From the NCBI RefSeq assembly GCF_030065885.1, contig NZ_JASJCS010000018.1, positions 1 through 63,205 of the forward strand: a stretch of 63,205 nucleotides of DNA, in the 5' to 3' direction. Shown here piece after piece: positions 1 to 63,205 of the stretch (position 1 is its first letter; the number at the start of each line of letters is the position of its first letter). The translations under genes and the position numbers were made by a program. Below the pieces are notes generated by a model. The model ran no database searches. It was not told the origin of the DNA and worked only from the letters and a program-made list of their open reading frames with translations. Origin of the DNA: Ilumatobacter sp. (GTDB lineage: Bacteria; Actinomycetota; Acidimicrobiia; Acidimicrobiales; Ilumatobacteraceae).

Positions 1-140
1 AGGTCTGCTTCACCAACTCCGAACACGGCCCCGTCCACCTCGTCCTCGACGAACTCATCGTTGGCGACGCCGCCTCGTTCGAGCTCCCCACCACCAACGG
101 CGCCGAACGACTCGCCGACACCCGCATCGCGAGGTTCTGA
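1..140 (+). CDS. C-terminal fragment of an unidentified protein
   Basis: An open frame runs in from the left edge (codons begin at base 3) and stops with TGA at 138-140, giving 45 C-terminal residues that begin VCFTNSEHGP and end TRIARF. The FTNSEHG stretch resembles the last strand of serine beta-lactamase-like hydrolases, but this is weak and I do not assign a function. The LLM oxidoreductase that follows has its own promoter box at 152-157, so it need not be co-transcribed. Confidence 0.5.
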   Translation, partial: VCFTNSEHGPVHLVLDELIVGDAASFELPTTNGAERLADTRIARF

Positions 141-151
141 CGCCCACGTCG

Positions 152-157
152 TAGCGT
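152..157 (+). promoter_or_regulatory. -10 box TAGCGT, leaderless start at 165
   Basis: TAGCGT lies 7 nt before ATG 165, the spacing seen in front of many genes of this window. It overlaps the alternative GTG at 156 and so favours the ATG as start. Confidence 0.5.
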
Positions 158-164
158 GCTCGCA

Positions 165-1085
165 ATGCGGCTCTCGGTGGTGCTCGGGCAGTGGCTCGAC
201 CGGCCGATCGAGGCCGACGTCGAGACGGCGATCATGGCCGACCGGCTCGGCTACGGGCAGCTCTGGGTGCCCGAGATGGCGAAGGCCGACGCGCCGGCGC
301 TGGCTGCGACGATCGCCGCCCGCACCGAGCGGATCGAACTCGTGCTGGGTCCACTCGCCGTGACCGTCCGCAGTGCGGTCCAGATCGGCATCGCCGCGCA
401 GACGGTCGCAGCGACCGGACGGCCGGTACACATCGCCGTGGGCACGTCGAGCTCGACGGTCGCCCGCTGGCACGGCCGGACCCGAGCCGGCGCCGCCGAG
501 GCACTCGGACGAACCCGCGCCGACCTCACCGCGCTCCTCAGCGGCGAGCGCGTCAACGGGTTCCGGCTGTCGCAGCCGCCGAGCCCGCCGCCGTCGATCA
601 CCGTCGCAGCGTTCGGGCCGCGTGCGATCGCCGCCGCCGCCGATGCCGACCGGATGGTGCTCAACATGGTGACGGCCGAAGCGGCGACCCCGCTGGCCGC
701 TCGGCACCCGAACACGGCGGTCTGGCTCTGCGCGGCGATCGACCCCTCCGAGGAGGAACGGGCGTGGCTCTCGCGGGGCTTCGTCGGCTACCTGGCGGCG
801 CCGGGCTACGACCAGATGTTCGTCGACGCGGGGTACGGCGAGCTCGTCGAGTTCGCCCGGTCCAAGCCGGGGCCGAAGGAGGTCTTCGCCCGCATGCCGC
901 ACGACCTGATCGATCGCGTCGCGCTGGTCGGCGACGAGGCGACCGTCCGCTGGCGCATCGGCGAGTACGCGGCTGCAGGCATCAGCGAGATCTGCATCGT
1001 CCCGCCGGCCCCCGACCTCCCGTCGGCACGTCGCACGCTCGAAGCGCTCGCGCCCGCGCGGGCCGGCGCGAGCGGCGCGCGCTAG
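165..1085 (+). CDS. LLM-class (F420-dependent type) oxidoreductase
   Basis: A 306-residue luciferase-like monooxygenase-fold protein beginning MRLSVVLGQWLDRP. The ADRLGYGQLWVPEM segment, the ERIELVLGPLAV strand and the C-terminal GDEATVRWRIGEYAAAGISE helix are typical of the F420-binding LLM family, which carries out hydride transfer on small organic substrates in the cytoplasm. The substrate cannot be told. The GTG at 156 lies inside the presumed -10 box, so I start at ATG 165. The stop codon TAG shares the four bases CTAG (1082-1085) with the stop of the convergent gene. Confidence 0.82.
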   Translation: MRLSVVLGQWLDRPIEADVETAIMADRLGYGQLWVPEMAKADAPALAATIAARTERIELVLGPLAVTVRSAVQIGIAAQTVAATGRPVHIAVGTSSSTVARWHGRTRAGAAEALGRTRADLTALLSGERVNGFRLSQPPSPPPSITVAAFGPRAIAAAADADRMVLNMVTAEAATPLAARHPNTAVWLCAAIDPSEEERAWLSRGFVGYLAAPGYDQMFVDAGYGELVEFARSKPGPKEVFARMPHDLIDRVALVGDEATVRWRIGEYAAAGISEICIVPPAPDLPSARRTLEALAPARAGASGAR

Positions 1086-2203
1086 ATCATCGCGGCGTTG
1101 AACTCCTGCCCCAGCAGGTACTTGCCCAGCGTCTCGTTGAGCTTCGGTGCGACCATGATGTGCTGGGTCACGACGTGCACGTCGCGCAGGCACCGCCCGA
1201 GCACGCTCGTGTCGTAGACCGCCGTGCCGCCGGCGAGCGTCCATGCCGCGTCGACCGCGGCGACGCTCTCGGCCGCAGCGTGCGCCGCTGCGAGCCGCAT
1301 CGCCACCCGCGCCTCGACCGGCACCGACTCACCGGCCACGGCAGCCTCCCACGCGTCGCCGACCTCGGCCCGGAGGTACGCGCGAGCGGATCGCCAGCGC
1401 GCCTCGGCGCGCGAGAACTCGGACTGTGCGAACCCGCTGGCCGCGAGCGTCCGGGACGAGAACTGCGGCGTCTTCGCGCCGGCGAGCTCGGCCAGCTCGT
1501 CGAGCGCCCGGCGTGCGACACCCAGGCCGGTCGCGGCCACGCCGAGCGCGAGCAGCGTGAAGTTCGGGAAGTGCGCGAGCGGCTCGTCGACGTGCACGCC
1601 GCTGACGCCGGGCTGGATGGTGTGGTCCTCGGGCACGTGGACGTCGTCGACCGAGATGTCGAGCGAACCGGTACCCCGCATGCCCGACGTGTGCCACGTG
1701 TCGTGGAAGTCGACGTCGGCGGCCGGGAAGAAGCACACGCGCTGCGTGTCGTCGTCGCACATCGCGCCGCCGACGATCCACTCGCAGTGCTGCGTGCCGC
1801 TGCCCCACTGCCAGCGACCGGTGACTCGGTATCCGTCGCCGACGCGTACCCCGTGACCGTTCGGCGCGAAGACACCACCCGATGCAGTGGCGGGCGACGT
1901 GAAGATCTTGCGGGCGACATCGGGTTCCAGGAACGCCGCCAGCGACGCGGTCGTGGAGGCGATCCCCGAGCACCAGCCGGCCGACCCGTCGGCACGTGCG
2001 ACCTCGAGCACCGCGTCGATCATCCGCAAGGGGCCGGTGCCGGGGCCGTCGTACGCGGTCGGCAGGCACAGCGTGAACATCCCGGCCTCGGCGAGTGCGG
2101 CAACCGTCTCGGCGGGGAGGCGCCGCTCTCGCTCGGCCAGGTCGGCGTTCGCCCGTGCCACCTCGGCGGCTCGCTCGATCGCAGTACCCGAGAGGCTTCC
2201 CAT
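1082..2203 (-). CDS. Acyl-CoA dehydrogenase-like flavin enzyme
   Basis: A 373-residue protein with the acyl-CoA dehydrogenase layout: N-terminal helices (AEVARANADLAERERRLP), a middle beta-domain (GDGYRVTGRWQWGSGTQHCEW) and C-terminal four-helix bundle (AWTLAGGTAVYDTSVLGRCLRDVHVV). The WQWGSG and LGRCLRD segments are closest to the HsaA/DszC-like group of flavin-dependent monooxygenases and dehydrogenases, so either an acyl-CoA dehydrogenase or an FMNH2-dependent monooxygenase is possible. It is preceded on its strand by TACGAT 7 nt before the ATG. It faces the first LLM gene and diverges from the second; such enzymes often work with LLM oxidoreductases in degradation pathways, but no pathway is shown here. 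Confidence 0.78.
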   Translation of the reverse strand: MGSLSGTAIERAAEVARANADLAERERRLPAETVAALAEAGMFTLCLPTAYDGPGTGPLRMIDAVLEVARADGSAGWCSGIASTTASLAAFLEPDVARKIFTSPATASGGVFAPNGHGVRVGDGYRVTGRWQWGSGTQHCEWIVGGAMCDDDTQRVCFFPAADVDFHDTWHTSGMRGTGSLDISVDDVHVPEDHTIQPGVSGVHVDEPLAHFPNFTLLALGVAATGLGVARRALDELAELAGAKTPQFSSRTLAASGFAQSEFSRAEARWRSARAYLRAEVGDAWEAAVAGESVPVEARVAMRLAAAHAAAESVAAVDAAWTLAGGTAVYDTSVLGRCLRDVHVVTQHIMVAPKLNETLGKYLLGQEFNAAMI

Positions 2204-2210
2204 CCCCCGG

Positions 2211-2216
2211 ATCGTA
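2211..2216 (-). promoter_or_regulatory. -10 box TACGAT, leaderless start at 2203
   Basis: Read on the minus strand, TACGAT is followed by 7 nt and the ATG at 2203. No Shine-Dalgarno can fit. Confidence 0.55.
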
Positions 2217-2245
2217 GGCCGATGACCTCATCTGCGGCGGTGGCG

Positions 2246-2251
2246 TACGAT
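2246..2251 (+). promoter_or_regulatory. -10 box TACGAT, leaderless start at 2258
   Basis: TACGAT, 6 nt, then ATG at 2258. Together with the box at 2211-2216 this makes a compact divergent promoter pair. Confidence 0.6.
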
Positions 2252-2257
2252 CGGATC

Positions 2258-3046
2258 ATGAGGTTCGGCTTCGTGATCCCGTGGGCCGACGCCGACGAGG
2301 TCGGCGAGCTGGCCGTGGCCGCCGAGGATCATGGCTGGGACGGCATCTTCGTGTGGGAGCCGGTCTGGGGGGTCGACAGCTGGGTCAGCCTCGGCCTCGC
2401 CGCCGTGCGCACCTCGAAGATCCGGCTCGGCACCATGCTGACGCCGCCGTCACGACGACGACCGTGGGAGCTCGCCAGCCAGGTCGCCACGGTCGACCGC
2501 CTGAGCGATGGCAGGGTGACCCTCTCGGTCGGTCTCGGCGCCCCCGACTCGGGCATGGAGGCCTTCGGCGAGGTGTGCGACCGGCGCGAGCGGGCCGAGC
2601 TGATGGACGAGTGCCTCGAGATCGCCTGCGGGCTGTGGAACGGGCAACCGTTCGAGTACGACGGCAAGCACTACCAGGTGAAGCCGTCGGAGTTCCCGGC
2701 GATCGGACACACCACCCAGGTGCCGAGGGTCCCGATCTGGTGCGTCGGCGCGCTGGGCTACGAGCGGTCGATGCGCAGGGCACTGCAATGGGACGGGCTC
2801 ATCCCGCAAGTCCTCGACGACGGCACCGCACGGCAGGCGAACCTCGAAGAGCTGAACGGCATCAAGGAGCAGCTCCCGGATCGCGACTACGACGTGATCA
2901 TCGAGGGTGTCTGGTCCGAGCACTCGCCCGCCGCGTGGGCCGATGCCGGCGCCACCTGGTGGCTCGAGACGCAGTGGGACGCCGTCGGCCAGGCCACACC
3001 GGTGCTCGCAGCCTTCGACCGGCTCCGTGACGGCCCGCCGCGCTAG
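2258..3046 (+). CDS. LLM-class (F420-dependent type) oxidoreductase
   Basis: A 262-residue LLM-fold protein starting MRFGFVIPWADADEV. It shows the family landmarks GWDGIFVWEPVWG, KIRLGTMLTPPSRRRPWELA, the SDGRVTLSVGLGAP turn and GQPFEYDGKHYQV. The frame is open far upstream, but the ATG behind TACGAT is where homology-like sequence begins, so I use it. It is divergent from the acyl-CoA dehydrogenase-like gene. At 262 residues it is shorter than typical LLM proteins (about 300), with no sign of truncation. Substrate unknown. Confidence 0.85.
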   Translation: MRFGFVIPWADADEVGELAVAAEDHGWDGIFVWEPVWGVDSWVSLGLAAVRTSKIRLGTMLTPPSRRRPWELASQVATVDRLSDGRVTLSVGLGAPDSGMEAFGEVCDRRERAELMDECLEIACGLWNGQPFEYDGKHYQVKPSEFPAIGHTTQVPRVPIWCVGALGYERSMRRALQWDGLIPQVLDDGTARQANLEELNGIKEQLPDRDYDVIIEGVWSEHSPAAWADAGATWWLETQWDAVGQATPVLAAFDRLRDGPPR

Positions 3047-3095
3047 CGGCCGCCGTCACGCCGCTCCGGTCGCGGATCGTACGGGGGCCCGCAGG

Positions 3096-3101
3096 TACCG
3101 T
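3096..3101 (+). promoter_or_regulatory. -10 box TACCGT, leaderless start at 3110
   Basis: TACCGT is followed by 8 nt and the GTG start at 3110. Confidence 0.55.
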
Positions 3102-3109
3102 CACACCCC

Positions 3110-4732
3110 GTGACCGCCAGCGGATGGAACCTCGCCGACGTCTTCGAGCGCATCGCCGACCGCATCCCCGACGCGCTCGCACAGCAGCAGGGCACCCGCT
3201 CGTTCACGTGGCGCGAGTTCGATCAGCGCGCCGACGGCGTCGCGGCCGCGCTCCTCGATGCCGGGCTCACCGAGCAGAACAAGGTCGCCCAGTACCTGTT
3301 CAACGCGCCGGAGTACCTCGAGAGCGTGTTCGGCGCGTTCAAGGCCGGGATGGCCGTCGTCAACACCAACTACCGCTACGCCGAGGACGAGCTGGTCTAC
3401 CTGTGGGACAACGCGGACGTCGTGGCCGTGGTCTTCCACGGCGAGTTCGTCGAGACGATCGAGCACATCCGCGCCCGGGTCCCTCGGGTCCGGCTGTGGC
3501 TCTGGGTCGACGACGCCAGCGGACCGTGCCCCGACTGGGCGACGCCCTACGAGGCAGCGGCCACGTCGAACCCCGGCCGCACGCACGGCCCGTGGGGTCG
3601 CAGCGGCGACCACCTGCTCCTGCTCTACACGGGCGGCACCACCGGCATGCCGAAGGGCGTCATGTGGCGCCAGGACGACGTGTTCGGCGCACTCGACACG
3701 AACAACCGCCGCCGGATGCCGCCCGAGCAGGACCTGGAGGCGATCGGCGGGCGGGTCGACCGCGCCGGCCCCCGCGGCATGCCCGGCGCACCGCTCATGC
3801 ACGGCACCGGCCTGTTCAACGCGCTCAGCACTCTCATGGTCGGCGGCTCGATCACGACGGTCGTCGGTCGCCACTTCGACGCCGCCGAGCTGCTCGACAC
3901 GATCGAGCAGCAGCGGATCAACTCGATCTCGATCGTCGGCGATGCGTTCGCCAAGCCGCTCCTCGCCGCGCTCGACGCCGAGCCGCATCGCTGGGACGTG
4001 TCGTCGCTGCGCGTCATCGTGTCCTCGGGCGTGATGTGGTCGAAGGAGAGCAAGGCCGGCCTCCTCCGGCACAACGACCGGCTGATCATGGTCGACTCGC
4101 TGGGCTCGAGCGAGGCGATCGGCATGGCGACCAACACCACGACGGCCGCCACGGACACCGAGACGGCGAAGTTCGAGCTGAGCCCGACCACGCGCGTCGT
4201 GACCGACGACGGCCGCGACGTCACGCCGGGCACGGGCGAGCTCGGGCGAGTCGCCCTGCGCGGGTACACGCCGATCGGCTACTACAAGGATCCCGACAAG
4301 TCGGCGGCCACCTTCCAGGTCATCGATGGGCAGCGCTATTCGATCCCCGGCGACTGGGCCGAGGTGCTCGCCGACGGCACGGTCAAGCTGCTCGGTCGCG
4401 GCAGTCAGTGCATCAACACCGGCGGCGAGAAGGTCTACCCCGAAGAGGTCGAGGAGTGCCTCAAGCTCCACCCCGACGTCGCCGACGCCGCCGTGGTCGG
4501 CGTGCCCGACGACCGCTTCGGCGAGGCGATCCATGCGGTCGTCGAACCGCAACCCGGCGCCACGGTCGTCACCGGCGCCCTGATCGACCACGTCAAAGCC
4601 CGTCTCGCTCGCTACAAGGCGCCGAAGGCGATCCACGTCGTCGAGTCGTTGGGCCGGGCGGTCAACGGCAAGCTCGACTACAAGGCGATGAAGGCGATCG
4701 CGATGGATCGCTCCTCGCCGAGCGGGGTCTGA
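3110..4732 (+). CDS. Acyl-CoA synthetase (AMP-binding, FadD-like)
   Basis: A 540-residue adenylate-forming enzyme that activates a carboxylic acid to acyl-AMP and then acyl-CoA. The P-loop-like motif LLLYTGGTTGMPKGV lies near residue 180, the adenine-binding DSLGSSEA near 330, the GDWAEVLADGTVKLLGRG motif near 410, and the catalytic lysine near the C terminus in GRAVNGKLDYKAMK. The GTG start follows a -10 box by 8 nt. Family members act on fatty, steroid-side-chain or aromatic acids; which one cannot be read here. Confidence 0.92.
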   Translation: MTASGWNLADVFERIADRIPDALAQQQGTRSFTWREFDQRADGVAAALLDAGLTEQNKVAQYLFNAPEYLESVFGAFKAGMAVVNTNYRYAEDELVYLWDNADVVAVVFHGEFVETIEHIRARVPRVRLWLWVDDASGPCPDWATPYEAAATSNPGRTHGPWGRSGDHLLLLYTGGTTGMPKGVMWRQDDVFGALDTNNRRRMPPEQDLEAIGGRVDRAGPRGMPGAPLMHGTGLFNALSTLMVGGSITTVVGRHFDAAELLDTIEQQRINSISIVGDAFAKPLLAALDAEPHRWDVSSLRVIVSSGVMWSKESKAGLLRHNDRLIMVDSLGSSEAIGMATNTTTAATDTETAKFELSPTTRVVTDDGRDVTPGTGELGRVALRGYTPIGYYKDPDKSAATFQVIDGQRYSIPGDWAEVLADGTVKLLGRGSQCINTGGEKVYPEEVEECLKLHPDVADAAVVGVPDDRFGEAIHAVVEPQPGATVVTGALIDHVKARLARYKAPKAIHVVESLGRAVNGKLDYKAMKAIAMDRSSPSGV

Positions 4733-4743
4733 TCGCACGGCAG

Positions 4744-4749
4744 TACGCT
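4744..4749 (+). promoter_or_regulatory. -10 box TACGCT, leaderless start at 4758
   Basis: TACGCT, 8 nt, ATG at 4758. It would drive the phosphoglucomutase/GH65 pair. Confidence 0.55.
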
Positions 4750-4757
4750 GCCGTGCG

Positions 4758-5462
4758 ATGAGCGACGCAGTTATCGACTGGGGCCGTTACCGGGCCGTCC
4801 TGTTCGACCTCGACGGTGTGATCACGCCGACCGCCTCGGTGCACGAACGCGCCTGGTCCGAACTGTTCGCACCCTGGGACTTCACCCCCGAGGACTACCT
4901 CGCCAACGTCGACGGGAAGCCGCGGTACGACGGCGTCCAGGCGTTCCTCGCGTCGCGCGGTGTCGAGCTCCCGTGGGGCGACCCCGACGATCCGCCCGGC
5001 GACGACACCATCTGCGCGATGGGCAACCGCAAGAACGTCGTGTTCAACGAGCTCCTCGAGCGCGACGGTGTCGACCCGTACCCCGGCAGCCTCCGCGTGC
5101 TCGACCATCTCGACGAGCTCGGCATCGTCCAGGCGATCGTGTCGTCGTCGAAGAACGCGCGGTCGGTCCTCGACGCCGCCGGGCTCGGTGGGCGGTTCGA
5201 GCACATCGTCGACGGCGTCGCAGCCGCGACCCTCGGGCTCACTGGCAAGCCGGCACCGTCGATGTTCCTGCTCGGTGCGGCACTCGTCGGCGTCGGCACG
5301 CAGGATTCGGTCGTGGTCGAAGATGCGACGTCGGGTGTTGCCGCCGGGGCCGCCGGCGGCTTCGCCCTGGTGCTCGGGGTCGACCGCGGCGGCAACGCCG
5401 AGGCGCTGACCGCCGCCGGCGCACACCTCGTCGTGACCGATCTCGACGAGACGCTGGCGTGA
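4758..5462 (+). CDS. HAD-superfamily beta-phosphoglucomutase
   Basis: A 234-residue HAD phosphatase-fold protein. Motif I is FDLDGVITPT, with the two aspartates near residue 18-20; motif II serine is in IVSSSKN; the DSVVVEDATSGVAAG segment carries the acidic motif. The cap domain region contains VDGKPRYDGVQAF, typical of beta-phosphoglucomutases, which convert beta-glucose 1-phosphate to glucose 6-phosphate. Its stop overlaps the GTG of the GH65 gene by 4 bases, so the two products are probably made together: the phosphorylase releases beta-glucose 1-phosphate and this enzyme feeds it to glycolysis. Confidence 0.88.
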   Translation: MSDAVIDWGRYRAVLFDLDGVITPTASVHERAWSELFAPWDFTPEDYLANVDGKPRYDGVQAFLASRGVELPWGDPDDPPGDDTICAMGNRKNVVFNELLERDGVDPYPGSLRVLDHLDELGIVQAIVSSSKNARSVLDAAGLGGRFEHIVDGVAAATLGLTGKPAPSMFLLGAALVGVGTQDSVVVEDATSGVAAGAAGGFALVLGVDRGGNAEALTAAGAHLVVTDLDETLA

Positions 5463-7849
5463 AGCTCCGCGCCACGGCCTCGCAGATCCCGCGGCACCGT
5501 TTCCCCATCGAGCCGTGGCGGCTCGTCGAGCGCGAGCCCGATCGCCACGATCTCGGGCTGACCGAGAGCCTCTTCGCGATCGGCAACGGGTACATCGGGA
5601 TGCGCGCCAACCCGAGCGAGGGCCGCGAGGCCTACACCCACGGCACCTACCTCAACGGCTTCCACGAGACCTGGCCGATCCAACACGCCGAGGAGGCCGT
5701 GGCGTTCGCCAAGACCGGCCAGACGATGGTCAACGTTCCCGACGCCAAGCTGATGAAGCTCTACGTCGACGACGAGCCGCTGGCGCTCGGCGAGGCCGAC
5801 CTCGACCACTACGAGCGGGCGATCGACTTCCGCACCGGGGTCTCGCATCGCGAGCTCACCTGGCGGACGCCGGCCGGCAAGCTCGTCCACGTCCGGTCCG
5901 AGCGCATGATCAGCCTCGAGCACCGGCACATCGCGGTGCTGAGGTTCGAGGTCACGCTGCTCGACGACAGCGCACCGATCGTCATCTCGTCCCAACTGCT
6001 CAACCGGCAGGACGGCGAGGACGAGTACCACGTCACGGCCGCCGCGCTCGGCGAGGGGGTCGACCCGCGCCAGGCGCGCAAGTTCGACAAGCGGGTGCTC
6101 GAGCCCAAGCTGCAACGGCACATCGACGCCGACGACCGATCCGGCGGCGAGATCACGCTCGGCTACCGCTGCGCCGAGAGCGGGATGACGCTGGCCTGCG
6201 CGTACCGTCACGAGCTCGACACGCCGTGCGAGTCCACCGTCGAGACCTCGATCAACCACGACCACGCGAAGTCGGTCTTCACGATCGACGCCCATGCAGG
6301 CGAGACCATCCGCCTCACCAAGTTCGTGTCGTACCACTCGTCGCGGGGCATCCCCGCCGAGGAGCTCGCCGACCGGTGCCGACGCAGCATCCGCCGCGCG
6401 CAGGTCACCGGTGTCGGCGAGCTGCAGCGCCAGCAGGCCGCCTGGCTCGACTGGTTCTGGGAGCACGCCGACATCGAGGTGGGCGGCGACCCTGCGGGTC
6501 AGCAGGCGATCCGCTGGAACCTGTTCCAGCTCGCCCAGGCCACGGCGCGCACCCAAGAGCAGGGCGTCGGCGCGAAGGCGCTCACCGGGGGCGGCTACGA
6601 CGGCCACTACTTCTGGGACACCGAGGTGTACGTGCTGCCGTTCCTCACGTACACGAATCCCGAGGCGGCGAGGAAGCTCCTCCGCTTCCGGTACCACATG
6701 CTCGATGCCGCGCGCGCCCGCGCCGCCGAGCTCAGCCAGCTCGGCGCACTCTTTCCGTGGCGGACGATCAACGGCGAGGAGGCGTCGGCGTACTACGCAG
6801 CCGGTACGGCGCAGTACCACATCAACGCTGCGGTCGCGTACGCCCTCGAGCGCTACCTCACCGCCACGGGCGACGCCGACTTCCTCGCCGGCGAGGGCGC
6901 CGAGATCTTGGTCGAGACCGCCCGGCTCTACGAGGACCTGGGCTTCTACGACAACAACGGGGGCGAGCACTTCCACATCCACGGCGTCACGGGACCCGAC
7001 GAGTACACCACCGTCGTCAACGACAACCTCTACACGAACGTGATGGCCCGCTTCACGATGCGGTTCGCAGCGCGATCGGTGGTGTTCCTGCGCGAGTGGA
7101 ACTCCGAAGCCTACGACGCGCTCGTGCGCCGAACCGGCCTGAGCGAGGAGGAGATCGCCGGCTGGCACCGGGCGTGCGACGCGATGTACCTGCCGTACGA
7201 CGAGGAGTTCGGCATCCACCCGCAGGACGAGAGCTTCCTCGACCGCGAGCGGTGGGACTTCGCCAACACGCCACCCGACAAGTACCCGCTGATGCTGCAC
7301 TTCCACCCGCTGGTGATCTACCGCCACCAGGTGCTCAAGCAGGCCGATGTCGTCCTGGCGATGATCCTGCGCGGCGAACACTTCGACCTCGAGACGAAAC
7401 GGCGCAACTTCGACTACTACGACCCGATCACGACGGGCGATTCGTCGCTGGCGGCCTGCATGCAGTCGATCATGGCGAGCGAGGTCGGCCGGCCCGACAT
7501 CGGCTTCGACTACTTCGAGCAGGCGGTCTATCTCGACATCGCCGACACGCACGGCAACACGGCCGACGGCGTCCACGTGGCCAACGCGGGCGGCGTCTGG
7601 GCGACGGTCGTCTACGGGTTCGCGGGCCTCGTCGACAGCGGCGATCACATCAAGCTGCAGCCCCGGATCCCGAAGGCGTGGTCGTCGATCCGATTCCGGC
7701 TCCGCCGGCACGGCTCGGACCTCAAGGTGTCGCTCGACAGCGACGGCGCCACGGTCGAGGTGCTCGACGGCGACCCGGTACCGATCCGGATCGGCGACGA
7801 GATGCTGCACGCCGGACCGGATCAGCCGGTCCGGGTCCCCTCGGTCTGA
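5459..7849 (+). CDS. Glycoside hydrolase family 65 phosphorylase (trehalose/maltose type)
   Basis: A 796-residue GH65 enzyme. It has the N-terminal beta-sandwich (SLFAIGNGYIGMRANPSEG), the helical barrel with the WDTEVYVLPF motif, and the predicted general-acid glutamate E515 in GVTGPDEYTT. Family members split an alpha-linked disaccharide (trehalose, maltose, kojibiose or nigerose) with phosphate and inversion, giving beta-glucose 1-phosphate. I start it at the GTG that overlaps the upstream TGA (GTGA); the same frame is open further upstream, but only inside the beta-phosphoglucomutase gene. The pairing with that gene supports a phosphorylase rather than a hydrolase. Which disaccharide is not shown. 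Confidence 0.9.
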   Translation: MKLRATASQIPRHRFPIEPWRLVEREPDRHDLGLTESLFAIGNGYIGMRANPSEGREAYTHGTYLNGFHETWPIQHAEEAVAFAKTGQTMVNVPDAKLMKLYVDDEPLALGEADLDHYERAIDFRTGVSHRELTWRTPAGKLVHVRSERMISLEHRHIAVLRFEVTLLDDSAPIVISSQLLNRQDGEDEYHVTAAALGEGVDPRQARKFDKRVLEPKLQRHIDADDRSGGEITLGYRCAESGMTLACAYRHELDTPCESTVETSINHDHAKSVFTIDAHAGETIRLTKFVSYHSSRGIPAEELADRCRRSIRRAQVTGVGELQRQQAAWLDWFWEHADIEVGGDPAGQQAIRWNLFQLAQATARTQEQGVGAKALTGGGYDGHYFWDTEVYVLPFLTYTNPEAARKLLRFRYHMLDAARARAAELSQLGALFPWRTINGEEASAYYAAGTAQYHINAAVAYALERYLTATGDADFLAGEGAEILVETARLYEDLGFYDNNGGEHFHIHGVTGPDEYTTVVNDNLYTNVMARFTMRFAARSVVFLREWNSEAYDALVRRTGLSEEEIAGWHRACDAMYLPYDEEFGIHPQDESFLDRERWDFANTPPDKYPLMLHFHPLVIYRHQVLKQADVVLAMILRGEHFDLETKRRNFDYYDPITTGDSSLAACMQSIMASEVGRPDIGFDYFEQAVYLDIADTHGNTADGVHVANAGGVWATVVYGFAGLVDSGDHIKLQPRIPKAWSSIRFRLRRHGSDLKVSLDSDGATVEVLDGDPVPIRIGDEMLHAGPDQPVRVPSV

Positions 7850-7891
7850 CGCACGTCGGGGCCGATTTGGGCCCGGCCGGTTACCGGCCGG

Positions 7892-7897
7892 TACCGT
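7892..7897 (+). promoter_or_regulatory. -10 box TACCGT, leaderless start at 7905
   Basis: TACCGT, 7 nt, ATG at 7905. A near copy, TACCGG, occurs just before it. Confidence 0.55.
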
Positions 7898-7904
7898 TCC
7901 GGCC

Positions 7905-8801
7905 ATGACAGATGCGCTCGGATTCGACGGCAAGGTGGCGATCATCACCGGTGCAGGCGGAGGTCTCGGCCGCGAGCACGCCCTGCTGATGGCGTCGCGT
8001 GGTGCCCTCGTCGTGGTCAACGATCTCGGCGGGGCGGTCGACGGCACCGGCAGCGACAAGGGCGCGGCCGAGCGGGTGGTCGACGAGATCAAGGCAGCCG
8101 GCGGCGAGGCGGCCGCCGACACGAACTCGGTGGCCACGCCCGAGGGCGGGGCGGCGATCGTCCAGACCGCGCTCGACGCGTTCGGCCGGATCGACATCGT
8201 CGTCAACAACGCCGGGATCCTGCGCGACAAGTCGTTCCACAACATGACGCCCGATCTGTGGGGCCCGGTGCTCGACGTCCACCTCAACGGCGCCTACCAC
8301 GTCACGAGCGCGGCCTGGCCGCACATGCGCGACCAGAGCTACGGCCGCGTGGTCTCGACCGCGTCGGGGGCCGGCATCTTCGGCAACTTCGGCCAGGCGA
8401 ACTACGGCGCGGCGAAGATGGCACTGGTCGGGTTCAGCCGGGTGCTCGCCGTCGAGGGCGCGAAGTACAACATCAAGGCCAACGTCATCGCCCCGGTCGC
8501 GAAGACGCGCATGACCGAGGACCTGCTCGGCCCGCTCGGCGACAAGGTCGAGCCCCGATTCGTGTCACCGGTCGTCACCTACCTCGCTCACGAGAGCTGC
8601 GAGCCGACCGGCCGCGTGTTCTCGGTCGCCGGCGGCCGGGTCGCCGAGATCTTCATCGGTGAGGGTCCGGGCTTCACCGACCCCGAGCTGTCCCCCGAGT
8701 CGGTGGCGGCCAACTGGGATGCGGTGACCGACCGCGAAGGGTACGAGGTGCCCGGCCAGATGGCCGAGGAGATCGGGATGTACCTCAAGTACCTGCAGTA
8801 G
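7905..8801 (+). CDS. Short-chain dehydrogenase, 3-hydroxyacyl-CoA dehydrogenase-like
   Basis: A 298-residue SDR. The nucleotide-binding motif is TGAGGGLGREHA, followed by NDLGG and NNAGIL; the catalytic serine is in VSTASGAG and the YxxxK motif is YGAAKMA. The longer C-terminal part, with the GPGFTDPELSPESV segment, matches the dehydrogenase domain of peroxisomal multifunctional enzyme type 2/HSD17B4 and its actinobacterial homologues, which oxidise (R)-3-hydroxyacyl-CoA in beta-oxidation. The nearby acyl-CoA synthetase and acyl-CoA dehydrogenase-like genes fit such a role. Confidence 0.88.
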   Translation: MTDALGFDGKVAIITGAGGGLGREHALLMASRGALVVVNDLGGAVDGTGSDKGAAERVVDEIKAAGGEAAADTNSVATPEGGAAIVQTALDAFGRIDIVVNNAGILRDKSFHNMTPDLWGPVLDVHLNGAYHVTSAAWPHMRDQSYGRVVSTASGAGIFGNFGQANYGAAKMALVGFSRVLAVEGAKYNIKANVIAPVAKTRMTEDLLGPLGDKVEPRFVSPVVTYLAHESCEPTGRVFSVAGGRVAEIFIGEGPGFTDPELSPESVAANWDAVTDREGYEVPGQMAEEIGMYLKYLQ

Positions 8802-8814
8802 ACGGACGTTCTGC

Positions 8815-8820
8815 CAAGCT
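8815..8820 (+). promoter_or_regulatory. Weak -10 box CAAGCT, start at 8827
   Basis: CAAGCT, 6 nt, GTG at 8827. It keeps the spacing of the leaderless starts, but the first base is not T. Confidence 0.35.
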
Positions 8821-8826
8821 GACGAC

Positions 8827-9099
8827 GTGAACCGCGACGCGCTCGACCTCGAACAGCCAGCCGAGAGTGGCGGTGGCGCACCGTCCCTCAAGCTGATCGC
8901 GCTGCTGCTGGTGACGATCGCTCTGGCGGTCTTCTTCTTCCAGAACGGCGATCGGGCCCCGGTCGAGTTCCTCTGGATGGACGGCGACTGGCCGGTCTGG
9001 ACGGTGATCGGCATCTCGGTCCTGGCGGGCGTCGTGCTCGACCGGCTGTTCACGTGGCAGTGGCGCCGCGCCCGCCGGCGCAAGCAAACCGCCGCGTGA
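8827..9099 (+). CDS. LapA-domain (DUF1049) small membrane protein
   Basis: A 90-residue protein with two hydrophobic segments (about residues 21-38 and 52-70) separated by QNGDRAPVEFLWMDGDWP, and a basic tail WRRARRRKQTAA. This is the layout of the LapA/DUF1049 family, which in Proteobacteria takes part in lipopolysaccharide assembly; its role in an organism without LPS is unknown. GTG start. Its stop overlaps the GTG of the following hydrolase (GTGA), so the two are probably translated together. Confidence 0.75.
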   Translation: MNRDALDLEQPAESGGGAPSLKLIALLLVTIALAVFFFQNGDRAPVEFLWMDGDWPVWTVIGISVLAGVVLDRLFTWQWRRARRRKQTAA

Positions 9100-9947
9100 T
9101 CTCGCTCCCGTCGAGCGACGGCGTGCAGCTCGCGCTGCACGACTTCGGCGGCGCCGGGCCGCCACTGCTGATCGCCCACGCCACCGGCTTCCACGCTCAC
9201 TGCTACGTGCCCGTCGCCCGGGAGCTGTCGGCCGCGTATCGCTGCCATGCCGTCGACGTCCGTGGCCACGGCGAGTCGACGGTTCCGGAGCATTGGCAGG
9301 TCGATTGGTCCCGGTTCGGTGACGACGTCGTCGCTGCGGCACGCCATGTGCGCGACGGGACCGGTGAACCCATCGTCGGCGTCGGCCACTCGATGGGCGG
9401 CGCGGCGCTCCTCATGGCGGCGTGCCGCGAGCCGGAGCTGTTCACGTCGCTCGTGTTGTTCGAGCCGATCGCGTTCCCGTCGGGCGACCAGCGGATCGAC
9501 ATCCATTCGGTCCCGATCGTGCAGTCGGCGCTGCGTCGCCGCCGACGTTTCGCGTCCGTCGACGACGCACACGACAACTTCCGCGGCAAGGCGCCGCTGT
9601 CGCTCATGACACCCGAGGTGCTCCGCCTCTACGTCGAGCACGGCTTCCGGGCGACCACCGACGACATCGGCAATCCCTGCGTCGAGCTCCGTTGCACGCC
9701 CGAGCTCGAGGCCGGCATCTTCGTGGCGGCGCGCGAGAACGGCGTGTGGGAGCTGCTGCCCGGGGTCGAGATCCCGGTGGTCGTCGCGTCCGGTGTGGTC
9801 GAGGACGACCAGCCATCTGCACGCGCCGACGGGATCGCCGAACGCCTCCCGGACGGGCGGTACGTCTCCCTCCCCCACATGACGCACCTCGGCCCGTTCA
9901 GCCACCCGGACGAGGTCGCTGCGCTCGTCGTCCGTCCCGGCCGATAG
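9096..9947 (+). CDS. Alpha/beta hydrolase
   Basis: A 283-residue alpha/beta-hydrolase. The oxyanion region is IAHATGFHAH, the nucleophile serine is in GHSMGGAAL, the acid is probably in SGVVEDDQPS, and the histidine is in PHMTHLGPF. The family covers esterases, epoxide hydrolases and C-C hydrolases; the product is not predictable. I use the GTG overlapping the upstream stop. An in-frame start at 9054 would lie inside the LapA-domain gene and adds only a basic, non-conserved stretch. Confidence 0.85.
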   Translation: MISLPSSDGVQLALHDFGGAGPPLLIAHATGFHAHCYVPVARELSAAYRCHAVDVRGHGESTVPEHWQVDWSRFGDDVVAAARHVRDGTGEPIVGVGHSMGGAALLMAACREPELFTSLVLFEPIAFPSGDQRIDIHSVPIVQSALRRRRRFASVDDAHDNFRGKAPLSLMTPEVLRLYVEHGFRATTDDIGNPCVELRCTPELEAGIFVAARENGVWELLPGVEIPVVVASGVVEDDQPSARADGIAERLPDGRYVSLPHMTHLGPFSHPDEVAALVVRPGR

Positions 9948-9967
9948 GGGTCCTGGCTTCCTCTCGC

Positions 9968-10369
9968 ATGTCCCTGCTGCTCCTCGTCATGCTCGTGCTG
10001 GGCCTGGTCGCCTTCACCCCGATCGTGCTCACTGCGCGATGGCTCGCACGTGGGCAGCGACATCGCATCGGCCTCGCCGTGGCAGCCACCGCTGCGATGT
10101 TGTTCTGGCTCGTGCTGCCCGTCTACGTCGTCGGCGCCGCGTGGTGCCCCGACGACGCGTGGGAGGTGCCCGTCCGGATCGGGTTGTACGCGCTGGTCCT
10201 CGGCGGCGTGTATGCCGCCGGCTTGTCGTACGACGTGGCCCGTTCTCACGGCGCGGGTCGGCTGACGGGTTGCCTCGCGGTCGCCGCGGTGGCGCTGACG
10301 GCTGTCACGGTGGTCTCGTTGCTGTCGAGCGCCGCGTCGGGGATCCTGGCCCATCCGTACTGCGGCTGA
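9968..10369 (+). CDS. Small integral membrane protein, unknown function
   Basis: A 133-residue protein with about four hydrophobic segments (near residues 3-22, 32-53, 66-86 and 100-121). No recognised domain. It follows the hydrolase by 20 bases. The only ATG that keeps the first membrane segment whole is at 9968. Confidence 0.6.
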   Translation: MSLLLLVMLVLGLVAFTPIVLTARWLARGQRHRIGLAVAATAAMLFWLVLPVYVVGAAWCPDDAWEVPVRIGLYALVLGGVYAAGLSYDVARSHGAGRLTGCLAVAAVALTAVTVVSLLSSAASGILAHPYCG

Positions 10370-10399
10370 CGGTCACGAACCGATGCAACACCCCGCGCG

Positions 10400-10405
10400 T
10401 ACGAT
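10400..10405 (+). promoter_or_regulatory. -10 box TACGAT, start at 10416
   Basis: TACGAT lies 10 nt before ATG 10416, slightly further than in other leaderless starts of the window. The upstream in-frame ATG at 10383 precedes this box. Confidence 0.45.
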
Positions 10406-10415
10406 TGGTCGCATC

Positions 10416-11261
10416 ATGACCGACGTGGCAGCCGAAGCGACGTGGACCGTCCCGACGAGCCTCTCGCCGTCGCGGGTCGAGTCGTTCCTGTCGTGCCCGC
10501 TGGCCTTCCGGTTCTCCTCGATCGAGAAGCTGCCCGATCCACCGACCGTCGCGACCACGCGAGGGTCCCTCGTGCACCGGGCCCTCGAGCTGTTCTTCCT
10601 CCGGCCCGTCGCCGAGCGCACGCCGGCAGCGCTCGATCGCTGTGCCGACGCGGCCATCGCCGAGTACCGCGAGCATCCCGACTTCGTGCAGCTCTCGCTG
10701 ACGCCCGACGAGGTCGAGCGCTTCGACCACGAGTGTCGCGAGCTCGTCGCCAACTACCTCGGCATGGAAGACCCGACCACCGTGCGCGACATCGGGCTCG
10801 AGCTCAAGCTCGAAGCGCCGGTCGGCGACCTCACGCTCCGCGGCATCATCGATCGGCTCGAGCTCGACCCGCAGGGCGAGCTCGTCGTCACCGACTACAA
10901 GACCGGCCGGGCTCCCAGTCCCAACTGGGAGCGCAAGAGCCTGTCGGGCGTGCACTTCTACGCCTTCCTGTGCGAGTCGGTGTTCGGCCGGCGGCCGGCT
11001 GCGATCCGGCTGATGTACCTCAAGTCGGGCGAGACGATCACGGCGACGCCGTCGGCCCAGTCCACGAAGTTCATGACGACGCGGACGAGTGCGGTCTGGA
11101 AGGCCGTTGCCACCGCGTGCGAGCGCGACGACTTCCGGCCCCGCCAGAGCGCGCTCTGCAACCACTGCGCCTACCAGCGGTGGTGCCCCGAGTTCGGCGG
11201 TGACCCGGCGCTCGCCGCCGCAGAGGCGCCTGTCGTGCTCGGCGGCGCCGTGCCTGCATGA
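10416..11261 (+). CDS. RecB-family PD-(D/E)XK nuclease with a Cys cluster
   Basis: A 281-residue nuclease of the RecB/Cas4 type. Near the N terminus is SRVESFLSCPLAFRF with Cys27; the nuclease core is RGSLVHRALE, then ELVVTDYKTGR containing the D-K pair; the C-terminal cysteines are C248, C251 and C257. One plus three cysteines in this arrangement bind a 4Fe-4S cluster in Cas4 and AddB. Stand-alone members of this family are common in Actinobacteria and are linked to DNA repair. The stop overlaps the ATG of the PAP2 gene (ATGA). No CRISPR array is near, so a Cas4 role is unlikely. Confidence 0.85.
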   Translation: MTDVAAEATWTVPTSLSPSRVESFLSCPLAFRFSSIEKLPDPPTVATTRGSLVHRALELFFLRPVAERTPAALDRCADAAIAEYREHPDFVQLSLTPDEVERFDHECRELVANYLGMEDPTTVRDIGLELKLEAPVGDLTLRGIIDRLELDPQGELVVTDYKTGRAPSPNWERKSLSGVHFYAFLCESVFGRRPAAIRLMYLKSGETITATPSAQSTKFMTTRTSAVWKAVATACERDDFRPRQSALCNHCAYQRWCPEFGGDPALAAAEAPVVLGGAVPA

Positions 11262-11791
11262 CATCGATCGTCGGCGCGTTCGACGACTGGGCCGATGCGC
11301 AACTCGAACTGATCCGCGGCACACCGACGATCGACCGGCTGATGACGGCCGCCACGCACGCCGGCGAGTTCAGCGTCATCTGGCACGGCTGCAGCCTGCT
11401 GCGCGGCATCATCGTGGGGCGGCCCGACCAGATCGTCGCCATGGCCGCAGGCATCGGCACCGAGAGCCTCATCGTCAACCAGGGCCTGAAGCGCCTGTTC
11501 CGACGCACCCGACCGACCGAGTCCGGCGACGAGCGATTCGACATCCGCACCCCGCTGACGTCCTCGTTCCCGAGCGGCCACGCGAGCGCAGCCGCGTTCG
11601 CGGCGACGGTCCTGGTCGGGTGGGACGGTCGCCGCTCGCTGCCGCTGTGGGGATCGCTCGCCACGCTGGTCGCCGTCAGCCGGCCCTACGTGCGCATCCA
11701 CCACGCCTCCGACGTGGTCGGCGGCGCCCTGGTCGGTGTGGCGCTGGCGGCGGGCGCACGGCGTGTGATGCGCCGGTTCGGCGTCGGTTGA
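11258..11791 (+). CDS. PAP2-family membrane phosphatase
   Basis: A 177-residue protein with the three motifs of the PAP2/vanadium-haloperoxidase family: KRLFRRTRP, PSGH in SSFPSGHAS, and SRPYVRIHHASD. These enzymes remove phosphate from lipid phosphates such as phosphatidic acid or polyprenyl pyrophosphate at the membrane. The neighbouring WS/DGAT gene would use diacylglycerol, the product of phosphatidate phosphatase, so a shared role in storage-lipid formation is plausible. ATG overlaps the upstream stop by 4 bases. Confidence 0.88.
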   Translation: MTSIVGAFDDWADAQLELIRGTPTIDRLMTAATHAGEFSVIWHGCSLLRGIIVGRPDQIVAMAAGIGTESLIVNQGLKRLFRRTRPTESGDERFDIRTPLTSSFPSGHASAAAFAATVLVGWDGRRSLPLWGSLATLVAVSRPYVRIHHASDVVGGALVGVALAAGARRVMRRFGVG

Positions 11792-11808
11792 TCTCGCAGC
11801 GGCGCCCG

Positions 11809-11814
11809 TAGCCT
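11809..11814 (+). promoter_or_regulatory. -10 box TAGCCT, leaderless start at 11821
   Basis: TAGCCT, 6 nt, ATG at 11821. Confidence 0.55.
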
Positions 11815-11820
11815 GCCCGC

Positions 11821-13200
11821 ATGAGCGATCTGCGCTTCGATCCGACGATGAGCGACGCCGAGGGCCTGATGTGGCGGCTCGAGAAGGACCCCCACCTCTC
11901 CTCGACGTTCGCGACCGTCACGGTGCTCGATCGGGCACCCGACTTCGACTCGTTCCGCCGCCGGATCGAGCGGGCGTCGGTCGCGATCCCCCGGCTCCGC
12001 CAACGGGTGATGCCGGCCCCCGCCAACCTGTCCCCGCCGGTCTGGGTCGACGATCCCGACTTCGACATCGACATGCACGTTCGTCGCATCGCCTGCCCGA
12101 AGCCGGGCTCGCTGCGGCAGGTGCTCGACATCGCTTCCCTGTTCGTCGCCGATCCGCTCGACCGGACCCGTCCGCTCTGGCAGTTCCTGGTCGTCGAGGG
12201 CATGCGTGGCGGCAAGGCAGCGATCGTCCAGAAGATGCACCACACGATCACCGACGGCGAGCGCGGCGTCGAGTTGTCGCTGCAGTACCTCGACTTCGAA
12301 CGCGACGCGCCCGAACCTCCGCCGCTCGCGGCCGACGACCAGCCGACTGCAGGCGAACCCGAGCCCGTCGGCACCGACGCACTGCGCGACCTCATCACCG
12401 GTGGACTGCGCCTGCCGATCGGCATCGCGAAGCAGGTCCGGGACCTGCTGGCCGACCCGGCCGGCATCCCCGACGCCTCCAGCGCAGCCGCCAACACGAT
12501 GCGCGGCATCATGTCGCAGCTCTCCGACACCGAGCAGGCGCGATCACCGCTGTGGACGTCGCGGTCCCTGCAGCGCCGCGTCGAGCCGGCCCGTGCGCCG
12601 TTCCGCGAGACCAAGGACGCCGCCAAACGACTCGGCGGCACCCTGAACACCGCCTTCCTCACGGCTGCCGCCGACGCCGCCTCCACTTATCACGTCGAGA
12701 TGGGCAGCCCGGTCGAATCGCTCCGAGCCTCGATGGCGATCTCGACCCGCACCGCCAGCTCGGGCTCGAACGCGTTCTCGCTCGCCCGCTTTCTGGTCCC
12801 GACCGCCGAGATGCCGATCGACGAACGGTTCCTCGCCATCCAGGAGGCCGCCGATCTCGCCCGCGAGGCCAACAAGCGCGCCGGGCTCGACACGCTGGCC
12901 GCCGTCACGTCGGCGCTGCCGACGTCGCTCATCACCCGTCTCGCCCGGCAGCAGGCTCAGACGATCGACTTCGCGACGTCGAACGTCAAGGGGTCGCCGG
13001 TGCCGTGCTACGTCGCCGGGGCGCAGTTGCTCGAGATCTACCCGATCGGCCCGCTCGGCGGCGTGGCCTTCAACCTGACGCTGATGTCGTACCTGGGGAG
13101 CCTCGACATGGCGCTCAACATCGACACCGCGGCCGTCGCCGAGCCCGAGTTGCTGACGCGTTGTCTCGACCGCTCGTTCAAGCGGTTGGCGAAGGTCTAG
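11821..13200 (+). CDS. Wax ester synthase/diacylglycerol acyltransferase (WS/DGAT)
   Basis: A 459-residue acyltransferase. The active-site motif HHxxxDG is present as H140-H141-TIT-D145-G146, and the C-terminal SNVKGSPVP, then GPLGGVAFNLTLMSYLGSLDMAL, match the family. It esterifies acyl-CoA onto diacylglycerol or long-chain alcohols to make triacylglycerol or wax ester, at the membrane or on lipid bodies. The stop TAG shares CTAG with the stop of the small convergent gene. Confidence 0.92.
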   Translation: MSDLRFDPTMSDAEGLMWRLEKDPHLSSTFATVTVLDRAPDFDSFRRRIERASVAIPRLRQRVMPAPANLSPPVWVDDPDFDIDMHVRRIACPKPGSLRQVLDIASLFVADPLDRTRPLWQFLVVEGMRGGKAAIVQKMHHTITDGERGVELSLQYLDFERDAPEPPPLAADDQPTAGEPEPVGTDALRDLITGGLRLPIGIAKQVRDLLADPAGIPDASSAAANTMRGIMSQLSDTEQARSPLWTSRSLQRRVEPARAPFRETKDAAKRLGGTLNTAFLTAAADAASTYHVEMGSPVESLRASMAISTRTASSGSNAFSLARFLVPTAEMPIDERFLAIQEAADLAREANKRAGLDTLAAVTSALPTSLITRLARQQAQTIDFATSNVKGSPVPCYVAGAQLLEIYPIGPLGGVAFNLTLMSYLGSLDMALNIDTAAVAEPELLTRCLDRSFKRLAKV

Positions 13201-13397
13201 TCGGCGTCGCTGAGCAGCGTGCGCAGGTCGAGCAGCAGGTCGGCGACCTCACCGGTCGAGACCAGCTCGCGCTGCATCATCTTGGCAAGTGCAGCGTCGA
13301 TGACCGCCACGGCCTCGGCCAGCACGTCACCGGGTGTGCCGGCATCGTCCACCATCAGGGTCGATTCGAGCGTCGGGGCGGGGAGCTGATCCGTCAT
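13197..13397 (-). CDS. Small hypothetical protein, 66 aa
   Basis: A 66-residue acidic protein beginning MTDQLPAPTLE with a helical body (DVLAEAVAVIDAALAKMMQRELVSTGEVADLLLDLRTLL). No recognised family. A TACGGT box at 13406-13411 (minus strand), 8 nt before the ATG, and the shared CTAG stop with the WS/DGAT gene support it as a real gene. Confidence 0.6.
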   Translation of the reverse strand: MTDQLPAPTLESTLMVDDAGTPGDVLAEAVAVIDAALAKMMQRELVSTGEVADLLLDLRTLLSDAD

Positions 13398-13405
13398 CGG
13401 CGATC

Positions 13406-13411
13406 ACCGTA
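13406..13411 (-). promoter_or_regulatory. -10 box TACGGT, leaderless start at 13397
   Basis: On the minus strand TACGGT is followed by 8 nt and ATG 13397. Confidence 0.5.
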
Positions 13412-13439
13412 TCGGCGTTTCGCCGCTCGCGCGCGCACC

Positions 13440-13479
13440 TAGCATGTGACACATGCGACCGAGCGGGCAGCCCGAATGA
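13440..13479 (+). promoter_or_regulatory. Leaderless box TAGCAT with an 8-codon ORF
   Basis: TAGCAT (13440-13445) is followed by 7 nt and ATG 13453, which opens an 8-codon ORF (MRPSGQPE) that stops at 13477-13479. A second tiny ORF (MSNPADRHG, ATG 13476) overlaps that stop and in turn overlaps the start of the 13498 gene. The chain could couple translation of the downstream gene to its leader. It could also be chance. Confidence 0.35.
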
Positions 13480-13497
13480 GCAACCCGGCTGATCGGC

Positions 13498-13761
13498 ATG
13501 GTTGAACGCACCTTGGCGGCCGTCGGCCTGCGACTCGGTGAAGCCATCCGGTTCCGCCGCCACGAGGGCGGCCGCTGGCTGGTCGGCAAGGTCGCCCGCA
13601 TCGAGGCCGACGGGAGCATCACGCTGCACGACCCCGACGGCGCAGCGCGGTCGCAGCGCCCCGAGCGGGTGCAGGTTCGGCGGCCCGGCAGCCGCGGGCG
13701 GCTGGTGTGGTGCGACGTGAGCGAGGTCGCTGTCACCTGGGAGCAACTCGAGCTGTTCTAG
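13498..13761 (+). CDS. Small SH3-like protein ending in QLELF
   Basis: An 87-residue protein with a beta-rich middle (EAIRFRRHEGGRWLVGKVARI, then DGSITLHDPDGAAR), suggestive of an SH3/KOW-like barrel, and the C-terminal residues EQLELF. QLxLF at a free C terminus is the classic peptide by which polymerases and repair proteins bind the sliding clamp. No known family is recognised. The gene lies between the small minus-strand gene and a terminator-like hairpin. Start ATG 13498 is the first after the in-frame stop at 13477. Confidence 0.6.
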   Translation: MVERTLAAVGLRLGEAIRFRRHEGGRWLVGKVARIEADGSITLHDPDGAARSQRPERVQVRRPGSRGRLVWCDVSEVAVTWEQLELF

Positions 13762-13769
13762 CTCTTTCG

Positions 13770-13791
13770 GGCTTCGCCGACCGGCGAAGCC
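13770..13791. terminator. Hairpin between convergent genes
   Basis: GGCTTCGCCG and CGGCGAAGCC form a perfect 10-bp inverted repeat separated by AC (a 4-nt loop in practice), 8 bases after the stop of the QLELF gene. There is no T-run, as is usual in high-GC Actinobacteria. Confidence 0.55.
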
Positions 13792-14048
13792 GGATCGGCT
13801 GCACCTCCGAGCTCGCCGCCTCCGCTTCGCTTCGGCGCTCACCCGCCTCCACATTGCGACGCGGTCGACCGGCGACATGGGCGTCGGCACGCCACAGCAT
13901 CACACCCAGCGAAGCCGGATCGGCTGCGCCTGACCGGGCGTCGCCACGTGTCAGATCTGCGACGCGGTCGACCGGCGACATGGGCGTCGGCACGCCACTC
14001 TCGCGAAGCCGGATCGACTGCGCCTGACCGAGCGTCGCCACGTGTCAG
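13784..14048 (+). repeat. Direct repeats of about 100 bp
   Basis: Two modules alternate. Module A (40 bases, beginning GCGACGCGGTCGACCGGCGA) occurs at 13856-13895 and 13959-13998, identical, 103 bases apart. Module B (46 bases, beginning GCGAAGCCGGATCG and ending CACGTGTCAG) occurs at 13909-13954 and 14003-14048 with two differences, and its first 19 bases occur a third time at 13784-13802. The last copy contains the stop codon of the SDR gene. The interval 13762-14044 holds no gene I can support. Confidence 0.8.
13808..13870 (+). repeat. Dispersed intergenic repeat, copy 1
   Basis: A stretch beginning CGAGCTCGCC and running through CTCCGCTTCGCTTCGGCG to GCGACGCGGTCGACC. Related copies lie at 24186-24247 (minus strand) and 35641-35702 (plus). 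Each copy lies 3' of a gene and in that gene's orientation. Confidence 0.65.
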
Positions 14049-14794
14049 CGGCCGCCGGAGGTGTTGATGAACGAGCCCGTCACGTAGCTGGCGGCATCGG
14101 AGGCGAGCCACAGGATCGCCTCGGCGACCTCGTCGGCGTCACCACCCCGCTGCATCGGCACGTGTACGGACAGCTTCTCGACTCGGTCCTCGATACCCGA
14201 GAGCTCGTGGATGTCGGTGTAGATGAGGCCCGGTCGCACCGCATTGACCCGGACGCCTTCGGAGGCGACCTCCTTCGCGAGCCCGATGGTGACGGTGTCG
14301 AGGGCGCCCTTCGTCGCCGCGTAGTCGATGTACTCATTCGGGCTGCCGAGGTAGGAGGCGGCCGACGACACGTTGACGATCGCCCCACCGGCACCACCGT
14401 GGCGCGTCGACATGTGTCGGACCGCCTCACGGAGCGCCACGATCGCACCGATCACGTTGACCGCCATCACGTCACGCAGACGTTCCACGTCGAACTCGTC
14501 GAGCCGCATGGCGGGATGCAGCGTCCCGGCGTTGTTGACGAACGCCGCGATCGGACCCACCTCGGCCACGGTCGTCGCGAAGGCAGCGACGACGTCGGCC
14601 TCGTCGGCGACGTCGGCCCGAACGGCCAGCGCGCGGGCGCCCGTCGACTCGCACTCGGCGACGACCGCGTCAGCGGCGTCGGCGCTCCGGACGAACGTGA
14701 TCACCACGTCGTAGCCCCGCGCGGCCGCGAGCCGCGCCGTCGCAGCACCGATGCCGCGGCTCCCCCCGGTGATCAACATGACGGGCCGGGCCAT
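14045..14794 (-). CDS. Short-chain dehydrogenase/reductase
   Basis: A 249-residue classical SDR. The cofactor motif is TGGSRGIGAATA, followed by NNAGTL, the catalytic serine in NVSSAAS, the YxxxK in YAATKGA, and the C-terminal SYVTGSFINTSGG typical of FabG-like enzymes. Substrate unknown. I start at MARPVMLITGG (ATG 14794); the upstream open frame has no homology. The start faces the S9 peptidase gene, so the two are divergent. Its stop codon lies inside a copy of the local direct repeat. Confidence 0.88.
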   Translation of the reverse strand: MARPVMLITGGSRGIGAATARLAAARGYDVVITFVRSADAADAVVAECESTGARALAVRADVADEADVVAAFATTVAEVGPIAAFVNNAGTLHPAMRLDEFDVERLRDVMAVNVIGAIVALREAVRHMSTRHGGAGGAIVNVSSAASYLGSPNEYIDYAATKGALDTVTIGLAKEVASEGVRVNAVRPGLIYTDIHELSGIEDRVEKLSVHVPMQRGGDADEVAEAILWLASDAASYVTGSFINTSGGR

Positions 14795-14843
14795 GACGCA
14801 GAGTCTGGCACCAACGGCACCGGGGGGCCGGCGGGAGCTGGGA

Positions 14844-14849
14844 TACCGT
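14844..14849 (+). promoter_or_regulatory. -10 box TACCGT, leaderless start at 14856
   Basis: TACCGT, 6 nt, GTG at 14856. It fixes the start of the S9 peptidase downstream of the in-frame ATGs at 14751 and 14778. Confidence 0.6.
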
Positions 14850-14855
14850 GTCGGC

Positions 14856-16868
14856 GTGCCGGACACCGAGACCCCCTCACGCCACGCCGAGATCGCCCGC
14901 GATCTGATCCATCTCCGCTCGGCGGTCGGCCAACCGAAGCTCAGCCCCGACGGCCGGCACGTCGCGGCCGTCGTGGCCACCGTCGACCTCGACGAGAACA
15001 CGACGCGCACCAGGGTCTGGCTCGACGGTGCACCCGTCACGGCCGGGCCGAGGGACTCGCAACCCACGTGGTCACCCGATGGGCGGTGGCTCGCGTTCAC
15101 CAGCCGACGCGACGACGACTCGAAGAAGCCGACACTGCACGTCATGCCCGTCCACGGCCCTGGCGAGGTTCGCACCGTGTGCACGATGCCCGACGGCCTC
15201 GGCGAGTTGGCCTGGTCGCCCGACGGGCGGTGGCTCGGGTTCCTCAGCCGCACCCGCGACTCGCGCTACGACGCGAAGGACGCGACGTGGCAGTCGCCCC
15301 GCAAGATCGAGCGGTTCCTGTCGCGCCTCAACGGCGAGAACTGGATCTTCGACCGACCGCAGCACGTGTACGTCGTGGCCGCCGACGGCACGGGGCAGCC
15401 GCGCAACCTGACCGAGGGCGAGTTCGCGTACGGCGGATTCTCGTGGCTCGCCGACTCGAGCGGCGTCGTCGCGTCCGGTACCGCGCACGAGACGTGGGAC
15501 GAGGACGCCGCCGAGGACTTGTACGTCGTGCCCCTCGACGGCGAGATCCGGGCACTCACCCAGCAGACGGGGAAGTACGTCGCCCCAGCCGTCTCCCCCG
15601 ATGGCCGGCAGGTGGCGTTCATGGGCCTCGACAACGCGCAGGAGTATCCGCAGAACGCCAAGATCGGCCTCGTCGACGTCGACGGCGGTGAGCACCGCTG
15701 GATCAGCACGGGCCTCGACCGCACGTTCTTCGCGATGGCCTGCCCCCAGGCGCCCGTGTGGGAGACCAGCGACACGCTGCTGGCGGTGGCCGAGGACCGG
15801 GGCGACACCCACCTCTACCGGCTCCATGTCGACGGCCGGGCACCCGAGCCGATCACCGACGGGCCGACAACGGTCCAGGGCTACGACGTCGCGGGCGACG
15901 TGATCGCCACGACCCGATCCGACGTCACGCACGGTGGCGAGCTGTGGATCACCCGCGCCGGCGACGACGAGCAGCTCACCCACGTCGCCGGCGTCCACCG
16001 CGGTTGGGAGAAGTTCACGGTGACGTGCACCGACGGTTCCGACGACATCGACGCCTGGATCATGCGACCCGACGACTTCGATCCCGACCAGCGGTACCCC
16101 CTGCTGCTCAACGTCCACGGCGGCCCGTTCACGCAGTACGGCGAGTACTTCTTCGACGAGGCCCAGATGCAGGCCGCAGCGGGCTTCGTGGTGCTGATGT
16201 CGAACCCGCGGGGTGGCAGCGGCCGGCACACCGCCTGGGGCCAGGCGATCATGGGTCCGAAGCACCCGACCGCGCCGGGAACCGGTTGGGGCAGCGTCGA
16301 CGTCGACGACGTGATCGCCGTCCTCGACGCAACACTCGATCGATACACGTTCTGCGACCCCGAACGGGTCGGCATGCTGGGCGGCAGCTACGGCGGGTAC
16401 ATGGCGACGACGCTCGCCGCCCGCTACGGCGACCGGTTCGTCGGCATCTGCTCGGAACGTGCGGTGAACAACCTGCTCACCGAGGAGTGGTCGTCCGACG
16501 TCGCCACGTTCTTCCGCGCCGAGCACGGCCCCACCGTCGTCGAGGACCCCGGCGAGTACACCCGGATGTCGCCGATCACGATGGCGCACGACATCCACGT
16601 CCCGATGCTGATCATCCACAGCGAGGACGACTTCCGCTGCCCGATCAACCAAGCCGAGGAGCTGTGGGTCACGCTCAAGCTGCTCAAGCGGGACGTGACC
16701 TTCTACCGGTTCCCCAGTGAGAACCACGAGCTGTCGCGGTCGGGATCGCCGGTGCACCGGCGCATGCGGGCCGAGATCATCCTCGACTGGTTCGCCGACC
16801 TGCTGCTGCCGGCCGACGACACCGACGCGGACGCCACCACCGAGGAGACCGGGTCAGCGGCCACGTGA
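14856..16868 (+). CDS. S9-family prolyl oligopeptidase-like peptidase
   Basis: A 670-residue enzyme with an N-terminal beta-propeller (repeats such as GQPKLSPDGRHVAAVV, then DSQPTWSPDGRWLAFTS and LGELAWSPDGRWLGFLS) and a C-terminal alpha/beta-hydrolase domain. The nucleophile is S511 in GGSYGGYM, the acid is the aspartate pair in HSEDDFRCP, and the histidine is in ENHELSRSG. Family members cut short peptides after proline or acyl-amino acids. No signal peptide, so cytoplasmic. I start at the GTG behind TACCGT; earlier ATGs would overlap the divergent SDR gene. Confidence 0.9.
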   Translation: MPDTETPSRHAEIARDLIHLRSAVGQPKLSPDGRHVAAVVATVDLDENTTRTRVWLDGAPVTAGPRDSQPTWSPDGRWLAFTSRRDDDSKKPTLHVMPVHGPGEVRTVCTMPDGLGELAWSPDGRWLGFLSRTRDSRYDAKDATWQSPRKIERFLSRLNGENWIFDRPQHVYVVAADGTGQPRNLTEGEFAYGGFSWLADSSGVVASGTAHETWDEDAAEDLYVVPLDGEIRALTQQTGKYVAPAVSPDGRQVAFMGLDNAQEYPQNAKIGLVDVDGGEHRWISTGLDRTFFAMACPQAPVWETSDTLLAVAEDRGDTHLYRLHVDGRAPEPITDGPTTVQGYDVAGDVIATTRSDVTHGGELWITRAGDDEQLTHVAGVHRGWEKFTVTCTDGSDDIDAWIMRPDDFDPDQRYPLLLNVHGGPFTQYGEYFFDEAQMQAAAGFVVLMSNPRGGSGRHTAWGQAIMGPKHPTAPGTGWGSVDVDDVIAVLDATLDRYTFCDPERVGMLGGSYGGYMATTLAARYGDRFVGICSERAVNNLLTEEWSSDVATFFRAEHGPTVVEDPGEYTRMSPITMAHDIHVPMLIIHSEDDFRCPINQAEELWVTLKLLKRDVTFYRFPSENHELSRSGSPVHRRMRAEIILDWFADLLLPADDTDADATTEETGSAAT

Positions 16869-16919
16869 CGCCGGCCGCCGGCCAGGCGCGGTCGTTGCCC
16901 GGTCGCGCTCCGGGCGTGC

Positions 16920-16925
16920 GACAAT
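16920..16925 (+). promoter_or_regulatory. Possible -10 box GACAAT, start at 16934
   Basis: GACAAT, 8 nt, ATG at 16934, which is the start that leaves an intact signal peptide. Confidence 0.4.
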
Positions 16926-16933
16926 CGCAGAGG

Positions 16934-19729
16934 ATGACCACACACGCCCCCGACCACCTGTACCTCCGGCAGCGGCTGCTCGGGGCGACCGTGGCCGCGG
17001 CCGTCGCTGGCGCAGCCACGCTGCTCGGCGCAACCGAGGCGAGGGCGGACGGCTGGCCGGCACGCGTCACCGTGGAGGTGGTCGTAGAGGGCGATCAGGG
17101 GCCGACGATCGATGCGATCGGCGACGCCGGCGGCATCGTGGTCGGCACCGGCCCGGGCACCGTGCTGGCGCGGATCCCCAGCGTTCGCCGCCCACTGCTC
17201 GCTGCAACTCTCGACGCGGAGGTGCGAACGCCGGTGCCGGTGGATGTCCGCCCCGAGTCGGTCGTCGACCGGAGGCCGGCGTTCGGGCCCACCGTGGGCG
17301 AGCACGTCGCCATCACGAACGCCGACGCCTGGCACGCCGCGGGCTTCGACGGCGACGGCGTCAAGATCGGCGTGATCGACTTCTTCGACGTCGAGCTCTT
17401 CTGGGACGAGGACGAGCACGGACCGAAGCCGGTGGCCGGCGTCACCGCTCGGTGCATCGACCTCGGCAGCGACTGCTCGGCCGAGTTCTTCGACGCCGTC
17501 GACAACGGCGGCGAGGACCACGGCGTCGCCGTCGTCGAGACGATCCTCGACATGGCTCCGGCCGCCGAGATCTACATCGGCCAGGCGACGACCGTCAGCG
17601 ACTACTCGGCGCTCGTCGAGTGGTTCGCCGACGCCGGCGTCACCGTGATCAACCGCTCGCTCGGGAGCCGCTACGACGGACCGGGCGACGGGCGGGGGCC
17701 GCTCGACGAGGTCGCGTCCGAGGCGACGGCCCACGGCATGCTCTGGGTGAACTCCGGCGGCAACAACGGCGAGGGCAAGTACTACCGGCACCAGGCGCGC
17801 CTGATCGGCAATCGCGTGGCGTTCGGCCCATCGGGCACCGGCACGTACCTGCGGTTCTCCGGCTGTGTCGCACTCGGCGGGATCCGATGGTCCAACGACT
17901 GGGACGTCGCCGCCGCGCAACGCACCGACTACGACGCGCTGCTGTGGGACGCCCCGACCGGTGACCCGGCCGCCGGCACCCTGGTCGATTCGTCCCGACG
18001 CCCCCAGCAACTCGGTGCCTCACCGATCGAGCTCCTGCCGACGCCGCGCTGTCCGGGCCCCGGTCGCTCGCTGTACCTCGAACTCGAGTGGCTCGGCGGG
18101 TCGATCGCCGGCGACGTCATCGAGATCCTCGACTACGGCTCGGGCATCGCGCAGTTCACGCAGGCCGCGGGCAGCGCCGCAGTACCGATCGTCGACTCGT
18201 CCGACCCCGGCGTCGTCGCCGTCGGCGCGATCGACCCGGCTGCGACGGGCACCGTCGCGGCGTACAGCTCGCGCGGGCCGACGAACGACGGCCGCGTGAT
18301 CCCCGATGTCGCCGCGCCCGCGGCGGTCACCAACTCGCTTCAGGGCGTGTTCGCCGGCTCGAGTGCGGGTGCGGCGGTCGTGTCGGGCGGCGCCGCACTG
18401 CTGGCCGGTGCCGGGCTCGCCGCCGACGGCGCCACCCTCGCCGACCTCGTTCGCCACCTCGCCGTCGATCGCGGCGCGAGCGGGCCCGACAACGAGTACG
18501 GCCACGGCGAGTTCCGCCTCCCCGCCCCACCGGCCGGGATCAACGACCTCCCGTCGACGTTCCGATCGCTCGACGTGCCGACCCGGATCCTCGACACGCG
18601 CGAGGAGAGCGCCGTCGGGCCCGCTGCGCTGATCGGTCCCGTCGGCCGTGGCGACGTCCTCGAGCTGCCCGTCGCCGGTCACCACGGCGTGCCCGCCGAC
18701 GGCGTGACCGCGGTCGCCGTCAACGTCGTGAGCGTCGCAGCCGACCGGCCGAGCTTCGTGCAGGTGCTGCCGACGATGGAAGCGGCTCTCGGCAGCTACT
18801 CGAACCTGAACATCGACGGCGCCGGGCAGACCCGCGCCAACTTCGCGATCGTGCCGGCCGGTGCGGACGGCACGATCTCGATCTACTCCATCGCTGCCGG
18901 CGACATCGTCGTCGACCTGCTCGGCTTCTTCGAGGAGCAGACCGGTTCGGTTCGGGACGGCCGGTTCGTCGGGCTGCCGGCCGCGCAGCGACTGCTCGAC
19001 ACCCGTGACGACGCTCCGGTCGGACCGCTCCTGTCCGGGACGAGCCGCGCCGTTCCGATGCCGGCGGGCGTCGATCCCGGCGTGGTCGACGCCCTCGTCG
19101 TCACGGTCACCGCCACTGCGGCCACCGGACCCGGGTGGGTGCAGGCCTACCCGACCGATCGGCCCGACGTGATCGGCACCACGTCGACGCTCAACCTGGC
19201 GTCCGGCGGCACGGTCGCCAACACCGCCATCGTCCCGCTCGGCGGTCCGGGCATCAGCGTCACGACCTTCGTCGCCGGTGCCGGGAGCACCCACGTCGTC
19301 GTCGATGCCATCGGCTACGTCACGACCGACGCCGCATCGCTGTCGGGCGCCGGCAAGTTCCGGTCGGTCTCGCCGAACCGGGCGTTCGACTCGCGCCAGA
19401 CGGGTGGCGCACTCGGCGACCTCGAGCAGGTCGTGATCGACGCCTCGGCTGCCGCTGGCGTCACGGTGCCCGACTCGGCGACGGCCGTGGCCTGGAACAT
19501 GGCGGTCGTCCACGCTGACCGGCCCGGATTCCTGCGGGCGTGGGCTGCCGACCAGCCCGAGCCGCCGACGTCGGCATTGAACTGGACCACCCCGGGCGAG
19601 ATCCGGGCGGCCGCCGTGATCTCGGCCGTCGATCGCGGCCGCACGCGGATCCGCGTCGACGACGGCGACGCCGACACCCCGGTCGCCCTCGGCCACCTCA
19701 TCGCCGACGTGTTCGGCTACTTCACCTGA
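16934..19729 (+). CDS. Secreted subtilisin-like (S8) protein with three ILDTR-type repeats
   Basis: A 931-residue exported protein. A signal peptide (RQRLLGATVAAAVAGAATLL, then ATEARAD) is followed by an S8-like domain: Asp149 in GVIDFFD, His196 in EDHGVAVVE, the oxyanion Asn in NSGGNNGEG, and Ser477 in FAGSSAGAAVVSG. The usual GTS at the nucleophile is GSS here. The rest, from about residue 545, is three modules of about 120-130 residues that open with RILDTR, RLLDTR and RAFDSR and close with a V-D-x-x-GF/Y strand. The CotH-type protein at 38602 carries the same modules. A GTG at 16865 overlapping the S9 stop is possible but would put 23 residues before the signal peptide. The 3' end overlaps NudC by 13 bases. 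Confidence 0.8.
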   Translation: MTTHAPDHLYLRQRLLGATVAAAVAGAATLLGATEARADGWPARVTVEVVVEGDQGPTIDAIGDAGGIVVGTGPGTVLARIPSVRRPLLAATLDAEVRTPVPVDVRPESVVDRRPAFGPTVGEHVAITNADAWHAAGFDGDGVKIGVIDFFDVELFWDEDEHGPKPVAGVTARCIDLGSDCSAEFFDAVDNGGEDHGVAVVETILDMAPAAEIYIGQATTVSDYSALVEWFADAGVTVINRSLGSRYDGPGDGRGPLDEVASEATAHGMLWVNSGGNNGEGKYYRHQARLIGNRVAFGPSGTGTYLRFSGCVALGGIRWSNDWDVAAAQRTDYDALLWDAPTGDPAAGTLVDSSRRPQQLGASPIELLPTPRCPGPGRSLYLELEWLGGSIAGDVIEILDYGSGIAQFTQAAGSAAVPIVDSSDPGVVAVGAIDPAATGTVAAYSSRGPTNDGRVIPDVAAPAAVTNSLQGVFAGSSAGAAVVSGGAALLAGAGLAADGATLADLVRHLAVDRGASGPDNEYGHGEFRLPAPPAGINDLPSTFRSLDVPTRILDTREESAVGPAALIGPVGRGDVLELPVAGHHGVPADGVTAVAVNVVSVAADRPSFVQVLPTMEAALGSYSNLNIDGAGQTRANFAIVPAGADGTISIYSIAAGDIVVDLLGFFEEQTGSVRDGRFVGLPAAQRLLDTRDDAPVGPLLSGTSRAVPMPAGVDPGVVDALVVTVTATAATGPGWVQAYPTDRPDVIGTTSTLNLASGGTVANTAIVPLGGPGISVTTFVAGAGSTHVVVDAIGYVTTDAASLSGAGKFRSVSPNRAFDSRQTGGALGDLEQVVIDASAAAGVTVPDSATAVAWNMAVVHADRPGFLRAWAADQPEPPTSALNWTTPGEIRAAAVISAVDRGRTRIRVDDGDADTPVALGHLIADVFGYFT

Positions 19730-20517
19730 TCGACCGACTCGGCGAGCCATGCGTCGATCAGCCGCCGGGCGATCGAGATCCCCGGTGGCACCATCGGGAG
19801 CTCGCCGGGCAGGAACCAGCCGGCGTCGGCGATCTCGGCCGGGTCGCACTCGATCTCGCCGGACTCGTACCGCGCACGAAATCCGATCATGAGGCTGTTC
19901 GGGAACGGCCAAGGCTGACTCCCGAAGTACGACGGAGCGCTCACGGTGATGCCGACCTCCTCGTGCACCTCCCGGACGACGGCCGACTCCAACGACTCGC
20001 CGGGCTCGACGAACCCTGCGAGGCACGAGTACATCGGGATGTCCCACTGCACGCCCCTCGCCAGCAACGCCTCCTGCTCGGGCCCGGGCTCGCCGCGGGT
20101 CACGAGCGTGATCATCGCCGGCGAGAGCCGCGGGAACGACAGCAGGTCGCATCCCGGGCACCGCATGGCCCGCTCACCCTCGGCGAGCGCGGTCTCGGCA
20201 CCGCAGCGCCCGCAGAAGCGATGGGTGCGCGCCCATTCGACGATCTGCACCGCGCGGCCCGCCGCCAACCACTGGTGCTCGGGCGCCCGGCCGTAGAACC
20301 TGCGCAGGTCGATCGCTGCGCCGTAGCTCGGATCCGTGTCGGCCGGGACGTCGACCGCCCACCACGCATGCCCGTCGACCATGCCGATGAAGTGGATCCG
20401 CCAGTCGTCCTCGCCGGGTCGGTCGTCGATGAAGACCGTCGACCCGATCACGTGCACGTATCGATGTTCACCGTCGTGGCCCGGCGGTGGCGCGTTGAGC
20501 GGCCGGAAGTCGGTCAT
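19717..20517 (-). CDS. nudC: NADH pyrophosphatase NudC
   Basis: A 266-residue Nudix hydrolase. A four-cysteine zinc site (CGRCG near 103, CPGC near 120) precedes the Nudix box GFVEPGESLESAVVREVHEEVGI, whose glutamates bind the metal, and the NudC-specific SQPWPFPNSLM follows. NudC hydrolyses NAD(H) and removes NAD caps from RNA. A TACGCA box lies 7 nt before the ATG. Cytoplasmic. No operon partner: the next minus-strand gene starts upstream on its own. Confidence 0.93.
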   Translation of the reverse strand: MTDFRPLNAPPPGHDGEHRYVHVIGSTVFIDDRPGEDDWRIHFIGMVDGHAWWAVDVPADTDPSYGAAIDLRRFYGRAPEHQWLAAGRAVQIVEWARTHRFCGRCGAETALAEGERAMRCPGCDLLSFPRLSPAMITLVTRGEPGPEQEALLARGVQWDIPMYSCLAGFVEPGESLESAVVREVHEEVGITVSAPSYFGSQPWPFPNSLMIGFRARYESGEIECDPAEIADAGWFLPGELPMVPPGISIARRLIDAWLAESVDQVK

Positions 20518-20551
20518 GACCGGATGCGTAGCACACCGGTCGGCGCCCGGC

Positions 20552-21025
20552 CTATGGGGTCAGGGTGCGGCCGTCGGCGGCCCAGGCGCGCACGCCGCCG
20601 TCGAGATCGTAGACCTGCTCGAAGCCGAGCTGCTCCATGAGGGCAGCCGTCTGCCCCGAGCGATTGCCCGAGCGGCAGTAGAGCAGGTACTCGCCGTCGC
20701 GATCGAGGGCGGCGATCTCGTCGGCGAAGGTGTCGGTGTAGAAGTCGATCATCGTGGCGCCCTCGACGTGACCCTCGCCGAACTCCTCGGGCGTGCGGAC
20801 GTCGATCACGGTGATGTCGGGATCGGCCGCGAGCGCGGCGGCTTGTGCCGGTGTGACCAACCCGTAGGCGGGTGTCGCCGAACCCTCGGCGGCGGCAACG
20901 CTCGCATCGTCGCTGTCGCCGCCGCATGCGGCGAGCACCAGCACGGCGGCGAGCGCAGCGATCGGCGCGCGAGCCCGACGGGGGGTCCGGCGGAGGGCGC
21001 TGGCTTCGGTCGAGGTGTGGCCCAT
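20552..21025 (-). CDS. Rhodanese-domain lipoprotein
   Basis: A 157-residue exported protein. An N-terminal signal ends in the lipobox LAAC (VLVLAACGG), and a single rhodanese domain follows with the active-site loop CRSGNRSG. Rhodaneses move sulfane sulfur or sense persulfide; this one would sit on the outer face of the membrane. It is divergent from cydAB, and the 102-base gap between them holds the dyad ATTGTCCGTACAAT, which also occurs upstream of the SulP and CstB-like genes. Membership in that regulon is inferred. Confidence 0.87.
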   Translation of the reverse strand: MGHTSTEASALRRTPRRARAPIAALAAVLVLAACGGDSDDASVAAAEGSATPAYGLVTPAQAAALAADPDITVIDVRTPEEFGEGHVEGATMIDFYTDTFADEIAALDRDGEYLLYCRSGNRSGQTAALMEQLGFEQVYDLDGGVRAWAADGRTLTP

Positions 21026-21056
21026 GTCATGGTCCTTCGTACTCGTGGACGTCGTT

Positions 21057-21070
21057 ATTGTCCGTACAAT
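21057..21070. promoter_or_regulatory. Operator-like dyad ATTGTCCGTACAAT (regulon site 1)
   Basis: ATTGT and ACAAT form a perfect 5-bp inverted repeat around CCGT, between the divergent rhodanese lipoprotein and cydA. Its right half TACAAT could serve as a -10 toward cydA. The core TGTCCGTACA recurs at 25751-25760, 25769-25778 and 28263-28272. Confidence 0.7.
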
Positions 21071-21127
21071 ATCGGATGTCGAGCTCGACCGTCACGCACC
21101 ACCCAGTCCGCGAGAGGATGAGCACAC

Positions 21128-22549
21128 ATGCCGACCGTGCTGATCGCCGCCGACGAACTCGTCGCGGCCCGCTATCAGATGGCCCTGTCGCTGGGCTTCC
21201 ACATCGTGCTCTCGTGCTTCGGTGTCGCACTGCCGGCGATGATCTACGTCCTCCACCGGCGCGGCGTGCGCAACGGCGACCAGGAGGCGCTCGCCCTCGC
21301 CAAGAAGTGGGCCAAGGCGTCGGCCGTCCTGTTCGCGATCGGCGCGGTGTCCGGGACGATCCTGAGCTTCGAGATGGGCTTGCTCTGGCCGGGGATGATG
21401 TCGACCTTCGGCGACGTCATCGGCCTGCCGTTCGCGATGGAGGGCATCGCGTTCTTCCTCGAGGCGATCTTCCTCGGCATCTACCTCTACGGCTGGGGGC
21501 GCCTGCGACCCGAGGTGCACCTCCGCACGCTCATCCCGATCATGCTCTCCGGATTGTTCGGCACGTTCTGCATCCTCGCCGTCAACGCATGGATGAACGC
21601 GCCGGCCGGCTTCACGATGCTCGCCGACGGCACGGTGACCGACGTCGACCCGCTGGCGGCGATCTTCAACGACGCGCTCTGGCCGCAGTTCCTCCACATG
21701 TGGGTCGCGACGTTCGTGGTCGCCGGCTTCCTCACCTCGGCCGTCTACGCGGTCGGGATGTTACGAGGCCGCCGCGACCGCTCGCATCGGCTCGGGTTCA
21801 CGGTGCCGTTCGTCTTCGCAGCGGTCGCCGCGCTCGCGCAGCCGGCGATCGGCCACTGGGCCGGCACCCGGCTCGACACCCAGCAGCCGTCGAAGCTCGC
21901 GGCGATGGAGCTGGCCCTCGAGACCGAGGATCGTGCGCCGGTCGTCATCGGCGGCGTGCTCATCGACGGCGAGGTGCGCGGCGGGATCGAGATCCCGGCG
22001 ATCGCCTCCTTGCTGGCCGGCAACTCGTTCGACACGGTCATAGTCGGCCTCGAGGACATCCCCGAGGACGAGCGACCGCCGGTCAACATCGTCCACTGGT
22101 CGTTCCAGACGATGATCGCGGCCGGCACGGCGATGATCGCGCTCGGCGGGTGGTACGGCTGGCGGCGTCGCCGCTACGGCGCGGACGGCGTCTTCGAGTC
22201 GACGTGGTTCCTGCGGGCCGCGGTCGCCGCCGGCCCGGTCGCCGTGATCGCACTGCAGGCGGGCTGGGTGACCACCGAGGTCGGCCGGCAGCCGTGGATC
22301 GTCTACGGCGTGATGCGGGTCGAGGACGCCGTCACGTCGAACTCCGGCATCTGGATCTCACTGGCTGCGATGGTCGTGATCTACACGAGCATGGCCGTCG
22401 TCGGCGCGCGGGTGCTCCTCGGCATGGCGCGTCGATGGCGAGCCGACCCCTCGTCCGACCTCCCGACGCCGTACGGGCCGGGTGGGTCGCTCCATGACGT
22501 CGACACGACGGGTCCGCCGACCGACGATCTCGTCGGCAGGCCGTCGTGA
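21128..22549 (+). CDS. cydA: Cytochrome bd oxidase subunit I
   Basis: A 473-residue integral membrane subunit that binds the haems and quinol. The N terminus ARYQMALSLGFHIVLSCFG carries the first haem-ligand histidine, GPMM-type loop sequence is in LLWPGMMSTFG, and the C-terminal signature is GWVTTEVGRQPWIVYGVMR. The quinol loop is short, as in cyanide-insensitive-type oxidases. Cytochrome bd reduces O2 with quinol and, unlike haem-copper oxidases, tolerates sulfide. A GAGAGGA Shine-Dalgarno lies 9 nt before the ATG, unlike most genes here. The regulon dyad at 21057 lies 58 bases upstream of the start. Confidence 0.94.
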   Translation: MPTVLIAADELVAARYQMALSLGFHIVLSCFGVALPAMIYVLHRRGVRNGDQEALALAKKWAKASAVLFAIGAVSGTILSFEMGLLWPGMMSTFGDVIGLPFAMEGIAFFLEAIFLGIYLYGWGRLRPEVHLRTLIPIMLSGLFGTFCILAVNAWMNAPAGFTMLADGTVTDVDPLAAIFNDALWPQFLHMWVATFVVAGFLTSAVYAVGMLRGRRDRSHRLGFTVPFVFAAVAALAQPAIGHWAGTRLDTQQPSKLAAMELALETEDRAPVVIGGVLIDGEVRGGIEIPAIASLLAGNSFDTVIVGLEDIPEDERPPVNIVHWSFQTMIAAGTAMIALGGWYGWRRRRYGADGVFESTWFLRAAVAAGPVAVIALQAGWVTTEVGRQPWIVYGVMRVEDAVTSNSGIWISLAAMVVIYTSMAVVGARVLLGMARRWRADPSSDLPTPYGPGGSLHDVDTTGPPTDDLVGRPS

Positions 22550-23553
22550 ACCTCGCCGACGTGGCCGCGATGCTGATGTTCCTCGGCGTCGTCGCGTACG
22601 CCATCCTCGGCGGCGCCGACTTCGGGAGCGGCGTCTGGGACCTGCTCGCCGGCGACGCCCGCCGGGGCGCACATCTCCGCTCCCAGATCGATCGATCGAT
22701 CGGACCGGTCTGGGAGGCGAACCACGTGTGGCTGATCTACGTGCTGGTCTTCCTGTGGACGGCGTTCCCCACCGCGTTCGGCTCGATCATGACGACGCTG
22801 TTCGTCCCGTGGATGCTCGTCGGGCTCGGGATCGTGCTGCGGGGCGGCGCGTTCGCGTTCCGCAAGTTCTCGGGGTCGGTGCGTGAGGCGCGCCTGCACG
22901 GCATCGTCTTCGCGACGTCGTCGGTCGTCACCCCGTTCTTCCTCGGGATGATCGCGGGTGCCGTCGCCAGCGGCCGCGTGCCCGCCGAGGGCACCGGCGA
23001 CCTGTGGCGCTCGTGGACCGGCCCGACCTCCTGGGTGGGCGGCGTCCTCGCGGTGCTGACCGTGTCGTTCCTCGCAGCGACGTTCCTGGCCGCGGACGCC
23101 GAACGAGGCGGCCGCCGCGCCCTGGCGGACGACATCGGGGGCAAGGCGGTCTGGTCGGGCGTCGTCACCGGCGGGGCCGCGCTCGCGGCGGCCATCGCCA
23201 TCGAGGTCGACGCCGACACGCTCGCCGACGGGCTCCACACGTCCGGTCTCGGCTTCGTCGTCTCCTCCGCGGTCGCCGGTCTCGCATCGCTCGTCCTCCT
23301 CCGCCGGCGGAGCTGGGCGCTGGCGCGTGTCACGGCGGTGGCAGCGGTGGCGTCGATCGTCGTCGGCTGGGGCGTCGCGCAGTATCCCGACCTGCTCGTC
23401 GACGAGTTGACGATCGACGACGCGGCCGGCGCACGATCGACCCTGGTCGGGCTGCTGATCGTGTTCGGCGTGGCCGTGGTCACCGCGGTGCCCGCCATGC
23501 TCTGGCTGTTCGCGCTGGTCAACCGCGACGACCGGCAGACCGACCAGCACTGA
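22546..23553 (+). CDS. cydB: Cytochrome bd oxidase subunit II
   Basis: A 335-residue membrane subunit with about eight or nine helices. The N terminus ILGGADFGSGVWDLLAG and the EANHVWLIYVLVFLWTAFP segment are the family signature. GTG start overlaps the cydA stop by 4 bases, so the subunits are co-translated. The CydCD exporter and CydX are not seen in the window. Confidence 0.93.
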   Translation: MNLADVAAMLMFLGVVAYAILGGADFGSGVWDLLAGDARRGAHLRSQIDRSIGPVWEANHVWLIYVLVFLWTAFPTAFGSIMTTLFVPWMLVGLGIVLRGGAFAFRKFSGSVREARLHGIVFATSSVVTPFFLGMIAGAVASGRVPAEGTGDLWRSWTGPTSWVGGVLAVLTVSFLAATFLAADAERGGRRALADDIGGKAVWSGVVTGGAALAAAIAIEVDADTLADGLHTSGLGFVVSSAVAGLASLVLLRRRSWALARVTAVAAVASIVVGWGVAQYPDLLVDELTIDDAAGARSTLVGLLIVFGVAVVTAVPAMLWLFALVNRDDRQTDQH

Positions 23554-23601
23554 GCTCGGCGAACAGCGGACCCCGGTCGAGCGGCGACCCGCGACCCGGC
23601 G

Positions 23602-24084
23602 TCAGGACCGCACTCGGGTCCGAGCACCCGGCTCGAAACGATCGGCCCCGGGGTCGTACCGGACCAGCACATCGTCGTCGTCCGCCTCGGAGGAGACGAT
23701 CACCGGCTGCCCGATCGCCTGACCGAGCTGGCAGATGAACCCGGCCACGACGTCGAGGCAACCCTGGTTGACGAGTTGCCGGCTGTCGATGTCGAAGTCG
23801 ATCGAGGTCTCGTCGAGCGGGAAGAAGTTGATCCGGATGTCGAACTCGAGCAGGACGTTCAGCGTGCCCAACAGCAGATCGCTCGCGAAGAGCTCGGTCG
23901 CCCGCTCGGGCATCGGATGATCGGTACCGTGCGCCTTGAACCGGCTCGCGACCGCGACCTCGTCGACGAGGTCGAGGACGCGCTGCCAGGACGAGAGGGT
24001 GACGTTCTCGACGCGCCCGTTCGGCAGCGATCGTTCGCCGTCGAACGCGGCCATGAAGTCCCGCCAGCCCGGCATCCCCTCCAC
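23602..24084 (-). CDS. Hypothetical protein, 160 aa
   Basis: A soluble acidic protein of 160 residues with no recognised domain (central segment FASDLLLGTLNVLLEFDIRINFFPLDETS). GTG 24084 or ATG 24075 could start it. It is convergent with cydB, 48 bases away. I do not know its function. Confidence 0.55.
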   Translation of the reverse strand: MEGMPGWRDFMAAFDGERSLPNGRVENVTLSSWQRVLDLVDEVAVASRFKAHGTDHPMPERATELFASDLLLGTLNVLLEFDIRINFFPLDETSIDFDIDSRQLVNQGCLDVVAGFICQLGQAIGQPVIVSSEADDDDVLVRYDPGADRFEPGARTRVRS

Positions 24085-24185
24085 ACCACCAGCGTGCCAG
24101 ACGCGGCACCGCCGAACCCGACAATCGCATCGTCATCCCCGCCGGTTCACAGGCCAACCGCAGGCGCCCGACGTTCGCCACGATC

Positions 24186-24247
24186 GGCCGAACGCGTCGC
24201 GCTGCGGAGGCAGGCCAGCTTCGAAGCGGAGCGGAGCATCGTGCTCG
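24186..24247 (-). repeat. Dispersed intergenic repeat, copy 2
   Basis: Read on the minus strand it begins CGAGCACGATGCTCCGCTCC and ends GCGACGCGTTCGGCC, closely matching the copy at 35641-35702; homology to that copy also extends upstream (GGCGAGATGAC, TTTCGCCTG). It lies 3' of the aminotransferase gene on the same strand. The rest of 24085-24378 holds no gene I can support. Confidence 0.65.
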
Positions 24248-24378
24248 GCAGGCGAAACGGGTCATCTCGCCGGATCGATCGCTCCCGCGACGGCGACGAG
24301 GCGAGGGGCACAGCGGAGCGAGCGCCGCAACTCCGGAAGGGCGGCCGCTACATCAGCGGCGCCACGTGTGGAGCCCGT

Positions 24379-25665
24379 TCAGATCTCGGCGATCGCCGCC
24401 GTGAGCGCAGCGACGCCCTCGTCGATCTCGTCGGTGGTGACGTTCAGCATCGGCGCCAGCCGGATCACGTTGCCGTAGAGACCGCCCTTACCCACCAGGA
24501 GGCCGTGACGCTTGCACGCCTCGTGGAACTCGTTCGTCCGGGCCTTGTCGGGTTCGATGCCCCCGGGCTCGCACACCTCGAACGCCCACATCAGCCCGCG
24601 GCCGCGCATCTCGGCGATCCACGGCGCACCTTCCGCGACCGGCCGCATGGCAGCCTCGAACCGCTCGCCCATCGCCTTGGCGTTCGCCTGGCAGTCGTGC
24701 TCGAGCACGTAGCGGAGCGTCGCACTGCCGGCCGACGCCGACAGCGGGTTGCCGCCGAACGTCGAGAAGTTGAGCACGTGGATCGAGTCCATGATCTCGG
24801 CGCGGGCGACGACGCCGGCGAGCGTGATGCCGTTGCCGACGCCCTTCGCGAACGTCAGCATGTCGGGCACCATGTCATGTGCCTGGTAGCCCCAGAAGTG
24901 GTCGCCGGTACGACCCCAGCCGGTCTGCACCTCGTCGGAGATGAACAGGATCCCGCGATTGGCGAGCTCCTTCTGGAACCTCCCGAACAGGCCGTCGGGC
25001 GCGGTGGCGAACCCACCGACACCCTGGATCGGCTCGGCGATCAAGCACGCGACGTCGCCCGCCGACGTCATGTCGAGCAACTGCACGAGATCGTTCACGC
25101 AGGCGTCGGTGTACGCCTCGTCGTCGAGGTCACGGAACGGCGACCGGAGGCGATAGCCGCCCTGCACGAACTGCACGGTCAGGCCCGAGAGGGCGGTCGA
25201 CTTCCACGACGAGTGCGACGTGATCGCCTGGGTCTGGAACGAACGGCCGTGGTAGCTGTTGCGGACCGCCAGGACCTGGCTCGACTTCCGGAACGACGTG
25301 GCCAGCAGGATCGCCGCGTCGTTGGCCTCGGTGCCCGACGGCGTCAGGTAGACGCGGGCATCGGGGATCCCCGACTGGGCGGCGACCAACTCGGCGAACT
25401 CGATCATCGGCTCGCTGAGGTACAGCGTCGAGGTGTGCATCACCTTCGCGACCTGACGCTGCACTGCGGCCGTCACGTCGGGGTTGTCGTGGCCGACCAT
25501 CGTGGTCAGCACGCCGCCGAAGAAGTCGAGGTAGCGATTGCCCTCGAGGTCCCAGACGTAGCCGCCCTCACCACGGTCGATCGAGATCGGCTCGGCGTAG
25601 TACGGCGAGAGGAACGACGGGAGCACACGTCGGTAGCGGGTGGCGAGATCGGCAGTGTTCGTCAC
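24379..25665 (-). CDS. Class III aminotransferase
   Basis: A 428-residue PLP enzyme of the ornithine/GABA aminotransferase fold. GTEANDAAILLA binds the cofactor phosphate, ISDEVQTGWGRTG holds the PLP-pyridine aspartate, TFAKGVGNG holds the Schiff-base lysine, and FSTFGGNPLSAS follows. Closest in appearance to alanine-glyoxylate or acetylornithine-type members; substrate not assigned. I start at GTG 25665 behind a TAACGT box (7 nt). The open frame continues 58 codons upstream, but only across the SulP promoter and operators. Confidence 0.88.
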   Translation of the reverse strand: MTNTADLATRYRRVLPSFLSPYYAEPISIDRGEGGYVWDLEGNRYLDFFGGVLTTMVGHDNPDVTAAVQRQVAKVMHTSTLYLSEPMIEFAELVAAQSGIPDARVYLTPSGTEANDAAILLATSFRKSSQVLAVRNSYHGRSFQTQAITSHSSWKSTALSGLTVQFVQGGYRLRSPFRDLDDEAYTDACVNDLVQLLDMTSAGDVACLIAEPIQGVGGFATAPDGLFGRFQKELANRGILFISDEVQTGWGRTGDHFWGYQAHDMVPDMLTFAKGVGNGITLAGVVARAEIMDSIHVLNFSTFGGNPLSASAGSATLRYVLEHDCQANAKAMGERFEAAMRPVAEGAPWIAEMRGRGLMWAFEVCEPGGIEPDKARTNEFHEACKRHGLLVGKGGLYGNVIRLAPMLNVTTDEIDEGVAALTAAIAEI

Positions 25666-25672
25666 GGCTCGG

Positions 25673-25678
25673 ACGTTA
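25673..25678 (-). promoter_or_regulatory. -10 box TAACGT, leaderless start at 25665
   Basis: On the minus strand TAACGT, 7 nt, GTG 25665. Confidence 0.5.
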
Positions 25679-25733
25679 CTCGCCGGCCGACATGCGCATC
25701 CGAGCCACGCCTGCACGGCGCGAAGGCCAGGGG

Positions 25734-25762
25734 TTGACATGCGACCAAAATGTCCGTACATT
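25734..25762 (+). promoter_or_regulatory. Strong promoter of the SulP gene
   Basis: TTGACA (25734-25739), 17 bases, TACATT (25757-25762): the best -35/-10 pair I saw in the window. The -10 lies inside the right arm of the dyad at 25749-25762, so a bound protein would block it. A second possible -10, TACAAA, is in the next dyad. Confidence 0.75.
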
Positions 25763-25781
25763 ATGAAATGTCCGTACAAAT
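25749..25781. promoter_or_regulatory. Tandem operator-like dyads (regulon sites 2 and 3)
   Basis: AATGTCCGTACATT (25749-25762) has perfect 5-bp arms around CCGT. TGTCCGTACA recurs at 25769-25778, 18 bases on. Both lie between the divergent aminotransferase and SulP genes, over the SulP promoter. The core is identical to the sites at 21057 and 28263. Confidence 0.78.
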
Positions 25782-25804
25782 ACCCCCACCTTGACTGACA
25801 CACC

Positions 25805-27559
25805 ATGACCGCACTCCTCCACCGAATCGCCCCGATCACGACGTGGGCACCGCGCTACGAGCGCCGCGACCTCCGCAGCGACCTCGCTGCCGGCCTGACG
25901 ATCGGCGCGATGCTGGTGCCCCAGGCGATGGCGTACGCGCTCCTCGCGGGCCTGCCGCCCGAGATCGGGCTCTACGCCTCGATCGTGCCGGTGCTGGTCT
26001 ACGCGGTGTTCGGCACCTCGCGGCAGCTCGCGGTCGGACCGGTGGCGATCGTCTCGCTGATGACGGCTTCGACGCTCGCGCCGCTCTACGAGCAGGGCAG
26101 CACCGGCTACGTCACGGCGGCGGCGCTGCTCGCCCTCGCGGTCGGCGCCGTCCACCTCGTGCTCGGGTTCGGCCGCCTCGGCTTCGTCGTCAACTTCCTC
26201 TCGCACTCCGTGCTCGTCGGCTTCACCGCTGCGGCGGCGATCATCATCGGGTTCTCACAGGTCAAGCACGTGCTCGGCATCTCGGTGCCCCGCCAGGACC
26301 ACTTCTACGAAACGGTGCGCGAGGTCGTGTCGGCGATCGACGGCACGAACGGCACCACGCTCGCACTCGGGCTCGCCAGCATCGCGCTGTTGCTCGGGAT
26401 GAAGCGGTGGGCGCGCCGGGTTCCGAGCGCCCTGGTGCTGGTCGTCGTCTCGATCCTGGCGGTGCAGCTGTTCGACCTCGAGGACCGCGGGGTGAAGACG
26501 GTCGGTGAGATCCCGTCCTCGCTCCCCGCCTTCGGCCTGCCCGACATCGACGGCGGCAACCTCGGCTCGCTGATGAGCGCCGCGCTCGTCATCACGCTCG
26601 TCGGCTTCATGGAGTCGATCGCCGTGGCCAAGGTGTACGCGCGCCGCCACCGCTACGAGCTCGACGCCAACCAAGAGCTCGTCGGCCTCGGCATGGCCAA
26701 CGTCGCCTCCGGCCTCTTCGGCGGCTACCCGGTGACCGGCGGGTTCAGCCGCACCGCCGTCAACGACACCGCCGGCGCCCGTACGCCGCTGGCCTCGATC
26801 GTGACGGCGCTGCTCGTGCTGGCCACGGTCGTGTTCTTCACGCCGCTCTTCACCGCACTCCCCCAGGCAGCGCTGGGCGCCATCATCATCGTCGCCGTGA
26901 TCAACCTGATCGACGTCAGGGAGATGCGTCACATCGCCCATGTCAAGCGCAGCGACCTGATCGGGCTCAGCGTGGCGTTCGCCGCGACGCTCGTGCTCGG
27001 CATCGAGCTCGGCATCCTCGTGGCCGTCGTGGCGTCGATGCTCGTCGTGTTCGCCCGCATGTCGAAGCCCCACTCGGCCGAGCTCGGCCGCATCCCGAAC
27101 TCGACCAGCTTCCGGAACGTCGACCGCTTCCCCGAGGTCGAGACCACCGACGGCATCCGCGTGATCCGGATCGACGCAGCGCTGTCGTTCGTCAACGCCA
27201 ACCACGTGAAGCGGCTGTGCATCGACGAAGCCGCCCGGATCGAGACGGCGCCGCATGCCCTGGTCGTCGACTGCTCGGGCATCAACGACATCGACGCGAC
27301 CGGCGTCGAGGCACTCGACGAGATCGTCACCGAGCTCGACGAGGGCCCGGTGACGCTGCACCTGTGCGACGTGAAGGGCCCGGTCCGCGACGTCCTCCAC
27401 CGCACCGACCTCTGGGACCGGCTCGGTGGCCGCATCCACGCAACCGCACACGAGGCGGTCGCCGCGATCGACGCGTGCGTCTCACCGCGCTCGCTGCGCA
27501 CCGCCGGCATCGACGAACACGAGGCGCACGACACCTCGACCGAGCTCAGCCACGCATGA
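25805..27559 (+). CDS. SulP-family anion transporter with STAS domain
   Basis: A 584-residue transporter. The SulP core includes DLAAGLTIGAMLVPQAMAYA, AVGPVAIVSLM, and GGYPVTGGFSRTAVND, within about 12 membrane segments up to residue 420. A cytoplasmic STAS domain follows (about 440-560; DCSGINDIDATGVEALDEI). SulP proteins carry sulfate, bicarbonate or other anions, usually inward. In this context, sulfate or sulfite movement linked to persulfide oxidation is inferred. Its promoter carries two copies of the regulon dyad. Confidence 0.88.
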   Translation: MTALLHRIAPITTWAPRYERRDLRSDLAAGLTIGAMLVPQAMAYALLAGLPPEIGLYASIVPVLVYAVFGTSRQLAVGPVAIVSLMTASTLAPLYEQGSTGYVTAAALLALAVGAVHLVLGFGRLGFVVNFLSHSVLVGFTAAAAIIIGFSQVKHVLGISVPRQDHFYETVREVVSAIDGTNGTTLALGLASIALLLGMKRWARRVPSALVLVVVSILAVQLFDLEDRGVKTVGEIPSSLPAFGLPDIDGGNLGSLMSAALVITLVGFMESIAVAKVYARRHRYELDANQELVGLGMANVASGLFGGYPVTGGFSRTAVNDTAGARTPLASIVTALLVLATVVFFTPLFTALPQAALGAIIIVAVINLIDVREMRHIAHVKRSDLIGLSVAFAATLVLGIELGILVAVVASMLVVFARMSKPHSAELGRIPNSTSFRNVDRFPEVETTDGIRVIRIDAALSFVNANHVKRLCIDEAARIETAPHALVVDCSGINDIDATGVEALDEIVTELDEGPVTLHLCDVKGPVRDVLHRTDLWDRLGGRIHATAHEAVAAIDACVSPRSLRTAGIDEHEAHDTSTELSHA

Positions 27560-27648
27560 CGGCCGGCTCGTCACCGATCCCCGACCGCACCGCCGAACCG
27601 AACACCACCCACACCACCAACCCGACACCAGCCACACCCCAACCTCCC

Positions 27649-27654
27649 GAGGAG
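27649..27654 (+). promoter_or_regulatory. Shine-Dalgarno GAGGAG
   Basis: GAGGAG, 5 nt, ATG 27660. It fixes the start of the rhodanese-DUF2892 gene and shows that this block uses leadered mRNA. Confidence 0.7.
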
Positions 27655-27659
27655 ACACC

Positions 27660-28232
27660 ATGACCATCAGCACGCCGATCCACCCGAGCGAACTCCGCCA
27701 CCTGCTGCGCGAGGACCCCGAGACCCGCGTCCTCGACGTTCGCACCGGCGCCGAGTTCGAGTCGGCCCACATCGAGGGTTCGTTCAACGTGCCGCTCGAC
27801 CTGCTCGCCGAGCAGGTGCGCCACGTCGCCGACGTCGAGCACCCGGTCGTGCTCGTCTGCCAGTCGGGTGGGCGTGCGACCACCGCGCACGCGAAGCTCC
27901 ACGAGGCGGGCAAGACCAACCTGCGCGTGCTCGAGGGCGGCATGGGCGCCTGGCTCGCAGCCGGCGGCGACGTGGTGCGCGGCCAGGAGAAGTGGTCGCT
28001 CGAGCGCCAGGTGCGCGGCGTTGCCGGCGGCATCGTGCTGGTGTCGATCCTCGCGAGCCTCGTGTTCCCGAAGCTGCGCTTCGTCGCCGGCGGGATCGGC
28101 GCCGGGCTGACCTTCTCGGCGCTCACCGACACGTGCACGATGGGCGAGCTGCTCTCGAAGCTGCACTACAACCGCGGGCCGGTCTGCAACCTCGACCGCG
28201 TGCTCGACGAGATGACCGCCGAAGCGGCGTGA
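27660..28232 (+). CDS. Rhodanese-DUF2892 membrane protein
   Basis: A 190-residue protein with an N-terminal rhodanese domain (residues 5-105, active-site loop CQSGGRAT) and a C-terminal DUF2892-type part with two hydrophobic segments (GIVLVSILASLVF and RFVAGGIGAGLTFSALTDTC). It would hold a cytoplasmic sulfurtransferase at the membrane. It lies 100 bases after SulP with no dyad between, so it is probably in the same operon. Confidence 0.85.
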   Translation: MTISTPIHPSELRHLLREDPETRVLDVRTGAEFESAHIEGSFNVPLDLLAEQVRHVADVEHPVVLVCQSGGRATTAHAKLHEAGKTNLRVLEGGMGAWLAAGGDVVRGQEKWSLERQVRGVAGGIVLVSILASLVFPKLRFVAGGIGAGLTFSALTDTCTMGELLSKLHYNRGPVCNLDRVLDEMTAEAA

Positions 28233-28262
28233 GCTTCCTCCGCTGCGATATTGACCGAACTT

Positions 28263-28272
28263 TGTCCGTACA
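28263..28272. promoter_or_regulatory. Operator-like core TGTCCGTACA (regulon site 4)
   Basis: The exact 10-base core recurs 33 bases before the CstB-like start. TTGACC at 28251-28256 is a possible -35, but no good -10 at 16-18 bp is evident. A Shine-Dalgarno-like GGAAAGGA lies at 28288-28295. Confidence 0.65.
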
Positions 28273-28305
28273 TCTAGAGTTCAACCCGGAAAGGAATGGG
28301 GGCTC

Positions 28306-29685
28306 ATGATCTTTCACCAGTACTACTTGGACTGCCTCTCGCACGCGTCCTACCTGATCGGCGACGAGACGACCGGCAGGGGCGTCGTCGTCGACCCGCA
28401 GCGCGACGTGTCGGAGTACCTCGCCGACGCAGCCGACGCCGGCCTGACGATCGAGCTGATCATCGAGACGCACTTCCACGCCGACTTCCTGTCGGGCCAT
28501 CTCGAGCTCGCAGCAGCCACCGGCGCCAAGATCGTCTACTCGTCGGTCGCCGAGACCGAGTTCGAGTCGATGGGCGTCGCCGACGGCGAGCGCTACTCGC
28601 TCGGCGACGTCACGCTCGAGTTCCGCCACACGCCGGGCCACACCCCCGAGTCGTTGAGCATCGTCGTGTTCGAGCACGGGATCGACGAGACGCCCTACGG
28701 CGTGCTCACCGGTGACACGTTGTTCATCGGCGACGTCGGCCGGCCCGACCTGCTCGCCTCGATCGGGTTCACGCGCGACGAGCTCGCCGACAGCCTGTAC
28801 GACTCGCTGCACGGCAAGCTGATGACGCTGCCCGACGCCACCAAGGTCTACCCGGCCCACGGCGCCGGCTCGGCCTGCGGCAAGAACCTCTCGACCGACC
28901 TCTGGTCGACGATCGGCGACCAGAAGGCCAGCAACTACGCCCTCAAGGCGAAGGACAAGGCCACGTTCGTCGAACTGGTCACCGAGGGCCAGCCGCCGGC
29001 GCCCGGCTACTTCGTCTACGACGCCGTCCTCAACCGCAAGGAGCGCGAGCTGCTCGACGAGTCGGCGATGCCGACCGCGATGACCTACGACGAGATGCTC
29101 GCAGCGCTCGAGCGCGGCGCCATGCTCGTCGACGGCCGCAACCCCGAGGACTTCGCACGCGGCCACCTCTCCGAGGCGATCAACGTCGGCCTCAACGGCC
29201 GCTACGCCGAGTTCGCCGGCTCCGTCCTCCCGTCCGACGTCGACATCGTGCTCGTCACCGAACCCGGTCACGAGCTCGAGGGGAAGAACCGGCTGGCCCG
29301 CATCGGCTTCGACCGGGTGATCGGCTACGTCGAGCAGCCGTACAAGGTGATGTTCGAGCACCGCGACGACGTCGACATCGCGTCGAGGCTGACCGCCGGC
29401 GAGTTCAACGCCCGCACGGCGTCGGTCGACGACATCCAGGTGGTCGACGTCCGGAACCCGGGCGAGGTCGAGGACGGCGTCATCCCCGACGCCGTGACGA
29501 TCCCGGTCAGCCAGCTGCCGGGCCGCGTCGACGAGCTCGACGCCACCCGCCCGACGGTCGTCTACTGCGCGGGCGGCTACCGCTCGTCGGTGGCGGCCAG
29601 CATGCTGCGCCAGCGCGGGTTCGTCGACGTCAGCGACATCATCGGGGGCTACGGCGCCTGGATCGAGACCACGCAGTCAGCGTGA
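28306..29685 (+). CDS. CstB-like persulfide dioxygenase with two rhodanese domains
   Basis: A 459-residue protein of three parts. Residues 1-240 are a metallo-beta-lactamase-fold persulfide dioxygenase: ETHFHADFLSGH, TPGHTPES, GDTLFIGDVGRPDL and YPAHGAGSACGK supply the iron ligands and the conserved cysteine. Residues about 258-350 are a rhodanese-like domain whose active loop (LVTEPGHE) has no cysteine. Residues about 365-459 are an active-looking rhodanese (YCAGGYRS). This order matches Staphylococcus aureus CstB, which oxidises low-molecular-weight persulfides. In an organism with mycothiol the substrate may be mycothiol persulfide (inferred). The regulon core lies just upstream. Confidence 0.9.
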   Translation: MIFHQYYLDCLSHASYLIGDETTGRGVVVDPQRDVSEYLADAADAGLTIELIIETHFHADFLSGHLELAAATGAKIVYSSVAETEFESMGVADGERYSLGDVTLEFRHTPGHTPESLSIVVFEHGIDETPYGVLTGDTLFIGDVGRPDLLASIGFTRDELADSLYDSLHGKLMTLPDATKVYPAHGAGSACGKNLSTDLWSTIGDQKASNYALKAKDKATFVELVTEGQPPAPGYFVYDAVLNRKERELLDESAMPTAMTYDEMLAALERGAMLVDGRNPEDFARGHLSEAINVGLNGRYAEFAGSVLPSDVDIVLVTEPGHELEGKNRLARIGFDRVIGYVEQPYKVMFEHRDDVDIASRLTAGEFNARTASVDDIQVVDVRNPGEVEDGVIPDAVTIPVSQLPGRVDELDATRPTVVYCAGGYRSSVAASMLRQRGFVDVSDIIGGYGAWIETTQSA

Positions 29686-29734
29686 CCGACCTGCCAGACT
29701 CCCGGCGACCGTGCCCGCGAACCGGGCCATCAAC

Positions 29735-29741
29735 GAGGGAG
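29735..29741 (+). promoter_or_regulatory. Shine-Dalgarno GAGGGAG
   Basis: GAGGGAG, 5 nt, ATG 29747. It supports this start over the in-frame GTG at 29711. Confidence 0.65.
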
Positions 29742-29746
29742 CGTCC

Positions 29747-31279
29747 ATGACCCGACTCGGCTTCGCTCTGCTGAGCGACAGTTGCATCGGCTGCCACGCC
29801 TGCACCGTGGCATGCAAGAGCGAGCACGACGTACCTCTCGGCGTCAACCGGACCTGGCTGAAGTACATCGAGACCGGCGCGTTCCCGAACACGGGACGCG
29901 CCTTCTCGGTGATGCGCTGCAACCACTGCGACGACGCGCCGTGCATGACGATCTGTCCGACCAGCGCGCTCCACCGCGCGCCGAACGGCGTCGTCGACTT
30001 CCAGGACGACAACTGCATCGGCTGCAAGGCGTGCATGAACGCCTGTCCGTACGACGCGATCTACATCAACCCCGAGACGAACACGGCGCACAAGTGCAAC
30101 TTCTGCAACCACCGGGTCGAGGTCGGCCTCGAACCGGCCTGCGTGACCGTGTGTCCGACCCACGCGATCGTCACTGGCGATCTCGACGACCCCGACTCCG
30201 AGGTGTCGCGGATCGTGGCACGGGACAAGACGGCGGTCCGGGCACCCGAGCAGGGCACCAATCCGAAGGTGTTCTACCGCGGCGTCGATCAGGCGTCGCT
30301 CGACCCCACCCGCACGATGATCAACGCCGACGGCATGATCTGGGCCGACACGACGCCGGATCATCCGACGATCACACCGACGATGGCCGAGCACTCCGGG
30401 ACCGGTGTCGTGGCCCGCACCGCCTACACGACGACGCACCACATGACCTGGAAGTCGAAGGTCTCGGGTTACCTGGTCACGAAGGCGATCGCCGCCGGCC
30501 TGATGCTGATCGCATCGCTGCTCGTGGTCCTGGGGCACGCCGATGAGCAGGCGGCGGTCGGCGTCGTCCCGGCCGTGCTCGCCGGCGTGTTCACGGCGGC
30601 GACCGGCGTGCTCCTCATCGCCGACCTCAAGCAGCCGACACGGTTCCTGTACATCCTGACCCGCTCGAACACCACGTCCTGGTTGGTTCGCGGCGCATGG
30701 ATCCTGGGCGCGTTCGCGGCGCTCGTCGGGTTGTGGGGCCTGTTCGGCATCGCCGACACCGGTGGCCCGCTGAAGGTGCTCGCGCTGCCCGTGTCGCTCC
30801 TGGCGGCGGGCGTCGCCGGCTACACGGCGTTCCTGTTCGGTCAGTGCGAGGGCCGCGACCTCTGGCAGACCCCGCTCCTGCTGCCCACGCTGCTCGCGCA
30901 GGCGGTCGTCGCCGGCGCCTCGGCGTACTCGATCCTCGACCTGTTCATGGACGTCCCCGAGCAGCAGGCGATCCGCATCGCCTTCCTGGGCGCGATCGGC
31001 GGGTTGGCGCTGCTGATCGCGACCGAGCTGTGGTCGACCGGCAGTCGTCACGTCGAGCTCGCCACCCTCGAGATGACCCGCGGCAAGTACGCCGCCCAGT
31101 TCTGGTTCGCCGGCGCACTGAACGGCCTGCTCGTTCCGGCCGGGCTGCTCGTGTTCGCCCTCGCCGCAGACACCACCAGCCCGTGGCCGGCCGCATGCGC
31201 GGGCGCCGCCGCCCTGTTCGGCCTGTTCGCCTACGAGGACGCCTACGTCCGCGCCGGCCAGTCGGTACCGCTCTCGTGA
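29747..31279 (+). CDS. Fused 4Fe-4S electron-transfer and NrfD-type membrane subunit
   Basis: A 510-residue fusion. The first 190 residues are a DmsB/PsrB/SoeB-like ferredoxin with four cysteine groups (CIGCHACTVACKSEH, CNHCDDAPCMTICP, CIGCKACMNACPYDA and CNFCNHR...CVTVCP) for four 4Fe-4S clusters. After a linker, residues about 235-510 hold about eight membrane helices of the NrfD/DmsC/PsrC type that exchange electrons with quinone. Usually these are two genes. It precedes the catalytic subunit, so together they would form a membrane-bound molybdoenzyme. No Tat signal, so the FeS part faces the cytoplasm. Confidence 0.85.
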   Translation: MTRLGFALLSDSCIGCHACTVACKSEHDVPLGVNRTWLKYIETGAFPNTGRAFSVMRCNHCDDAPCMTICPTSALHRAPNGVVDFQDDNCIGCKACMNACPYDAIYINPETNTAHKCNFCNHRVEVGLEPACVTVCPTHAIVTGDLDDPDSEVSRIVARDKTAVRAPEQGTNPKVFYRGVDQASLDPTRTMINADGMIWADTTPDHPTITPTMAEHSGTGVVARTAYTTTHHMTWKSKVSGYLVTKAIAAGLMLIASLLVVLGHADEQAAVGVVPAVLAGVFTAATGVLLIADLKQPTRFLYILTRSNTTSWLVRGAWILGAFAALVGLWGLFGIADTGGPLKVLALPVSLLAAGVAGYTAFLFGQCEGRDLWQTPLLLPTLLAQAVVAGASAYSILDLFMDVPEQQAIRIAFLGAIGGLALLIATELWSTGSRHVELATLEMTRGKYAAQFWFAGALNGLLVPAGLLVFALAADTTSPWPAACAGAAALFGLFAYEDAYVRAGQSVPLS

Positions 31280-31281
31280 TC

Positions 31282-31306
31282 TCACGTTGTGTCAGACACA
31301 ACGTGA
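31282..31306. promoter_or_regulatory. Perfect 25-bp palindrome, candidate GntR operator 1
   Basis: Arms of 12 bases, TCACGTTGTGTC and its exact complement, flank a single central A (31294). It begins 2 bases after the stop of the FeS/NrfD gene. The core TTGTGTC-N-GACACAA recurs 61 bases on. It resembles the symmetric sites of HutC/UTRA regulators such as TGGTCTAGACCA. Confidence 0.75.
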
Positions 31307-31342
31307 AACGGGCGCGGTCCGTCCAGTCACGTACCCGCGATT

Positions 31343-31367
31343 TCAGCTTGTGTCTGACACAACGTGA
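31343..31367. promoter_or_regulatory. Near-perfect palindrome, candidate GntR operator 2
   Basis: The same sequence as operator 1 with the left arm changed to TCAGCTTGTGTC and the centre T. The 15-base core is fully symmetric. It ends 15 bases before the molybdoenzyme start. Confidence 0.75.
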
Positions 31368-31370
31368 GGT

Positions 31371-31377
31371 GAAGGAG
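31371..31377 (+). promoter_or_regulatory. Shine-Dalgarno GAAGGAG
   Basis: GAAGGAG, 5 nt, ATG 31383. Confidence 0.7.
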
Positions 31378-31382
31378 CTTCC

Positions 31383-34199
31383 ATGACTCTCGCCAATCAT
31401 CCGCCGCACGACAGGTGGCACGACTGGACCGAGTTGGACGCCAAGGCGTGGCCCGACAAGGTCGAGCGCAACTACACGATCGTGCCCACGACGTGCTTCA
31501 ACTGCGAGGCCGCCTGCGGGTTGACGGCCTTCATCGACAACGAGACCGGCGAGATCGCCAAGTTCGAGGGCAATCCCGAGCACCCGGCGAGCCGGGGCCG
31601 CAACTGCGCCAAGGGACCGGCGACCCTCAACCAGGTCGACGACCCCGAACGCGTCCTGTACCCGATGAAGCGGGTCGGCGAGCGTGGCTCCGGCCGGTGG
31701 GAGCGGATCAGCTGGGATCAGGCGCTCGACGAGATCGGCGCCAACATCCGTCACGCCCTCGAAGAGGACCGCACCGACGAGGTCGTCTGGCACGTCGGCC
31801 GCCCCGGCGAGGACGGCTACACCGAGCGGGTCCTCAAGGCCTGGGGCGTCGACGGCCACAACAGCCACACCAACATCTGCTCGTCGAACGCCCGCATCGG
31901 CTACCAGTCGTGGATGGGCCACGACCGCCCGTCGAGCGACTACGCGAACGCCGAGGTGATCTTCCTCATCTCGTCGCATCTCGAGACCGGCCACTACTTC
32001 AACCCGCACGCCCAGCGGATCATGGAGGGCAAGGCCAAGGGCGCCACCGTCATCTGCTGCGACACCCGGCTCTCCAACACGGGCGCCAAGGCCGACTACT
32101 GGCTGTCGACGTGGCCCGGCACCGAACCGTTCCTGCTGCTCGCGATCGCCCGGCTCCTGATCGAGAACGGCACCTGGGAGCGCGAGTTCGTCGAGCGCTG
32201 GGTCAACTGGGACACCTACCTGCGAGAGACCCGGCCCGACCTCCCCTGCGAGTTCGAGTCGCTCGAGCAAGCGCTGCTCGATGCGTACGCCGAGTACACC
32301 CCCGAGACCGCGGAGCACGTCACCGGCGTGGCGGCCGACACGATCCGCGAGATCGCCGAGATCATCGGCGCCCACCCCACCAAGTTCGCCTCGCACAACT
32401 GGCGGTCGGCCGGCGCCGGCAACCTCGGCGGCTGGCAGGTGGCGCGCTGCCTGTTCTTCATCAACGTCCTCACCGGCTCGGTCGCCACCGTCGGCGGGAC
32501 GGCGGGCAACGGCTGGAACAAGATGTCGCCGCCGCACCCGTTCGGCGGCCAGCCGATCACCAAGTGGAACGAGCTCGCGTGGCCGAAGGAGTACCCGCTC
32601 GCCTACCACGAGATGTCGATCCTGCTCCCCCACTTCCTCAACGAGGGGCGGGGCAAGCTCGCCGTCTACTTCAGCCGCGTCTACAACCCGATCTGGACCA
32701 ACCCCGACGGGTTCACGTGGATGGAGGCACTGCTCGACGAGTCGAAGGTCGAGTGCCACGTCGCGCTCACCCCCACGTGGTCCGAGACCGCCTGGTACGC
32801 CGACTACGTGCTCCCGATGGGTGTCGCGTCCGAGCGCCACGACCTCGCCAGCTTCGAGACCCATGCCGGCCGGTGGGTCGGCTTCCGCCAACCGGTGATG
32901 CGGCGGTACGCCGAGATCAAGGGTGACGAGATCGGTCCCGACCGTCGCACGTACGAGTTCAACAAGGGCGAGGTCTGGGAGGAGAACGAGTTCTGGATCG
33001 ACCTGTCCTGGCGGATCGACCCCGACGGCGCGCTCGGCGTCCGCAAATTCTTCGAGAGCCACGAGCACCCCGGCACGCCGGTCGGCATCGACGAGTACTA
33101 CTCGAAGCTGTTCGAGGGCATCCCGGGTCTGGCCGACGACGCGGCGGCGGCCGGCCAGTCGCCGCTCGAGTTCATGCGCGAGCGTGGCGCCTACGCCGTG
33201 CCCGGCGACACGATCAAGCCGTACGAGCGAGCGGTCGACCCGTCGGCGGTCGAGGGCTGCACGAAGGACGACTCGGGTGTCCTCCGCAAGCCCGGGACGC
33301 CGGGCACGTGGGACGGATCCGACGACACGCTCGGCGACCTGACGCTCGCCAAGCTCGGCGACGGCTCGCCGGCGATCGAGATCGACGGCGAGCTGAAGGA
33401 AGGCTTCCTCACGCCCTCGAAGAAGCTCGAGCTGTTCTCGACGACCCTCAAGGACTGGGGCTGGCCCGAGTACGCGACGCCCGGCTGGATCCCTTCCCAC
33501 GTCCACTGGGAGGACCTCGACATGGCGGGGAACGAGCGCATCCTCCTGCCGACGTTCCGCATCCCGACGCTGATCCACACCCGCTCGGCGAACTCGAAAT
33601 GGCTCAACGAGATCAGCCACCGTCACCCGCTGTGGATCCATCCGGCTGACGCCGAGCGGCTCGGCATCGAGGAGGAGGGCCTCGTCCGCATCACGACCCG
33701 GATCGGCCACTTCGTGATCTCGTCGTGGCGCACCGAGGGCATCCGGCCCGGCGTCGTCGCCGCGTCGCACCACATGGGCCGGTGGCGTATCGAGGAGGAC
33801 GAGGCGCGCTCGTGGGGCGCAGGCAAGGCCCGGATCTCCCACGACGGCACGTCGTGGAAGCTGACCCGCGAGCACGGCATGCGCAACTGGGAGTCCGCCG
33901 ACCCCGACACGCAACGGATCTGGTGGAACGACACCGGCGTGCACCAGAACCTGACGTTCGCCGTGCAGCCCGACCCGATCTCGGGCATGCAGTGCTGGCA
34001 CCAGCGCGTCCGGGTCACCCCTGCCGAGCCGGGCGACGAGTACGGCGACGTGGTGGTGGACACCGCCAAGTCGCGCGAGGCCTATCTCGACTGGCTGGCG
34101 AGGACGCGGCCGGCGCCGGGCCCGGGCGGGTTGCGGCGACCGCTGTGGTACGCCCGGCCGCTGAAACCTGAGCCGAGTGCGTACCGGATGCCAAACTGA
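31383..34199 (+). CDS. DMSO-reductase-family molybdoenzyme, catalytic subunit (SoeA/PsrA-like)
   Basis: A 938-residue molybdopterin oxidoreductase. An N-terminal 4Fe-4S site is formed by C38, C41, C45 and C75; the predicted Mo ligand is C166 in NICSSNARIG; the C-terminal dinucleotide-binding domain starts near RIPTLIHTRSANSKWLNE. There is no Tat signal, so it works in the cytoplasm like SoeA (sulfite to sulfate) and unlike periplasmic PsrA/PhsA. With the fused FeS/NrfD partner and the CstB-like enzyme upstream, oxidation of sulfite or thiosulfate is the favoured reading. Formate or another oxyanion cannot be ruled out. Two long palindromes just upstream suggest control by the GntR protein. 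Confidence 0.85.
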   Translation: MTLANHPPHDRWHDWTELDAKAWPDKVERNYTIVPTTCFNCEAACGLTAFIDNETGEIAKFEGNPEHPASRGRNCAKGPATLNQVDDPERVLYPMKRVGERGSGRWERISWDQALDEIGANIRHALEEDRTDEVVWHVGRPGEDGYTERVLKAWGVDGHNSHTNICSSNARIGYQSWMGHDRPSSDYANAEVIFLISSHLETGHYFNPHAQRIMEGKAKGATVICCDTRLSNTGAKADYWLSTWPGTEPFLLLAIARLLIENGTWEREFVERWVNWDTYLRETRPDLPCEFESLEQALLDAYAEYTPETAEHVTGVAADTIREIAEIIGAHPTKFASHNWRSAGAGNLGGWQVARCLFFINVLTGSVATVGGTAGNGWNKMSPPHPFGGQPITKWNELAWPKEYPLAYHEMSILLPHFLNEGRGKLAVYFSRVYNPIWTNPDGFTWMEALLDESKVECHVALTPTWSETAWYADYVLPMGVASERHDLASFETHAGRWVGFRQPVMRRYAEIKGDEIGPDRRTYEFNKGEVWEENEFWIDLSWRIDPDGALGVRKFFESHEHPGTPVGIDEYYSKLFEGIPGLADDAAAAGQSPLEFMRERGAYAVPGDTIKPYERAVDPSAVEGCTKDDSGVLRKPGTPGTWDGSDDTLGDLTLAKLGDGSPAIEIDGELKEGFLTPSKKLELFSTTLKDWGWPEYATPGWIPSHVHWEDLDMAGNERILLPTFRIPTLIHTRSANSKWLNEISHRHPLWIHPADAERLGIEEEGLVRITTRIGHFVISSWRTEGIRPGVVAASHHMGRWRIEEDEARSWGAGKARISHDGTSWKLTREHGMRNWESADPDTQRIWWNDTGVHQNLTFAVQPDPISGMQCWHQRVRVTPAEPGDEYGDVVVDTAKSREAYLDWLARTRPAPGPGGLRRPLWYARPLKPEPSAYRMPN

Positions 34200-34205
34200 T
34201 CGGGC

Positions 34206-34979
34206 ATGGACTCGACCGACGCTCGACCGCTCGATCGCGACAGCTCGCTCCCGCTCTGGGAGCAGCTCGAGCACGAGCTGCGTCGTCGCATGGAGGCCGG
34301 CGAGTTCCACGAGCGGTTCCCGACCGACCGTGAGCTGATCGAGACGTACGGCGTGAGCCGTCACACGGCCCGGCACGCCGTCGGCCGACTGGGCGCCGAC
34401 GGCATCGTGCGACGCTCGCGGGGCATCGGCACCTCGGTCGACCGGAGCACGTTCGAGCGCTCGCTCGGCTCGCTCTACAGCCTGTTCCAGGTGGTCGAGG
34501 AATCCGGCGTGCCGCAACACAGTGTCGTCCGCGCCCTCGAGATCACGACCGACGCCGAAGCCGCCGACCGTCTCGGCCTCGAGCCGGCCGACGAGCTGGT
34601 GCTCGTCGATCGCGTCCGCTACGCCGGCGACGAGCCACTCGCCGTGGACCGGGCATGGCTCCCTGCCTCGGTCGCCGCGCCGCTGCTCGACGCCGACTTC
34701 ACCCACACGTCGCTCTACAACCAGTTGGAGGCGGCGGTCGGACGGCGGCCCAACGAGGGTTGGGAACGGATCGTGCCGGCGATGCCGACCGACGAGGAAC
34801 GCGACTGCCTCGACCTCGACGACGGCGAGGCGGTGTTCTCGATCGAACGCCTCGGCACGTTCGGCGGTGAACCGGTCGAGTGGCGCATCACGACCATCCG
34901 GGGCGACCGCTTCACGTTCGTGGCCGACTGGACGGCGGGCCAGCGCAACGAGCTGCGCCTCCAGATGGTCTCCGGCTGA
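34206..34979 (+). CDS. GntR-family regulator, HutC subfamily (UTRA domain)
   Basis: A 257-residue repressor-type protein. The winged helix-turn-helix is at about residues 15-85 (FPTDRELIETYGVSRHTARHAVGRL, then RRSRGIGTSV), and the UTRA effector domain follows (PADELVLVDRVRYAGDEPLAVDRAWLP). It starts 7 bases after the molybdoenzyme stop and has its own weak box CAAACT (34192-34197). The palindromes at 31282 and 31343 are the likely targets. The ligand is unknown. It is not a good candidate for the TGTCCGTACA dyads, which differ in form. Confidence 0.9.
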   Translation: MDSTDARPLDRDSSLPLWEQLEHELRRRMEAGEFHERFPTDRELIETYGVSRHTARHAVGRLGADGIVRRSRGIGTSVDRSTFERSLGSLYSLFQVVEESGVPQHSVVRALEITTDAEAADRLGLEPADELVLVDRVRYAGDEPLAVDRAWLPASVAAPLLDADFTHTSLYNQLEAAVGRRPNEGWERIVPAMPTDEERDCLDLDDGEAVFSIERLGTFGGEPVEWRITTIRGDRFTFVADWTAGQRNELRLQMVSG

Positions 34980-34991
34980 CGGGCCCGAGCG

Positions 34992-35495
34992 ATGGCCGAG
35001 CTGCATCCCGAACTGGCCCACGTCGCACGGCTGCTGGGCACGTGGTCGGGCAGCGGGAGCGGCGAGTACCCGACGATCGAGCCGTTCGAGTACGTCGAGT
35101 CGATCACGTTCACCCACGTCGGCAAGCCGTTCCTCGCCTACACGCAGCGCACCCGCGCCGTCGGTGCCGGGGCCCTTCCCGGCCAGCCGATGCACGCCGA
35201 GTCGGGCTACTGGCGCTTCCCCGCGCCGGGCTGCGTCGAGGTCGTGCTGAGCCACCCGACCGGTATCACCGAGGTCGAGGAGGGCACGATCGAGCTGACG
35301 ATCGACGGCGCGATCGTGATCGAGCTCGCCACGACCGCGGTGTTGGGCACGTCGTCGGCGAAGTCGGTGACCGGCCTCGAACGGACCTTCCGCATCGAGG
35401 GCGACACCCTGCAGTACCGCGTCCGGATGGCCGCCGTCGGCCACCCGCTCCAGCATCACCTGGCGGCGCGGTTGCGGCGCGACCTCGCTGAATGA
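34992..35495 (+). CDS. Nitrobindin-like (THAP4/DUF1794) haem-binding beta-barrel protein
   Basis: A 167-residue lipocalin-like barrel. The family signature runs [16 protein letters not shown], then [20 protein letters not shown]; the C-terminal [11 protein letters not shown] contains the candidate haem-iron histidine. Nitrobindins bind ferric haem and react with nitric oxide or peroxynitrite. It follows the GntR gene by 12 bases and could share its transcript. Confidence 0.82.
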
Positions 35496-35552
35496 TCGGG
35501 CTGCGCGCGGGCTCGGGCTAGCACCCCTCGCCTGCCGGAGCTCGGCTGCGAA

Positions 35553-35573
35553 CCAGTTCTCGCAGAGAACTGG
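35553..35573. terminator. Hairpin CCAGTTCTC-GCA-GAGAACTGG
   Basis: A perfect 9-bp stem with a 3-nt loop, 57 bases after the stop of the nitrobindin gene. No T-run. A further palindrome, CGAACCGGTTCG, lies at 35599-35610. The interval 35496-35768 holds no gene I can support. Confidence 0.5.
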
Positions 35574-35640
35574 CGCGCTCCTCGCCTCCCTGCCTCGACG
35601 AACCGGTTCGACCGGCGAGAGATGACTGGCTTCGCCTGGC

Positions 35641-35702
35641 CGAGCTCGCATCTCCGCTCCGCTTCGACCCTCGCCCACCTCCATCATGCGACGCGCTCGG
35701 CC
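35641..35702 (+). repeat. Dispersed intergenic repeat, copy 3
   Basis: Begins CGAGCTCGCATCTCCGCTCC and ends GCGACGCGCTCGGCC. It is the closest match to copy 2 (24186-24247, minus). It lies 3' of the nitrobindin gene in the same orientation. Confidence 0.65.
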
Positions 35703-35756
35703 AGGCCGCGCACGGGCTCGGGCGATGCCGACTGAACGTCGGTCGACCTCGGTTCG

Positions 35757-35762
35757 TACGCT
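35757..35762 (+). promoter_or_regulatory. -10 box TACGCT, leaderless start at 35769
   Basis: TACGCT, 6 nt, ATG 35769. Confidence 0.6.
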
Positions 35763-35768
35763 GGGCGC

Positions 35769-36953
35769 ATGAGCGAGAACTCGGTGGTCATCGTCGATGC
35801 CGTCCGGACGCCGATCGGGCGTCGGGGCGGCGGGCTCTCATCGCTGCACCCGGCCGAGGTGCTCTCCCGCGTCCAGTCGTCGCTGATCGAGCGATCGGGC
35901 ATCGACCCGGCCGAGGTCGACCAGGTGGTCGGCGGGTGCGTCAGCCAGGTCGGGGAGCAGAGCTTCAACGTCACCCGCACCGCCTGGCTCGCTGCCGGGC
36001 TGCCGCTGGAGACCGCAGCGACGACGATCGACACGCAGTGCGGGTCGAGTCAGCAGGCGACCAACCTGGCGACGTCGCTGATCGGATCGGGCGTCGTCGA
36101 CGTGGCGGTCGCGTGCGGCGTCGAGCTGATGAGCCGGATCCCGATCGGGGCGAACTCGTCGAAGAAGCTCGGCCTCGGCGTGCCGATCCCGAAGTCGTAC
36201 TTCGCGCAGTACGAGATGACGTCGCAGTTCGAGGGCGCCGAACGGATCGCCGAGAAGTGGGGCATCACCCGCGACGACACCGACCGCTTCGGGCTCGCCT
36301 CGCAAGAGCGCGCTGCGCGCGCGTGGGCAGAGGGTCGCTTCGACGGCCAGTGGATCCCGATCGAGGCCCCCGATCTCGGCGAGGACGGCGAACTGCTCGA
36401 CTCGGCGCACGTCGTCGAGCGCGACGAGGGGCTGCGCGAGACGTCGCTCGAGAAGCTGGCCTCGCTGAAGCCGGTGGCTCGCGACGACGGCGTGCACACC
36501 GCCGGCAACTCGTCGCAGATCTCCGACGGTGCGGCAGCGCTGCTGATGATGACCGAGGCGAAGGCGGCGGCGCTCGGGCTGACGCCCCGGGCGAGAGTCG
36601 TCGACACGTGCCTCGTCGGCGTCGACCCGGTGCTGATGCTGACGGGCCCGATCGATGCGACCGCACGCCTGCTCGACCGCAACTCGATGACGATCGACGA
36701 CATCGACCTGTTCGAGATCAACGAGGCGTTCGCCTCGGTCGTGCTGGCATGGGCCAAGGAGACCGGCGCCGACCTCGACAGGACGAACCCGAACGGCGGC
36801 GCGATCGCCCTCGGCCACCCGCTCGGTGCAACCGGAGCCTTCCTGATGACGAAGTCGCTCCACGAGCTCGAGCGCACCGAGGGTCGCTACGGGCTGGTCT
36901 CGATGTGCTGCGGCGGCGGGCTCGGCACCGGCACGATCATCGAGCGGATGTAG
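35769..36953 (+). CDS. Thiolase (acetyl-CoA C-acyltransferase)
   Basis: A 394-residue thiolase. The acyl-accepting cysteine is C91 in DTQCGSSQQA, then NEAFASVV, GHPLGATGAF, and the second cysteine in SMCCGGGLGTG. It cleaves 3-ketoacyl-CoA in beta-oxidation or condenses acetyl-CoA. Members with this look are common in actinobacterial fatty-acid and steroid catabolism. A single gene with its own leaderless promoter. Confidence 0.92.
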   Translation: MSENSVVIVDAVRTPIGRRGGGLSSLHPAEVLSRVQSSLIERSGIDPAEVDQVVGGCVSQVGEQSFNVTRTAWLAAGLPLETAATTIDTQCGSSQQATNLATSLIGSGVVDVAVACGVELMSRIPIGANSSKKLGLGVPIPKSYFAQYEMTSQFEGAERIAEKWGITRDDTDRFGLASQERAARAWAEGRFDGQWIPIEAPDLGEDGELLDSAHVVERDEGLRETSLEKLASLKPVARDDGVHTAGNSSQISDGAAALLMMTEAKAAALGLTPRARVVDTCLVGVDPVLMLTGPIDATARLLDRNSMTIDDIDLFEINEAFASVVLAWAKETGADLDRTNPNGGAIALGHPLGATGAFLMTKSLHELERTEGRYGLVSMCCGGGLGTGTIIERM

Positions 36954-36987
36954 TCGTCCGGGAGCCCATCGCAGCACCGCCGCGACG

Positions 36988-37782
36988 TCAGGGCATGCGC
37001 CGCGCGAGGTGGAGCGCTGCGCCCCAGTGCCGACGTAGCCGGCGATCCGGTCGCCGGTCCAGGCGCTGCCTGATCTCGCCGTAGAGACGATCCCGCTTCC
37101 ACCGGTCCATCGAGATGTGCCCCGAGAACGTCTCCAACAGTGCGATGTAGCCGTCGGCGTCGTAGCTGATCGCCCAGTCGAAGTGACGCACGTGCACCTG
37201 GTTGAAGAGTCCGCTCGCGACGATCTCGTCGGTGTGGTCGGCGAGCTCACCGGGCCGGGGGAAGGTGTGGTCGGCCGGGAGCGACTCGCCGATCTCGTCG
37301 TACACGGGTTGGATGTCGGCGAAGAAGGTGTCGCCGTCGTCGGGAACGACATGGAGCGCTGACCAGAACGCCAACGTGCCGAGCGGTCGGAGGTGGCGGT
37401 GCGCCCGCACGTACTTGGTGGCCGGGTCGAGCCAGTGCCACGCGGTGGCAGCGACGACCCGGTCGAACATCCCCCATCGAGATGGCTCCCAGTCGTCGAA
37501 CGAACCGTGCACGATCGACACGCCGCCGAGACCGGCGGTGTTCGCACGAGCGCGCGCCGAGAGCCGCTCTCCGATCTCGATGGCCGTCACCCGGTGGCCC
37601 CGCTCCGCGAGCGGGATCGTCGCGATGCCCGTCCCCGGCCCGATCTCGAGGACCTCCGCTGCCGATGCCGCGCCCGCGTACTCGTCGAGTGCGTCGAAGA
37701 GCTCGACCGGATACCTGGGTCGCGCGCCATGGTACGCCGCAGCCGAGCTGTCGAACGTCGCCCTGAGGTCGTCGCGGCGCAT
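36988..37782 (-). CDS. SAM-dependent methyltransferase
   Basis: A 264-residue class I methyltransferase. Motif I is EVLEIGPGTGIATIPLAERG, followed by VTAIEIGERLSARARAN and the FDRVVAATAWHWLDP loop. The N-terminal AAAYHGARPRYP is typical of the UbiE/YcgJ-like group. Substrate unknown. I start at ATG 37782 behind TACCGT (6 nt), 35 codons into the longest frame. Confidence 0.87.
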   Translation of the reverse strand: MRRDDLRATFDSSAAAYHGARPRYPVELFDALDEYAGAASAAEVLEIGPGTGIATIPLAERGHRVTAIEIGERLSARARANTAGLGGVSIVHGSFDDWEPSRWGMFDRVVAATAWHWLDPATKYVRAHRHLRPLGTLAFWSALHVVPDDGDTFFADIQPVYDEIGESLPADHTFPRPGELADHTDEIVASGLFNQVHVRHFDWAISYDADGYIALLETFSGHISMDRWKRDRLYGEIRQRLDRRPDRRLRRHWGAALHLARRMP

Positions 37783-37788
37783 CGGTAC

Positions 37789-37794
37789 ACGGTA
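37789..37794 (-). promoter_or_regulatory. -10 box TACCGT, leaderless start at 37782
   Basis: On the minus strand TACCGT, 6 nt, ATG 37782. Confidence 0.55.
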
Positions 37795-37922
37795 GACGGC
37801 GCCCGCGTTGGTGACCGAGGGTGGTCGGCCGGATCGGCTCCGCGGCATCTGATCCGATCTTTGGTCAGCTCGTCGAAGATTTGACACCCGCCGACTTTCG
37901 GAGGTCCCGTGGGGCCGCGATC

Positions 37923-38519
37923 GTGAGCGGCATGGCGGACATCATCGAGCGACGCGGGGCCCAACCAGACGCTGCTGAGACAGCGCCACATGCGCCACCG
38001 GGCGGGTTGTTGGCGGCCGAACCGCCGCGGCTCCCGCTCGCGGTGCCGGGCGCGCCGCACACGGCCGACAACGCGAACACCACCTTGATCGCGACCGAGG
38101 TCGCGATCGAGAGCGCCGACCGGCAACCGACCCACCGGCAGCTGCTCCGCCCGTTCTGGTTCGTCGGCGCGCTGATGATGATGCTCGACGGGCTCACCAC
38201 CTACATCGCGCTGACGTTCTTCGCCGACAACGGCGCCCGCGAGGGCAACCCGCTCGCCGTCTGGGCGATGGAGCACATCGGGGTCGCGGCGACGTGCGTC
38301 CTGAAGGTGCTGATCGGCGTCGCGATGATGTGGCGGCTCGCAGCGGCCGCCGACCGCGGGCACAAGTTCGCGTTGCTGAACCGCAGCCTCCTGCTCCGCA
38401 AGCGGCCGCTCTGGAAGGTCCGCCGCGACGCGGCGTGGGCGTTGGCGTTCAGCCTGGTGCTGATGGGCGTCGTCGTCGGCAACAACCTCCGGGCGATCAT
38501 CAACCTGTCGGCGGCGTGA
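37923..38519 (+). CDS. DUF5658-like membrane protein
   Basis: A protein of about 198 residues with a disordered N-terminal part and three or four membrane segments (FWFVGALMMMLDGLTTYIAL, AATCVLKVLIGVAMMW and WALAFSLVLMGVVVGNNL). DGLTTYIAL and the EGNP motif are typical of small DUF5658-type proteins of unknown function. The start is uncertain: GTG 37923, ATG 37932, or GTG 37821, which would add 34 residues. Confidence 0.6.
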   Translation: MSGMADIIERRGAQPDAAETAPHAPPGGLLAAEPPRLPLAVPGAPHTADNANTTLIATEVAIESADRQPTHRQLLRPFWFVGALMMMLDGLTTYIALTFFADNGAREGNPLAVWAMEHIGVAATCVLKVLIGVAMMWRLAAAADRGHKFALLNRSLLLRKRPLWKVRRDAAWALAFSLVLMGVVVGNNLRAIINLSAA

Positions 38520-38589
38520 TCGCCCCGGCCCCGCGGTAGCGGCTGCGCACACCCGGTCGGCGCCTGCGTCGGCCCGGACGCTCCCGAAC

Positions 38590-38595
38590 TACCAT
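38590..38595 (+). promoter_or_regulatory. -10 box TACCAT, leaderless start at 38602
   Basis: TACCAT, 6 nt, ATG 38602. Confidence 0.6.
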
Positions 38596-38601
38596 CGACC
38601 C

Positions 38602-41600
38602 ATGCGGGGTCCTCTCCTTCTCGTCGGTTCCGTCGCGCTCGTGGCGCCCCTGGTGGCTGCTCCTGCCTCCCCAGCGGCCGCTGCGACGCCGGCGATCGTC
38701 ATCAACGAGCTGCACTACCACCCCGAGGACGACGACCCTGCGGCCGAGTTCATCGAGCTGTTCAACACCACCGGCGCCGCCGTCGACCTGAGCGGTTGGT
38801 GCATCGACGGCATCTCGTACTGCTTCCCCGCCGGGACGACGATCCTCGCCAACGGCTTCATCGTCCGCAGCGGTGACCAGTACTCGGGGCGGCTGTCGAA
38901 CGGTGGCGAGGACATCACGCTGCTCGACGCGTCGAACGCCGTCGTCGACTTCGTCGAGTACGACGACAAGGAGGAGTGGCCCGGGCTCGCGGACGGCGAA
39001 GGGCCGTCGCTGCAACGACGGGATCCGGCGTCCGACAGCAAGTCGCCCGGCAACTGGGTGTCCGGCCCCCCGACGCCGGGTGCACCGAACGCCGGCCGGG
39101 CGCCCGGGCTGTTGCCCGTCTTCGCCGACGTCGAACACACCGAGCTCCCCGGTGCCGGTCAGCCGATCACCGTCACGGCCGAGCTCGAGGGCGCCACGAG
39201 CGCCACCCTCATCTACCGAGTGGGCTTCGGGGTCGAGTCGAGCATCGCCATGACCGTCGCCGGCGGGGAGGCGTCGGCGACGATCCCCGGGCAGCCGGCG
39301 GGTTCGCTCGTGAGGTACCGGCTCAGCGCGACGACCGGCGGCCGGACCGGCACCTGGCCGCGCCAGGGCGACGGCTCGAACTATCGCGGCACGACCGTCG
39401 CCCGCACCGTCGCCACCGAGCTGCCGGTCTTCGAGATCTTCATGCCCGATGCGGACTACCAGACGATGTTCAACGATCTCACTCTGCGCGGCGACAACGG
39501 GTATCCGATGGTCTTCGCCTACGAAGGCCAGGTGTTCGACAACGCTCGTATCCGCGTCAAGGGCCAGAGCTCGCGCACGTTTCCCAAGAAGAAGTTCAAG
39601 ATCATCCTGCCGCAGGGCTACGACCTCGAGGACGACGATCTGCTCGAGGACGACGTCGACGAGTGGGGAATGCACTCGGGCTGGGTCGACAAGTCGTTCC
39701 TCCGTGAGACGCTGGCGTCGGAGTTCATGACCGCGGCGAACGCACGCGGCGCGCAGCAGGCGTTCCCGGTGCGCTTCGAGCGCAACGGTTCCCTGCTCGG
39801 CCTCTACACCTACGTCGAGCAGCCCGACGGCACCTACCGCGACCGCTACGACTTCGACGACTCCGAGGTGTACGAGGTCGGGCCCGACAACCTGTGGGGT
39901 CTGCTGTCGCCCCGCGACCCCGGCCGCTCGCAAGAGAGCTTGCGGGCGCGGTACGACAAGGAGACCTTCGAGTACCTCGGCGACGACCGGCTCCGCGAGT
40001 TCATCGCCACGGTCAACGCATTGCGCGGCGTCAACGAGCGGAACTGGATCTACGACAACGTCGACGTGCCGTCGGTGGTCAACATCCTCGCCGCCAGCAT
40101 GGTCATCCAGAACCAGGACTGGGGCGTGAAGAACTATCGCTTGATCTTCAACGAGTACGGGCGTGTCGGCATCGCACAGAACGACTACGACTTCACCTAC
40201 GGCCGGCGCTGGTCGATCCCGCTCGGGGCGTTCGACAGCCGCGTGTACGTCGGTGGTGCGTTCGAGCATCCGGGGGGCCCGTTCTTCGAGACGTTCTTCT
40301 TCGACCCCGAACTCGCCGACATGGTGAAGCGCCGCGTACGAACGCTCACCGAGGAGCTGCTCGAACCCGACGCTGTCACCGAGCGCGTCCTCGAGCTCGC
40401 GGCCCAGGTGCGGCCCGAGGCCGTCGCCGATCGCGCCATCTGGGGCACGTACGGGGCGGCCGCCGACCCGACCGACGAGGCAACCCGCATCATCGAGTCG
40501 TTCGTCCGGCCGCAACATGCGAGGTTGCTGGGCACGCTCGCCTCGCAGGGTCGCGTGGCACGCACGTCGCAGCCGGCGGTCCCCGGCGTGTCGGTCGAGA
40601 ACGTCCGCTACGACGACCCCGAGCACGTCATCGTCCGCAACACCTCGGGTGACTCCGTCGACATCAGCTCGTTCGAGATCCCCGCACTCGACTTCGTGGT
40701 GCCCGGAGGCACCGTGCTGCTCCCCGGCCGCGCCGCGGTCTTCGTGCACGAAGACGTCGAGACGCTCCGCAACCGGTACGGCGGGCTGCTGGTCGCCGGT
40801 GTCTTCGAGGAGTCGGTGCGCGATGCCACCGACGGCATCACGCTCGTCAACCGCACGGGTGCGGTCGTCGACGAGTACGACCTGCTGCCACCGCGGACGA
40901 GCACACCGATCGCGGGTGAGGCCGACCGGTCGGCGCTCGTGTCGCTGGTGGCGACCGAGACCGCAGGACCGGGGTTCCTCCAGCTCCACGACTGCGACAT
41001 CGCGCCGGGCGCGACGTCCAACCTGAACGTCGACGGGCCCGGGCAGACCCGCTCGGCGCTGGCGCTGGCCGACTTCGACGACACCGGCACGACGTGCGTC
41101 TTCAACCTGCCGGCGACCCACGCAGTCGCCGACGTCCAGGGATACCTCGCGCCCGGAGCGATCGACGACGTGCCCGACCAGCGGCTGCTCGACACCAGGA
41201 ACAGCACGAAGCCGGGCGACCGCGCCGTCACGAGGATCACCGGTGGGCGGCCCGACTCGACCGCCATCGTCAGCCTGGTCGCGACCCAGACCACCGCGCC
41301 CGGCTTCCTCTCGATCGTGCCGTGCGACGCCACACAGCCGGCGACCTCCAACCTGAACTGGGCCACCGGCGTGATCACCGTCGCGAGCCTGTCGTTCGTG
41401 CGGTTCGACGCCGCCGGCGAAGCGTGCGTCTTCAACCTCACGAGCGCGCACGTCGTCGCCGACGTCCAGGGCTACGTCGACGACACCGCCTTCGACGACA
41501 TCGCCGACCAGCGCATCCTCGACACGCGCGACACCGGACTGCCGGGCGCTCGCTCGAAGACGATCCTGGCCGGGCGACCCGACGCCACGGCGATCGTGTC

Positions 41601-41865
41601 GCTCGTCGCCGTCACGCCGTCCGGCCCGGGCTTCCTGCAGGTGCTCCCGTGTGGCGCCACACCGGGCACGACCTCGAACGTCAACTACGACCGGCCGGGC
41701 ACGCTGGTCAACGGCCTGACGACGGTGGAGTTCGACGGCAACGGCCAGGCGTGCGTCTTCACGCTGGCGCCGAGCCACATCGTCGCCGACGTCCAGGGCT
41801 ACTTCGAGGACGGCGCGTTCGACGACATCGCCGACCAGCGGATCCTCGACACCCGCGTCAGCTGA
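38602..41865 (+). CDS. Secreted CotH-kinase/lamin-tail protein with ILDTR-type repeats
   Basis: A 1087-residue exported protein. Signal peptide (LLLVGSVALVAPLVAAPASP), then a lamin-tail domain (about 33-150; IVINELHYHPEDDDPAAEF), a linker Ig-like part, a CotH-type spore-coat kinase domain (about 280-650; RIRVKGQSSRTFPKKKFKI, NQDWGVKNYRLIF, then QNDYDFTYG), a second lamin-tail-like domain (about 660-765), and three modules with VADVQGY(L/V/F) strands separated by RLLDTR or RILDTR. It ends right after a fourth RILDTR, so the modules may be bounded by this strand. Its job is probably at the cell surface; a kinase activity is not shown. Confidence 0.83.
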   Translation: MRGPLLLVGSVALVAPLVAAPASPAAAATPAIVINELHYHPEDDDPAAEFIELFNTTGAAVDLSGWCIDGISYCFPAGTTILANGFIVRSGDQYSGRLSNGGEDITLLDASNAVVDFVEYDDKEEWPGLADGEGPSLQRRDPASDSKSPGNWVSGPPTPGAPNAGRAPGLLPVFADVEHTELPGAGQPITVTAELEGATSATLIYRVGFGVESSIAMTVAGGEASATIPGQPAGSLVRYRLSATTGGRTGTWPRQGDGSNYRGTTVARTVATELPVFEIFMPDADYQTMFNDLTLRGDNGYPMVFAYEGQVFDNARIRVKGQSSRTFPKKKFKIILPQGYDLEDDDLLEDDVDEWGMHSGWVDKSFLRETLASEFMTAANARGAQQAFPVRFERNGSLLGLYTYVEQPDGTYRDRYDFDDSEVYEVGPDNLWGLLSPRDPGRSQESLRARYDKETFEYLGDDRLREFIATVNALRGVNERNWIYDNVDVPSVVNILAASMVIQNQDWGVKNYRLIFNEYGRVGIAQNDYDFTYGRRWSIPLGAFDSRVYVGGAFEHPGGPFFETFFFDPELADMVKRRVRTLTEELLEPDAVTERVLELAAQVRPEAVADRAIWGTYGAAADPTDEATRIIESFVRPQHARLLGTLASQGRVARTSQPAVPGVSVENVRYDDPEHVIVRNTSGDSVDISSFEIPALDFVVPGGTVLLPGRAAVFVHEDVETLRNRYGGLLVAGVFEESVRDATDGITLVNRTGAVVDEYDLLPPRTSTPIAGEADRSALVSLVATETAGPGFLQLHDCDIAPGATSNLNVDGPGQTRSALALADFDDTGTTCVFNLPATHAVADVQGYLAPGAIDDVPDQRLLDTRNSTKPGDRAVTRITGGRPDSTAIVSLVATQTTAPGFLSIVPCDATQPATSNLNWATGVITVASLSFVRFDAAGEACVFNLTSAHVVADVQGYVDDTAFDDIADQRILDTRDTGLPGARSKTILAGRPDATAIVSLVAVTPSGPGFLQVLPCGATPGTTSNVNYDRPGTLVNGLTTVEFDGNGQACVFTLAPSHIVADVQGYFEDGAFDDIADQRILDTRVS

Positions 41866-41985
41866 AACGACGTGGCTCCGGCTCCGGCAACCGAGACGCA
41901 CGGGGCAGTGCAACGCCGGCCTCGAGGACGAGGTCGCCGCGAGGCGCCCTGACCGGCTCGCGACGCACAGTCCACGAGGAGTGGG

Positions 41986-42009
41986 ACACCCCCTCGTCAA
42001 GTTGGGGGC
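41986..42009 (+). promoter_or_regulatory. Shared upstream element, copy 1
   Basis: ACACCCCCTCGTCA, 3 variable bases, TGGGGGC, directly before ATG 42010. An identical arrangement precedes ATG 51511. CCCCC and GGGGG form an inverted repeat with a 10-base centre. A promoter or operator is likely; no Shine-Dalgarno can fit. Confidence 0.6.
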
Positions 42010-42354
42010 ATGTTCCACGAGTTCGCTCAACGTGTGGCGGGGGCGTGCGACGACGGGCTCGATGCCCGCCTGCGGCGGGTCGAGCAGCAGCAGCGTGATC
42101 TCGCGGCGGAAGAAGCGCCGCTGTTGCACGAGATCGACCGGCGCACGATGCACCGGTCCGACGGGCATGCGTCCATGTCGGACGAGCTGCGGGCCGAGCC
42201 CGGCTGGTCCGACGGCGAGTGCCGGCATCGGATGCGCAGCAGCGGTGACTCGCCGACATCGGCGAACTCGCTCAAGCAACAGGGTGACACGGTGCACCGC
42301 GACGCGCTGGGGCACTGGCACACGTACCGCGCCGACGGCAGCGAGATCTGCTGA
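42010..42354 (+). pseudogene. Internally deleted DUF222/HNH (13E12-type) remnant
   Basis: A 114-residue frame. Residues about 19-78 (LRRVEQQQRDLAAEEAPLLH, HRSDGHASMSDELRAEPGWS) resemble the N-terminal DUF222 region of actinobacterial 13E12/HNH proteins. The end, GHWHTYRADGSEI, resembles the short tail that follows their HNH domain. The central part and the HNH motif are missing. It could be a decayed copy or a small protein kept in its own right. The shared upstream element suggests it is still transcribed. Confidence 0.55.
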
Positions 42355-42362
42355 GTCGCGGG

Positions 42363-42368
42363 TAGAAC
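42363..42368 (+). promoter_or_regulatory. -10 box TAGAAC, start at 42376
   Basis: TAGAAC, 7 nt, GTG 42376. Confidence 0.4.
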
Positions 42369-42375
42369 GTCCTCC

Positions 42376-42924
42376 GTGCCACGTCGCGCCACACCCGTGT
42401 TCCTCGCCTTCGCCGCGGCGACGGTCGCCGCATGCGGCGACGACTCGCCGTTCGTCGCGCCCCCTCCCACCACGGCCGTGCCGGCACCGATGGAGGCCAA
42501 CGCCACCGTCGAGTTCGTGATCGACGGCGACACGATCGACGTGCTGATCGACGGACGGGAGGAGCGGGTGCGCCTCACCGGCATCGACACGCCCGAGGTC
42601 GCACGCGACGCCAGCGAGACCCGGCCGGGCACGCCAGGAGAGTGCTTCGGTAACGAGGCGACGGCGTTCACGACCGCACTGCTGCCCGTCGGCACACCGA
42701 TCCGCCTCGAGCGCGACGTCGTCAGCCGCGACGACTACGGGCGCATGCTCGGCTACGTCTACCGCGCCGGCGACGGCATCTTCGTGAACTACGAGATCGT
42801 CCGGCAGGGATACGCCCAGCCGCTCACGATCCCGCCGAACGTGACGTACTCCGACCTGATGGTCCACGCCGCCCGCCAGGCCGAGGCCGACGACGTCGGC
42901 CTGTGGTCCGCGTGCGACGGCTGA
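42376..42924 (+). CDS. Thermonuclease-family (SNase-like) lipoprotein
   Basis: A 182-residue exported nuclease. Signal with lipobox VAAC (ATVAACGDD), then an SNase domain: FVIDGDTIDVLIDGREERVRL, GIDTPEV, and RDDYGRMLGYVY. The arginine and glutamate/aspartate residues of staphylococcal nuclease are represented. It would degrade extracellular DNA or RNA at the cell surface. GTG start. Confidence 0.85.
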   Translation: MPRRATPVFLAFAAATVAACGDDSPFVAPPPTTAVPAPMEANATVEFVIDGDTIDVLIDGREERVRLTGIDTPEVARDASETRPGTPGECFGNEATAFTTALLPVGTPIRLERDVVSRDDYGRMLGYVYRAGDGIFVNYEIVRQGYAQPLTIPPNVTYSDLMVHAARQAEADDVGLWSACDG

Positions 42925-42939
42925 GCGGCGGAACGCTGC

Positions 42940-43389
42940 TCACTCGTCGAGCCAACTGCCGGCGCGCATGATCGTGCGCCCGGCGATCTCGGCCGGGCTG
43001 TTCCATGCCTGGATGCGGCGCGGCGTCAGGGTCAGCAGCGACCACGAACCCCGCTCGTCGCGAGGATCCCAGCCGACCCGGTCGACGAACGCGTTGACGA
43101 CCGCCTCGTCCGCGTCCTCGAGCGCCGCGATCTCGACGTGGCCGTCGACGACGACGACGTCCGACGTGCTCTCGAGCGCCGCCCTGGCGTGGCCTCGCTC
43201 GAGTGCGTGGCGTGCGGTGAGCGTGTCGATCGGCGTGGCCACGATGACGCACTCCCCGATCCAGGCGAGCGACAGCGGCACGAGGTGGGGCACACCGTCC
43301 GCCGAGGCGGTCGCGATCCAGACGTTCGCCTCACCTTCGAGGCGACCTTGCACGTCGCGGATCCGTTCGGCGGTCGAACGTGTCGCCAT
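42940..43389 (-). CDS. Pyridoxamine 5'-phosphate oxidase-like flavin protein
   Basis: A 149-residue split-barrel protein (EGEANVWIATASADGVPHLVPLSLAWIG, then HVEIAAL and LTPRRIQAWN), the PNPOx-like fold of F420- or FMN-dependent small reductases. Substrate unknown. Start at MATRSTAERI; TACGGT lies 6 nt before the ATG. The longer frame upstream has no homology. Confidence 0.8.
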   Translation of the reverse strand: MATRSTAERIRDVQGRLEGEANVWIATASADGVPHLVPLSLAWIGECVIVATPIDTLTARHALERGHARAALESTSDVVVVDGHVEIAALEDADEAVVNAFVDRVGWDPRDERGSWSLLTLTPRRIQAWNSPAEIAGRTIMRAGSWLDE

Positions 43390-43395
43390 CACCTG

Positions 43396-43401
43396 ACCGT
43401 A
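43396..43401 (-). promoter_or_regulatory. -10 box TACGGT, leaderless start at 43389
   Basis: On the minus strand TACGGT, 6 nt, ATG 43389. Confidence 0.55.
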
Positions 43402-43474
43402 CCTCCTCTCGGCGACCCGGGGTCGATGACCTCGGCCTCTGGTCTGCGGGCGGCCGCCGGCCGACGATGGTGAC

Positions 43475-43849
43475 ATGCGTCGGGGCGTGTCGGTCGCGCT
43501 GATGGTCGCCGCGGTCGTCGTGGTACCGATCGGCTTCTTCGTCGACGCCGCCGGGGACCAGCACCGCGACAGCAACCTGGGCATGATCGCGGTCGCCGAC
43601 CTCGTGATCGGGCTCGTGTTCGTCGCCTGCTTCCTCCCGGCGATCTCGATGGCGAGCCGGGCTCGTCGCATCGGGCTGACGACGGGCGCCGTCATCGGTG
43701 TGGTGATCGTCACGCACCTGTCGGGGTGGCTGGCGGCCACACGCACCGACGCCGGCGCGCAGGTCCTCATCGTCTATCTGGTCGGCGGCGTGATCGCTGC
43801 ACTCGTCGCTGGGTCGTTCGCCGGCGTGATCTCGAGAACGCGATCGTGA
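43475..43849 (+). CDS. Small membrane protein, unknown function
   Basis: A 124-residue protein with four hydrophobic segments (VALMVAAVVVVPIGFFV, MIAVADLVIGLVFVACFLPA, LTTGAVIGVVIVTHLSGWLA and VLIVYLVGGVIAALVAGSFA). No recognised family. GACGAT lies 6 nt before the ATG. Confidence 0.6.
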   Translation: MRRGVSVALMVAAVVVVPIGFFVDAAGDQHRDSNLGMIAVADLVIGLVFVACFLPAISMASRARRIGLTTGAVIGVVIVTHLSGWLAATRTDAGAQVLIVYLVGGVIAALVAGSFAGVISRTRS

Positions 43850-43879
43850 CGCCCCACGCCGATCGGCCATGCTGGCCGC

Positions 43880-44416
43880 GTGTGGCGACTGATCAGCACG
43901 TGGGACCGCGACGACGGCTCGACGACGACGCTCTGGTACACGTCGAACGAGCGCTCGTTCCGCCGGCGGCTCGGACTGCGCCGACGGGGATGGCAGGCGG
44001 TCCGGCCCCGACGGTCCGCCCCGGGCCGCCGCGCGCCCTCCGAGCCGGTCGCCGAGCGGGTCATCGCTGCGCTCGGTCCCACGATCGAGCGTCACGGCAT
44101 CACGCCCGCCGCGCCACAGGAGGGTGACAGCGTCGTCTGGTGCTCGCCGTCGAGCTCGCTCCTCTTCGTCGACGACGACCCCGCCGACGCGATCGGTCCG
44201 CACGACTGCACCGACCTGTGGGTCCACGTCGATCAGACCCGCGAGACGATCGCCGTCGATCTCGAGACGCATGGGCTCGCCGAGCACGTCACCGGCCGCA
44301 GCCACTGGGACGGACCGCTCGTGGTCGAGTTGGCGCACGACCTCGACGCATCGCTCGCACTGATCGCCGGGTACATCGACGGGCTCTGCGACGCAGTCAT
44401 CGTCGCGTCGGACTGA
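43880..44416 (+). CDS. Hypothetical protein, 178 aa
   Basis: A soluble protein with a basic region near residues 28-48 (RRRLGLRRRGWQAVRPRR) and an acidic C-terminal half. No recognised domain. GTG start with CATGCT 6 nt upstream. Codon use matches the neighbours. Confidence 0.5.
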   Translation: MWRLISTWDRDDGSTTTLWYTSNERSFRRRLGLRRRGWQAVRPRRSAPGRRAPSEPVAERVIAALGPTIERHGITPAAPQEGDSVVWCSPSSSLLFVDDDPADAIGPHDCTDLWVHVDQTRETIAVDLETHGLAEHVTGRSHWDGPLVVELAHDLDASLALIAGYIDGLCDAVIVASD

Positions 44417-44433
44417 TGTGACACAGTGACCCG

Positions 44434-45603
44434 ATGTTCGACGTACGGCATCGGTTCCCCGGCATCACCGAGGGCGACCACCAGGGGTGGGCGCGCTTCG
44501 ACGGGCCGGCAGGCACCCAGGTGGTCGACTCGGCGATCGAAGCGAGCGCCGCATGGCAACGCAGCGGCAACAACGCCAACAGTCATGGCGCCTTCCCGGC
44601 TGCCGACGCCTGCGACGAGCTCGTCGAGCGAACACAGCAGACGGTGGGCGAGCTGCTGCACGCCGATCCGGGCGGCTTCGTGTTCGGACCGTCGACCACG
44701 GCGAACGTCTTCTCGATCACGCGCGCGATCGGCCACGACCTCGTACCCGGCGACGAGATCGTGTGCACCCGGCTCGACCACGACTCGAACATCTCGCCGT
44801 GGATGCTCATGGCCGAGGATGCCGGGGCCACCGTTCGGCTCGCCGACTTCGACACGACGACCGGGCGCCTCCCCACCGATCGCGTCACCGGCCTGATCGG
44901 CGATCGCACGCGCTGGGTCGCCGTCACCGGCGCCAGCAACGCGATCGGCACGATGCCCGACGTCACCGCCATCACGGCCGCAGCGCACGCAGCCGGCGCG
45001 AACGTGGTCGTCGACGGCGTCCACCTCACGCCGCATGCACCCGTCGACATCGGCGCCATCGGGTGCGACGTGTTCTCCACGAGCTCGTACAAGTGGTACG
45101 GGCCACACGCCGGCATCACCTGGATCGAGCCCGAGCTGCTCGATCGCCTCCACGCCTACAAGGTGCGCCCCGCACCCGACACCGGTCCTGGACGGTTCAT
45201 GCTCGGGACGCCCGCCTACGAGAGCATCGCGGCGATCGACGCAGCAGCGCGGTTCCTGCTCGACACCGGTGTCGACGAGATCCGCTGCCACGAGCGGCAG
45301 CTCTTCGAGCGGCTGCTGGGCGGCCTGCTCGCCGACGACCGCGTCACGGTCCACGGCCCCCACGACCTCGCCGACCGCGCGCCGACGCTCGCCTTCGACG
45401 TCGACGGCCGTACCGCGGAACAGGTCGCGGTCGCGCTCGCCGCCGATCGGATCGCGGTGTGGGACGGCCACTACTACGCGCTCGAGGTGATGGCCAGCTA
45501 CGGCATCGCCGGCGCGGTCCGCGCCGGCATCGCCGCCTACCTCACCGTCGATGACGTCGACCGGCTCGTCGGAGCGGTCAGGCGGATAGCGTCGGGCGCG
45601 TGA
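44434..45603 (+). CDS. Cysteine-desulfurase-like PLP protein lacking the catalytic Cys
   Basis: A 389-residue class V aminotransferase-fold protein. The PLP lysine is in STSSYKWYGPHAG and the cofactor aspartate in VVVDGVHLTPHA. Where SufS/IscS have the catalytic loop GHHCA, this protein has GHYYA, with Tyr348 at the cysteine position. It belongs with the 'cysteine desulfurase-like' (VC1184-type) group rather than true desulfurases; the reaction is unknown. The stop overlaps the GTG of the YdjC gene. Confidence 0.82.
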   Translation: MFDVRHRFPGITEGDHQGWARFDGPAGTQVVDSAIEASAAWQRSGNNANSHGAFPAADACDELVERTQQTVGELLHADPGGFVFGPSTTANVFSITRAIGHDLVPGDEIVCTRLDHDSNISPWMLMAEDAGATVRLADFDTTTGRLPTDRVTGLIGDRTRWVAVTGASNAIGTMPDVTAITAAAHAAGANVVVDGVHLTPHAPVDIGAIGCDVFSTSSYKWYGPHAGITWIEPELLDRLHAYKVRPAPDTGPGRFMLGTPAYESIAAIDAAARFLLDTGVDEIRCHERQLFERLLGGLLADDRVTVHGPHDLADRAPTLAFDVDGRTAEQVAVALAADRIAVWDGHYYALEVMASYGIAGAVRAGIAAYLTVDDVDRLVGAVRRIASGA

Positions 45604-46436
45604 GCGAGCTCGCCGAACGGCTCGGCTACTCGGCCGACGACAAGCTGGTCATCCTGTCGTGCGACGACCTCGGCTCGTGCCATGCCGCCAACGTCGGCGT
45701 CTACCAGGCCATTCGCGACGGGCAAGCCACCTGCGCCTCGATCATGGTGCCCGCACCATGGGCGCGTCACGCCGCCGATCTGTACGAGCCGACCGACGAC
45801 ATCGGCGTGCACCTCACGCTCAACGCCGAGCACGAGGTGTACCGGTGGGGGCCCGTGACGCACGCGCCGTCGCTGCTCTCGGGTGAGGGCGGCTTCCCGC
45901 GCAACCTGACCGACCTGTGGGAGCACGCCGACCCCGACGAGGTCTACCGCGAGCTGAAGGCGCAGGTGACGAGGGCGGGAGCCTGGGGCATCGACGTCAC
46001 CCATCTCGCTCCCCACCTGACCGCGATCACGCTGCGGCCCGAGTTCTTCGACATCTACCTCGAGCTGGCGTGCGAGTTCACCCTGCCGATCCGCCTGCCC
46101 TCCACCGTCTCCGCCGAGCAGGCCGGCTTCCCGTTCCGCAAGCTCGCCGCCGACGAGGGCGTCGTGTTCCCCGACCACTTCGACCACGACTGGCGCGCGG
46201 GGTCACGCGAGCGGGTCACCCGCACGCTCCAGACCCTGCAGCCGGGCGTCACCGAGGTGCACGTGCAACCGGCGATCGACACGCCCGAGGTGCACGCGAT
46301 GACGCCGAACGCCGCCGACTGGATCGACGATCACGTGTTCGTCACGCTCGACGCGACGCTCCCGCACCTGATCGCCGAGGCCGGCGCGACGTTGATCGGC
46401 TACCGCGAGCTCAGGGCTGCGATGCGAGCCGGCTGA
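45600..46436 (+). CDS. YdjC/ChbG-family carbohydrate deacetylase
   Basis: A 278-residue protein of the YdjC family. The metal site is represented by SCDDLGSCHAANVGVY near the N terminus and by IGVHLTLNAEHE; later VTHLAPHLTAI and the HFDHDW motif. Members deacetylate chitooligosaccharides or related sugars. GTG overlaps the stop of the PLP gene, so they form an operon. The 3' end overlaps the convergent 80-aa gene by 26 bases. Confidence 0.83.
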   Translation: MSELAERLGYSADDKLVILSCDDLGSCHAANVGVYQAIRDGQATCASIMVPAPWARHAADLYEPTDDIGVHLTLNAEHEVYRWGPVTHAPSLLSGEGGFPRNLTDLWEHADPDEVYRELKAQVTRAGAWGIDVTHLAPHLTAITLRPEFFDIYLELACEFTLPIRLPSTVSAEQAGFPFRKLAADEGVVFPDHFDHDWRAGSRERVTRTLQTLQPGVTEVHVQPAIDTPEVHAMTPNAADWIDDHVFVTLDATLPHLIAEAGATLIGYRELRAAMRAG

Positions 46437-46653
46437 TCGCAGCCGTCGCCTCGCCCGACTTCAACAGGGCCAGCACGTCGCGGCTCGGACCGGCCGCCTT
46501 GACGCGACCGCGCATGAACTCGACGGTCGCATCGAACCCGTCCTCGCCGGCGACGGCGAGCGGGACGTTGAACACCACCTCGGCATCGTCGGGGCCGTCG
46601 ACGCGCTCGTCCTTCTTGGCGACGACCACGCGGTACTGCACCGACGCGCTCAT
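46411..46653 (-). CDS. Small hypothetical protein downstream of mca
   Basis: An 80-residue protein beginning MSASVQYRVVVAKKDERVDG. No recognised family. Its ATG overlaps the mca stop (ATGA), so it is translated with mca; a supporting role in mycothiol-linked detoxification is only a guess. Confidence 0.6.
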   Translation of the reverse strand: MSASVQYRVVVAKKDERVDGPDDAEVVFNVPLAVAGEDGFDATVEFMRGRVKAAGPSRDVLALLKSGEATAAISRLASQP

Positions 46654-47582
46654 GAGACCTCGGCCCGGGCCGGTACGTCGATGCCGGCGAAGAGGTCGCT
46701 CTCGGCCGCGGCGGGGTCGCCGGCGGGCGGGATGTCGCCGACCAGCGAGCGGGCGAGGATCCAGTCCTCCCACGGATACGTGTCCGCGAGCTCGTCGTCG
46801 GAGAGGCCGAACCAGAACGCCGCGGTGGGGTCGACCTGCGTGGCATGGGCGAGCAACGACTGGGTGCGCGCCCACATGAAGTCGTGCACGTTGATGTGCG
46901 TCGTGATGCGGTGATCGCTGTCGGGCCGCTCGAACCACTTCTCGTCGAACGGCGACTCGCCGCGATGGCGCAGGAGACCCTCGTGCACCGCGACGAGTCG
47001 GCGGCGGCTCCACGTGGTGTAGTACAGCTTGAGCGGCTGGAACGGGTCGCCCAGCCCGGGGTACCACTCGGGGTCGCCCGCCCGATCGAACGCCAGCACG
47101 GAGATGTCGTGCACCCGCAGATGGTCGGGGTGGGGGTAGCCCTGCTGGTCGTCGCTGTAGGTGATGATCACTTGCGGCTTCGTGCGCCGGATCACCTCGA
47201 CCAGCCGGCCGGTCGCCTCGTCGAGATCGGCCTGGTGGAAGCAGTCGGGATGCTCGTTCGGTTCGGAGTCGGCCATGCCCGAGTCGCGGTAGCCGAGCAT
47301 GACCACCTCGTCGAAGCCGATCACCTCGGCCGACTTGGCCAGCTCGCCGGCGCGCATCGAGACCACCAGCTCTCGCTCCTCGTCGGGCTCGAGGCCGTGG
47401 AACGGCTGGCCGGGCTCGCGGAGCGTCGGGTTCTGGAGGTCGCCCTCCTCGCCGCCGGTGCAGCACACCAGCACCGTCCGGACGCCCTGCGCGCCGTACT
47501 TGGCCAGCGTCGGGGCGCCCTTGGACGCCTCGTCGTCGGGGTGGGCGTGCACCGTGAGGATCGTGCGGGGCTCTGCCATCAC
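46650..47582 (-). CDS. mca: Mycothiol S-conjugate amidase (PIG-L family)
   Basis: A 310-residue zinc amidase. The metal site is VHAHPDDEASKG near residue 12 and the histidine of QGYPHPDHLRVHD; CCTGGEEGDLQNP and the SRRRLVAVHEGLL region match Mca rather than MshB. Mca cuts mycothiol conjugates and exports the toxin as a mercapturate. It implies that the organism makes mycothiol. GTG 47582 lies 6 nt after TAGCGT; ATG 47579 is an alternative. Confidence 0.88.
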   Translation of the reverse strand: MMAEPRTILTVHAHPDDEASKGAPTLAKYGAQGVRTVLVCCTGGEEGDLQNPTLREPGQPFHGLEPDEERELVVSMRAGELAKSAEVIGFDEVVMLGYRDSGMADSEPNEHPDCFHQADLDEATGRLVEVIRRTKPQVIITYSDDQQGYPHPDHLRVHDISVLAFDRAGDPEWYPGLGDPFQPLKLYYTTWSRRRLVAVHEGLLRHRGESPFDEKWFERPDSDHRITTHINVHDFMWARTQSLLAHATQVDPTAAFWFGLSDDELADTYPWEDWILARSLVGDIPPAGDPAAAESDLFAGIDVPARAEVS

Positions 47583-47588
47583 CGCAGC

Positions 47589-47594
47589 ACGCTA
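47589..47594 (-). promoter_or_regulatory. -10 box TAGCGT, leaderless start at 47582
   Basis: On the minus strand TAGCGT, 6 nt, GTG 47582. Confidence 0.5.
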
Positions 47595-47598
47595 TCGC

Positions 47599-47604
47599 TA
47601 CGCT
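47599..47604 (+). promoter_or_regulatory. -10 box TACGCT, leaderless start at 47613
   Basis: TACGCT, 8 nt, ATG 47613; back to back with the mca promoter. Confidence 0.5.
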
Positions 47605-47612
47605 CACGCACG

Positions 47613-48227
47613 ATGCGTCGCCCCGCCACTGGTCACACGTTGCTCCTTCCGACGATCGCCCTCGTCGTCGCCCTGGCCGGCTGTGACACGGGCGACGGCA
47701 AGACCCTCAGGGATCCCGTGTTCCCCCTGCCCGATCCGCCCGTCACCGAATCGACGCTGCCGGCGGCACCCACGCCGGCGCCGCGCCAGCTCGAGCTGTT
47801 CACGTCGTGGCCGAACGGGGCGGCGTTCCCGGTGCAGTACACGTGCGACGGCGACGACATCTCGCCCGCGATGTCGTGGAGCAACATCCCCGCCGACACC
47901 GTCGAGTTGGCCATCACGGTCACCGACGTCGACGCCGGCAACGAGGCCCAGTGGATCGTGTACGGCATCGCGCCTTCGGACGGCAACGTCTCCGACGGCG
48001 AAGTTCCCGACGGAGCGCTTGTGTGGCCCAACTCGGCCGGTGTCCAGGGTTGGACCGGACCGTGCCCGCCTGCGGGCGAGGAACACCTGTTCGTCGTGAC
48101 GGTGCACGCGCTCAACCAGCAGCTGGAACTTGCCGATGATGCTCCCGCAAGCGAAGTGATCTCGACGCTGAACGCGATCGCTATCGCCCAGAGCTCCGTG
48201 TCGGGCCGATACGCCGGTTCGGAGTGA
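47613..48227 (+). CDS. YbhB/YbcL (PEBP-like) lipoprotein
   Basis: A 204-residue exported protein. Signal with lipobox LAGC (VVALAGCDTG), a proline-rich spacer, and a phosphatidylethanolamine-binding-protein fold: YTCDGDDISPAMSWSNIPAD, then QWIVYGIAPSDG and GWTGPCPPAGEEHLFVVTVHAL. The function of bacterial members is unclear. Anchored on the outside of the membrane. Confidence 0.85.
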   Translation: MRRPATGHTLLLPTIALVVALAGCDTGDGKTLRDPVFPLPDPPVTESTLPAAPTPAPRQLELFTSWPNGAAFPVQYTCDGDDISPAMSWSNIPADTVELAITVTDVDAGNEAQWIVYGIAPSDGNVSDGEVPDGALVWPNSAGVQGWTGPCPPAGEEHLFVVTVHALNQQLELADDAPASEVISTLNAIAIAQSSVSGRYAGSE

Positions 48228-48254
48228 CCACGACCCCCCGAGCAACCAGGCGAC

Positions 48255-50033
48255 ATGACCCAGGACGACACCGCGACCCCGGAAACGAGTGGATCCCGAG
48301 CGACCACACCGGTGTCGTCGATCACCTCGGCGCCGTCGCCGCCCGACACCGAGCCGCTCCGCCAGATCAGGCTGCTGATGGACGCCGATCAGGCCGCGAT
48401 GATCGTCGTCGGCATCGACGGCACGCTCATCGACAGCAACGCCGCCGGTGATCATCTGTTCCCCGATCCGGGGCTTTCCGGCCCGCAGCACGACGGCCGC
48501 CACCGGATTCGCAACGTGCTCGAACAGGTTCCGCAGCAGCTGCTGGGCGATCCCGAAGGCGGCGTCTGGAAGGGCGAGATCGACTTCGAGAACGAACACC
48601 TCGCCCACGCCACCTGGAGCGCGACCGTGCTCGTCCGCCACGAGGCGACGGCACCCAACGGCGGGTTCATCGCCGTGCTGTGCCGCGACGTGTCCGACGA
48701 GCGCCACCGCTCGACCGAGCTGGCGCACCTGCTGCAGCACGACCCCACGACCGGCCTGCTGAACCGCTCCGCCGCGCTCGATCGCACGGCCGATGCGCTC
48801 GAGCGCATCGACGAGGACGGCGGCGAGGTCGCGATCCTGATGATCGACGTCGACCGGCTCCGCGACGTCAACGACGCCCTCGGCCACGAGATCGGCGACC
48901 GCCTCCTGGCCTCGACGGCCAAGCGCCTCGCCACGGCCGTGCGGCCGTCCGACCTCGTCGCCCGGCTGGGCGGCGACGAGTTCGTCGTGCTGTGCCGGAA
49001 GGTCAACGACGCATCGGTGGCGATGGATCTCGCCGACCGTATCCGCCGGGCTCTCACCGGACGGCTCACGATCCGCCAGCTCGAGCTCGACGTCTCGGTG
49101 AGCGTCGGCGTCAGCGTCAGCGACGACGAGATCCGGGCGTCGGCGCCGGCGGCCGCCGCCGTGCAGCTCGTCTCGCAGGCCGACACCGCGGTCCACGCCG
49201 CCAAGCAGGCTGGCCGCGCTCGCACGGCGATGTTCACGAGCCAGCTGCGCAGCAAGGCCAAGGTCCGCACCGAGCTCGCCGCGGCGCTCTCCAGGGCGCT
49301 CCGGGAGGGCGAGCTCGACGTCGAGTACCAGCCGATCTTCTCGGCCGTGTCCGAGCGAGCCGAGGCGGCCGAGGCACTCGTGCGATGGTCGCACCCGACA
49401 CGGGGACGGATCCCGGCGAGCGACTTCATCCCGGTGGCCGAGGAGACCGGCGTCATCGCGCCGATCGGCGACTGGGTGCTGCAGCAGGCATGCGCGGCGA
49501 CGCGCCGATGGATCGACGACGGCGTTGCCGGTCAACGATTCGCCGTGCACGTCAACATCTCGAGGCTGCAGCTCGCCAACCCGTCGTTCGTCAACCGTGT
49601 GGTCGACCTGCTCCGCGAGTACCGGTTGCGTCCACGCCAGATCGTGCTCGAGGCGCGCGAGGCCACGTTGCTCGGCGAGGCCGACGAGGTCATCCGGTCG
49701 GTCCGTGCGCTCCGCCGAGTCGGCATCCGGGTCGCGCTCGACAACTTCGGCACCGGTTCCAACGCACTGTCGCTGATCACGGACATCGGCGCCGACGTGC
49801 TCAAGCTCGACGGCAGCCTGGCGCTGCCGAGCGGCGCCTCCGAGGCCGACACACGCGTCGTTCGCGCGCTCGTCCTGCTTGCGCACGCCCTCAACATGGA
49901 GGTCGTCGCCGAGCGGGTGACCGGGCTCGAGCAGCTCCGACGGCTCAGGGCGGCCGGATGCGACCTGGTCCAGGGCCACCTGGTGGGCAAGCCGTGTCCG
50001 CCCGATCAGCTGATCGTCCACATGGACCTCTGA
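48255..50033 (+). CDS. PAS-GGDEF-EAL protein with a degenerate EAL domain
   Basis: A 592-residue cytoplasmic protein. A PAS-like region lies at about 40-150, the GGDEF domain at about 165-330 with an intact G239-GDE-F243, and the EAL domain at about 335-590. The EAL site keeps EAL and the VNIS asparagine, but DDFGTG is DNFGTG and AEGVE is AERVT, so two metal/catalytic acids are lost. It is probably a diguanylate cyclase whose EAL part only binds c-di-GMP. I see no RxxD inhibitory site before the GGDEF motif. Confidence 0.88.
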   Translation: MTQDDTATPETSGSRATTPVSSITSAPSPPDTEPLRQIRLLMDADQAAMIVVGIDGTLIDSNAAGDHLFPDPGLSGPQHDGRHRIRNVLEQVPQQLLGDPEGGVWKGEIDFENEHLAHATWSATVLVRHEATAPNGGFIAVLCRDVSDERHRSTELAHLLQHDPTTGLLNRSAALDRTADALERIDEDGGEVAILMIDVDRLRDVNDALGHEIGDRLLASTAKRLATAVRPSDLVARLGGDEFVVLCRKVNDASVAMDLADRIRRALTGRLTIRQLELDVSVSVGVSVSDDEIRASAPAAAAVQLVSQADTAVHAAKQAGRARTAMFTSQLRSKAKVRTELAAALSRALREGELDVEYQPIFSAVSERAEAAEALVRWSHPTRGRIPASDFIPVAEETGVIAPIGDWVLQQACAATRRWIDDGVAGQRFAVHVNISRLQLANPSFVNRVVDLLREYRLRPRQIVLEAREATLLGEADEVIRSVRALRRVGIRVALDNFGTGSNALSLITDIGADVLKLDGSLALPSGASEADTRVVRALVLLAHALNMEVVAERVTGLEQLRRLRAAGCDLVQGHLVGKPCPPDQLIVHMDL

Positions 50034-50076
50034 CGACGGGCTGCGGCTGCGACCGCCGCGCCGCCGGATCACTGAA

Positions 50077-50082
50077 TAGCAT
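50077..50082 (+). promoter_or_regulatory. -10 box TAGCAT, leaderless start at 50091
   Basis: TAGCAT, 8 nt, ATG 50091. Confidence 0.5.
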
Positions 50083-50090
50083 TCACACGA

Positions 50091-51008
50091 ATGGCTCTGC
50101 CTCCTCCCCCTTCCACCCCCTCGGCGTCGAGCAACGCGGCGAGCTCGACCTGCTACCGCCATCCGTCGCGCGAGGCGGGCCGACGGTGCACCCGATGCGG
50201 CAAGCCGGCGTGCTCCGAGTGCCTCGTGCAGGCGGCCGTGGGCAGCCACTGCCTCGATTGCGCCAAGGCAGCCCAGCCCGACGTCCGCACCCGGGCCCGC
50301 TACTGGAACGCACGGCAGCCCGCGATGGTGACGATGGCCATCATGGCGCTCAACGCCCTGGTCTTCATCTACGTCACGGTGCGCGACCCGCAGAGTCTCG
50401 GCGGGCGCAACATCACCATCGGTCACGCCCAGTTGGGCCTCAACTCGAACGCGCTCGGCGACGGCATGGGCGTCCGCCTCCCCGACGGGTCGGTCTACCT
50501 GTCCGACGGCGGCGATTGGTACCGCCTGCTGACGTCGGGCTTCCTGCACTTCGGCATCATCCACATCGCGTTCAACATGTACCTGCTGTACGTGCTGGGT
50601 CAGATGCTCGAGCCGGCGATCGGCCGCATCCGCTTCCTGCTCGTGTACCTCGCCGGGCTGCTCGGCGGTTCGGCGGGCAGCCTGCTGATCGACGGCGGCG
50701 GCATCGCCGGCGGCGCCTCCGGCGCGGTGTTCGGTCTGATGGCGCTGGCGTTCGTCGGCTACTACCTGCAGGGCGCCAACCCGCTCAACACCCAGATCGG
50801 CACGCTGCTGATGCTCAACCTGTTCATCACGTTCGTGATCCCGGGCATCTCGGTCGGCGGTCATCTCGGCGGCGCGGCGGCCGGCGCGCTCTGCGCACTC
50901 GTGGTGATGGCGCCGCGCCATCGCGGGTATCCGCGATGGGCGGGCTACGCAACACCGGCGGCGGTCGCGGTGCTCGCACTTGCCGTTTCAGTTGCGTCCG
51001 TGGCGTGA
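50091..51008 (+). CDS. Rhomboid intramembrane serine protease with N-terminal zinc finger
   Basis: A 305-residue rhomboid. Residues 20-60 form a B-box-like zinc site (CYRHPSREAGRRCTRCGKPA, then CSECL and CLDC). Six or seven helices follow, with HFGIIHIAFNMYLLYVLG, the catalytic serine in GGASGAVFGL, and the catalytic histidine in SVGGHLGGAAAG. It cuts membrane proteins within the bilayer; the zinc part may recruit substrates. Confidence 0.92.
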   Translation: MALPPPPSTPSASSNAASSTCYRHPSREAGRRCTRCGKPACSECLVQAAVGSHCLDCAKAAQPDVRTRARYWNARQPAMVTMAIMALNALVFIYVTVRDPQSLGGRNITIGHAQLGLNSNALGDGMGVRLPDGSVYLSDGGDWYRLLTSGFLHFGIIHIAFNMYLLYVLGQMLEPAIGRIRFLLVYLAGLLGGSAGSLLIDGGGIAGGASGAVFGLMALAFVGYYLQGANPLNTQIGTLLMLNLFITFVIPGISVGGHLGGAAAGALCALVVMAPRHRGYPRWAGYATPAAVAVLALAVSVASVA

Positions 51009-51092
51009 CGATAGAAGTGAGAACGATCTCAACTACCCGGTCGACCGTGTCAAGACATCGTCAACCGGGCGCCATCGACACCACCACGAACC

Positions 51093-51479
51093 ATGTTCCT
51101 CACCCGCTTCCTCCCCCATCGGATCAGCATCCCGAGCGTGGTGTCGACCGGCTTCAGCCGGCTCCAGCGGAGGACCCGGGACGCCGCTGACGAAGTCCGG
51201 CTCCGGGTCTTCATGATCGACGACCCCGACGGCAACATCCTGCTCGTGGCGGCATCGGGCAGCGTCGACGCCGGGACGGTCGACGGTCTGGTCGACCAGT
51301 TCGAGGCCCTCGACGCCGGCCAGCACGTGCACCTCGATCTGCACCGCGCGACGATCGACAGCGTCGCGACGTTGCGGCGACTCGAGAACCGGCTCGATCG
51401 ACTCGAGACGCGCGGCGTCCGGCTGCGAATCGTGGGCGTCGACCCCGATCATCCCGTGCTGGCGGCCAGCGGCTTCTAA
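51093..51479 (+). CDS. Small protein with STAS-like domain
   Basis: A 128-residue protein. The C-terminal 85 residues (LLVAASGSVDAGTVDGLVDQ, HVHLDLHRATIDSVATLRRL, GVRLRIVGVDPD) have the strand-helix order of a STAS/anti-sigma-antagonist domain, with the phosphoacceptor-like serine in TIDSVAT. The N-terminal 35 residues are basic. Start ATG 51093; no clear -10 or Shine-Dalgarno. Confidence 0.55.
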   Translation: MFLTRFLPHRISIPSVVSTGFSRLQRRTRDAADEVRLRVFMIDDPDGNILLVAASGSVDAGTVDGLVDQFEALDAGQHVHLDLHRATIDSVATLRRLENRLDRLETRGVRLRIVGVDPDHPVLAASGF

Positions 51480-51486
51480 CCCTGCA

Positions 51487-51510
51487 ACACCCCCTCGTCA
51501 CGATGGGGGC
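51487..51510 (+). promoter_or_regulatory. Shared upstream element, copy 2
   Basis: ACACCCCCTCGTCA, 3 bases, TGGGGGC, then ATG 51511; the same as the element before 42010. Confidence 0.6.
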
Positions 51511-51690
51511 ATGATCGAGAACACCGCCGACCAACAGCCCGAACAGCTCGCGCTGCTGCCGAGGGCCGACGTTCCCGTCCAGTTCCGACTCGATGCCGAG
51601 ACCCGTCGTCGCGGGCTCCGCCACGTCGCCGAGATCCGGCGCTACCTCGCGGACCGCGAAGCACAGCGCTCGCAGCAGGTCGCCGCCTAG
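51511..51690 (+). CDS. Small basic helical protein, 59 aa
   Basis: Begins MIENTADQQPEQLALLPR and continues with a helical basic part (RLDAETRRRGLRHVAEIRRY). No known family. The frame is supported by the shared upstream element that abuts its ATG. QLALL resembles a sliding-clamp-binding peptide. The stop TAG (51688-51690) lies in the CCTAGC target site used by the neighbouring IS481 element, so the gene was left intact by the insertion. Confidence 0.5.
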   Translation: MIENTADQQPEQLALLPRADVPVQFRLDAETRRRGLRHVAEIRRYLADREAQRSQQVAA

Positions 51691-51699
51691 CTACACCTA
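51686..51699. repeat. Left target-site flank of the IS pair
   Basis: CCTAGCTACACCTA here continues after the IS630 element with GC (52902-52903), giving CCTAGCTACACCTAGC, the same 16 bases as at 53995-54010. Confidence 0.75.
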
Positions 51700-52899
51700 G
51701 TGGCTTGACCGGCAACGTTGGTGGGGTCGCGTCCACCGCTGGTGAGTGCGAGTCTGTTTTCCTGTGGGGATGGCAGAGCGCGTCCAGGTTCGGGAGATCA
51801 CCAACGAAGAAGGGCAGCGCCTGTTGCGGATGGTGCGCCGATCGTCGGGGTCGATCGTGACGTGGCGGCGAGCCCAGATCGTGTTGTGGTCAGCCCAGCA
51901 GATGGACGTCCCGCAGATCGCAGCGCTTGGGTTCACGTCCGAGGATCGTGCTCGTGAGGTGATCCACAACTTCAACGCCGACGGCTTCGACTCGCTCTAT
52001 CCGCGATACGCCGGTGGCCGACCCCCGAAGTTCACCGACGACCAGCGACGCGAGGTCAAACAGATCGCGCTCGGCCGTCCCCAGGACTACGACCTGCCGT
52101 TCTCGACCTGGTCGCTCACCAAGTTGGCCGAGCACCTCGTCGCCAGGGGGGTGGTCAACGACATCAGCCACGAAGGCCTGCGCCTTCTGCTCCGCGAGGA
52201 GGGCGTGTCGTTTCAAGTCGTGAACACCTTCAAGCAATCCAACGACCCGGATTACGAGGCGAAGAAGAACCGGATCCTGCACCTCTACGACCTGGCTGAC
52301 GGCAAGATCGACAAGGCCCGCGGCGATCCCGATGTGGTGATCTGCTTCGACGAGTTCGGTCCGTTGAACCTGCAACCGCACCCTGGCAAGCACTGGGCCG
52401 TGGCCGGTGGCGGCGGCGAGGTTCCGCGGCGAACCCGGCGGGCGACGTTCACCCGTCCCCACGGCGTCCGACATCTCCTGGCTGGCTACGACCTGTCGAC
52501 TGACCGGCTCTACGGGCACATCAAACAGACCAAGGGCCGCACCCAGTTCCTCGAGTTCATGCGCTACCTGCGCACGTTGCACCCGCCTCATGTTCGGATC
52601 GCGATCGTGCTCGACAACTTCTCCCCGCACCTCACCACGAAGAAGGACACCCGGGTCGGTGAGTGGGCCGCGGCGAACAACGTCGAGTTGGCCTACACCC
52701 CGCACTACGCGTCATGGCTGAATCGGATCGAGGCCCAGTTCCAGGCGCTGCGCTACTTCGCCCTTGACGGCACCGACCACCCCACCCACAAAGCACAAGC
52801 TGCGATGATCCGCCGCTACATCCGCTGGCGCAACACCAATGCCCGCAACCGACAACTCACCGAACTCGTCAACCGCGCAAACGTTGCTTGACGCGCCAC
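51700..52899 (+). mobile_element. IS630-family insertion sequence, 1200 bp
   Basis: Terminal inverted repeats begin GTGGC at both ends, with 7 variable bases and then GCAACGTT on each side. The flanks are TA (51698-51699 and 52900-52901), the target duplication typical of IS630. It encodes one transposase. It lies inside the left target copy of the IS481 element. Confidence 0.88.
51770..52891 (+). CDS. IS630-family transposase
   Basis: A 373-residue transposase. An N-terminal helix-turn-helix (about 30-90) is followed by the DDE domain: VVICFDEFGPLNL, AIVLDNFSPHLT and LNRIEAQFQAL carry the D, D and E residues. The reading frame is intact and the stop lies in the right inverted repeat, so it may be active. 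Start ATG 51770. Confidence 0.92.
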   Translation: MAERVQVREITNEEGQRLLRMVRRSSGSIVTWRRAQIVLWSAQQMDVPQIAALGFTSEDRAREVIHNFNADGFDSLYPRYAGGRPPKFTDDQRREVKQIALGRPQDYDLPFSTWSLTKLAEHLVARGVVNDISHEGLRLLLREEGVSFQVVNTFKQSNDPDYEAKKNRILHLYDLADGKIDKARGDPDVVICFDEFGPLNLQPHPGKHWAVAGGGGEVPRRTRRATFTRPHGVRHLLAGYDLSTDRLYGHIKQTKGRTQFLEFMRYLRTLHPPHVRIAIVLDNFSPHLTTKKDTRVGEWAAANNVELAYTPHYASWLNRIEAQFQALRYFALDGTDHPTHKAQAAMIRRYIRWRNTNARNRQLTELVNRANVA

Positions 52900-52903
52900 T
52901 AGC

Positions 52904-53994
52904 TGTGACGACCGGGGAGGTTGTCCCTGGCGTGATGGGTGATCCCCGAATGAGGTGAGTCCTCCGGGTGAGGCTGTGGGTCTTCCACAACTCACCACCA
53001 CACACCGGAGGACTCATGTTGCACGCTACGAGCCAGCACCCGAACGCGGTGCTGACCCCGACGGGACGTCGACGGATGGTTGCCTGCGTGATCGATCGTG
53101 GTTGGACGATTGAGCAGACCGCGGAACGGTTCCAGATCGACGCCAAGACTGTGCGTAAGTGGCGCGACCGCTATCTCGCCGATGGCGCTGCTGGGCTGCT
53201 GGACCGATCGTCGCGGCCGCACCGGTCACCGAACCGCACCAGTGACGCCGACCGGGCCCGGATCATCGAGCTCCGCCGCCGGCACCGTTGGGGAGCCGAT
53301 CACATCGCCCACGAAGTCGGGATCGCCGCGTCGACCGTGCAGTCGGTGCTCCGCTCCGAAGGGCTGGGCCGGCTCGACCGAGGCGACCGTGCCACCGATC
53401 GAGAACCAGTTCGTCGCTATCAACGCGACCGACCCGGCGAACTGGTGCACGTCAACGTGAAGAAGCTGTCGGGGATCCCCGACGGTGGCGGCTGGCGGAT
53501 CCACGGCCGCGGCCAAGCACCGTCCAAGAAGCGTTCGACGGTCGGGTATCGGTTCATCCACACCGCCGTCGACGACCGGATCGCCTACTCCGAGATCCTG
53601 CCCGACGAACAAGGCGCCACCGCAGCCGCGTTCTGGTACCGAGCACACACCTGGTTCGCCACCCACGGCATCACCATCGAACGCGCCCTCACCGACAGCG
53701 GCTCCTGCTACAAGTCACGCATCTGGCGAACCGCTCTCGACCACACCGGCGTCGCCCACAAACGCACCCGCCCCTACCGGCCCCAGACCAACGGCAAGGT
53801 CGAACGCTTCCACCGCATCCTGCTCGAGGAATGGGCCTACGTCCGCGACTGGCAAACCGACACCCAACGACGAGACGCCTACGACGGCTTCATGCACTTC
53901 TACAATCACCACCGATCCCACGGAGCACTCGGCTGGGCATCACCCATCGACACCCTCACCCACTGCTCCGAGGACAACGTCCCCGGTCGTCACA
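52904..53994 (+). mobile_element. IS481-family insertion sequence, about 1091 bp
   Basis: Both ends begin TGTGACGACCGGGGA, then G (left) or C (right), then GTTGTCC: 22 of 23 bases match as inverted repeats. The flanking CCTAGC fits the NCTAGN target of IS481. The 6-base duplication can be extended to 16 identical bases if the IS630 element is removed. Confidence 0.88.
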
Positions 53995-53999
53995 CCTAG
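53016..53999 (+). CDS. IS481-family transposase with Asp to Asn at the first DDE residue
   Basis: A 327-residue transposase (MLHATSQHPNAV), with GGAGGA 3 nt before ATG. Two helix-turn-helix parts (WTIEQTAERFQIDAKTVRKW and GADHIAHEVGIAASTVQSVL) precede the rve domain. The usual HxDVKKL is HVNVKKL, with Asn147 (codon AAC at 53454-53456). The second Asp (LTDSGS) and the Glu (NGKVERFH) are present. The stop TAG (53997-53999) lies outside the inverted repeat, in the target-site flank. Confidence 0.9.
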   Translation: MLHATSQHPNAVLTPTGRRRMVACVIDRGWTIEQTAERFQIDAKTVRKWRDRYLADGAAGLLDRSSRPHRSPNRTSDADRARIIELRRRHRWGADHIAHEVGIAASTVQSVLRSEGLGRLDRGDRATDREPVRRYQRDRPGELVHVNVKKLSGIPDGGGWRIHGRGQAPSKKRSTVGYRFIHTAVDDRIAYSEILPDEQGATAAAFWYRAHTWFATHGITIERALTDSGSCYKSRIWRTALDHTGVAHKRTRPYRPQTNGKVERFHRILLEEWAYVRDWQTDTQRRDAYDGFMHFYNHHRSHGALGWASPIDTLTHCSEDNVPGRHT

Positions 54000-54010
54000 C
54001 TACACCTAGC
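53995..54010. repeat. Right target-site flank of IS481
   Basis: CCTAGCTACACCTAGC, identical to the reconstructed left flank. It contains CCTAGC twice, so the true duplication may be 6 bases in a 10-base tandem repeat. Confidence 0.75.
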
Positions 54011-54028
54011 GCGTGCGAGGCGGCCCCC

Positions 54029-55009
54029 TCACGAGGCGGGTGCGAGCGAACGAACGGCGTCCCAGAAGTCGAGCTCGGGATCGAACGGGAGGATCGCCAG
54101 CGAGCTGGTCGTGATGCCGTTCGCGAAGTACTCGTCGATGCGGGCACGACAGGCTTCCGGGGTGCCGTGCACGACGAGGTCGTCGACCACGCTGTCGGGG
54201 ATCTCCTCCAGCGCCTGCTTGCGGTCGCCGGCCTTCCACGCCGCCCACATGCCCGCCAACCGATCGCCTCGGCCCAGCCACTCCTGGAACGCCGCGTACA
54301 CCGGCACGTTCATGTACGCGGCGATCACACGACGGGCGCCCGCCCGCACCAGGTCGGTCTGATCGCTCGGGCACACGAAGATCCGGGCCACCAGCTCGCG
54401 CTCGTCGCCGCCAGATCCCTGGGCGACCTCGGCCGCCACCACGGGGACGTCCTGGGGCGCGAGCCAATTCGTGATCGCGCCATCCGACTCGCGCCCGGCC
54501 ATCCGCAGCATGCCCGAGCGCAACGCGGCGACCAGGATCGGCGGCGTCTGCTCGGGACGGATGCCCAGCCGGAAGCCCTGGACCTCGAACGTGTCGTACT
54601 GCTGCGTCACCTTCTCGCCCGTGAACGCATCGCGGAGGAACCGCACCATGTCGCGCACCTTCTTGTAGGGCTCGTCGAACGGCACCCCGTTCCAGCGCTC
54701 GACGATGACGTTCGACGACGAACCGATGCCGAGCGCGAACCGGCCCGGGGCGGCGTCGGCGAGGCTCGCCGCCGATTGCGCCATGCAGGCCGGCGCCCGC
54801 GTGTAGGCCGGCACGATCGCCGTGCCGAGCCGCAGCCGTGGCTCCCACACCGACGCCAAGGCGAGCGGCGTGAACCCGTCGCCGCCGTCCGACTCGGCGC
54901 TCCACACGTCGGTGAAGCCGAGGTCGGCCAGCTCGACGATGCGGTCGCGCTGCGCGTGGAGCGGGCCGGGGAGCGGAACGGTCATGCCTGGTCGGATCGG
55001 CAGCGTCAT
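54029..55009 (-). CDS. LLM-class (F420-dependent type) oxidoreductase
   Basis: A 326-residue LLM-fold protein. ELADLGFTDVWSAESDGGDG, RLRLGTAIVPAYTRAPA, the GRFALGIGSSSNVIVERWNG region, which is typical of F420-binding members, and VVHGTPEACRARIDEYFANG support the call. TAGTGT lies 7 nt before the ATG. Convergent with the small gene at 51511, with the IS pair between them. Confidence 0.88.
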   Translation of the reverse strand: MTLPIRPGMTVPLPGPLHAQRDRIVELADLGFTDVWSAESDGGDGFTPLALASVWEPRLRLGTAIVPAYTRAPACMAQSAASLADAAPGRFALGIGSSSNVIVERWNGVPFDEPYKKVRDMVRFLRDAFTGEKVTQQYDTFEVQGFRLGIRPEQTPPILVAALRSGMLRMAGRESDGAITNWLAPQDVPVVAAEVAQGSGGDERELVARIFVCPSDQTDLVRAGARRVIAAYMNVPVYAAFQEWLGRGDRLAGMWAAWKAGDRKQALEEIPDSVVDDLVVHGTPEACRARIDEYFANGITTSSLAILPFDPELDFWDAVRSLAPAS

Positions 55010-55016
55010 CCCGGGG

Positions 55017-55022
55017 ACACTA
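55017..55022 (-). promoter_or_regulatory. -10 box TAGTGT, leaderless start at 55009
   Basis: On the minus strand TAGTGT, 7 nt, ATG 55009. Confidence 0.5.
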
Positions 55023-55045
55023 CGAGAACGCGCCGTCGTGACCGA

Positions 55046-56569
55046 TCAGCGGAACCTGCTGCGACGTGTGACGCGGACCGACACCCACCCGACCACGACA
55101 AGGGCGCCGGCGAGGAGCGCCAGCTCCCAGGATGCGTCGCGCCCGGTCGGTGGCAGCGCGTCCGGGGGCGAGAGCGACAGCGCGGCCGGCGTGCCTTCGA
55201 CCAGGCCAGCACCGACCCCGAACGCCACGAACGGCGGCGTCGCGAAGAAGCGCGGACTGGCGATGCGCGTGCTGCCGTCGGCGTAGCGGATGTCGAGCTG
55301 CGGTCCGTTGTGGATGTCGAACGGTTCGTCGAAGCGGTGTACCAGCCAGGTGGCGCCGACGCTCATGGCGTCGGGCACGACCTGTCCGTCGGCAGCGTGC
55401 ACGAGGGCCCGGAAGTCGCCGTCGGCGGCGAACTCGACGCCGATCACCGCCGGGCCGAACGGCTCGCCACCGCAGACGGTCCACGTCCCCGTGAGCAGAT
55501 CCTCGGTCTGCGCCGACGACTCGAGCACGATGTGGTCGGTCGCATGGCCGCACGGCCCGTCCCCCACGTCGGTCGGCAACCCGGGCTCGGGTTCGGCGCC
55601 CGACCACGGGACGTAGTGGGTGGCCGTGAACACCATCTCCTCGATGATCCGCAGTGCGACCGGCTCCTCGTGGAACGTCGCTCGGTGGTTGAAGTAGCCG
55701 CTGCCGTGCAGGTCCATCCCGAGCGCCACGGTGAACCCGTCGTACAGGTCGTCGATCTGCCACCGGCCCTCCTGCGCGAACCCCTCGGAGCGGATCAGTC
55801 CGCCGTCGGCGCCCTCGTAGACACGGAAGAACCGGCCGTCAGCGGTGAACTCGAACCCGACGTCGTCGCCCTCGAAGGCCCAGAACAACCGGGGACCGTC
55901 GCCGCAGCGGATCCAGGTTCCGACGAGGCGGGTCGCAGCGTCCTCGACCGAGTCCACCTCGACCGGCAGCGTGCGCACGCTGCACGGCCCCTCACCGAGG
56001 CTGGCAGGCCAACCGGGCGCCGGTGCTGCGCCCGACCACCGGACGAAGGTCCGGATCGCCGGCCCCATCGTCTCGACGAGACGAATCGCCTGGGGCTCGG
56101 CGAAGAACGAGAGCAGATGCCCCATCGAGCCGGACCCCGTCAGGGCCATCCACACGATCGGCTCACCGGCGATCGTGCGGTCGATCGTCCACTCGCCCTC
56201 CTGCAGCAAGCCCTCGGCGCGGATCAATCCCCCGTTCTCGTCCTGGTAGAGCCGGAAGAACCGGCCGTCGTCCGCGAACTCGTACCCGACGTCGTCGCCC
56301 TCGTACGCCCACCACATCCGGGTGTCGCCGTCACACCGGATCCACGTCCCGACCAGCCGGGTACCGGCGTCGACCGCGACATCTGCGGCGCCGTCGATCG
56401 GCACGTGCTCGGACGGCTCGGCGCAGGGAGGCGGGATCGGCATCGGCTCCTCGCCGGCGCCCGCCGCTGCGGGCCTCGGCGCAGCGACCACCAGTCCCGC
56501 GACGATCGCCAGCGCACCGGCTGCAGACCGCCACCCTCCGACACGCCTCCACGCACTTCCACGACCCAT
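55046..56569 (-). CDS. LPPTG-anchored surface protein with internal repeats
   Basis: A 507-residue exported protein. A signal peptide (SAAGALAIVAGLVVAAPRPA) is followed by two closely similar modules (LVGTWIRCDGDTRMWWAYEG and LVGTWIRCGDGPRLFWAFEG, each running to a QEG-x-W-x-ID strand) and a third, diverged one (LLTGTWTVCGGEPFGPAVIG). It ends in a sorting signal: LPPTG, a hydrophobic helix (LALLAGALVVVGWVSV) and RRSRFR, so a sortase should fix it to the wall. Function unknown. A GGGAGGTGG Shine-Dalgarno precedes the ATG. Confidence 0.8.
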   Translation of the reverse strand: MGRGSAWRRVGGWRSAAGALAIVAGLVVAAPRPAAAGAGEEPMPIPPPCAEPSEHVPIDGAADVAVDAGTRLVGTWIRCDGDTRMWWAYEGDDVGYEFADDGRFFRLYQDENGGLIRAEGLLQEGEWTIDRTIAGEPIVWMALTGSGSMGHLLSFFAEPQAIRLVETMGPAIRTFVRWSGAAPAPGWPASLGEGPCSVRTLPVEVDSVEDAATRLVGTWIRCGDGPRLFWAFEGDDVGFEFTADGRFFRVYEGADGGLIRSEGFAQEGRWQIDDLYDGFTVALGMDLHGSGYFNHRATFHEEPVALRIIEEMVFTATHYVPWSGAEPEPGLPTDVGDGPCGHATDHIVLESSAQTEDLLTGTWTVCGGEPFGPAVIGVEFAADGDFRALVHAADGQVVPDAMSVGATWLVHRFDEPFDIHNGPQLDIRYADGSTRIASPRFFATPPFVAFGVGAGLVEGTPAALSLSPPDALPPTGRDASWELALLAGALVVVGWVSVRVTRRSRFR

Positions 56570-56673
56570 CGCCCACCTCCCGAACGGACGCGAGCAGCCG
56601 ACCGAAGTCAGACGCTTCTACCACCATCATCCGGCGCAGCGCGCCCGGCGACAAGGGCCGAGGCGGGCCTCGA

Positions 56674-57474
56674 TCAGCTCTTGTGGAAGCGCACGATGCA
56701 GCTCTGGCTTGCCGTCGCCAGCAACGTGCCGTCCTCGGCGAACATGTGCACCAGCCCGTGGCCGAAGCCGCGCTCGACGCCGTGGACGCGGATGTCGAGC
56801 AGCACCCACTCGGTCGGCACGAGGTGCAGCACCCGCAAGGTGTTGTCGAGGCTGTTGCCACCGCCACGTCGGCCGAGCGCCTGGCCGACACCCGACGGCA
56901 CGTAGTCGCCCATGATCGCCAGCGACGTCGCGTCGACCCCCTCGATGACGTCGGGCACGCGGCCCCACATGATCGTGCGGCCGTCCCCGAGCACGCCGTC
57001 GAGCTCGTCGTAGAGGCGCCCCTTCGCGAGCCGCACGTCGACCCGCTCGTTGATCGTGCCGTTCGTGTCGCTGCGCGTCGGCCGCGGCGGGCAGTCCTCG
57101 GGCGGTGGCACCGTCGGCATCTGCTCGAACTGACCGGCGGGATAGTCGGGGCGGTCGCCGAGTGCAGCGTTGACCGTCAGGATCTCGCGGTTGCCGACGT
57201 GGCCGACGGCTCGGGCCTGGGTGATCTGATGCCCCTCGACGGCGATCGTCACGTCGATGTCCATGACCTCACCGGTTCGTGCGTACGAGAGGTACTGGCC
57301 CGTCGCCCAGATGCACCGGCGACCGCTGGTGCCCTCGAGCGCCGAGATCGCCGAGGCGAGTCCGGCGCCACCGAAGAGGAACCGTCCCGACGTGCACAGG
57401 TCGGCGCGGACGTCGAGCTTCCAGCGGAACGGGTTGTGGCTGTCCTCGAGGCCGAGAAACGAACGGGAGTCCAT
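56674..57474 (-). CDS. Double-hotdog acyl-CoA thioesterase-like protein
   Basis: A 266-residue protein with two hotdog-like halves: LFGGAGLASAISALEG with ATGQYLSYARTGEVMDIDV, and the second half from about residue 150 (YVPSGVGQALGRRGGGNSLD, then ILDIRVHGVERGFGHGLVHM-like end). TesB-type enzymes cleave acyl-CoA; family context fits the fatty-acid genes in the window. Start at ATG 57474 (MDSRSFLGLEDSH), which is only 15 bases from the divergent amidase start. Confidence 0.75.
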   Translation of the reverse strand: MDSRSFLGLEDSHNPFRWKLDVRADLCTSGRFLFGGAGLASAISALEGTSGRRCIWATGQYLSYARTGEVMDIDVTIAVEGHQITQARAVGHVGNREILTVNAALGDRPDYPAGQFEQMPTVPPPEDCPPRPTRSDTNGTINERVDVRLAKGRLYDELDGVLGDGRTIMWGRVPDVIEGVDATSLAIMGDYVPSGVGQALGRRGGGNSLDNTLRVLHLVPTEWVLLDIRVHGVERGFGHGLVHMFAEDGTLLATASQSCIVRFHKS

Positions 57475-57477
57475 GAG

Positions 57478-57483
57478 TAACGT
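57478..57483 (+). promoter_or_regulatory. -10 box TAACGT between divergent starts
   Basis: TAACGT, 6 nt, ATG 57490. The thioesterase starts at 57474 on the other strand, so both promoters must overlap within about 15 bases and the genes. Confidence 0.5.
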
Positions 57484-57489
57484 CAGAGT

Positions 57490-58908
57490 ATGGCCGAGCA
57501 ACCATGGCAGGGAGACGCCGTCTCGCTGGTCGAGGCGTTCCGGCGCGGCGAGCGCTCACCGGGCGAGGAGCTGGCCGCGACGTTCGACGCCATCGAAGCC
57601 AGCGACCTCAACGCGTTCTCACACGTCGATCGCGAGCGGGCCGAGGCGGCGGCCGCCCGCGCCGACGTCGGCCTCCCGTTCGGCGGGGTGCCGATCGGTG
57701 TGAAGGAGCTCGACCAGGTCGCCGGCTGGCCCGACACGCATGCGTGCGTGCTGTACCGCGACCAGGTCGCGACGCACACGAGCACGAACGTCGCACGGAT
57801 CCGAGACGACGGGGGTGCGGTGCTCGTCGGCCAGACCACGGCATCCGAGTTCGGCGGCGTCAACGTCACGCGCACCGTGCTCAACGGCACGACGCACAAC
57901 CCGTGGCAGCACGGGCGCACGCCGGGCGGGTCCAGCGGTGGCACCGCGGCCGCGGTCGCCGGCGGGATCGTGACGCTGGGGACCGGCGGCGACGGTGGCG
58001 GGTCGATCCGCATCCCGGCCGGCTTCACCGGCCTCGTCGGCCTCAAGGCGACGTACGGACGCATCCCTCGCACACCCGGCGCCGAGCTCGGAGCGATGAC
58101 GGTGACGGTCGGCTGCCTGTCCCGCTCGGTGCGTGACACGGCTCGGTGGTTCGACGTCTGCAACGGGCACGACCCGCGTGAGCCGCTCTCGCTCCCGCGG
58201 GTCGAGGGCTGGGAACGCGGGCTCGGGTCGCATCTCGACGAGCTGCGCGGCAAGCGGGTCGCCGTCGTCGCCGACTGGGGTTCGGCGGTGGTGTCGCCAG
58301 TGATGTGGGAGCTGCTCGAGGAGGCGGCAGATCAGCTCATCGCCGACTGCGACATGGTGCGCGTCGAGGGGCTCGACACCGCCCTCCCCCGCATGGGCGC
58401 CGCCTGGTCGGTCGCCAACTCGGTCGGCCTCGTCGAACGGCTCGGCGACTTCTGGCCCGAGTGTGCCGACGACCTCACGCCCGAGATCCGGCTGGCGATG
58501 GAACACGGTCCGGCGAACTACGGCGTCGAAGCCCGGATCAAGCTCGAACGGCGGCGCGCCGACCTGAACGAGGCGATGGCCCGTATCTTCGACGCGACGT
58601 CGGGCGGGGTCGACTTCGTGATGACGGCCAGCAACCCCGACGTGGCGTTCGACGCCGACGGCCCGCTCCCCGACACGTTCGGCGGCATCGAGGCCGGCGC
58701 GAAGATCAACGGCCGGCTCACGTTCCCGGCGAACCTCTACGGCAACCCGGCGATCTCGATCCCGGTCGGCATGCTCGACGGCCTGCCGATCGGTCTGCAG
58801 GTCGTGGGCCGGCACTTCGCCGAGGAGCTCCTGCTCGACCTCGCACTGACCGCCGAACGCAATCGGCCCTGGCCGCTCACGACGCAGGGCCCTATGGTCG
58901 CGACATGA
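57490..58908 (+). CDS. Amidase-signature-family hydrolase
   Basis: A 472-residue amidase. The Ser-cisSer-Lys triad is represented by GVPIGVKELD (Lys), TPGGSSGGTAAAVAGG (cis-Ser) and GDGGGSIRIPAGFTGLVGLK (nucleophile Ser). The family hydrolyses amides or makes Gln-tRNA (GatA); with no GatB or GatC nearby, a catabolic amidase is more likely. The stop overlaps the start of the VOC gene. Confidence 0.9.
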   Translation: MAEQPWQGDAVSLVEAFRRGERSPGEELAATFDAIEASDLNAFSHVDRERAEAAAARADVGLPFGGVPIGVKELDQVAGWPDTHACVLYRDQVATHTSTNVARIRDDGGAVLVGQTTASEFGGVNVTRTVLNGTTHNPWQHGRTPGGSSGGTAAAVAGGIVTLGTGGDGGGSIRIPAGFTGLVGLKATYGRIPRTPGAELGAMTVTVGCLSRSVRDTARWFDVCNGHDPREPLSLPRVEGWERGLGSHLDELRGKRVAVVADWGSAVVSPVMWELLEEAADQLIADCDMVRVEGLDTALPRMGAAWSVANSVGLVERLGDFWPECADDLTPEIRLAMEHGPANYGVEARIKLERRRADLNEAMARIFDATSGGVDFVMTASNPDVAFDADGPLPDTFGGIEAGAKINGRLTFPANLYGNPAISIPVGMLDGLPIGLQVVGRHFAEELLLDLALTAERNRPWPLTTQGPMVAT

Positions 58909-59291
58909 AGCTCGGAGCGTTCTCGATCAGCCTTGCGGTCGCCGATCTCGGCGCGTCGCAGACCTTCTACGAGGCCCTCGGCTTCGAGCAGATCGGCGGC
59001 AACGCGGACGAGAACTGGCTCATCATGCGCAACGGCGATGCGGTGATCGGGCTGTTCCACGGCATGTTCGAACAGAACATCCTCACGTTCAATCCAGGCC
59101 TGACCCAGCGGGCCGACCCGACCGACGACTTCACCGACGTGCGCGAGATCCAGTCGATCCTCGACTCGGCCGGCATCGAGCTCGCGGTCCGGACCGACCC
59201 CGACGCCACCGGGGCCGGCCACATCGTCCTCACCGACCCCGACGGCAATCCGGTGATGGTCGATCAGTTCGCATCGGGCGGCGACGACTAA
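58905..59291 (+). CDS. VOC-family (glyoxalase-like) protein
   Basis: A 128-residue protein with the vicinal-oxygen-chelate fold: SISLAVADLGASQTFYEALG, WLIMRNGDAVIGLFHGMFE, and HIVLTDPDGNPVMVDQ. Actinobacterial members are often of unknown role. ATG overlaps the amidase stop (ATGA), so the two form an operon. Confidence 0.85.
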   Translation: MKLGAFSISLAVADLGASQTFYEALGFEQIGGNADENWLIMRNGDAVIGLFHGMFEQNILTFNPGLTQRADPTDDFTDVREIQSILDSAGIELAVRTDPDATGAGHIVLTDPDGNPVMVDQFASGGDD

Positions 59292-59294
59292 CTT
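59289..59294 (+). promoter_or_regulatory. -10 box TAACTT, start at 59303
   Basis: TAACTT, 8 nt, ATG 59303; it contains the VOC stop codon. Confidence 0.4.
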
Positions 59295-59302
59295 CGCAAC
59301 CC

Positions 59303-60847
59303 ATGAAGGTTGCACTGACGGTCAACGACTTCCTGCAGCGCGCCGAGCTCGTCTACCCCGATCGCGTCGCGGTCGTCGACGAGCCGGATCAACCCGCCGA
59401 GTCGTGGGGCGAGATCACGTACCGCGAGATGGCGCGCCGGGCTCGGGCCATGGCGGCCGGCCTCGACGCGATGGGCATCGGCGTCGGCGAGCGCGTCGCG
59501 ATGCTCAGCCACAACTCGGCGCGGCTGCTGACCGCGCTGTTCGGCGTCTCAGGGTCGGGCCGGATCCTCGTGCCGGTCAACTTCCGCCTCGTCGCCGAGG
59601 AGGTCAAGTACATCGTGCAGCACTCGGGCGCACGCGTGCTGCTGGTCGACCCCGAGCTCGAGGCAGCGATGGCCGACGTCGAGTGCGAGCACAAGTTCAC
59701 CATCGGCGCCGAGGCGGACGAGGCGCTGATGCGCTTCGACGTCGAACCGGCGGCCTGGGAGCCCGACGAGGACGCGACGGCGACGATCAACTACACGTCC
59801 GGCACGACCGCCAGGCCCAAGGGCGTGCAGCTCACCCACCGCAACGTCTGGCTCAACGCGGCGACGTTCGGGTGGCACATGGGCGTGAGCGACCGTGACG
59901 TGTACCTGCACACGCTCCCCCAGTTCCACTGCAACGGCTGGGGCATGCTCTACGCGATCACCGGCATGGGCGGCGAGCACATCATCCTGCGCAAGGTCGA
60001 CGGCGACGAGATCCTCCGCCGGGTCGAGCAGCACGGCGTGACGCTGATGTGCGGCGCTCCGGCCGTGCTCAACATGATCCTCGACGCCGCTGCAGCCTGG
60101 ACGGCGGCGGGCCGCGAGATCCCCGGCCGGGGCCAGGTGCGGGTCGTGATCGCCGGTGCGCCGCCGCCGACGAAGACGATCGAGCGCACCGAGACCGAGC
60201 TCGGCTGGGAGTTCAACCAGATCTACGGCCTCACCGAGACCGCGCCGCTGCTGACGATCAACCGGCCGCGAGCCGAGTTCGACGACCTCTCCCCCGCCGA
60301 CCGCGCCGTCAAGCTGAACCGTGCCGGTGTGCCGGCGATCGGCTGCACGATGGGCGTCACCTCGAACGGCGAGATCACCGCCCGCAGCAACGTCGTGATG
60401 GACGGCTACTGGGAGCAACCCGACCAGACCGCAGCGGCGATCTACGACGGGGCGTTCCACACCGGCGACGGCGGCTACATCGACGACCAGAACTACGTCA
60501 CGATCGCCGACCGCAAGAAGGACGTCATCATCTCGGGCGGCGAGAACGTCTCGTCGATCGAGGTCGAGGACGCGATCTTCCAGCACGACGAGATCACCGA
60601 GGTCGCTGTGATCGGGATCCCCGACGAGAAGTGGGGCGAGCTCGTGACGGCGCTGGTCGTGAAGACGCCGGGCAGCACGCTGACCGAGGACGAGGTCATC
60701 GCGTACACGAAGACGAAGCTCGCCGGCTACAAGTGCCCCAAGAAGGTCGAGTTCCGCGACGAGCTCGCCCGCACCGCCACCGGCAAGCTGCAGAAGTTCA
60801 AGCTTCGCGCCCCGTTCTGGGAAGGCCACGAGCGCCAGGTCAACTGA
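59303..60847 (+). CDS. Acyl-CoA synthetase (AMP-binding)
   Basis: A 514-residue adenylate-forming enzyme. TINYTSGTTARPKGVQLTH near residue 155 is the phosphate-binding motif; NQIYGLTETAP, then GDGGYIDDQNYVTIADRKKD and the catalytic lysine in ARTATGKLQKFKLR follow. It activates a medium- or long-chain fatty or aromatic acid. It is a different type from the synthetase at 3110. It converges on the histidine kinase through a strong hairpin. Confidence 0.92.
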   Translation: MKVALTVNDFLQRAELVYPDRVAVVDEPDQPAESWGEITYREMARRARAMAAGLDAMGIGVGERVAMLSHNSARLLTALFGVSGSGRILVPVNFRLVAEEVKYIVQHSGARVLLVDPELEAAMADVECEHKFTIGAEADEALMRFDVEPAAWEPDEDATATINYTSGTTARPKGVQLTHRNVWLNAATFGWHMGVSDRDVYLHTLPQFHCNGWGMLYAITGMGGEHIILRKVDGDEILRRVEQHGVTLMCGAPAVLNMILDAAAAWTAAGREIPGRGQVRVVIAGAPPPTKTIERTETELGWEFNQIYGLTETAPLLTINRPRAEFDDLSPADRAVKLNRAGVPAIGCTMGVTSNGEITARSNVVMDGYWEQPDQTAAAIYDGAFHTGDGGYIDDQNYVTIADRKKDVIISGGENVSSIEVEDAIFQHDEITEVAVIGIPDEKWGELVTALVVKTPGSTLTEDEVIAYTKTKLAGYKCPKKVEFRDELARTATGKLQKFKLRAPFWEGHERQVN

Positions 60848-60853
60848 CGCGTC

Positions 60854-60884
60854 GGGTTGACGCGTCGACCCGACGCGTCAACCC
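60854..60884. terminator. 14-bp-stem hairpin between convergent genes
   Basis: GGGTTGACGCGTCG and its exact complement flank a 3-nt loop ACC. It starts 7 bases after the synthetase stop and contains the histidine kinase stop codon (60878-60880), so it can act on both strands. Confidence 0.75.
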
Positions 60885-62227
60885 ACCGCAGGGAGCGTCA
60901 CCTCGACGCGTGCGCCGTGCACATCGACGCCCTCATCGGCGCCGCTCACCCGAATCGTCCCACCGTGCGCCAGCACGATCTCCTTGACGATGGCGAGCCC
61001 CAGACCGGCGCCGCCGTCGCGGTCGGTGCGGGCCTCGTCGAGACGGACGAACCGCTCGAGGACCCGTTCGCGGTCGGCTGGCGGGATACCCGGTCCGTCG
61101 TCCTGCACGACGAGCACCACCCGGTCCGGGCCGTCGACGACGCGAACGCGCACCGACGACGCTGCATGCCGGACGGCGTTCGTGAGGAGGTTGCGGACGA
61201 GCCGCCGGAGTTGGGACGCGTCGCCCCGGACCACCGCCGCCGACACCGCCGACATGTCGATCCCTGGCCCCGACGGCACCATCGCCCGGGCCTCGCGCAC
61301 CTCGGCCTCGACGATCGCATCGAGATCGACGCGCTGGAATCGGATCGCGGTCTGGCCGGCGTCGTGGCGCGCCAGGAACAGCAGGTCGTCGATCAGGTGC
61401 TGCATCTCGATCGTGTCGTCGAGCGCGCCGCTCGCCGTCTCGGCGAGGTCGGCATCGTCGCGCCCGAGGTCGACCTCGAGCGCGGTCCGCATCCTCGTCA
61501 GCGGCGTGCGGAGCTCGTGTGATGCGTCGGCCACGAACCGCCGCTGCCGCTCGGCCGACCGCTCGAGCCGGACGAGCATGTCGTTCATCGTGGCCGCGAG
61601 GCGTGCGATCTCGTCGTCGGTGTCGGGGACGCGCACGCGGCGGTCGAGCCGGTCGAGGCCGATGTCGGCGACCTCGCGCCGCAGCTCCTCGACCGGCCGG
61701 AGCGTCCGGCCCACGATCCACCAGATCACCGCGGCCAGCACCGCCAGCGTGACGGGGATCGAGACGGCCAATGCGGTGATCAGGGCCCACATGCCGTCGC
61801 GCAGGTCGTCGACGTTCTCGCCGACGACGACGAAGCGGCCGTCCTCTTCGTAGCGCTTGACGAGGATGCGGAACTCGTCGTCCTCGACCGGCAGCGCAGC
61901 CGACGTCGAGAAGGCCTGGTCGCCAGACGGCAGCGCGGCGAGTGCGCCGGCGCCCGCGACGTTCTCGCTCGCCAGCACGACCCGGCCCTCGCCGTCGAGC
62001 ACCTGCGTGAAGCGATCCTCGTCGTCGGAGGTCACGACGGACCGCCCGCCGGCGATCTGGTCGCGCACCAGATCGGCACGTTGCTCGAGCGAGTTGTCGA
62101 GGTTGCCCCTGAGCTGAGCCTGCTGGGCGATCACGACGACGACTGCGAACGCGACCAGCACGACGGCGACGAGCACGGTCGCGACCAACGTGACGCGGGC
62201 GCGGATCGGTCTCGTCGATCGTGTCAT
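60878..62227 (-). CDS. Two-component sensor histidine kinase
   Basis: A 449-residue kinase. Membrane helices at about 13-36 and 150-172 enclose an extracytoplasmic sensor part, followed by HAMP, the H-box in FVADASHELRTPLTRM, the N-box NLLTNAVRHA, and G-boxes DDGPGIPPAD and GGAGLGLAIV. ATG 62227 overlaps the stop of the response regulator gene (ATGA). The divergent PepSY gene downstream is a likely target. Confidence 0.93.
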   Translation of the reverse strand: MTRSTRPIRARVTLVATVLVAVVLVAFAVVVVIAQQAQLRGNLDNSLEQRADLVRDQIAGGRSVVTSDDEDRFTQVLDGEGRVVLASENVAGAGALAALPSGDQAFSTSAALPVEDDEFRILVKRYEEDGRFVVVGENVDDLRDGMWALITALAVSIPVTLAVLAAVIWWIVGRTLRPVEELRREVADIGLDRLDRRVRVPDTDDEIARLAATMNDMLVRLERSAERQRRFVADASHELRTPLTRMRTALEVDLGRDDADLAETASGALDDTIEMQHLIDDLLFLARHDAGQTAIRFQRVDLDAIVEAEVREARAMVPSGPGIDMSAVSAAVVRGDASQLRRLVRNLLTNAVRHAASSVRVRVVDGPDRVVLVVQDDGPGIPPADRERVLERFVRLDEARTDRDGGAGLGLAIVKEIVLAHGGTIRVSGADEGVDVHGARVEVTLPAVG

Positions 62228-62910
62228 GCGTCCCCGTCGTCCGGCACGAGTCGGTACCCGGCGCCACGGACCGTCTCGATCGAATGGCGGGCGAACGGCT
62301 CGTCGATCGCGCGCCGCAGCCGCTTGACGTAGACCTCGACGATGTTGGGATCGCCGTCGAAGTCGTGCGACCACACGCCCGCGAGGATGTCGGCCTTCGA
62401 ATGCACGTCGCCGGCACGCCGCACGAGGTACTCGAGCACGTCGAACTGCCGGGCCGTCAGCTCGATCTCCGTCTCGCCGCGCCAGACGCGCCGAGGGCCC
62501 GGCTCGATCCGCAGGTCACCGACCTCCAGCGGCGCGGGCGGCTCGGCCGGCCGGCGGAGCAGGGCTCGGAGCCGTGCGAGCAGCACCGCGAACGAGAACG
62601 GCTTGACGAGGTAGTCGTCGGCACCGGTGTCGAGGCCCTCGGCCTCGTCGTACTCGCCGTCCTTGGCGGTGAGCATCAGGATCGGCGTCCAGAGGTGCCG
62701 TGCCCGGAGCTCGTGGCAGATCCGGTAGCCGTTCATGCCCGGCAACATGATGTCGAGCACGATCGCGTCGTAGGCGCCTTCGGTCGCCATCCACAGCCCG
62801 TCGTGGCCGTCGTGCGCCAGTTCGACCCGGTACCCCTCGGCCTCGAGGCCGCGTTGCAGCGACGCTGCGGTCTTGACGTCGTCCTCGATGACGAGCAGCT
62901 TCACCCTCAC
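62224..62910 (-). CDS. OmpR-type response regulator
   Basis: A 228-residue regulator. Receiver domain: acidic pair in LVIEDDVKT, the phosphoacceptor Asp in IVLDIMLPG, Thr in MLTAKDG, and Lys in YLVKPFSF. The C-terminal winged helix (LTARQFDVLEYLVRRAGDVH, then NIVEVYVKRLRRAID) binds DNA. A CATGCT box 6 nt before the second GTG (62904) suggests that start; GTG 62910 adds two residues. Confidence 0.93.
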   Translation of the reverse strand: MRVKLLVIEDDVKTAASLQRGLEAEGYRVELAHDGHDGLWMATEGAYDAIVLDIMLPGMNGYRICHELRARHLWTPILMLTAKDGEYDEAEGLDTGADDYLVKPFSFAVLLARLRALLRRPAEPPAPLEVGDLRIEPGPRRVWRGETEIELTARQFDVLEYLVRRAGDVHSKADILAGVWSHDFDGDPNIVEVYVKRLRRAIDEPFARHSIETVRGAGYRLVPDDGDA

Positions 62911-62984
62911 AGCATGACCGCTGCAGCTGACGCGCCGCTGAACGCGTGGCGAGCGGCGTCAGGTTGCGGTCAGCCTTCGATTCG

Positions 62985-62990
62985 TACGTT
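62985..62990 (+). promoter_or_regulatory. -10 box TACGTT, leaderless start at 62997
   Basis: TACGTT, 6 nt, ATG 62997. Confidence 0.55.
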
Positions 62991-62996
62991 CATGGC

Positions 62997-63205
62997 ATGA
63001 CACGCAGAACGATCATCATCACGAGCGCCGCGCTGGCGGCGGTCGCAGGCATCGGCATCGCCGGCGTCGCAACAGCCGGTGGCGGCGACGACGACGAGAC
63101 CCCCATCACCGGCGACGCGCTCACCAAGGCATCGGCGGCTGCGCTCGCTCACACGGGCGGCGGCACGGTGACCGAGACCGAGGTCGGCGACGAGGAGAGC
63201 ATGTA
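62997..63205 (+). CDS. Start of an exported PepSY-like protein (cut by the window end)
   Basis: 69 codons are visible: MTRRTIIITSAALAAVAG opens a signal peptide or membrane anchor, an acidic stretch GGGDDDETP follows, and then ALTKASAAALAHTGGGTVTE resembles the first half of a PepSY domain. In Actinobacteria such genes often stand next to OmpR/kinase pairs. The rest lies outside the window. Confidence 0.65.
   Translation, partial: MTRRTIIITSAALAAVAGIGIAGVATAGGGDDDETPITGDALTKASAAALAHTGGGTVTETEVGDEESM

What the first reader, a model, noticed from the sequence alone, without database searches (positions are those of the whole stretch)
20552..31279. One 10-base dyad, TGTCCGTACA, marks three sulfur/respiration transcription units
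The identical core TGTCCGTACA occurs in the intergenic regions before cydAB (divergent from a rhodanese lipoprotein), before SulP (twice) and before the CstB-like gene. Sites 1 and 2 are perfect dyads around CCGT (arms ATTGT/ACAAT and AATGT/ACATT). No other intergenic copy was noticed. Four copies in front of functionally related genes point to one regulator that senses sulfide, persulfide or redox state. No ArsR, CsoR or Rrf2 gene is in the window, so the regulator is unknown.
Basis: partly seen in the sequence, partly recalled or inferred. Interest (0 to 1): 0.85.

Follow-up and report, generated by a model that had tools for sequence, protein, structure and literature searches.

The report
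GntR-type switch for sulfur detox genes
The repeated DNA word is a real control site in front of sulfide-handling genes, and the protein that most likely reads it is a GntR/HutC-type repressor encoded in the same cluster, which would be an unusual, apparently cysteine-independent way for bacteria to switch on sulfide detoxification.

Summary
WTGTCCGTACAW occurs four times in the window and nowhere else in the 5.04 Mb draft genome. A fifth exact core lies inside an SDR gene.

Homologs of that regulator sit beside the same sulfur genes across the order, and TGTCCGTACA is the top 10-mer de novo (52 of 315 upstream regions, none in five shuffled sets). The motif precedes 25 of 27 SulP, 42 of 62 CstB-like and 12 of 15 rhodanese-lipoprotein genes (reversed control 2 of 315). 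In held-out loci outside the order it occurs in 15 of 20, reversed 0. Its GT-4-AC layout is the published HutC layout. In 32 of 152 sites a -35 box lies exactly where the right arm becomes the -10 box, arguing for steric repression.

Best reading: an autoregulated HutC-type repressor of sulfide/persulfide/sulfite oxidation, relieved by a small ligand. No cysteine is conserved, so thiol sensing is unlikely. Ligand unknown; binding untested.

The parts
20552..21025 (-). rhodanese-domain lipoprotein, divergent from cydA, served by site 1
   Evidence: Pfam PF00581, 74.3 bits; homologs have the motif upstream in 12 of 15 regions
21058..21069 (+). operator site 1 (TTGTCCGTACAA), perfect dyad outside the CCGT centre
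   Evidence: PWM score 22.9
21128..22549 (+). cydA, cytochrome bd oxidase subunit I
   Evidence: PF01654, 437 bits; motif upstream in 2 of 3 cydA regions
22546..23553 (+). cydB, cytochrome bd oxidase subunit II
   Evidence: PF02322, 203 bits
   Evidence: PF00202, 288.8 bits; motif upstream of 3 of 4 homologs, the window's included
25734..25762 (+). sigma-70-like promoter TTGACA-17-TACATT of SulP; its -10 box overlaps the right arm of site 2a
   Evidence: one of only two promoter-like sites found in 20900-35100; 0.5 expected
25750..25761 (+). operator site 2a (ATGTCCGTACAT), overlaps the -10 box
   Evidence: PWM score 26.4
25768..25779 (+). operator site 2b (ATGTCCGTACAA), 18 bp after site 2a
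   Evidence: PWM score 24.7
25805..27559 (+). SulP-family anion permease with STAS domain
   Evidence: TIGR00815 511 bits, above its cut-off; motif upstream of 25 of 27 SulP regions
27660..28232 (+). rhodanese with YgaP-like membrane part, following SulP (ATG start inferred within the ORF 27426-28232)
   Evidence: PF00581 and PF11127 on the ORF 27426-28232
28251..28280 (+). sigma-70-like promoter TTGACC-18-TAGAGT of the CstB-like operon; site 4 lies in its spacer
   Evidence: the second of two promoter-like sites in 20900-35100
28262..28273 (+). operator site 4 (TTGTCCGTACAT)
   Evidence: PWM score 19.5, with a weaker neighbouring match at 28252 (10.6)
28306..29685 (+). CstB-like protein: metallo-beta-lactamase (persulfide dioxygenase type) plus two rhodanese stretches
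   Evidence: Pfam; solved MBL-rhodanese proteins 3tp9 E 8e-82 and 3r2u E 1e-58
29711..31279 (+). fused 4Fe-4S + NrfD-type membrane subunit of the molybdoenzyme ('SoeBC-like', label recalled)
   Evidence: PF13247 and PF03916 in one ORF
31383..34199 (+). molybdopterin oxidoreductase catalytic subunit (Phs/Psr/Soe-like; exact substrate not assigned)
   Evidence: PF00384/PF01568/PF04879; no NCBIfam cut-off met; nearest solved: arsenate reductase ArrA and thiosulfate reductase
34206..34979 (+). GntR/HutC-subfamily regulator (GntR HTH + UTRA), proposed to bind all four sites and to be autoregulated through site 4
   Evidence: PF00392 43.6 bits, PF07702 105.6 bits

Best explanation
The four copies are operators of the GntR/HutC-subfamily repressor encoded at 34206-34979. 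A dimer of it would bind TGT-CCGT-ACA at the -10/spacer region of three promoter regions and keep RNA polymerase off cydAB, the rhodanese lipoprotein, SulP-rhodanese, the divergent aminotransferase and the CstB-like/molybdoenzyme/regulator operon; the last gives negative autoregulation. When a small-molecule signal of sulfur load occupies the UTRA pocket the repressor leaves, and the cell makes sulfide/persulfide/sulfite-oxidising, exporting and sulfide-tolerant respiratory proteins. Shown by sequence: the sites, their genome-wide rarity, their conserved association with this regulator clade and with sulfur genes, and, for sites 2a and 4, overlap with promoter-like sequences. Inferred: binding, repression, autoregulation, induction. 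Most speculative: the ligand, for which I favour a sulfur oxyanion (sulfite or thiosulfate, about 0.35), because the anion-holding Arg-x-Arg pair is invariant and no cysteine is conserved.
For: Regulator in the same operon. Genomes of the order with a close homolog carry WTGTCCGTACAW in 46 of 84, others in 35 of 214 (Fisher p 1e-10); the backward pattern shows no difference, 13 of 84 and 35 of 214. 10, 19 and 33 of 112 sites lie within 0.5, 3 and 10 kb of the middle of a homolog gene against 0.01, 0.07 and 0.22 expected. De novo, TGTCCGTACA is the top 10-mer in 315 upstream regions of 118 non-redundant loci (52 regions; none in five shuffled sets). PWM: 149 of 315 regions, 2 in reversed regions. 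Held-out loci outside the order: 15 of 20, reversed 0. Published HutC operators are palindromes with GT and AC mostly 4 nt apart, consensus GTMTAKAC (PMC4494728): here GT-CCGT-AC, differing only at the two central bases. HTH residue 53 is His in 110 of 117 clade members and in none of 19 other HutC proteins; the paper ties HTH position 39 to the central bases (equating the two is mine). TTGACA-like box at exactly -17 in 32 of 152 sites, background 0.5% per offset, nominal p 1e-41. Clade separated from the 19 others with support 100/92.
Against: No binding or expression data. 34 of 118 loci have no site scoring above 14 and 5 of 20 held-out loci have none. Upstream of the regulator's own homologs the motif is found in only 56 of 118. 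The PWM was trained on the regions counted, so only the reversed control, the shuffles and one search are independent of it; sites in related loci are not independent of each other, so p values are nominal. Of 20 hand-picked loci of divergent HutC paralogs, 5 have a hit above 12 (reversed 1) and 3 above 14, one of these with a CstB-like gene. Of 20 fetched stretches around sites away from the regulator, 7 show no sulfur or redox gene at the site, 4 of them with the site inside a gene. Divergent promoters enter twice in the region counts. The agreement of HTH residue and operator is confounded by shared ancestry. The Arg-x-Arg pair is common in HutC proteins (17 of 19 controls keep both, by column), so it does not point to sulfur.
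Confidence: 0.86

Rival explanations
1. The sites belong to another regulator (CsoR/CstR, ArsR or Rrf2 type) encoded elsewhere, and the GntR gene is only a neighbour.
For: Known sulfide/sulfane-sulfur regulators include CstR, CsoR, SqrR/BigR and FisR (PMC8148161, PMC11211675; passages). CsoR homologs occur in 6 of 118 loci and sometimes next to a site. The own genome has one CsoR-family protein. ArsR and Rrf2 genes of the genome were not searched for.
Against: The own CsoR lies on another contig and no site scores above 14 in its 3.2 kb locus. CsoR is in only 6 of 118 loci while 84 of 118 have a site. Sites within 500 bp of the GntR homologs are about 900 times more frequent than expected. The operator has the HutC layout.
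Confidence: 0.08
2. The word is a dedicated promoter element (a conserved -10 region of a sigma factor) rather than an operator.
For: In 32 of 152 sites the right arm is a -10-like box with a TTGACA-like box 17 bp upstream.
Against: 120 of 152 sites have no such -35 box in that direction. The left arm TGTC is also well conserved, 76-84% per base. Sites occur in both orientations and as pairs (27 of 146 regions have two or three). Site 4 lies in the spacer of another promoter-like sequence.
Confidence: 0.04
3. The GntR/HutC protein is the regulator but acts as an activator, or mainly controls organosulfonate/amine use (signalled by the aminotransferase), with sulfite disposal as a consequence.
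For: A class-III aminotransferase is divergent from SulP in the window and has a site in 3 of 4 homologs; a taurine aminotransferase is among its more distant solved relatives (6jix, E 4.5e-40); HutC proteins control use of histidine, sugars, alkylphosphonates and others (PMC4494728).
Against: The aminotransferase is in 8 of 118 loci only, against CstB-like in 63. Other genomes put SQR-like (7 of 18), TauE, peroxiredoxin, YeeE/YedE-type, cysteine/methionine PLP enzymes and cyd genes beside the site, which fits inorganic sulfur. Overlap with -10 argues against activation.
Confidence: 0.12

Closest known systems
NagR (YvoA) of Bacillus subtilis and DasR of Streptomyces coelicolor, GntR/HutC repressors
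   Same: Closest solved relatives by profile (2wv0 E 9e-44, 9i0v E 2e-35); same HTH + UTRA; the phosphate-holding Arg133/Arg135 and Tyr167 of NagR (PMC4333415) correspond to Arg136/Arg138/Tyr171, invariant in 117 of 117.
   Different: Regulon is sulfur oxidation, not amino sugars. Ala224 of the sugar pocket is Arg in 116 of 117, Glu145 is Asp in 116 of 117, Thr90 is Phe/Tyr in 112 of 117, and the residue that is Met in NagR is His in 110 of 117. Central operator bases CG instead of the TA of the HutC consensus.
CstR/CsoR-type persulfide repressor with cstAB-sqr (Staphylococcus aureus)
   Same: Works alike: repressor of a CstB persulfide dioxygenase, a sulfurtransferase and SQR (PMC8148161).
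   Different: Unrelated protein family; CstR and SqrR react through cysteines (PMC11211675), whereas here no cysteine column exceeds 36 of 117 and 28 of 117 proteins have none.
SqrR/BigR (ArsR family, recalled) and FisR (sigma-54 type, recalled)
   Same: Control sulfide oxidation genes (PMC8148161).
   Different: Different protein families; FisR activates RNA polymerase with ATP hydrolysis. Their operators were not compared here.

Membership tests
GntR family, HutC subfamily | N-terminal GntR winged HTH | tested here: met
   PF00392 43.6 bits, cut-off 27
GntR family, HutC subfamily | C-terminal UTRA effector domain | tested here: met
   PF07702 105.6 bits, cut-off 23.8
GntR family, HutC subfamily | operator a palindrome with GT and AC usually 4 nt apart | tested here: met
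   TGT-CCGT-ACA in the window; PWM of 149 sites; binding itself untested
GntR family, HutC subfamily | operator centre TA (consensus GTMTAKAC) | tested here: not met
   centre CG in 149 of 152 sites (the PWM itself favours CG, but the unbiased 10-mer has it too); a variation within the subfamily, not an exclusion
GntR family, HutC subfamily | binds DNA as a dimer and is released by a small ligand | not testable with these tools
   needs protein
NagR/DasR orthologs (amino-sugar regulators) | amino-sugar genes in the regulon and conserved sugar contacts | tested here: not met
   recurrent neighbours are sulfur genes; Ala224 and Glu145 replaced
thiol-based persulfide sensors (CstR, SqrR, MarR type) | conserved reactive cysteines | tested here: not met
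   best cysteine column 36 of 117; 28 of 117 proteins without any; the window protein has one, Cys201, in a column without conserved Cys
CstB-like persulfide dioxygenase-rhodanese (28306-29685) | MBL domain followed by rhodanese domains | tested here: met
   PF00753 and two PF00581 stretches; near full-length match to 3tp9/3r2u; activity not tested
SoeABC sulfite dehydrogenase (29711-34199) | sulfite-oxidising molybdoenzyme | tested here: inconclusive
   A plus fused B-C architecture fits Soe, Psr and Phs alike (recalled); no NCBIfam cut-off met

The most novel reading that the evidence does not exclude
A phylum-wide, HutC-type, cysteine-independent master repressor of sulfide/persulfide/sulfite oxidation that reads a dissolved sulfur metabolite (for example sulfite or thiosulfate) in the anion pocket that holds sugar phosphates in NagR and DasR: a ligand-binding logic, where the known sulfide-oxidation regulators seen here read protein persulfidation.
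Probability: 0.35. Interest if true: 0.8.

Novelty: new variant of a known kind. Interest (0 to 1): 0.66.

Why it matters
Sulfide-oxidation regulators named in the passages seen here (CstR/CsoR, SqrR/BigR, FisR, OxyR) respond to sulfide or sulfane sulfur, through cysteines where those passages give a mechanism. A GntR/HutC clade that appears to control the same kind of enzymes across a large set of mostly uncultivated Actinomycetota, without a conserved cysteine, would be a separate solution. It supplies a predictive operator (one PWM found sites in 15 of 20 held-out loci) with which sulfur regulons can be read from genomes, and a directly testable ligand question. Six searches of the held open library with GntR or HutC terms returned 6 papers in all, none of which by title, start of abstract or the passages read describes such a regulator; subscription journals are not covered.

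Tried and rejected
Unknown regulator outside the window: replaced by the GntR/HutC gene. CsoR as the reader of the site: own CsoR gene (G000:C120) has no site above 14 in its 3.2 kb locus. Promoter element only: 120 of 152 sites lack a matching -35 box. Thiol sensing: no conserved cysteine. Orientation bias of the asymmetric site relative to the gene: not significant in any of seven gene families (lowest p 0.058). Covariation between HTH and operator: the highest mutual information was low (0.29 bits) and confounded by ancestry; residue 42 Arg goes with G at the second core base in 25 of 25 sites and Leu with 59 G and 16 A, which agrees with the published Arg-G trend if residue 42 is its position 28 (my equation) but proves nothing. 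Assigning the molybdoenzyme's substrate: not possible. Assigning the aminotransferase's substrate: best profile hits are below cut-off. Structure prediction was not run, because a profile match to NagR at E 9e-44 already fixed the fold. Rows dropped: GntR homologs weaker than E 4.2e-41 were left out; of the 62 hits ranked after the window's own down to G264, 60 were fetched, two (G015, G105:C15) skipped; loci with regulators sharing 80% or more of 5-mers were merged (141 to 118); one of 118 was left out and one of 20 controls. A flaw: the RhodTM query carried 36 residues of untranslated lead, so its upstream windows were placed too far away and its count of 4 of 20 is not reliable.
Full report
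CHECK. Five exact copies in the window compare with 0.02 expected. The fifth, 14163-14172 (-), is inside the coding frame of a short-chain dehydrogenase and has no A/T flanks. With flanks, WTGTCCGTACAW has exactly four places in the window and the same four in the whole draft genome, none for the backward pattern. The symmetric form WTGTNCGNACAW adds a single place. With up to two mismatches to AWTGTCCGTACAWT the genome has eleven places: the four here, two beside a paralogous regulator on contig C102, and five single ones; the backward pattern has none. The genome is 90.7% complete, so about a tenth is unseen.

ANATOMY. Site 1 lies between a rhodanese lipoprotein (-) and cydAB (+). Sites 2a and 2b, 18 bp apart, lie between a class-III aminotransferase (-, 24379 to about 25665) and SulP (+), which is followed by a rhodanese/YgaP-like protein. 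Site 4 precedes a CstB-like protein, a fused FeS-NrfD subunit, a molybdopterin oxidoreductase and, six bases after that, a 257-residue GntR protein with UTRA domain. The consensus scan found only two sigma-70-like promoters in 20900-35100 (0.5 expected): one in front of SulP, whose -10 box TACATT overlaps the right arm of site 2a, and one in front of the CstB-like gene, whose 18-bp spacer holds site 4. It found none at site 1.

THE REGULATOR TRAVELS WITH THE SITE. Homologs of the GntR protein at E <= 0.001 occur in 191 of 298 genomes of the order. I took the 97 strongest hits (84 genomes, E down to 4.2e-41). WTGTCCGTACAW occurs 112 times in 81 of 298 genomes; 46 of 84 genomes with a strong homolog have it, 35 of 214 without (odds ratio 6.2, p 1e-10). 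The backward control, 61 places in 48 genomes, shows no link (13 of 84, 35 of 214), and in genomes without a strong homolog the site count (39) is no higher than the control's (45). Sites cluster at the homologs: 10 within 500 bp of the middle of the gene, 0.01 expected.

DE NOVO MOTIF. From 60 neighbourhoods, the 80 best of 544 named public loci, mostly titled Acidimicrobiales, Acidimicrobiia, Ilumatobacteraceae or Actinomycetota MAGs with a few odd titles, and the window, I kept 118 non-redundant loci and took 250 bp upstream of eight gene families, 315 regions. Without any prior, TGTCCGTACA is the most enriched 10-mer: 52 regions, none in five sets of dinucleotide shuffles. A PWM refined from it hits SulP 25 of 27, CstB-like 42 of 62, rhodanese lipoprotein 12 of 15, cydA 2 of 3, the regulator 56 of 118, SoeBC-like 8 of 37, RhodTM 4 of 20 (not reliable, see Tried and rejected), SoeA-like 0 of 33; reversed regions give 2 of 315. 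On whole loci it finds 165 sites above 12, against 5 in reversed sequence. 84 of 118 loci have a site above 14; 34 do not.

OTHER TARGETS. SQR-like genes have a site in 7 of 18 cases (the family assignment is Pyr_redox_2 plus a sub-cut-off match to an SQR model). Twenty stretches around sites away from the regulator, from 15 genomes, were fetched. In 13 of 20 the site stands before a sulfur or redox gene: CstB-like, SulP, rhodanese lipoprotein, SoeBC-like, cydA, a CsoR/RhodTM/CstB group, a 1-Cys peroxiredoxin, a YeeE/YedE-type sulfur transporter, a PLP enzyme of the cysteine-synthase type and a Cys/Met-metabolism PLP enzyme. In 7 of 20 it does not: 4 sites lie inside a gene and 3 beside genes with no evident sulfur role (some names by eye). 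In the same-genus, single-contig genome G006 the cydA beside the site is only 29% identical to the window's, while SulP is 81% and the Nudix protein 77%: the oxidase looks exchanged, the site stayed.

HELD-OUT TEST. The regulator reaches other members of the phylum (23 of 296 sampled genomes at E <= 1e-40, 18 of them outside the order). I fetched all 21 such homologs in 20 stretches, 19 of them outside the class. With the PWM unchanged, 15 of 20 have a site above 14, none in reversed sequence, and 17 of 20 hold at least one CstB-like (30-34% identical), TauE, SulP, Soe-like, SQR-like, rhodanese or cyd gene. As a negative set, 20 hand-picked neighbourhoods of divergent HutC paralogs gave 5 with a hit above 12 (3 above 14; reversed 1 above 12) and sulfur genes in one, which also had a strong site. 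These control stretches are shorter (at most 8.8 kb against up to 21 kb).

WHY HutC AND WHY REPRESSION. Suvorova et al. (PMC4494728; passages and section 11) give HutC operators as palindromes with GT and AC mostly 4 nt apart, consensus GTMTAKAC, and link HTH position 39 to the two central bases. Here the operator is GT-C-CG-T-AC, the consensus with CG in place of TA, and the residue I equate with position 39 is His in 110 of 117 clade proteins and in none of 19 other HutC proteins of these genomes (17 of 21 held-out proteins). The site is not a true palindrome: the right arm reads GTACA and the left arm, on the other strand, GGACA. A reason appears: in 32 of 152 sites a TTGACA-like box (at least 5 of 6) starts exactly 17 nt before the core, so that TACAWT of the right arm is a -10-like box with a 17-bp spacer; the background per offset is 0.5% (nominal p 1e-41), and the reverse direction shows a weaker peak at the same place (7 of 152). 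A protein on such a site covers the -10 region, hence repression. The regulator's place at the end of the site-4 operon, and sites before 56 of 118 of its homologs, suggest autoregulation.

SENSING. No cysteine is conserved: the best columns have 36 and 29 of 117, and 28 of 117 proteins have none (ends of some proteins may be cut). Known sulfane-sulfur sensors react through cysteines (PMC11211675, passages). NagR holds the phosphate of its ligand with Arg133, Arg135 and helix ends at Thr90 and Ser165-Tyr167, and sulfate was seen to mimic that phosphate (PMC4333415, passages); DasR does the same and the Arg pair is widespread in HutC proteins (PMC4918961, passages). By the profile alignment these are Arg136, Arg138 and Tyr171, invariant here, while the sugar-side Ala224 is Arg in 116 of 117, against 7 of 19 in the other HutC proteins. 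A small anion is therefore plausible; sulfite or thiosulfate is my guess, nothing more.

KNOWN OR NEW. The protein is a HutC-subfamily GntR regulator by domain content and by operator layout; no NCBIfam model reaches its cut-off. A tree separates the sulfur clade (60 of 117 order rows plus 21 held-out rows) from 19 other HutC proteins with 100/92 support; several control rows are very long, so the root is unsure. Six text searches with GntR or HutC terms found no regulator of sulfide, persulfide or sulfite oxidation of this family (2, 0, 0, 1, 1 and 2 papers). Of those 6, passages of two were read: there gntR is listed among sugar-metabolism genes affected by sulfide. The other four were seen as listings only.

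VERDICT. A correct and valuable observation; the regulator is very probably in the window. New variant of a known kind, with an open and testable question about its ligand.

Noticed in passing
L045 (G000:C102:3000-19955), regulator 9568-10305, sites 10504 and 12012: The same genome has a second regulator of this clade (56% identical) with TATCCGTACA sites before a second CstB-like gene and an SQR-like gene; two near-identical operators raise the question of cross-talk.
   Followed up: partly
L251 (G000:C62:6422) and L255 (G000:C185:43509); L100 (G174:C40:11883): Weaker sites (two mismatches) lie at the start of cytochrome c oxidase subunit II and before a PCu(A)C copper chaperone/redoxin pair in the own genome, and a strong site precedes COX3 in another genome: the heme-copper oxidase may be part of the regulon.
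   Followed up: partly
L224, 7750-9327 and site 9387 (same-genus genome G006): The cytochrome bd genes beside the conserved site are a different, only 29% identical type, as if the oxidase had been exchanged behind an unchanged control region.
   Followed up: partly
window 24379-25665 (-): A class-III aminotransferase of unassigned substrate shares the SulP control region; it is found with a site in close relatives too.
   Followed up: partly
L205 (3680-3979), L165 (11258-11593) and others: In a few relatives a CsoR-family regulator gene sits next to a site, which may mean two layers of sulfur control.
   Followed up: no
window 51746-53999: Two adjacent ORFs look like a transposase pair by eye (lower third-position GC, 0.80-0.83); not tested.
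   Followed up: no
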